From Nitrospinota bacterium (GTDB taxonomy: Bacteria; 2-12-FULL-45-22; JACOWJ01): DNA of 20,868 nt. The notes beneath the pieces were generated by a model. It ran no database searches. It saw only the letters and a program-made list of their open reading frames with translations, and was not told the DNA's origin. Made by a program: the position numbers and the translations under genes. Positions 1-20,868 of this stretch are shown here, piece by piece. How positions within the stretch are numbered: the first letter of the stretch is position 1; each line of letters starts with the position of its first letter. Where the stretch lies: assembly GCA_016176845.1 (NCBI GenBank), contig JACOWJ010000004.1:1-20868 (forward strand), read 5' to 3'.

Positions 1-21
1 CCATGAGCTCAACGATCAGCA

Positions 22-34
22 GGAGGAGAACGGG
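22..34 (+). promoter_or_regulatory. Strong ribosome binding site of the lipoprotein gene
   Basis: GGAGGAGAACGGG lies immediately before the ATG at 35. The identical 13-mer occurs at 3426-3438, directly before a GTG start, which supports that second, otherwise doubtful small ORF. Confidence 0.75.
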
Positions 35-355
35 ATGAAAACGTTGCCGAGGGCTTTGATCCCCCTGATAATCGCCCTGGTTTTGGGAGGCACGGTCGGC
101 TGCTTCACCATGGGTCGCGATTTTGCTGGAAAGGATGCAATAAACCGGATCCAGATCGGCAAAACGACCAAACTGGAGCTTATGGAAACTTTTGGCTCTC
201 CTTATCGGACAGGGGTCGAGGATGGGGACCAGACCTGGACCTATGCCTATTGGAAGGTCCGGATTGGTAAGGTCTACACCAGAGATCTTTATGTGAAATT
301 CGACAAGAACGATGTAGTAAAATCCTACTCTTATAACACCAATCTGCCGGAGTGA
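35..355 (+). CDS. SmpA/OmlA (BamE-like) small lipoprotein
   Basis: The 106-residue protein has a short basic start, a hydrophobic stretch (about residues 7-19) and a lipobox ending at Cys23 (TVGC), so it should be lipidated and anchored in the envelope. The mature part carries the pattern of the SmpA/OmlA fold: a lead-in with RIQIGKTTKLEL, a helix ending in FGSPYRTG, then DGDQTWTYAYW and a closing strand DLYVKFDKNDVV. In characterised members such as BamE this fold supports outer-membrane protein assembly. Many small lipoproteins share it without a BAM role, so that function is not assigned. The start is set by a strong site at 22-34 (GGAGGAGAACGGG) directly before the ATG. The gene converges with the antiporter gene ending at 396, and I see no convincing terminator in the 40-bp gap. 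Confidence 0.8.
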   Translation: MKTLPRALIPLIIALVLGGTVGCFTMGRDFAGKDAINRIQIGKTTKLELMETFGSPYRTGVEDGDQTWTYAYWKVRIGKVYTRDLYVKFDKNDVVKSYSYNTNLPE

Positions 356-395
356 GGACAATCCTTCTGCGTTACTGGAAATGGACGCCCTAATA

Positions 396-1625
396 TTACA
401 GCGCAAAGTTGGCACGTTTGGCCCATATATAGCCACTTCGCGCTTGCTTGGCCGCTAGATATAGAGGATAGCCCCCGAACTTTGCGCTCTTGAAGATCCA
501 TGGATAGAATAAAGTAGTAAATATCGCTAACAGAATGATTGCAGACGCCTCTTTTTCGTTAATCCCGCCACTATTAAGTCCTACGGTTGCAATGGCTACC
601 AGCAGGGTAAACGGGGCAGACAATAGAAATGCTGAGGAAATGCTCTTTATGAAAGATATACCCTTCATCACAAGCAGAAGAGAGGGAACAACTCTGATGA
701 CAAGGATAACCAGGCTAAGTTGCATCACATACGTGAGCAGGTTTATGTCAAGAAATTCCCTCAAACTGAATTTAAGCCCAACCCCAATAAAGAAAAAAGG
801 GATCAGGAAGCCATGTCCGAGAGCTGATAATTTCTCTTCCAGCACCCCCTTCTCGTAAAAGACCATGGAGATGATGGCGCCGGCGATAAAGGCCCCAACG
901 ATGGGCTCCATCCGGAGGGCTGCCGCCAACGTGGAGAAGCCCAACATGATGACCAATGCCCCCCTGATCCCTATCTCTGTGGGATTTCCGCTTTCTCCCA
1001 GCTTTTTGAACTTCTCCGGATGCCACCATACGATGACCCGGATGACGCTGAGAGCCATCCAGGATGCGGTGAAAATGAGAGCGATCTCAGAAATCCGGAT
1101 GAAGAACGGGAGAGAAATGCCCGACGCTTGGTAGACCGTATAAAATGTCAGAAGTATCAGGGTTACAAACTCACCGGTGCTTCCTATCGTGAGCAGAGTC
1201 TGACCAAAATTCCCTTTCAAAAGATCTGCCTCTCTGAGGGTCACTACCAGGATTCCTATCGAAATAGCAGAAAGCACTAACAGGTATATGGGATTTAATT
1301 CTTGTTTAATTATTATAAAGAGAGATATAGCAAATATCAGAAACACTACTAAAAACGATAGGAAATTACCTCTTGCGCCCTCATTTCTTATTTTCTGAAA
1401 ATCGATCTCCATTCCTGCCAAATACATCAAGAAAAGAAACCCGAACTCCCTTAGAAACTCTATCCACGGGTTATTGTAGAGTATACCTGGATATATAGTA
1501 ACAATAATTATACCAAAGAAAACTTCGCCTACAACTGCAGGTAAACCGATAAAACCACTGAAAATAGGGATTAAAAAAACACCTACCGCTATAATGAGGA
1601 GATATATAGCCTGGTTAACTTCCAT
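396..1625 (-). CDS. CPA2-type cation/proton antiporter (Kef/NhaA-fold) with altered ion-site motif
   Basis: This 409-residue protein is almost entirely membrane-spanning (about 12 hydrophobic helices). It has the opening layout of monovalent cation:proton antiporter-2 proteins: a first helix, then FIGLPAVVGEVFFGI, then FLFLMYLAGMEIDF (compare FLIGLETNV in the second antiporter here). The helix that normally carries the Asp-Asp or Gln-Asp ion-binding pair reads QTLLTIGSTGEFVTL. Aligned with the antiporter at 4733, the two acids become Gly151-Glu152. Its start lies inside the end of the TrkA-like gene (11-bp overlap), so the two are almost certainly co-translated, and the partner would supply nucleotide-dependent gating. 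The region is AT-richer than the rest of the window. Substrate (Na+ or K+) cannot be decided from sequence. Confidence 0.85.
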   Translation of the reverse strand: MEVNQAIYLLIIAVGVFLIPIFSGFIGLPAVVGEVFFGIIIVTIYPGILYNNPWIEFLREFGFLFLMYLAGMEIDFQKIRNEGARGNFLSFLVVFLIFAISLFIIIKQELNPIYLLVLSAISIGILVVTLREADLLKGNFGQTLLTIGSTGEFVTLILLTFYTVYQASGISLPFFIRISEIALIFTASWMALSVIRVIVWWHPEKFKKLGESGNPTEIGIRGALVIMLGFSTLAAALRMEPIVGAFIAGAIISMVFYEKGVLEEKLSALGHGFLIPFFFIGVGLKFSLREFLDINLLTYVMQLSLVILVIRVVPSLLLVMKGISFIKSISSAFLLSAPFTLLVAIATVGLNSGGINEKEASAIILLAIFTTLFYPWIFKSAKFGGYPLYLAAKQARSGYIWAKRANFAL

Positions 1626-3045
1626 CTTCCTCTTCCACTGGCAACATCAGAACAGAAAGGGTTGAATTTTTTAGGATATAAAAAGGCGCATAGGGTTTAA
1701 GCAAAGAATTCTTTCTCCCTTTCTTATAAGCCATGACAATTAAATCATAATTATTGGCAATTTTGAGAATTTCCTTTACCGGATTGCCTTCCAGTTGCTT
1801 GTAATCTATGCTGAGCTTATATATTGAAGACATGTCATTTACAAGGTCTCTCAAGGTTCTTTTCTCTTGCTCATCTCTATTGCTTGCAAGGAAAGAAGGA
1901 GGATGAACGCTAACTGCGGAGATTTTCGAGGTTAAGGGGCGCGCGATATCGATGCCCAGCTCAATGACCTTCAACGGAGTTTCAGAGGTGAGAATCACCA
2001 GGATATTCTCATACGGGAAGGTACCCCTACTGATCAGGATGGGGATAGATACTTGATCGATAATCTTTACAAGGGAGAATGGCGGTGAAAGAAATCCTAA
2101 AAACCTCTTCTTAGGAAAAGGAAGAACTAAAAATCCATAAGAGTCCTGTTGTAACAAGGCTTCCATGGATTTCTCAACAGGCATTTTACCTTCTTTGATA
2201 GAGTACCTGATCTGATGCTCCGCGCACTTATCAATGGCCTTCTCTTTTGCATCATTCACTATAAAGATATGCACCTCTCCAGCCCTTGAGTTTTTGGTAA
2301 GATAGAGCCCTTCATCCATGGCCTCAAGGGATGGGAATATAAAGATCAGAGGGTGCGAGCCGAACTGAAGGGGAAATTGGGGTACCCCGGACTGGAAGAT
2401 TTCAGCCAGGGTCGAGAGGAAAGCGGGATCTCCGATGAGCAAAGCTTTATCGCCCACTTCGATGGTAGATTTCCCTCCTGGGATGACCAGCCTTCCATTC
2501 CGATATATGGCTCCGATAAGCCATCCTTCCGGCTTGATCTGATTTAATGGCCTGCCCACCAGGGGAGATCGGGCAAGGACATTGACTTCTACAATCTCTC
2601 CCTGCCCCAATCCCACACTGATCGCCTTGACTTTGCCCTTATCCAGCAGGCTTTCCAGGATATTGGAAATGGACAATGGGATATTTACCCCATGTACGCC
2701 GACCTCATCATATTTTTGTGCGTTTTCTTTATAATTAATCAATGCGATAAGGTGATTTATGCCATAAATCTCTTTGGCCAACCTACAGGTTTCCAGGTTA
2801 ACTTCATCGCTTTTGGTCGTAGCGATTAAGCAGTGAACTTGATCGGTAATAGCCCGCTTCAAAGTAATGGAGCTGGTACTATCCCCGAATATCTTTATGA
2901 TCCCCTCATAGGCTTCATCTTTTTCAGTGGATTCGGCTCTTCCAGGATCGATATCTATCCCAATAACCTCCCATAAGTCCTTCAATTTTATGGCCAATTC
3001 AGATCCTATACGGCCTAATCCAACGATGACGATTTTTGGTTTCAT
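1615..3045 (-). CDS. TrkA-N/RCK_C regulatory protein with UspA-like C-terminal region
   Basis: The 476-residue soluble protein starts with a Rossmann NAD-binding RCK domain: IVIVGLGRIGSELA (GxGxxG) followed by the acidic end of strand 2, IGIDID. An RCK_C (TrkA-C) domain follows at about residues 145-220, with RSPLVGRPLNQI and STIEVGDKALLIG. Residues ~230-470 resemble two universal-stress-like units. The second opens at NILVILTSE and ends in DLIVMAYKKG...STLSVLMLP, a degraded version of the Usp nucleotide-binding loop. RCK domains gate K+ channels and CPA2 antiporters in response to nucleotides. The 11-bp overlap with the antiporter gene makes that protein the likely partner. The ribosome site before the ATG is weak (only a GTGGA-like stretch). 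The Usp tail could sense ATP or AMP, but this is inferred. Confidence 0.82.
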   Translation of the reverse strand: MKPKIVIVGLGRIGSELAIKLKDLWEVIGIDIDPGRAESTEKDEAYEGIIKIFGDSTSSITLKRAITDQVHCLIATTKSDEVNLETCRLAKEIYGINHLIALINYKENAQKYDEVGVHGVNIPLSISNILESLLDKGKVKAISVGLGQGEIVEVNVLARSPLVGRPLNQIKPEGWLIGAIYRNGRLVIPGGKSTIEVGDKALLIGDPAFLSTLAEIFQSGVPQFPLQFGSHPLIFIFPSLEAMDEGLYLTKNSRAGEVHIFIVNDAKEKAIDKCAEHQIRYSIKEGKMPVEKSMEALLQQDSYGFLVLPFPKKRFLGFLSPPFSLVKIIDQVSIPILISRGTFPYENILVILTSETPLKVIELGIDIARPLTSKISAVSVHPPSFLASNRDEQEKRTLRDLVNDMSSIYKLSIDYKQLEGNPVKEILKIANNYDLIVMAYKKGRKNSLLKPYAPFYILKNSTLSVLMLPVEEEDGS

Positions 3046-3386
3046 TTTTTATCCACTTTGGGAAGCTCTTTGAGTTAAGTGATTTTGAAGACCCCCTTCA
3101 GGAGCTCCTATGGGGTAGATCGACCTTGAAAGAAGGTGAAATCCTGATCTCTCCAGGGATATCTTACTCGGTGGGGTAAAAAAGGGCAAGTCCACCGAAA
3201 GGCTTGGGGGCCTCCCGTTGCGAAATACCACAGCTGCGGGAAATTGCATCGATGACCGGAACCCCTTGAGATTCCTGCCTTTCACCGTCTCTCCTTCGCG
3301 GGACCGTTGCAGAGTGCCACAATCCCGATCCGATCTCTGCCCCCCGGTCTCCCGTCTTCCCCTTGAAGAAAGCGGTTTTAAAGGAA
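3046..3386. other. Intergenic stretch, no supported gene
   Basis: This is the space between the divergent TrkA-like gene and the sigma-54-type promoter at 3387. Open frames exist on the minus strand (one spans 3049-3549) but lack a recognisable domain and a ribosome site, are rich in Arg, Ser and Pro, and run through the palindrome at 3508-3632. I treat them as chance. The stretch must hold the promoter for the TrkA-like gene, but I could not pick a convincing one. Confidence 0.5.
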
Positions 3387-3402
3387 TGGCATGATCCTTG
3401 CT
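3387..3402 (+). promoter_or_regulatory. Candidate sigma-54 (RpoN) promoter
   Basis: TGGCATGATCCTTGCT matches the -24/-12 consensus (TGGCAC-N5-TTGCW): GG and GC are separated by exactly 10 bp, and a T-rich run follows. Transcription would begin near 3413 and read rightward into the small ORF at 3439 and probably the membrane-protein gene at 3710. No enhancer-binding-protein gene is in the window. One such match by chance in 20 kb is possible, so the call rests on position as well as on sequence. Confidence 0.55.
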
Positions 3403-3438
3403 TTTTCTGGGAGCGAGCATCGCCTGGAGGAGAACGGG

Positions 3439-3588
3439 GTGCTGACAAGAAGATGCGGAACATGGCCCATCGCCATGTTCTTTCTGGTTTTGGGGCAGTT
3501 TCGAGGTCATTCGCGTCAATTTAAGGTTTACTCCTGGGAGAGCGGCCATCCCCGGATCAAGTCCGGGGCAGGCCTGGCCGCTCTTTGA
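3439..3588 (+). CDS. Small ORF whose C-terminal half is a palindromic repeat; possible remnant
   Basis: It starts at GTG with an excellent ribosome site (GGAGGAG at 3426-3432, 6-nt spacing), inside the same 13-mer that precedes the lipoprotein gene at 35. It encodes 49 residues: a basic opening (LTRRCG), a hydrophobic stretch (WPIAMFFLVLG, about residues 9-19) and then sequence contributed by the palindrome beginning at 3508 (residue 24 onward). The ORF sits about 26 nt after the predicted sigma-54 start. The simplest reading is a small membrane protein whose original 3' end was replaced by the repeat. I recognise no family, and it may be a non-functional remnant. Confidence 0.3.
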   Translation: MLTRRCGTWPIAMFFLVLGQFRGHSRQFKVYSWESGHPRIKSGAGLAAL

Positions 3589-3632
3589 GGGCGTCCCCGC
3601 CCGCGTTCCCAGGGGTTAAGTTGACACGAATG
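3508..3632. repeat. 125-bp imperfect palindrome, MITE/REP-like
   Basis: The outer ends are CATTCGCGTCAATTTAA (from 3508) and the inverted CATTCGTGTCAACTTAA (reading back from 3632), differing at two positions. Inside is a second pair, a 10-bp perfect stem AGAGCGGCCA (3539-3548) with TGGCCGCTCT (3575-3584). At the centre is a 7-bp stem CCCCGGA (3550-3556) with TCCGGGG (3562-3568) around a TCAAG loop. CTCCTGGGA / TCCCAGGGG segments also pair between the arms. Nested arms of this size without an ORF suggest a small non-autonomous mobile or REP-type element. No target-site duplication was identified with confidence. Confidence 0.65.
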
Positions 3633-3709
3633 GTTTCGATCTCCTGGAAGATCGCGCAAGGGGCTTGTTGGTTCAGGAGGTGGCCATCGAAAAGGGCTGG
3701 AGGGAAAGG

Positions 3710-3880
3710 ATGAGCACACGAAAACAGAAACGGGAAAGCCTCGAAGAAGAAACCGCCGCAGTGAGCGCTGACCCGCAGGAAGCCGAAAAGCAGGAGAAGC
3801 CGATCTCAGGCATCTGGATCCTTCTGGGTCTGCTTCTTCTCATTGTGCTCATATCCATCGTCGAAATCCTGTTCTTTTAG
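3710..3880 (+). CDS. Small single-pass membrane protein, unknown function
   Basis: It encodes 56 residues. A charged N-terminal half of about 30 residues (STRKQKRESLEEE, later EAEKQEKP) is followed by one strongly hydrophobic helix, GIWILLGLLLLIVLISIVEI, at about residues 34-53, ending in LFF. The frame stays open upstream to a TTG at 3665. The ATG at 3710 is preferred because GGAGGGAAAGG stands directly before it. No signal cleavage site is visible, so it is probably a tail-anchored inner-membrane protein with a cytoplasmic charged domain. It lies downstream of the candidate sigma-54 promoter, with the palindrome in between. I do not recognise a family. Confidence 0.6.
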   Translation: MSTRKQKRESLEEETAAVSADPQEAEKQEKPISGIWILLGLLLLIVLISIVEILFF

Positions 3881-4028
3881 CCGGGTTGCGCGTGGGAACG
3901 GGAGGAGGGGTAAATTTTGGCTTTGAGATTATCGTAGAAGGTTTATGGAGCCGGAAGGGTCGAAAACGTTCGGGACCACCACTTCAATCAGATTCATTTC
4001 TGTCTTGACATGGAGGAGGAGACTGACT

Positions 4029-4697
4029 ATGAGTAATAAGGGGATCGTCGGCGTAATCAAAGGTTTGTTCCGTAAAAATCAAGAAGAGAATATCTTAAGA
4101 CCCGTAAAATCTCCGGTAGAGCAGAAAATTATTGTAAAGGAGAGAAGCGTCCAGGAATGGATTGCTGAATGGGAAAGTTTTTATCAGGATGTTTTCGGGA
4201 TTAGAGCAGACTTTTCAAATCTGAAAATTCCAGAGAAAGAGTCCGGTTTCAACCGGCTTATCATTATGGCCGCAGGTATGACACCTCAACAGACCTTTGA
4301 TAAATGTGAAAAATTATTTCCTTGCTGGAGATGGACTAGCGATAGCTTTGATAATATTGTAACTTCCTCACAAAGAACCAGCAAAAACGGCGCCTACGCC
4401 GTTTGGGTTCGTGATTGCGTGGAGGCAGACGAGGATTTGAAAAACCAATCCGCAGAGGTAATCAAATCGAAAAAAATAACTACCGAGACTTTTGAAGAGC
4501 GTTGCGTACAGGAATTAAAATATTTTAAAGAGACCGGGGAACATTTAGACATGGAAAATATTACTTTTTGTACCGGTTCGCGTTACTCGAATGGGGAGGT
4601 GCCGTGCATTAGCTGGGTCACGGGCATGTTTAGGATCCGCTCGGCCCGTCCCGACCGCGCCGGCCGTGAGCTCCGTTCTCGTCGTGTAGTTGCCTGA
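4029..4697 (+). CDS. Uncharacterised protein with possible hypervariable (DGR-type) C terminus
   Basis: The start at 4029 (MSNKGIVGV) is chosen over the frame opening at 3945 because GGAGGAGGAGA lies just before it. The product is 222 residues. The body (about residues 35-190) is soluble and AT-rich in codon use, with WIAEWESFYQDVFG, LIIMAAGMTPQQTF, FPCWRWT, NGAYAVWVRD and ELKYFKETGEHLDMENIT. I recall similar hypothetical proteins from uncultured bacteria, with a shared end of the form GSRxSDGxVPxVxW...PD...LRxRxVVS; this is memory, not a search. The end here fits: GSRYSNGEVPCISW ... RPDRAGRELRSRRVVA. From about 4577 the composition turns sharply GC-rich and many codons are NNC. No function is assigned; the variable-region idea is under findings. 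Confidence 0.6.
   Translation: MSNKGIVGVIKGLFRKNQEENILRPVKSPVEQKIIVKERSVQEWIAEWESFYQDVFGIRADFSNLKIPEKESGFNRLIIMAAGMTPQQTFDKCEKLFPCWRWTSDSFDNIVTSSQRTSKNGAYAVWVRDCVEADEDLKNQSAEVIKSKKITTETFEERCVQELKYFKETGEHLDMENITFCTGSRYSNGEVPCISWVTGMFRIRSARPDRAGRELRSRRVVA
4577..4694 (+). other. Candidate diversity-generating-retroelement variable region
   Basis: This is the last ~39 codons of the preceding gene. Codons at positions that vary in my recollection of the family are largely NNC (tac, tgc, agc, gtc, ggc, atc, cgc, gcc), the pattern left when adenines of AAC codons in a template repeat are mutagenised. The flanking framework (GSR, VP, W, PD, LR) is kept and the frame runs intact to the stop. Neither a template repeat nor a reverse transcriptase is in the window, so the call is tentative. 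Confidence 0.3.
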
Positions 4698-4732
4698 CAG
4701 GATCGACAGAAAGCGTCTCCGAGGATGATGAG

Positions 4733-5881
4733 ATGGAATGGATCTACCAGCTGGCCTGGATCCTGATCGCAGCGAAGATCGCCGGGGAGCTATCCCGGAG
4801 GGTGGGCCTGAGCCCCATGATCGGGGAGATTTTGGCCGGGGTCTTTTTGGGTGGCTCATTTTTGGGCCTGTTGGAGGAAGGCCCCATGCTGGACCTTTTT
4901 GCCGAGATGGGCATCATCTTCATGATCTTCCTGATCGGCCTGGAGACGAACGTAGAGCATATCCTCAAGGTGGGAAGGATCGCCACGCTGGTGGCGGTAG
5001 CCGGCATCGCCGTCCCTTTCGTGGGGGGCTTTCTCTTGGGAGAGATCGCCGGCTATCCCCGGTCCACCTCTCTCTTCCTGGGAAGCATCCTCACGGCCAC
5101 CAGCGTGGCGGTCACCACCCGGGTCTTCATGGACCTGGGCAAGGTCAGGGCCCGGGTCTCCCAGACGATCCTGGCGGCGGCAATCGTGGATGACGTGTTG
5201 GGTCTGCTGGTGCTGAGCCTGGTGCTGGCCTTTACCGGCAGCGGGGAGGAAAACCCGGGAAGCCGGCTGGGGATGGCGGCCCTCTTTCTCCTCGTCATCT
5301 CCCCCCTGGGCTGGTGGGCCATCCCCCGGCTCATCCGGTTGGCCCGGAAGATCGAGGAGGAAGGGGCGATCTTCGCCCTGACCGTAGGCCTTACCTTCCT
5401 CTTCGCATATCTCTCTCATGAGGCAGGACTGGCCAGCCTCATCGGGGCGTTCGTCATGGGGTTGATCCTGGGGCAGGTCCAGGAATCGCAACAGCTCTCC
5501 CTCGATATCCGTCCCCTCTACTACTTCATGGCCCCCATCTTCTTTGTCTCCATCGGCGTCCATGTGGACTTTGAGGCGTTTTACCGGTCCCTGGGCTTTG
5601 CGGTCATCCTGAGCCTGCTGGCGATCGTCACCAAGCTTTTAGGGGGGATGATCGGGGCCTTGGGGGGCGGATATACCCTGAAAAAGGGCCTCCTGATCGG
5701 GGTGGGCATGATTCCCCGGGGAGAGGTAGGTTTGATCGTAGCCGGGATCGGGATAAAACTGGGACTGATCGATAAGGCCATCTTCGCGGCCTCCGCGTTT
5801 ATGTGTCTGCTGACCGTCCTGGTTCCTCCGTTATTCATCAAGCCTTTGGCGAAAGCGTTTCCGGAAGAGCTGGAGGATTGA
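4733..5881 (+). CDS. CPA2-type cation/proton antiporter with Asp-Asp motif
   Basis: The 382-residue polytopic membrane protein has the classic Na+/H+ exchanger (NhaA-fold, CPA2) signature. Near the N terminus are RRVGLSPMIGEILAGVFLG and FMIFLIGLETNV. TSVAVTTRVFMDLG marks the unwound helix, and AAAIVDDVLGLLVL carries the ion-binding pair Asp153-Asp154. Later come APIFFVSIGVHVDF and GMIPRGEVGLIVAGIGI, the latter with the conserved basic/acidic helix-10 residues. It exchanges Na+ or K+ for H+ across the inner membrane; the Asp pair is typical of electrogenic Na+/H+ members. Length is close to the minimal transporter core, with no RCK tail. The CBS gene 2 bp downstream is the probable regulatory partner. 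A GAGGAT site stands about 8 nt before the ATG. Confidence 0.9.
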   Translation: MEWIYQLAWILIAAKIAGELSRRVGLSPMIGEILAGVFLGGSFLGLLEEGPMLDLFAEMGIIFMIFLIGLETNVEHILKVGRIATLVAVAGIAVPFVGGFLLGEIAGYPRSTSLFLGSILTATSVAVTTRVFMDLGKVRARVSQTILAAAIVDDVLGLLVLSLVLAFTGSGEENPGSRLGMAALFLLVISPLGWWAIPRLIRLARKIEEEGAIFALTVGLTFLFAYLSHEAGLASLIGAFVMGLILGQVQESQQLSLDIRPLYYFMAPIFFVSIGVHVDFEAFYRSLGFAVILSLLAIVTKLLGGMIGALGGGYTLKKGLLIGVGMIPRGEVGLIVAGIGIKLGLIDKAIFAASAFMCLLTVLVPPLFIKPLAKAFPEELED

Positions 5882-5883
5882 TC

Positions 5884-6294
5884 ATGAAGGTGAAGGATTG
5901 TTATCAGCAGGTTACCCCGGATGTGGACCTGGTCGGAGAGGATACCCCCATCCAAGAGGTCATTCGGGTCATCTCCCGGAATCCGGCCTCCAGAGCGGTA
6001 TTTGTCATCAACGAGAAAGGAGGGCTGACCGGGATCATCGGCGTTCAGCAGCTCCTGAACCTGCTGGGCATGAGATATTCCCGGGAGGACCCCCTCACGC
6101 TGATCTCGGAGGCCATGGCTCGGGTGGCTTCGGACATCATGGTGCCTCCCCGTTGGGTCTCCCCGCAGGACGAGGTGGAGGAGGCCTTAAAGCTGGCAGT
6201 CCAGCATAACCTCCAGGACATCCCGGTGGTGGATCAAGGAAAGGTCATTGGAAATCTGGACTGCTTCGAGATCCTCAACAATGTGGGAAAGTGA
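5884..6294 (+). CDS. CBS-pair protein, probable antiporter regulator
   Basis: The 136-residue soluble protein consists of two CBS motifs. The first covers about residues 12-62 (LVGEDTPIQEVIRVI ... AVFVINEKGGLTGIIGVQQLL). The second covers about 83-133 (ASDIMVPPRWVSPQDEVEEAL ... DIPVVDQGKVIGNLDCFEIL). CBS pairs bind adenine nucleotides and act as energy or ionic-strength sensors. The frame is open upstream into the antiporter gene, but the ATG at 5884 is the right start because the first CBS motif begins just after it and it lies 2 bp past the antiporter stop. Translational coupling and a shared mRNA are likely. A regulatory role on the antiporter is inferred from context. Confidence 0.85.
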   Translation: MKVKDCYQQVTPDVDLVGEDTPIQEVIRVISRNPASRAVFVINEKGGLTGIIGVQQLLNLLGMRYSREDPLTLISEAMARVASDIMVPPRWVSPQDEVEEALKLAVQHNLQDIPVVDQGKVIGNLDCFEILNNVGK

Positions 6295-6347
6295 AGCCCC
6301 TCTTCCAAAGGTAAACTTAAGGGAGCTGGTTGGATGTCGAAGGGGCT
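6295..6347. terminator. Weak candidate bidirectional terminator
   Basis: AGCCCCT (6295-6301) and AGGGGCT (6341-6347) form a 7-bp inverted repeat between the converging CBS and gatA genes. The 39-nt loop is long and there is no clear T tract, so termination here is only a suggestion. Confidence 0.25.
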
Positions 6348-6380
6348 GCAAAAGGCCTATCGAAACCCTTCGCTTCTTGC

Positions 6381-7829
6381 TTAGATCGGGGGTCGCAGGC
6401 GGTGGTATCCGCTGGCCTGCTCGTAGGCGTAAGCCGCCCGCAGGAGGGTGGCCTCGTCGAAGAGGCGGCCCATGAGCTGGAAGCCCACCGGAAGCCCCTC
6501 CCGGGTCAGGCCGCAGGGCAGGCAGATGGCGGGCAATCCCCCCAGGTTGGCCGAGATGGTGAAGATGTCCGAGAGGTACATCTGCAGGGGGTCATCGACC
6601 TTCTCCCCGATCTTGAAGGCCGGCGTCGGGCTGGTGGGGATCAACAGGAGATCGACCTCCTCGAAGGCCTTCTGGAAATCCTGCCGGAAAAGGGTTCGGA
6701 CCTGTTGGGCCTTCCGGTAATAGGCCTCGTAGTAGCCCGCGCTCAGGGTGTAAGTCCCCAGCATGATCCGCCGTTTGACCTCCGTGCCGAAGCCCTCCTC
6801 CCGGGTCTTGCAGTACATTTCCAGGAGGTTTTTGGCCTCCGGGGTCCGGTGGCCGTACTTGACCCCATCATAACGGGCCAGGTTGGAGCTGGCCTCCGCG
6901 GTAGCCAGGATGTAGTATGTGGCCAGGGCGTAAGGGGTATGGGGAAGCGAGACCTCCTGACAGAGGGCGCCCAACGCCTCATAGGTCCGGATCACCTCCC
7001 GTATCCTCTCCTCCACCTGGGGGTCCATCCCCGCCACGAAATACTCCTTCGGGATGCCGACCTTCAGCCCCTTTGCCTCGGGGATAAGGGCTTGCTCGTA
7101 ATCCGGCACGGGGATATCCACCGAGGTGGAGTCGTAGGGGTCCTTGCCGCTGATGATCTGGAGGAGCAGGGCGGTATCGGCCACGTCTCGGGTCATGGGG
7201 CCAATCTGGTCCAGAGAGGAGGCGAAGGCCACCAGCCCGAATCGGGAGACCCGGCCGTAGGTAGGCTTCAATCCCACGATGCCGCAGTGGGAGGCGGGCT
7301 GGCGGATGGAGCCGCCGGTATCCGAGCCCAGGGCCGCGATGCACTCCCCTGCGGCCACGGCCGCCGCCGAGCCTCCGCTGGACCCCCCGGGCACCCGCTC
7401 AAGGTCCCAAGGGTTGCGCGTGATCTTAAAGGAAGAGGTCTCGGTCGAGGAGCCCATGGCGAACTGGTCCATATTGGTCTTGCCCAGGAGGATGGTCCCC
7501 CCGCTTTCCTTCAGCCGGCGAACGACCGTGGCATCGTAAGGAGGGATAAAATTGTGCAGGATCTTGGAGGCGCAGGTGGTCCGGATCCCGCGCGTGCACA
7601 GGTTATCCTTGATCGCCAGGGGGACCCCGGTCAGCGGGGGAACCTCTCCTCCCCCGGCCAGCAGCCGGTCCGCCTCCTCGGCCTGCTTCAGGGCCTCCTC
7701 GGAGGTCAGGGTGAGGTAGGCATGCACCTTCTCCTCAACCTCCTCGATCCGGCGCAGCACGGCCTGGGTGACCTCTCGGGCGCTCACCTCTCTCTTCCTG
7801 AGCTGGTCTCGAATCTCGTGGATGGTCAT
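6381..7829 (-). CDS. gatA: Asp/Glu-tRNA amidotransferase subunit A (GatA)
   Basis: The amidase subunit of GatCAB releases ammonia from glutamine to convert mischarged Glu-tRNA(Gln) or Asp-tRNA(Asn) to the correct aminoacyl-tRNA in the cytoplasm. The product has 482 residues when started at the ATG at 7829 ([10 protein letters not shown]). Longer readings run back into the AT-rich repeat and are rejected. The amidase-signature catalytic triad is visible: Lys74 in AIKDNLCT, the cis-Ser150 in [16 protein letters not shown], and the nucleophile Ser174 in [12 protein letters not shown]. Other conserved parts are [11 protein letters not shown] and [11 protein letters not shown]. The length is normal for GatA. 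gatC lies upstream on the same strand but is separated by a 257-bp repeat-filled gap; gatB is not in the window. Confidence 0.97.
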
Positions 7830-7843
7830 GCTCGCTTCGCTCG

Positions 7844-7871
7844 AATTGAAAATTGAAAATTGAAAATTGAA
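7844..7871. repeat. AT-rich tandem heptamer array
   Basis: Four perfect copies of AATTGAA lie just upstream of gatA and fade into degenerate copies (aaattggaaattg) to about 7890. A loosely inverted counterpart (tccatttcc...caatttccc) appears at 8040-8064, past the larger inverted repeat, so the gap is built of nested repeats. Confidence 0.75.
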
Positions 7872-7941
7872 AACCGCAAATTGGAAATTGAGGATCCAGG
7901 AAAGATTGGCAATCTTTATCCGCATCCACTTTTTAGAACTT

Positions 7942-8010
7942 AGATTGCTTCGCTTCGCTCGCAATGACCCAATTTTGTCATTGCGAGGAGCGCCAGCGAC
8001 GAAGCAATCT
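7942..8010. repeat. Long inverted repeat between gatC and gatA (REP-like)
   Basis: The left arm is 7942-7968 (AGATTGCTTCG ... TCGCAATGAC) and the right arm is 7977-8010 (GTCATTGCGAGGAGCG ... CGAAGCAATCT). The ends match perfectly (11 bp outer, about 10 bp inner) around a short A/T loop, with a 7-nt bulge in the right arm. The motif GTCATTGCGAGGAGCG...CGAAGCAATCT is one I know as a dispersed intergenic repeat in several bacterial lineages. In the gatC-gatA transcript it would fold into a long hairpin that could reduce gatA expression or protect gatC mRNA; this effect is inferred. Confidence 0.8.
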
Positions 8011-8086
8011 CAAAAAATGGAAATCCTGGACGCTAAATTTTCCATTTCCAATCTTCAATTTCCCACTCGGCATTTGCAGAATGCCG

Positions 8087-8374
8087 CTACTCGATGACCT
8101 TGGGGACCCGGTAATGCCCGTTCTCTTCCTCGGGAGCCCCGGAGAGCCGCATGCGGCCCCAGGGTCCCTGCTTCACGGCGTCCTCCCGGAAGACGTTGGT
8201 AAAGGCGATGACGTGGGAGGTCGGCTCCACACCGTCGGTGTTCAATTCGTTGAGTTGGTCCATGTACTCCAGGATGGCGCTCAGCTGGTGGGAGAACCGC
8301 TCGATCTCCTCCTCTTTGAGCTCCAGCCGGGCCAATTTGGCCACATGCTCGACTTCGTTCCGGCTGATCTTCAT
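8087..8374 (-). CDS. gatC: Asp/Glu-tRNA amidotransferase subunit C (GatC)
   Basis: The 95-residue protein is the belt subunit that wraps GatA and GatB. It has the family opening ISRNEVEHVAKLARLELKEEE, the helix FSHQLSAILEYMDQLNELNT, the GVEPTSH turn, and the C-terminal segment FREDAVKQG ... YRVPKVIE. The length is normal. An AGGA site lies about 10 nt before the ATG. It follows the MOSC gene by 25 bp on the same strand and precedes gatA across the repeat gap. Confidence 0.95.
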   Translation of the reverse strand: MKISRNEVEHVAKLARLELKEEEIERFSHQLSAILEYMDQLNELNTDGVEPTSHVIAFTNVFREDAVKQGPWGRMRLSGAPEEENGHYRVPKVIE

Positions 8375-8399
8375 CTTTCAATATCCTATTTTCAGCGTC

Positions 8400-8861
8400 C
8401 TATGGAAGGGAGGGGACATCCTCAGGAAGCGTTACTTTCACTCGATCCCCCGGACGGATCGTGCCCCCCCGGGCCACACGGGTGAAGATCCCTTCGATCG
8501 GCATGACACATTCGCCCGCCTGATAGTAAATGGCACAACGATTATGGCATTCCTTTCCGATCTGAGTCAGGATGAGCAGGACATCTTCCCCGATCCGCAG
8601 CTGGCTCCCCAGGGGCAATCTCACCAGATCAACCCCTTGGATGGTGATGTTCTCCGCGAAATCGCCCGGGGAAACGTCCAGGCCCTTCCTCCGCATCTTC
8701 TCGATGCTTTCCAGGGCCAGAAGGCTGACCTGTCGGTGGCCGGGGCCCGCATGGGCATCGCCCGATAACCCATGATCTTCTTCTAACTCGACCTGGTCCA
8801 TATTCGACTTCCTGGTCCCCTTGCGCTCGCTAATGCTGACCGCGATAACAACGCCTTCCAT
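8400..8861 (-). CDS. MOSC-domain protein, likely molybdenum-cofactor related
   Basis: The 153-residue protein is a stand-alone MOSC (MOCO sulfurase C-terminal) domain. Visible features are the N-terminal strand GVVIAVSIS, HGLSGDAHAGPGHRQVSLL, DFAENITIQGVDL, and a Cys-bearing segment, GKECHNRCAIYY (Cys105, Cys109), with Cys118 nearby. PIEGIFTRV and GDRVKV close the fold. MOSC domains bind Moco or its sulfur through a conserved Cys. The neighbourhood with moaC fits a role in cofactor maturation or delivery, though the exact step is unknown. It would normally sit next to moaC; here a DUF29 gene lies between them. Confidence 0.88.
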   Translation of the reverse strand: MEGVVIAVSISERKGTRKSNMDQVELEEDHGLSGDAHAGPGHRQVSLLALESIEKMRRKGLDVSPGDFAENITIQGVDLVRLPLGSQLRIGEDVLLILTQIGKECHNRCAIYYQAGECVMPIEGIFTRVARGGTIRPGDRVKVTLPEDVPSLP

Positions 8862-8910
8862 CTACTCGGTTCCTATTGATGTCTTAATCGTTGAAGAGCT
8901 TGAAATCTCT

Positions 8911-9354
8911 TCATTGATTGGTTTTGTCAGATGTTTCTTCGCCAAGAACCTGTGCTACTGAATAGGGACACGCGGTTGGAAACAACGTCTCAGAAAGTCC
9001 TGTTTCCACAGCAGCACGTTTGACAGCGTTTGCGAAAGCACTCTCGATGATAGTCAGGAAATAGTTCTTCATAGTCGCACTTTCCAGTAGCTCATGCAGT
9101 TCCTGACGCTGGAGCAGAATTGTAACTTCCCAACTCCGCGAACGCTGTTCCGGTTGATAGTCAAATTTTAACAGATGCGTCAATAGTGAGGTCAATCTGC
9201 TTTTGGCTTCACGACGTTCGCGTTGGGCCATTTCTACCAGAAAAACCTCCAGATTAGAATAATCCAGCTCTTCGTATCGTTCTTCATGCAGTAAACTGGC
9301 CATTTCTTCTAGCCATGCCATTTGATCTTGTTCATGTAACTCTTGCAGTTTCAT
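8911..9354 (-). CDS. DUF29 family protein, probable insertion
   Basis: The 147-residue protein matches the DUF29 pattern: an opening of the form EQDQMAWLEEMASLLHEERYEELDYSNLEV split by short turns, then LTSLLTHLLKFDYQPEQRSRSW, ILLQRQELHELL and the closing FPTACPYSVAQVLGEE. DUF29 is common in cyanobacteria and occurs in scattered copies elsewhere; its function is not established. The gene is visibly AT-richer than moaC and the MOSC gene on either side. There is no good ribosome site near its ATG; the nearest AGGAG is about 30 nt upstream. It splits an expected moaC-MOSC pair, so I read it as a later arrival. Confidence 0.8.
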   Translation of the reverse strand: MKLQELHEQDQMAWLEEMASLLHEERYEELDYSNLEVFLVEMAQRERREAKSRLTSLLTHLLKFDYQPEQRSRSWEVTILLQRQELHELLESATMKNYFLTIIESAFANAVKRAAVETGLSETLFPTACPYSVAQVLGEETSDKTNQ

Positions 9355-9382
9355 AATTGTCTGTCGAGAATTAAGTTGACTC

Positions 9383-9871
9383 CTAACTATGGGTACGGAC
9401 GAAGTCCCCGCTCTTCCCGCCGCTCTTCTTCACCAGGCAGATCTCCGAGATGACCATCTCTCGGTCTGCCGCCTTACACATATCGTAAATCGTCAGGGCC
9501 GCCACGGCCAGGGCCGTCAGGGCCTCCATCTCGACACCGGTCTTGCCCACACATTTCACCCGGGAGGTGATCTCGAACCCCCGTTCCCCTTCCAGCGGCT
9601 CAAAGGAGACCTCCACCTGGGTCAGCTGGAGGGGATGACACAACGGGATCAACCCGGGCGTCTGCTTGGCGGCCATGATCCCGGCCACCCGGGCCACCCC
9701 CAGGACATCCCCCTTGGCCACCTGGTGAGATTGGATGAGCCGAAAGGTCTCGGGCTGCATCGTAATACGCCCCCGGGCCACCGCCTCGCGCTCGGTCTCT
9801 TCCTTGCGGCCCACGTCCACCATCCGGGCCCGGCCCTCTTCATCGATGTGCGTCAGCTCGTGGCGCGCCAT
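9383..9871 (-). CDS. moaC: Cyclic pyranopterin monophosphate synthase MoaC
   Basis: MoaC converts the MoaA product into cPMP in the first stage of molybdenum-cofactor synthesis. The 162-residue product is full length. Conserved active-site residues are all present: Lys53 (QVAKGDVLG), His79 (LIPLCHPL), Glu114 and Glu116 (GVEMEAL), and Asp130 and Lys133 (IYDMCKA). The C-terminal KKSGGKSG is typical. An AGGGGG site lies 4 nt before the ATG. It follows argG on the same strand after about 92 bp. No moaA, moaB, moaD or moaE is in the window, so the rest of the pathway must be encoded elsewhere. Confidence 0.97.
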
Positions 9872-9963
9872 ACACCCCCTAAAGACTAACCCCTAACATG
9901 AGCGGGATAATCGGCCGCACGCTTCATGCAATCCGCTCCCGCGAGGGATTAGGCAAGAAACGA

Positions 9964-11163
9964 TTAAAATCCTGCCAGCTTGCGCATGCGCAGCCGGAGG
10001 GCGTTCAAGTGGATGAAGCCGGTGGCCTGTCCCTGGTCGTAAACCGAATCCTCCTCGAAGGTAGCCAGGGAGCTGCTGTAAAGGGATCTCTCCGCCTTTC
10101 GGCCGACCACCGTACAGTTGCCCTTATAAAGCTTCACCCGGGCCCGCCCCGTGACGTCCTTCTGGGCCTCATCGATCGCTACCTGGAGCATCTCCCGCTC
10201 CGGGGAGAACCAATAGCCATAGTAGACCAGCTGGGCGTACCGCGGCATCCAGGAATCCCGTAAATGCATCACCTCCCGGTCCATGGTGATCGACTCCACG
10301 GCCCGGTGGGCCGCATGAAGGATCGTGCCCCCGGGGGTCTCGTAGACTCCGCGCGACTTGATGCCTACGTAACGGTTCTCTACCATGTCCACCCGCCCGA
10401 TGCCGCACTGCCCCCCCAATTGATTGAGAAGTTGCAGGAGCTCGGCCGGGCTCTTCTTGACCCCATTCAAGGAGACCGGATTCCCCCGCTCGTAATCGAC
10501 CTCCAGGTAGATGGGCTCGTCGGGCGCCTCCTCCGGGGAGGAGGTCCAAAGATACATCTCGGCTGGCGGCTCCATCCACGGGTCCTCCAAGATGCCCCCC
10601 TCGTAACTGATGTGAAGCAGGTTGCGGTCGCAGCTGTAGGGGCGCTCCTGAGTCACCGGCACCGGGATAGACCGCGTCTGCGCGTATTCGATCAGGGCCT
10701 GCCGCGAGTTGAGGTCCCATTCCCGCCAGGGTGCGATGATGCGCAGCTGCGGGCGGAGGGCCTGATAGGTGAGCTCGAAGCGAACCTGGTCGTTTCCCTT
10801 GCCCGTTGACCCGTGAGCCACCGCATCGGCCCCGACCTTTTGGGCCAGATCGACCTGAGCCTTGGCGATGAGGGGCCGGGCAATGGAGGTCCCCAGCAGG
10901 TAGTGGCCTTCGTAAACCGCATTGGCCCGCAGCATGGGGAAAACGTACTCCCGGATGAACTCCTCCCGCAGGTCCTGGATAACCACCTCACCGGCGCCCG
11001 TCCGCCAGGCCCGCTTTCGGATCAGCTCCAGATCCTCCCCCTGGCCCAGGTCGGCGAGAAAGGCGATCACTTCACAATCGTATCTCTCTTGCAGCCACTT
11101 CAAAATTACCGAGGTATCCAGCCCCCCGGAGTAAGCCAACACCACTTTTTCGATCTTCTTCAT
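9964..11163 (-). CDS. argG: Argininosuccinate synthase
   Basis: It ligates citrulline and aspartate using ATP, the penultimate step of arginine synthesis. The 399-residue length is normal. The ATP pyrophosphatase P-loop [10 protein letters not shown] is at residues 9-18. Further signature parts are [29 protein letters not shown] (citrulline/aspartate binding) and [17 protein letters not shown]. It follows argF by 13 bp and is clearly part of the argDFG transcript. argH, often next in such clusters, is replaced here by moaC. Confidence 0.97.
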
Positions 11164-11176
11164 GATTGTTCACCCA

Positions 11177-12172
11177 TCAGCATGGTTCACCTATCAGCCA
11201 CTCTAAGATTGCCTTCTGCACATGGAGCCGGTTTTCTGCCTGATCGAGGACGAGGGAGCTTTCCCCTTCCAGCACCTCGTCGGTGATCTCCTGACCGCGG
11301 TGGGCCGGCAGACAATGCAGGATATAAGCCGGCTTTTGGGCCTCCTCCACCAGCCGGCGGTTCACCTGGTACCCTTGAAAGGCCTGCAGTCGTTGGGCTT
11401 CCTCGGCCTCCTGTCCCATGCTGGCCCATACGTCGGTATAGATCACATCGGCTCCCCGGACGGCCTGGACGGGATCCTGGAGGATCTCGATGGAAGAGCC
11501 GCTCTTTTGGGCCAGCTCCAGGGCCCGGATCACCACCTCCTCTCGGGGCTGGTAACCCGGGGGGGAGGCAATCGCTAAGTGAAACCCCAGCTTGCCGGCG
11601 GCCGCCAGCCAGGAATGGGCCACATTATTGCCGTCGCCCACATAGGCCACCTGGACCCCCCGGTACGTTCCCCGATGTTCCTGGATGGTGAAGAGATCCG
11701 CCAGGATCTGGCACGGATGGTAGAGATCGGAGAGGCCGTTGACCACGGGGATGGTGGCATAGCGCGCCCACTCCTCGAGCTCCTCGTGGGCGAAGGTCCG
11801 GATTACCAACCCGTCCAGGTAGCGGGAGAGAACCCGGGCGGAATCCTTGACGCTCTCACCCCGTCCCAACTGCAGCTCGCTGCTGCTCAGAAAAAGGGAA
11901 TGTCCGCCCAGATCGAGGATCCCCACCTCGAAAGAGACCCGGGTGCGGGTGGAGGGCTTGCGGAAGATCAGGCCCACCGTTTTGCCTTCCAGCGGGCGAA
12001 AGGGCAGAGGGACGGAGGGGCAAGGGGGCGGAGGAACTGCTCCTTTGTTTCCCTGCTCCTTTGCTCCCCTGCGCCCCTGCTCCCTATGGGCCTTCAGGAA
12101 GCCGGTCCGCTGGAGGATTCGCTCCAGCTCCTCACTGCTCAGGTCAAAAATGGTTAAAAAGTCCCGTTTCAT
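11177..12172 (-). CDS. argF: Ornithine carbamoyltransferase with an in-frame low-complexity insertion
   Basis: It transfers carbamoyl from carbamoyl phosphate to ornithine to make citrulline. Both hallmark sites are intact: the carbamoyl-phosphate loop KPSTRTR at residues 72-78, and the ornithine-side HCLPAHRG near the C terminus; YHPCQILADL is also present. The start ATG overlaps the argD stop (ATGA, 12169-12172), implying translational coupling. Between helix 1 (ERILQRTGFLKAH) and the usual LEGKTVGLIF strand, residues ~30-58 are a Gly/Arg/Gln/Pro-rich insert where the family has a linker of about ten residues. The DNA of the insert contains a 16-bp tandem repeat. The insert lies near the surface of the first domain, so the enzyme is probably still active. 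Confidence 0.95.
   Translation of the reverse strand: MKRDFLTIFDLSSEELERILQRTGFLKAHREQGRRGAKEQGNKGAVPPPPCPSVPLPFRPLEGKTVGLIFRKPSTRTRVSFEVGILDLGGHSLFLSSSELQLGRGESVKDSARVLSRYLDGLVIRTFAHEELEEWARYATIPVVNGLSDLYHPCQILADLFTIQEHRGTYRGVQVAYVGDGNNVAHSWLAAAGKLGFHLAIASPPGYQPREEVVIRALELAQKSGSSIEILQDPVQAVRGADVIYTDVWASMGQEAEEAQRLQAFQGYQVNRRLVEEAQKPAYILHCLPAHRGQEITDEVLEGESSLVLDQAENRLHVQKAILEWLIGEPC
12037..12084. repeat. Three imperfect 16-bp tandem copies inside argF
   Basis: CTGCTCCTTTGTTTCC (12037), CTGCTCCTTTGCTCCC (12053) and CTGCGCCCCTGCTCCC (12069) follow each other without gaps. On the coding strand they read as the Glu-Gln-Gly/Arg-Gly insert of ArgF. A C-rich, G-rich continuation runs to about 11999. 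Confidence 0.8.
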
Positions 12173-13359
12173 AAGATTTTAAAGGTCTCATCCAACGCAG
12201 CCACCAACCGATCCACCTCCCGCTCGGTGATCACCAGGGGCGGGACGAAGCGAAGCACCCGGTCGGCGGTGCAGTTGATCAGGAAACCGCGTTCCCGGCA
12301 GGCATCCACCATGGGGCCCCCAGGAACCTCCAGCTCCATCCCGATCATCAGCCCCTTGCCCCGAACCTCCTTCACGAAGGGATATTGACCCTTGAGCTCC
12401 TCGAGCTGGGCCAGGAAATAGCTCCCCACCTTGCGGCAGTTCTCCAACAGCTCCCCGCGCAGCAGCACCTGGACCGCAGCCACCGCCGCGGCGCTCGCCA
12501 GGGGATTGCCTCCGAAGGTGGAAGCATGGCTGCCGGGCGTGAAGGCCCCCATGACCTCCTCGCCGGCCAGCATGGCCCCCATGGGGACCCCTCCGGCCAG
12601 GGCCTTGGCCAGCGTCATGATGTCCGGTGGGGCCTGAAAGGCTTCGTAGGCGAAGAGGGTGCCCGTGCGCCCCATGCCGGTCTGGACCTCGTCGTAGAGG
12701 AGCAACAGGCCCTGGCGATCGCACAAGCGCCTCAGGCCCGGCAGGTAGTCCGGAGGGGGGATCTTGACCCCTCCCTCTCCCTGGATCGGCTCCACCAGGA
12801 TGGCGCAGGTTTGGGGGGAGATGGCGGCCTCGATGGCGGCCAGGTCTCCGAAGGGGAGGTGACGGAAGCCCGGCAGCAGCGGGGCGTAACCCTCCCAGAA
12901 CTTCGACTGACCGGTGGCGGACAGGGTGGCCATGGTGCGGCCGTGGAAGGAGCCCTCCATCACCAGGATCTCGGACCTTCCCTCCCCATGACGCAGGTAG
13001 GAATAACGGCGAGCCAGCTTGATGGCCGCCTCGTTCGCCTCGGCGCCGCTGTTGCAGAAAAAGGCGCGATCGGCGAAGGAGCTCTCCACCAAAAGCTTGC
13101 CCAGGTGCGCTTGCGGCTCGATATGGTAAAGGTTGGAGACGTGGAGGAGCTGCCCGGCCTGCCTGCGAATCGCCTCCACCACTTCGGGGTGGCAGTGGCC
13201 CAGGTTGTTGACGGCGATCCCGGAGAGGAAGTCGCAATACTCCTTCCCCTCTGAGTCCCATACCCGAGCGCCCTCCCCCCGGACGAGGGCCACCGGGGCT
13301 CGCTTATACGTGGGGGCCAGGTACCTCTCCGACCACTGGAACAGTTCTTCAGTATTCAT
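12169..13359 (-). CDS. argD: Acetylornithine aminotransferase
   Basis: This PLP enzyme converts N-acetylglutamate semialdehyde to N-acetylornithine. Started at 13359 (MNTEELFQWSERYLAPTYKR) it has 396 residues, the usual length. The frame is open back to 13425, but that longer start has no ribosome site and overlaps the small membrane-protein gene, whereas AAGGGGAG stands 10 nt before 13359. Class-III aminotransferase features are present: NSGAEANEAAIKLAR for the cofactor phosphate, ILVEPIQGEGG, LLYDEVQTGMGRTG with the PLP-contacting Asp, and the Schiff-base lysine in TLAKALAGGVPMGA. It is first of the argD-argF-argG run. Confidence 0.96.
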   Translation of the reverse strand: MNTEELFQWSERYLAPTYKRAPVALVRGEGARVWDSEGKEYCDFLSGIAVNNLGHCHPEVVEAIRRQAGQLLHVSNLYHIEPQAHLGKLLVESSFADRAFFCNSGAEANEAAIKLARRYSYLRHGEGRSEILVMEGSFHGRTMATLSATGQSKFWEGYAPLLPGFRHLPFGDLAAIEAAISPQTCAILVEPIQGEGGVKIPPPDYLPGLRRLCDRQGLLLLYDEVQTGMGRTGTLFAYEAFQAPPDIMTLAKALAGGVPMGAMLAGEEVMGAFTPGSHASTFGGNPLASAAAVAAVQVLLRGELLENCRKVGSYFLAQLEELKGQYPFVKEVRGKGLMIGMELEVPGGPMVDACRERGFLINCTADRVLRFVPPLVITEREVDRLVAALDETFKIL

Positions 13360-13385
13360 CCGAATCGGTCTCCCCTTGGCTAAGA

Positions 13386-13493
13386 TCACCGCCGCCGCTT
13401 CTTTCTTTCCTGGTAATCCCTCCATAAGGTAGGGCCAGCCATGATAAGAGCCGTCAAAATAATCAAAGCGTACATGAGCACAAACTCAAACAT
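13386..13493 (-). CDS. 35-residue membrane protein upstream of argD
   Basis: The reading is MFEFVLMYALIILTALIMAG followed by PTLWRDYQERKKRRR. One hydrophobic helix (residues 3-20) is followed by a strongly basic tail, which by the positive-inside rule places the C terminus in the cytoplasm. A purine-rich site (GAGGGAAGG) precedes the ATG by about 9 nt. It lies 25 bp after the 55-residue membrane-protein gene and 26 bp before argD, all on the same strand. No family is recognised. The clean single-helix-plus-basic-tail design and the tight spacing support it being real. Confidence 0.55.
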   Translation of the reverse strand: MFEFVLMYALIILTALIMAGPTLWRDYQERKKRRR

Positions 13494-13518
13494 CGGGGCC
13501 ACCTTCCCTCTTCAACAT

Positions 13519-13686
13519 TTAGAAGCCGATCACATGGGTGGTGCCCCAGATCGCCAGTCCAACCAGGGGCACCCACAGACCAAACTTCCTTTCCGTGACC
13601 AGGTAACCAAATCCCAAGGCCAATACAGCCAGGTTTCCCAGGTCTGCCAACTTGTTGGATAACCACTCTCTCTGCTTTTGATTCAT
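13519..13686 (-). CDS. 55-residue two-helix membrane protein
   Basis: The protein begins MNQKQREWLSNKLADLGN, a charged amphipathic lead, followed by a helix LAVLALGFGYLV, a short TERKFG turn and a second helix LWVPLVGLAIWGTTHVIGF running to the end. This layout resembles many small uncharacterised bacterial membrane proteins that open with a KQREWLS/DLGN-like segment; I cannot name the family with certainty. It lies 28 bp after the stop of the RND gene and 25 bp before the 35-residue gene. A weak AGGG precedes the ATG by about 9 nt. A consensus-like promoter has its -10 box touching the start codon, so this gene may depend on read-through from upstream. Confidence 0.65.
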   Translation of the reverse strand: MNQKQREWLSNKLADLGNLAVLALGFGYLVTERKFGLWVPLVGLAIWGTTHVIGF

Positions 13687-13714
13687 TTATATCGCCCTAA
13701 GCGGAGAATGTCAA
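13686..13714 (-). promoter_or_regulatory. Strong sigma-70-type promoter overlapping a start codon
   Basis: On the minus strand, TTGACA (13714-13709), a 17-bp spacer and TATAAA (13691-13686) give a near-perfect promoter right after the RND stop codon. The last base of the -10 box is the A of the ATG at 13686, so transcription would begin near 13679, inside the small gene. It should drive the 35-residue protein and the arg genes. Confidence 0.65.
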
Positions 13715-16024
13715 TCAAGCTTTCAATTTCGGCCGCAGGAGCGAGAAGAGGGCGGGAACCAGGCTGACGGCCATCAGGGCGTTCAGGGCCATCAGGAGGC
13801 TCAACAGGATCGCCATCTCCCCCTGGAAACGGATATCGGAGAGGGCGTACCAGAAGATGATCCCTCCCACCAGGCAGGCGGCGGTGAAGCTCACCGCCAT
13901 GCCGGTCGTGGAGACGGCCCGGTGGATGGCCCCGTCCAGGTCTCCCCCCAGACGATGGGTTTCCTGCCGCATCCGGTCCACGATGTAGACGGCGTAATCC
14001 ACCCCCACGCCGATCCCGATGCCCGTCACGGGCAGGGTATTGACGTTCATCCCGATCCCTTTGAGGACCATGTAGGCGACACAGATCAATGTGGCCAGCA
14101 ACAGCGGAAACATAATGAGCACCGTGACAGACAGAGAATAGTAACTGAGGAAGACGCACACGAAGACCATGCCCAGCACCAGATAGAGGGTCCGCTGATT
14201 GGCCTTTTCGATCATCTCGTTGACCGCGGCCAGGACCCCGATCTCCCCGCCGGCCAATTTATACCGGATCCCGTCCACCGGATGGGAGTCGATGAACTCC
14301 CGGGTCCGCTTCAGGACCCGCTGGATGGTGTCGCTTTGGGTATCCTTGTAATAGATCGTGACAATCGACTCTCGGGACTGATAGTCCATGTAGGTGGAGA
14401 GGATCCGGGGAACGGGGGCGGCAACCTCATAAATGAAAAGGAGGTTGCCCGCATCCTTCTGGGTCTCGGGGATATACTCCCACTTGGGATCGAAGTAATG
14501 CCAGACCATCTCCAGCGATTTGGCCAGGATGGCCAGGCTGCGGGCCCCGCCGGCCTTGGGGTCTTGCAGCAGTTCGTCTTGCAATTCCTCCATCCCGCTC
14601 AACACCCGCGGCTCCTTGATAATCTGGGGCCGGTTGCCCGAAAAAATGACAGAGAAATGGTTGGTACCGGCGAAGCGGCGGTTGATCTCGGCGGCCGAGA
14701 CGTTGTAGTCGTGGTCGCGGTAGAGCAGGGGTGAGCCGGGGCTGTTATCCCCGATCACCAGGTGCGGGAAGAGTCCCAGCGAGAGGGATAGCAGGACGAG
14801 GGCGAGGCCCAGGATGGCCCAGCGGCTGCGCCGGCCCGTGCTCAGCCTCCCCATCCACCCCAGATAAGTCTGAAGCGCCCGGATCTTGTAACACGTCCGC
14901 TCCCGGGGCGCGGGCAGATAGGAGAGCAGGATCGGGCCCAGCAGCAAAACCGAAAAAGAGATGCTCATCGCCCAGAAGGAACAGAAGAAGGCCAGCTTGC
15001 GCATGATGGGGATGGACGCCACGGCGATGACGAAGATCCCCCCGGCATCCGTGATGATCCCGATCATCCCCGGCAGAAAGAGCGCTCCCATGGCGGCCAC
15101 GACCGAAGATTCCTTCTCCCCGCGCTCCTCGTACTCCTCGAGGTAGCGCTCGGTCAGCTGGACCCCATGGCTGATGCAGCGGGCGGTGATCAGCAGCGGG
15201 ACGACCAGCGTCAGGGGATCGAAGTTGTACCCCAGCATCCCCGTAAAGCCTAGACCCCAGATGGTGCTCACCACCCCGCCCACCATGGGGACCACCACCC
15301 CGACCAGCCGGCGGAAGTAGAAGACCAGCAGGAAGAGCAGGACGGCGATCGTGATGGCGAAGATCAGGAGCGTCTGAGGGTAGTAATGGGCGATCCAGCC
15401 GTAGAGCATGGGCTGGCCGGTGATGTAGATCTCGGTGTTCCCGTCTTCCAGTTCCCTCTCCAGCCGCTTGAGGTCGTCGAAGAGCTTCCTGTAGTCCACC
15501 CGTTGCTCGAAGAAGGCGGCGGTCACCAAAGCCCCCTTGCCATCGTAAGAGACCAGGCGGCCATAAACGGTATCGTTGCTGAAGCATTCCTCCCGGATGC
15601 GAGCCAACGCCTCCTTGGATTGCGGGGGTTTGGAGGGGAGCAGGGGGAGAGAGCGGATCTGCCCCTCGGGGGTAATCTTCAGCGTCCGGGTCCTCAGGTG
15701 GGCGATCGAGTCGATCTGGTTGTGGTTGACCCCCGGCAGGTACTCCATCCGGTCGGTCAGGAGCATGATCTTTTGGAGGGTCCGGGGGTTGAAGATATCC
15801 CCCTCTTTCACCATCAAGGCGATGCTCACCAGGTTGGCCCCCTCAAACTGGTCCCGAACCTGCTTGTGCACGCGGATGAAGGGGTGGTCGGGCAGGAGGT
15901 CATCGAAGGTGGGAAAGAGGGAGACCTGGAGGAGATAATAGAAAAAGGGGGTCGTTACCCCCAAGATGAGGAGCAAGACCCCCAGCCGATGTCGGATCGC
16001 AAACCGGGCAAAATTCGTCATCAT
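13715..16024 (-). CDS. RND/MMPL-family transporter, paralogue A
   Basis: The 769-residue inner-membrane protein has the RND layout. A first helix (12-34) is followed by a periplasmic domain (~35-215), a helix bundle (~217-370), helix 7 (~402-420), a second periplasmic domain (~421-609) and a final bundle (~610-762). The C-terminal half carries GIGIGVGVDYAVYIVDRM with Asp676-Tyr677, the proton-relay pair of MMPL proteins. The matching helix of the N-terminal half reads ITARCISHGVQLTERYLEE and lacks an acid. RND proteins of this type (MMPL, HpnN-like) move lipids or hydrophobic compounds using the proton gradient. It is divergent from the beta-propeller genes and strongly similar to the RND gene at 18581. 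Substrate unknown. Confidence 0.9.
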   Translation of the reverse strand: MMTNFARFAIRHRLGVLLLILGVTTPFFYYLLQVSLFPTFDDLLPDHPFIRVHKQVRDQFEGANLVSIALMVKEGDIFNPRTLQKIMLLTDRMEYLPGVNHNQIDSIAHLRTRTLKITPEGQIRSLPLLPSKPPQSKEALARIREECFSNDTVYGRLVSYDGKGALVTAAFFEQRVDYRKLFDDLKRLERELEDGNTEIYITGQPMLYGWIAHYYPQTLLIFAITIAVLLFLLVFYFRRLVGVVVPMVGGVVSTIWGLGFTGMLGYNFDPLTLVVPLLITARCISHGVQLTERYLEEYEERGEKESSVVAAMGALFLPGMIGIITDAGGIFVIAVASIPIMRKLAFFCSFWAMSISFSVLLLGPILLSYLPAPRERTCYKIRALQTYLGWMGRLSTGRRSRWAILGLALVLLSLSLGLFPHLVIGDNSPGSPLLYRDHDYNVSAAEINRRFAGTNHFSVIFSGNRPQIIKEPRVLSGMEELQDELLQDPKAGGARSLAILAKSLEMVWHYFDPKWEYIPETQKDAGNLLFIYEVAAPVPRILSTYMDYQSRESIVTIYYKDTQSDTIQRVLKRTREFIDSHPVDGIRYKLAGGEIGVLAAVNEMIEKANQRTLYLVLGMVFVCVFLSYYSLSVTVLIMFPLLLATLICVAYMVLKGIGMNVNTLPVTGIGIGVGVDYAVYIVDRMRQETHRLGGDLDGAIHRAVSTTGMAVSFTAACLVGGIIFWYALSDIRFQGEMAILLSLLMALNALMAVSLVPALFSLLRPKLKA

Positions 16025-16047
16025 TGGGCACCCCCGCTATTTTCCTC

Positions 16048-16075
16048 TTGACTCAACCGGAAATATTGTTATCAT
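16048..16075 (+). promoter_or_regulatory. Rightward promoter of the propeller/RND genes
   Basis: TTGACT (16048-16053), a 16-bp spacer and TATCAT (16070-16075) resemble a sigma-70 promoter. The -10 box lies inside the palindrome at 16066-16080. Transcription would start near 16082, giving a leader of about 150 nt. Confidence 0.6.
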
Positions 16076-16080
16076 AACAA
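16066..16080. promoter_or_regulatory. 15-bp palindromic operator candidate
   Basis: TTGTTATCATAACAA is a perfect palindrome with 7-bp arms around a central C. It covers the -10 boxes of both divergent promoters, so a dimeric repressor bound here would block both. No regulator gene is adjacent in the window. Confidence 0.6.
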
Positions 16081-16099
16081 AACTTTTCTTTCAACTCAA
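16071..16099 (-). promoter_or_regulatory. Leftward promoter of RND paralogue A
   Basis: On the minus strand, TTGAGT (16099-16094), a 17-bp spacer and TATGAT (16076-16071) form a promoter facing the RND gene that starts at 16024. Its -10 box shares the same palindrome as the rightward -10 box. The predicted start is near 16064, leaving a 40-nt leader. Confidence 0.6.
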
Positions 16100-16161
16100 C
16101 AGATATCCTGAGGAGCGAACCTGACGGTTCAGGCCCTACCGATAAAGGGTGGAGGGTTTTC

Positions 16162-16205
16162 GGGGCCCAAGTTGCCGGCCCTGGGAGGGGCCTTTAAATT
16201 TTTTT
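16162..16205 (+). terminator. Attenuator-like alternative hairpins in the leader
   Basis: GGCCCT (16177-16182) and GGGGCC (16187-16192) form a 6-bp stem (one G-T pair) with a GGGA loop, followed by TTTAAATTTTTTT. The same GGCCCT can instead pair with GGGGCC at 16162-16167. The two structures exclude each other, as in attenuators. Upstream, CCTGA-CGGT-TCAGG adds a small hairpin. The T tract is interrupted by AAA, so termination may be partial. Confidence 0.4.
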
Positions 16206-16230
16206 ATTAACCAAGGGGGGAAAGTAAGGG

Positions 16231-17325
16231 ATGTTTATGGCTGAGAGATTTGGATCGAAGAAAGGCAAATGGTTCCTATCCTTCGGCATCGGGTTTTTTA
16301 TCGCCCTGGGAATGCTGAGGGGTCCGCTGGGGCCTCCGAGCCAGGGGGCCGAGGCCAAGGATCCTCCTCTTCCGAAGAACGGGCTGCAGCAGGCCTCCTC
16401 CCTCATCACCGACCGGGACAACTTTTACGGGGTCAACGCGGTGGACAGGGATCATGCCTGGGTCGTGGGCTATTGGGGCAAGATCCTCCACACCGACGAC
16501 GGGGGGAAGACCTGGCAGCTCCAGAAGAGCCCCACCCGGGATCCCCTCTTCAGCGTATCCTTCGCTGACCTCCAGCGCGGCGTCATCACGGGTCGGGACG
16601 GCGCCCTGTTGTTTACCGAGAATGGGGGCAAGACCTGGAAGGCCCTCCAAAGCCCTAAGAAGGTCCACCTCATCTCCGTGACTCACTCAGACCCACAGAA
16701 TTTCTGGGCGGTGGGCGATTTCGGCACCATCCTCCATAGCGACGATGGGGGGAGGACCTGGAGGGACGAGTCCCCTCAGGAAGATACGATCCTGAATATG
16801 GTCTATTTCTTCGACGCCCAGCATGGCTGGATCGTAGGGGAGTTCGGCAAGATCCTCCAAACCGCCGATGGGGGCAAGAGCTGGACGCCTCAGACCAACC
16901 TCATCGGGGTGTACAAGGATCCCGAGATGACCCAGTTCGGTGTCTATCTGTACGCGGTGGGCTTCTCCGACCTCAGCCATGGCTGGGCCGTAGGACAGAC
17001 GGGCACCATCCTTTATACCGAGGATGGCGGCAACACCTGGACGAACACCCCCGTCGAGAATACCCAAAACACCACCCAGACCCTGTTCGGTATCGCCCAG
17101 GGCAAGGGTAAGGCCTTCGCCGTGGGCTCCGTCGGGACGGTCCTGGCCTCCCACGCCAGCCCACCCAACAGCTGGATGCTAAGAAGCGAACTGGCAATCT
17201 ACTCCTGGCTGCGGGGGATCCATTTCTCCGATCCGGACCATGGATGGATGGTCGGGGGAAGGGGCACCGTCTTCAAGACGGAGAATGGCGGCAACAGCTG
17301 GAAACCGATCGTGCCTTCTCGTTAA
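16231..17325 (+). CDS. Exported YCF48-type Asp-box beta-propeller
   Basis: The 364-residue protein starts with a basic segment and hydrophobic helix (about 13-30), then a signal-peptidase-like GAEA-KD near residue 42, so it is probably periplasmic. It carries Asp-box repeats of the form S/T-x-D/N-G-G-x-T/S-W at residues 88, 129, 170, 211, 263 and 350. The first four are spaced exactly 41 residues apart, and each is preceded by G(K/A/T)IL or similar and a GWxVG strand. This is the YCF48/BNR propeller seen in photosystem II assembly factor HCF136/Ycf48 and in many non-photosynthetic bacteria, where it often accompanies RND genes. A photosystem role is not implied. ATG at 16231 and ATG at 16237 are both possible; a GGGGGGAAAGTAAGGG tract precedes the first. 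Confidence 0.85.
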   Translation: MFMAERFGSKKGKWFLSFGIGFFIALGMLRGPLGPPSQGAEAKDPPLPKNGLQQASSLITDRDNFYGVNAVDRDHAWVVGYWGKILHTDDGGKTWQLQKSPTRDPLFSVSFADLQRGVITGRDGALLFTENGGKTWKALQSPKKVHLISVTHSDPQNFWAVGDFGTILHSDDGGRTWRDESPQEDTILNMVYFFDAQHGWIVGEFGKILQTADGGKSWTPQTNLIGVYKDPEMTQFGVYLYAVGFSDLSHGWAVGQTGTILYTEDGGNTWTNTPVENTQNTTQTLFGIAQGKGKAFAVGSVGTVLASHASPPNSWMLRSELAIYSWLRGIHFSDPDHGWMVGGRGTVFKTENGGNSWKPIVPSR

Positions 17326-17336
17326 GGGTCAGGGAT

Positions 17337-17412
17337 TAGGAATTAGGGATTAGGGATTAGGGGCTGGTTAAGAAGGACGTTCGCCAATCTCTAGCCCCTG
17401 GCCCCTGGCCCC
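17337..17412. repeat. Low-complexity GATTAGG / CCCCTGG repeats
   Basis: The 108-bp gap between the propeller genes contains short tandem copies of GGATTAG(G) at 17337-17363, then a spacer, then CCCCTGG copies at 17395-17412. AGGGGCT (17359-17365) and AGCCCCT (17393-17399) can pair as a 7-bp stem. Similar TTAG/CCCCTAAC sequence lies between moaC and argG (9874-9896), so this looks like a dispersed low-complexity family. Confidence 0.6.
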
Positions 17413-17433
17413 TCGAAAAAAAGGGGATCCGTC

Positions 17434-18411
17434 ATGAAGAGAGCAACCAAACTGCTTCTATCGATCGTGTTCGCGGTGGCCTTCTTCTCTTGCGAAAGGC
17501 CGCCCACGGACCAGGTAAACGTCGTAGTCCCAGACCCCGAGAAGCCCGAGGTGGTTTACCTGGGGCTCAGCCGCGGGGTCTATAAGAGTACCAATAGCGG
17601 GAAGAGATGGGAGGCCGTCAACAGGGGGATGGAATACGCGAGAGCGATGTCCCTGGCCTTTGGACCGAAGGGCTCCAATCTCCTTTATGCCGGGACGAAC
17701 AAGGGCGTCTACAAGAGCGCCAACCGGGGAGAAAGCTGGCAGCCCATCAACCAGGGAATCGAATATATCACCGTCCTGGCCCTGACTTTGGAGCCCGGGC
17801 AGTCCGGGGTGATCTATGCCGGGACGAACAAAGGGCTTTACAAGAGCACCGACGATGGGAAGAGCTGGCATTCCATCCAATCGGGGGTCGAGCGGCGACG
17901 GGTGAACAGTTTCATCCGGGTTCGCCAGGGCTCGGATGCGCTTTACGCCGGCAGCCAGGTGGGGCCTTTTAAGCGCACCGACGGGGAGAACTGGCAGGGG
18001 GCCGCACATGGGATCGAGGGCTACGCCGCCTTTGTCTTTGCGGTAGACTCCAAGGGGACCCTTTACACCGGGACCGACCGGGGGGGGTTCAAAAGCACCG
18101 ACGGCGAGAATTGGGAGATGCTGGGCAAGGAGTTGGAAAACATCCAGGTGATGGCCCTCGCCCTGAACCCCAAACAAGGCAAGATCTATGCCGGAACCGA
18201 CCATGGCCTCCAGATCAGCACGGATGGAGGCAAGACCTGGAAGGTGGCGACCGGCACCCCATTGGAGAGCATCCCCATCCTCTCACTCGTCGTGGACCCG
18301 CGGAATCCCGAAATGGTCTATGCCGGCACCGATCGAGGTTTCTTCCGCAGCACAGACGGAGGAGTCAAGTGGAAAGAGAGCAACAAGGGGCTGCCCACTA
18401 TCCTCGACTAG
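17434..18411 (+). CDS. Lipoprotein Asp-box (BNR/sortilin-like) beta-propeller
   Basis: The 325-residue product has a short basic start and a hydrophobic stretch ending in the lipobox FFSC (Cys20, followed by Glu), so it is a lipoprotein facing the periplasm. It contains seven Asp-box repeats, with the boxes near residues 52, 95, 138, 181, 221, 262 and 306; the first four are spaced 43 residues apart. Each repeat has the pattern VYAGTNKGLYKSTDDGKSW. The fourth and fifth boxes are shortened (TDGENW). Seven repeats fit one complete propeller. It is co-directional with the YCF48-type gene and the following RND gene, which suggests a role as periplasmic partner of the transporter. Ligand unknown. 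Confidence 0.85.
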   Translation: MKRATKLLLSIVFAVAFFSCERPPTDQVNVVVPDPEKPEVVYLGLSRGVYKSTNSGKRWEAVNRGMEYARAMSLAFGPKGSNLLYAGTNKGVYKSANRGESWQPINQGIEYITVLALTLEPGQSGVIYAGTNKGLYKSTDDGKSWHSIQSGVERRRVNSFIRVRQGSDALYAGSQVGPFKRTDGENWQGAAHGIEGYAAFVFAVDSKGTLYTGTDRGGFKSTDGENWEMLGKELENIQVMALALNPKQGKIYAGTDHGLQISTDGGKTWKVATGTPLESIPILSLVVDPRNPEMVYAGTDRGFFRSTDGGVKWKESNKGLPTILD

Positions 18412-18474
18412 TTAGCTCAAAGCTCATAGCTCATAGGAGGAGAACCATGCAATGAGCTGCGAGCGATTAAATTA

Positions 18475-18496
18475 CCCCCCCTTACGAAGGGGGGGG
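18475..18496 (+). terminator. C7TT/AAG7 hairpin between lipoprotein and RND genes
   Basis: CCCCCCCTT (18475-18483) and AAGGGGGGG (18487-18495) form a 9-bp stem with an ACG loop, followed by GTTCTT. It could be an intrinsic terminator or an mRNA-stabilising hairpin. The weak T tract and the co-directional downstream gene favour partial read-through. Confidence 0.5.
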
Positions 18497-18580
18497 TTCT
18501 TCGCTGAAAATGGAAATCCTATACCATGAACTTATTTGGATGGCCAAGCCTGATCTCATCACTGCGTAGGAGAAGCGCTC

Positions 18581-20868
18581 ATGAAATTCGCACAACTGGT
18601 AATGAGGCACCGCCTGATCGCCCTCTTGCTCATTCTCGGTTCTACCACTTTCTTGTTTACGAGAATGCTCCACGTGACCATCCGCACCTCCTTTGACGAG
18701 CTGCTGCCCCAGAAGCACCCCTTCATCCAGTTGCACAAAATGGTGCGCGAGAAGTTCGCCGGGGCCAACGTGGTCACCATGTCCCTGGAGGTCAAAAACG
18801 GGGACGTCTTCAACCCCGCCACGCTGGAAAAGATCAAGTACCTGACCGAGCAGCTCGACCTCGTCCCCGGCATCAACCACTACCAGGTGGAGTCGATCGC
18901 CCACATCAAGGTCCGCAACATCCGCACCACGCTGGAAGGGATGGTCCGCTCCATGCCCCTCCTCCCCGAGGAAGTCCCCACGTCCAAGACAGAGCTCGAC
19001 CAGATCAAGCGGGATTGCTACTCCAACGAGACGGTCTACGGGCGGCTGGTCTCTTTCGATGGGAAGTCGGCCCTGATCTCCGGGGCCTTCTTCGAGCACA
19101 TGCTCAACTACCCCGTCATCTTCCAGCGGCTGCGGCAGATGCGAAGAGACGTGCAGGACGAGAACCACGTGCTCTACATCAGCGGCCAGCCCATGCTCTA
19201 TGGCTGGATCTATTACCATTATATTTACAACTCCAAGATCCTGTGGGGGCTCTCCAGCCTGACGACGCTGGGATTGACCATGATCGTCTTGTTCAGCCTC
19301 CTGATCTTTTACTTCCGTCGCATGGCCGGGGTGGTCGTCCCCATGACGGGGGCGGTGATCAGCGCCATTTGGGGAATCGGCTTCGCCGGGCTCGCCGGAT
19401 ACGACTTTGACCCCCTCATCCTGATCGTCCACCTGCTGGTCACGGCCCGCTGCATTAGCCACTCGGTCCAGATGACCGAGCGGTATCTCGAGGAGTACGA
19501 GGCCACCGGGGACAAGGTGAAGTCCGCCACCAAGTCCATGGGGGACCTCTTCATCCCGGGGTCGATCTCCGTGGTCACGGATGCCCTGGGGATTTACGTG
19601 GTCTCCTTCGCCAGCATCCCCATCATGCACCGACTGGCCTTCTTCAACACCGCCTGGGGGATGAGCATCATCTTCTCCGTGCTGATCCTGAGCCCTATCC
19701 TGCTATCCTTCCTACCGGCCCCGCGCAAGCGGGAGCGCTACGTGGTAAAGCCGGTGGAGAGATACCTCCATTTCATGGCCCGGCTGGCCACGGGCCCGAC
19801 CAGCCGCTGGGTCATCGTGGGCATCTCAGGGGTTGCGCTCATCGCCAGCTATATTTACTCCACCAACATCATCGTGGGCGACACCCGGCCCGGCTCGCCG
19901 CTGCTGTGGCCCGACCACGATTACAACTTCTCCTCCCGCAAGATCAACGAGCGCTTCGCGGGGACCAACCACCTCTACATCATCTTCGATGGCACTCAGA
20001 ACGATGCCATCAAGGACCCCTACGTCCTCTCGACCATGGACCGGTTGGGGGAGTATATGATGCAAAATCCTGCCGCCGGCGGAGCCTTCTCCATCGCCAC
20101 CATGGCCCGGACGATCAACAAGATGTACCATTACGAAGACCCGGTCTGGGGGATGATCCCAGCGACCCCGGCGGATGCGGGGGGTTTCTTCTTCCAGTAT
20201 GAGATCGGAGCGCCCATCCCCCGGATCCTCTCGTCCTATATGGATCCCCAGGGCAAACAGGCTAACATGGCCATCTACTATAAGGACACCAAGGTGGAGA
20301 CGATCAACGATGCCATCCACCGGGCCGAAGCCTTCATCCGGGACAACCCCCTCAAAAACGTCAAGTACCTGCTGGCGGCGGGGCTGATGGGGATCCTTTA
20401 CGCCACCAACGAGGAGATCGAATGGTCGAGCCACTGGAACGACATCATGGTCTTCGGGATGGTCTTCTTCTGCGTCTTCGTGAGCTACTTCTCCCTGGTC
20501 GCCAGCCTCCTGATCGTCACGCCACTTTTCCTGGCCAATCTGGTCTGCCTCTCCTACATGGTCTATTCGGACATCGGGATGAACATTAACACCCTGCCGG
20601 TGGCGTCGATCGGGGTGGGTGTCGGCGTGGACTACGCGGTCTACATCGTAGACCGGATGAAGAACGAGTATTTCGCCAGCGGGGAGAATATGGACGCCGC
20701 CATCACCAAGGCGATCACCACCACGGGGATGGCGGTGACCTTCACCGCCACCTGCCTGGTGGGGGGGATCATCTTCTGGTATCCCCTCTCGCCCATCCGA
20801 TTCCAGTGCGAGATGGCGATCCTGCTGAGCCTCTTGATGGCCATGAACGCCTTTATGGCCGTTACCCT
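18581..20868 (+). CDS. RND/MMPL-family transporter, paralogue B (3' end cut by window edge)
   Basis: The frame opens at ATG 18581 (MKFAQLVMRHRLIALLLILG), with AGGAG 8 nt before it, and stays open for 762 codons to the window edge. Compared with paralogue A (769 residues), only the last few residues are missing. The two are clearly paralogous throughout: FDELLPQKHPFIQLHKMVR, VFNPATLEKI, SGQPMLYGWI, FDPLILIVHLLVTARCISH and GINHYQVESIAHI all have close counterparts. The C-terminal half has IGVGVGVDYAVYIVDRM with the Asp-Tyr relay pair, and the N-terminal half again has ARCISHSVQMTERY without an acid. It should form an inner-membrane proton-driven exporter for a lipid-like or hydrophobic substrate, expressed with the two propellers upstream. 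Confidence 0.9.
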   Translation, partial: MKFAQLVMRHRLIALLLILGSTTFLFTRMLHVTIRTSFDELLPQKHPFIQLHKMVREKFAGANVVTMSLEVKNGDVFNPATLEKIKYLTEQLDLVPGINHYQVESIAHIKVRNIRTTLEGMVRSMPLLPEEVPTSKTELDQIKRDCYSNETVYGRLVSFDGKSALISGAFFEHMLNYPVIFQRLRQMRRDVQDENHVLYISGQPMLYGWIYYHYIYNSKILWGLSSLTTLGLTMIVLFSLLIFYFRRMAGVVVPMTGAVISAIWGIGFAGLAGYDFDPLILIVHLLVTARCISHSVQMTERYLEEYEATGDKVKSATKSMGDLFIPGSISVVTDALGIYVVSFASIPIMHRLAFFNTAWGMSIIFSVLILSPILLSFLPAPRKRERYVVKPVERYLHFMARLATGPTSRWVIVGISGVALIASYIYSTNIIVGDTRPGSPLLWPDHDYNFSSRKINERFAGTNHLYIIFDGTQNDAIKDPYVLSTMDRLGEYMMQNPAAGGAFSIATMARTINKMYHYEDPVWGMIPATPADAGGFFFQYEIGAPIPRILSSYMDPQGKQANMAIYYKDTKVETINDAIHRAEAFIRDNPLKNVKYLLAAGLMGILYATNEEIEWSSHWNDIMVFGMVFFCVFVSYFSLVASLLIVTPLFLANLVCLSYMVYSDIGMNINTLPVASIGVGVGVDYAVYIVDRMKNEYFASGENMDAAITKAITTTGMAVTFTATCLVGGIIFWYPLSPIRFQCEMAILLSLLMAMNAFMAVT

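What the first reader, a model, noticed from the sequence alone, without database searches (positions are those of the whole stretch)
13715..20868. Paired RND transporters with two periplasmic propellers as one envelope system
Two clearly paralogous MMPL/RND proteins flank an exported YCF48-type propeller and a propeller lipoprotein, under a shared divergent control region. RND proteins near YCF48-like proteins are known in other proteobacteria, but a double-RND, double-propeller set with one lipid-anchored propeller is unusual as far as I know. The propellers may dock to the large periplasmic loops of the RND pair, which could work as a heteromer. DUF1329 or DUF1302 outer-membrane partners would be expected just past the right edge.
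Basis: partly seen in the sequence, partly recalled or inferred. Interest (0 to 1): 0.75.

Follow-up and report, generated by a model that had tools for sequence, protein, structure and literature searches.

The report
Known RND–propeller transport cassette, extra neighbours
The four genes are real, but two of them are a new copy of a known envelope cassette for oily molecules (membrane pump plus periplasmic propeller), and the second pump and second propeller look like separate genes that happen to lie beside it in this one genome.

Summary
The genes are as described: RND-A (13715-16024, -), an exported YCF48-type propeller (16231-17325, +), a second propeller with a lipoprotein-like signal (17434-18411, +) and RND-B (18581 to the contig end, +). 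The RNDs are 54% identical. The window is the whole contig, so the right edge cannot be extended here.

YCF48 + RND-B is the core of a known cassette: DUF1302 barrel, DUF1329 (LolA-like), YCF48/COG4447, RND (AmeABCD of Castellaniella; related sets in aromatic-compound regulons, a benzene-degrading Desulfobacterota and P. putida).

The 'one double-RND, double-propeller system' is not supported. In that relative the RND-A orthologue is alone on another contig and the second propeller has no orthologue. In 60 other loci of this RND family there were 44 YCF48, 38 DUF1329 and 41 DUF1302 neighbours, but no second RND and no second propeller by profile.

The A/B duplication is old. Lipid-anchored cassette propellers are not unusual. 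Most likely RND-B + YCF48 move a hydrophobic compound across the envelope; RND-A is an orphan paralogue; the lipoprotein propeller is a lineage-specific insertion.

The parts
13715..16024 (-). RND-A: MMPL/RND transporter of 769 aa, paralogue of RND-B, probably an orphan
   Evidence: Pfam MMPL 108 bits; 54% identical to RND-B; orthologue G001:C174, 59% identical, sisters with support 95; AlphaFold model of an RND fold, nearest MmpL5/MmpL4, then HpnN and MmpL3
16025..16230 (.). Divergent intergenic region with promoter-like sites on both strands
   Evidence: + site 16048-16075 (TTGACT-16-TATCAT), - site 16099-16071 (TTGAGT-17-TATGAT); weak excess over shuffles; no Rfam match
16231..17325 (+). 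Exported YCF48-like propeller (COG4447/AmeC type), partner of RND-B
   Evidence: PSII_BNR 137 bits; solved Ycf48 structures at E 7e-24; orthologue directly upstream of RND-B in G001:C159, 50% identical
17434..18411 (+). Second Asp-box propeller with a lipoprotein-like signal, between YCF48 and RND-B; no orthologue in the relative
   Evidence: BNR/Sortilin matches; seven Asp-box-like motifs; propeller model; no orthologue in G001, G015 or G036; dispersed short repeats in both flanking gaps
18581..20868 (+). RND-B: MMPL/RND transporter, cut by the contig end
   Evidence: MMPL 57 bits; 65% identical to the G001:C159 RND, sisters with support 99, which is followed by DUF1329 and DUF1302

Best explanation
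YCF48 (16231-17325) and RND-B (18581 to end) are the inner-membrane/periplasmic half of an AmeABCD-type envelope cassette. Inferred mechanism: RND-B uses the proton gradient to move a hydrophobic molecule at the outer face of the inner membrane; the YCF48 propeller docks on its periplasmic domains; a LolA-like DUF1329 protein carries the molecule across the periplasm; a DUF1302 beta-barrel passes it through the outer membrane. The last two genes should lie just past the contig end or elsewhere in the genome. RND-A is an old paralogue that lies beside the cassette only in this genome so far; it may work alone like MmpL/HpnN or borrow cassette partners. The lipoprotein propeller is a lineage-specific insertion with no shown link to either pump. 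Shown: gene content, orthology, conservation of the cassette. Inferred: substrate class, direction of transport, docking.
For: Orthologous contig G001:C159 reads YCF48, RND-B, DUF1329 (165.7 bits), DUF1302 (53.8 bits), with a 151-bp gap and no gene between YCF48 and RND-B. In 60 loci of this RND family 44 have YCF48, 38 DUF1329 and 41 DUF1302; of 35 with at least 4 kb on both sides, 22 hold all four; none has a second strong RND or, by profile, a second propeller. Where a genome had two RND matches they lay on different contigs, in all 22 such genomes. The RND-A orthologue stands alone on G001:C174. A separate set YCF48, RND, outer-membrane-like protein, DUF1329 exists in the same genome on C35. 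Published: ameABCD deletion lowers monoterpene tolerance and raises Nile Red influx (PMC6394551); the four families are co-regulated with aromatic degradation (PMC6449761); a DUF1329/YCF48/MMPL cluster is highly expressed in a benzene degrader (PMC13101534).
Against: The DUF1329/DUF1302 genes are not seen beside RND-B in this genome because the contig ends; the best DUF1302 match to the relative's gene lies alone on C11 (371 bits). Only one relative of the same phylum was available, so loss of the pairing in G001 cannot be told from gain here. P. putida data (growth on Tween 20, PMC10866462) may point to uptake rather than efflux. Substrate unknown.
Confidence: 0.75

Rival explanations
1. All four genes form one system: RND-A and RND-B make a heteromer, and the soluble and lipid-anchored propellers dock to its periplasmic loops under a shared divergent promoter.
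For: Adjacency, divergent gap of 206 bp with promoter-like sites, 54% identity of the RNDs, both RNDs retained in both genomes of the order.
Against: RND-A orthologue is unlinked and without propeller in G001; no orthologue of the second propeller; no double set in 60 loci.
Confidence: 0.08
2. RND-A and RND-B are alternative pumps for different substrates that share the same YCF48, DUF1329 and DUF1302 partners.
For: Both belong to one four-member clade among cassette RNDs; RND-A's orthologue has no partner genes beside it; P. putida shows that cassette parts may be encoded apart (PMC10866462).
Against: No direct evidence for shared partners; solo RNDs of this family also occur (6 of 35 loci).
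Confidence: 0.3
3. RND-A works alone as an inner-membrane lipid or hopanoid transporter like HpnN/MmpL3.
For: Model resembles MmpL4/5, HpnN and MmpL3, and no partner genes lie next to its orthologue.
Against: Its close paralogue RND-B is cassette-bound; TIGR03480 HpnN scores 49.7 bits against a cut-off of 751.9.
Confidence: 0.3

Closest known systems
AmeABCD of Castellaniella defragrans (PMC6394551)
   Same: RND of COG1033/HAE3 type and an exported COG4447/YCF48 protein; DUF1329 and DUF1302 follow in the orthologous contig
   Different: Order of genes differs (AmeA DUF1302, B DUF1329, C COG4447, D RND); here a lipoprotein propeller sits between YCF48 and RND-B, a second RND lies opposite, and DUF1329/DUF1302 are not on the contig
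'Nanopod' cluster of benzene-degrading Desulfobacterota ORM2a (PMC13101534)
   Same: DUF1329, YCF48-related and MMPL genes in one cluster, with a porin-like protein
   Different: Also holds a universal stress protein gene; one RND, one propeller
P. putida PP_0765/PP_0766 with PP_2018/PP_2019 (PMC10866462)
   Same: DUF1302, DUF1329, a periplasmic protein and an RND needed together for growth on Tween 20; RND and PP_2018 predicted to interact strongly
   Different: Two separate loci; single RND and single periplasmic partner
MmpL4/MmpL5, MmpL3 and HpnN
   Same: Nearest solved bacterial folds to the RND-A model; TM10 Asp-Tyr pair kept
   Different: MmpL3 has Asp-Tyr in both halves; the present family has Ser/Arg-His in TM4

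Membership tests
AmeABCD-type cassette | RND transporter with two periplasmic loops, COG1033-like | tested here: met
   MMPL matches, RND fold model, placed among cassette RNDs
AmeABCD-type cassette | Exported COG4447/YCF48 protein next to the RND | tested here: met
   PSII_BNR 137 bits; same strand, upstream of RND-B, as in G001:C159; one gene lies between them here
AmeABCD-type cassette | DUF1329 gene in the cassette | tested here: inconclusive
   Contig ends inside RND-B; present after RND-B in G001:C159; no good match to that gene elsewhere in this 68%-complete assembly (best 29.9 bits)
AmeABCD-type cassette | DUF1302 outer-membrane gene in the cassette | tested here: inconclusive
   Contig ends; present in G001:C159; best match in this genome is on C11, away from any RND
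AmeABCD-type cassette | Needed for tolerance to or use of hydrophobic compounds | not testable with these tools
   No experiment possible; uncultured MAG
TIGR00921 HAE3 transporter (curated model) | Score above curated cut-off 351.9 | tested here: not met
   131.0 and 103.2 bits for RND-A and RND-B
HAE1 tripartite pump (AcrB type) | ACR_tran match above cut-off and adaptor (MFP) gene nearby | tested here: not met
   RND-A 25.2 bits against 28, RND-B no match; no adaptor among the window genes scanned
Ycf48 photosystem II assembly factor (NF010237) | Score above curated cut-off 326 | tested here: not met
   131.3 bits: same domain family, not Ycf48 proper

The most novel reading that the evidence does not exclude
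In this lineage an Ame-type cassette has become a dual-pump system in which two RND paralogues share or combine on one envelope conduit, with a second, lipid-anchored propeller as an extra adaptor.
Probability: 0.08. Interest if true: 0.6.

Novelty: new member of a known kind. Interest (0 to 1): 0.25.

Why it matters
It adds a sparsely sampled bacterial lineage to the range of the poorly understood RND/YCF48/DUF1329/DUF1302 cassette and suggests that the cassette core is stable while neighbouring pumps and propellers come and go. The census also brings out a family trait, a one-sided proton relay, that could be tested by mutation in P. putida.

Tried and rejected
A riboswitch or attenuator in the 206-bp gap: no Rfam match, fold not better than shuffles. 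The missing DUF1329/DUF1302 on a joining contig: DUF1302 found on C11 in mid-contig without DUF1329, so no join could be shown. C39 starts with a DUF1329-like ORF but matches the orthologue at only 22 bits. Relatives of the second propeller in viral contigs: none; in plasmids only generic propellers, best 40% identity. Two census loci flagged for an extra propeller by a loose motif: L120's is an oxidoreductase-like ORF by its sequence; L100's was not followed up.

Full report
What is there. The window is the complete contig C5 (20,868 bp) of a 1.53-Mb, 68%-complete assembly. The four ORFs of the finding are real. Pfam places P0001 and P0004 in MMPL, P0002 in PSII_BNR (YCF48) and P0003 among BNR/Sortilin propellers. 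RND-A and RND-B are 54% identical. RND-B runs off the contig after 762 codons, so nothing can be read to the right of it in this genome.

Relatives. The only other held genome of the phylum is G001, whose contigs correspond by length and position to the MAG named Nitrospinae bacterium RIFCSPLOWO2_12_FULL_45_22. It has clear orthologues of both RNDs: WIN_A pairs with G001:C174 (59% identity, tree support 95) and WIN_B with G001:C159 (65%, support 99), within a clade of support 100. The duplication is therefore older than the split of the two genomes.

Gene order. On G001:C159 the order is YCF48, RND-B, DUF1329, DUF1302; the Pfam scores of the three partners are 123, 166 and 54 bits. No gene lies between YCF48 and RND-B there. 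The RND-A orthologue on C174 sits among genes without a propeller, DUF1329 or DUF1302, and apart from the RNDs no window gene has a match on that 20-kb stretch. The second propeller has no orthologue in G001 (only a 34-bit partial match inside an 885-aa frame).

Census. A search of 395 genomes from the phylum that holds locus L042's genome gave 65 RND matches in 43 genomes; only the two best candidates per genome were scored. In all 22 genomes with two matches they were on different contigs. Around 60 of these matches, YCF48 was found in 44 loci, DUF1329 in 38 and DUF1302 in 41; none had a second strong RND and none a second propeller by profile. A looser Asp-box motif count flagged two loci; one is an oxidoreductase-like ORF, the other was not checked. 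So the cassette is common and the double set is not, within the limits of contig length and of the groups sampled.

Lipid anchors. A simple lipobox pattern fired for 11 of 44 census YCF48 proteins; at least two of those are false by eye and some clear signals were missed, so the number is rough. Clear cases such as L110, L113, L120 and L125 show that a lipid-anchored propeller beside an RND is ordinary in this family.

Same genome. C35 carries another set, YCF48, RND, a 623-aa outer-membrane-like protein without a Pfam match, and DUF1329. C60 carries YCF48 and RND. A DUF1302 protein most like that of G001:C159 (371 bits) lies alone on C11; it may be the missing partner or a paralogue.

Literature. 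AmeABCD of Castellaniella is DUF1302, DUF1329, COG4447 and an HAE3-type RND; its deletion lowers monoterpene tolerance, and the authors state that gene composition and order are conserved in the lineage (PMC6394551). The same four families are in regulons for aromatic compounds in Betaproteobacteria (PMC6449761); DUF1329, YCF48 and MMPL proteins are in a highly expressed cluster of a benzene degrader (PMC13101534); and DUF1302, DUF1329, a periplasmic protein and an RND, in two loci, are needed by P. putida for growth on Tween 20, where co-folding gave a strong RND/PP_2018 contact (PMC10866462). The direction of transport is not settled by these studies.

Structure. The second propeller folds alone as a beta-propeller (pLDDT 82.5) closest to GH74-type and BNR propellers, with Ycf48 further down the list. 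This is a generic fold and says nothing about function. The RND-A model (pLDDT 82.7) is closest to MmpL5/MmpL4, then HpnN and MmpL3. Complexes could not be predicted.

A family trait. In 81 RNDs of the family the TM10 relay pair is kept (Asp676 in 76, Tyr or Phe677 in 81), while the equivalent TM4 position (285) is never acidic and is followed by His in 76; Gln289 is invariant and Arg293 is in 80. The equivalence rests on aligning the two halves by their common Arg. In 14 of 81 another acidic residue lies nearby in TM4. MmpL3 has Asp-Tyr in both halves. Whether this has been described before was not searched.

Verdict. The YCF48/RND-B part and the DUF1329/DUF1302 prediction fit a known cassette. 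The claim of one double-RND, double-propeller machine is not supported. The finding is a new member of a known kind with lineage-specific neighbours.

Noticed in passing
RND-A residues 285-286 and 676-677 (window 13715-16024, -) and 80 relatives: The RND family keeps the TM10 Asp-Tyr relay pair but never has an acidic residue at the equivalent TM4 place (mostly Ser-His), so the proton relay looks one-sided.
   Followed up: partly
window 1-5000: G+C is 40-53% here against about 55-66% for the rest of the contig; the stretch holds CPA2-type antiporter and TrkA-like genes.
   Followed up: no
G000 (whole assembly): The assembly holds 14 DUF1329-profile matches and six RNDs of this family in 1.53 Mb, suggesting several hydrophobe-handling cassettes.
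   Followed up: partly
window 17326-17433 and 18412-18580: Both gaps around the second propeller carry short repeats (GGGATTAGG-type; AGCTCATAGCTCATAG-type) found at other places of the genome.
   Followed up: partly
window 9964-13425, -: Genes for a class-III aminotransferase, an ornithine carbamoyltransferase-type protein and argininosuccinate synthase (arginine synthesis) run in the same direction just downstream of RND-A (289-bp gap), so read-through is possible.
   Followed up: no
L075:6964-8961 (G000:C11): A DUF1302 protein close to the cassette's outer-membrane partner lies alone, away from RND and DUF1329 genes.
   Followed up: partly
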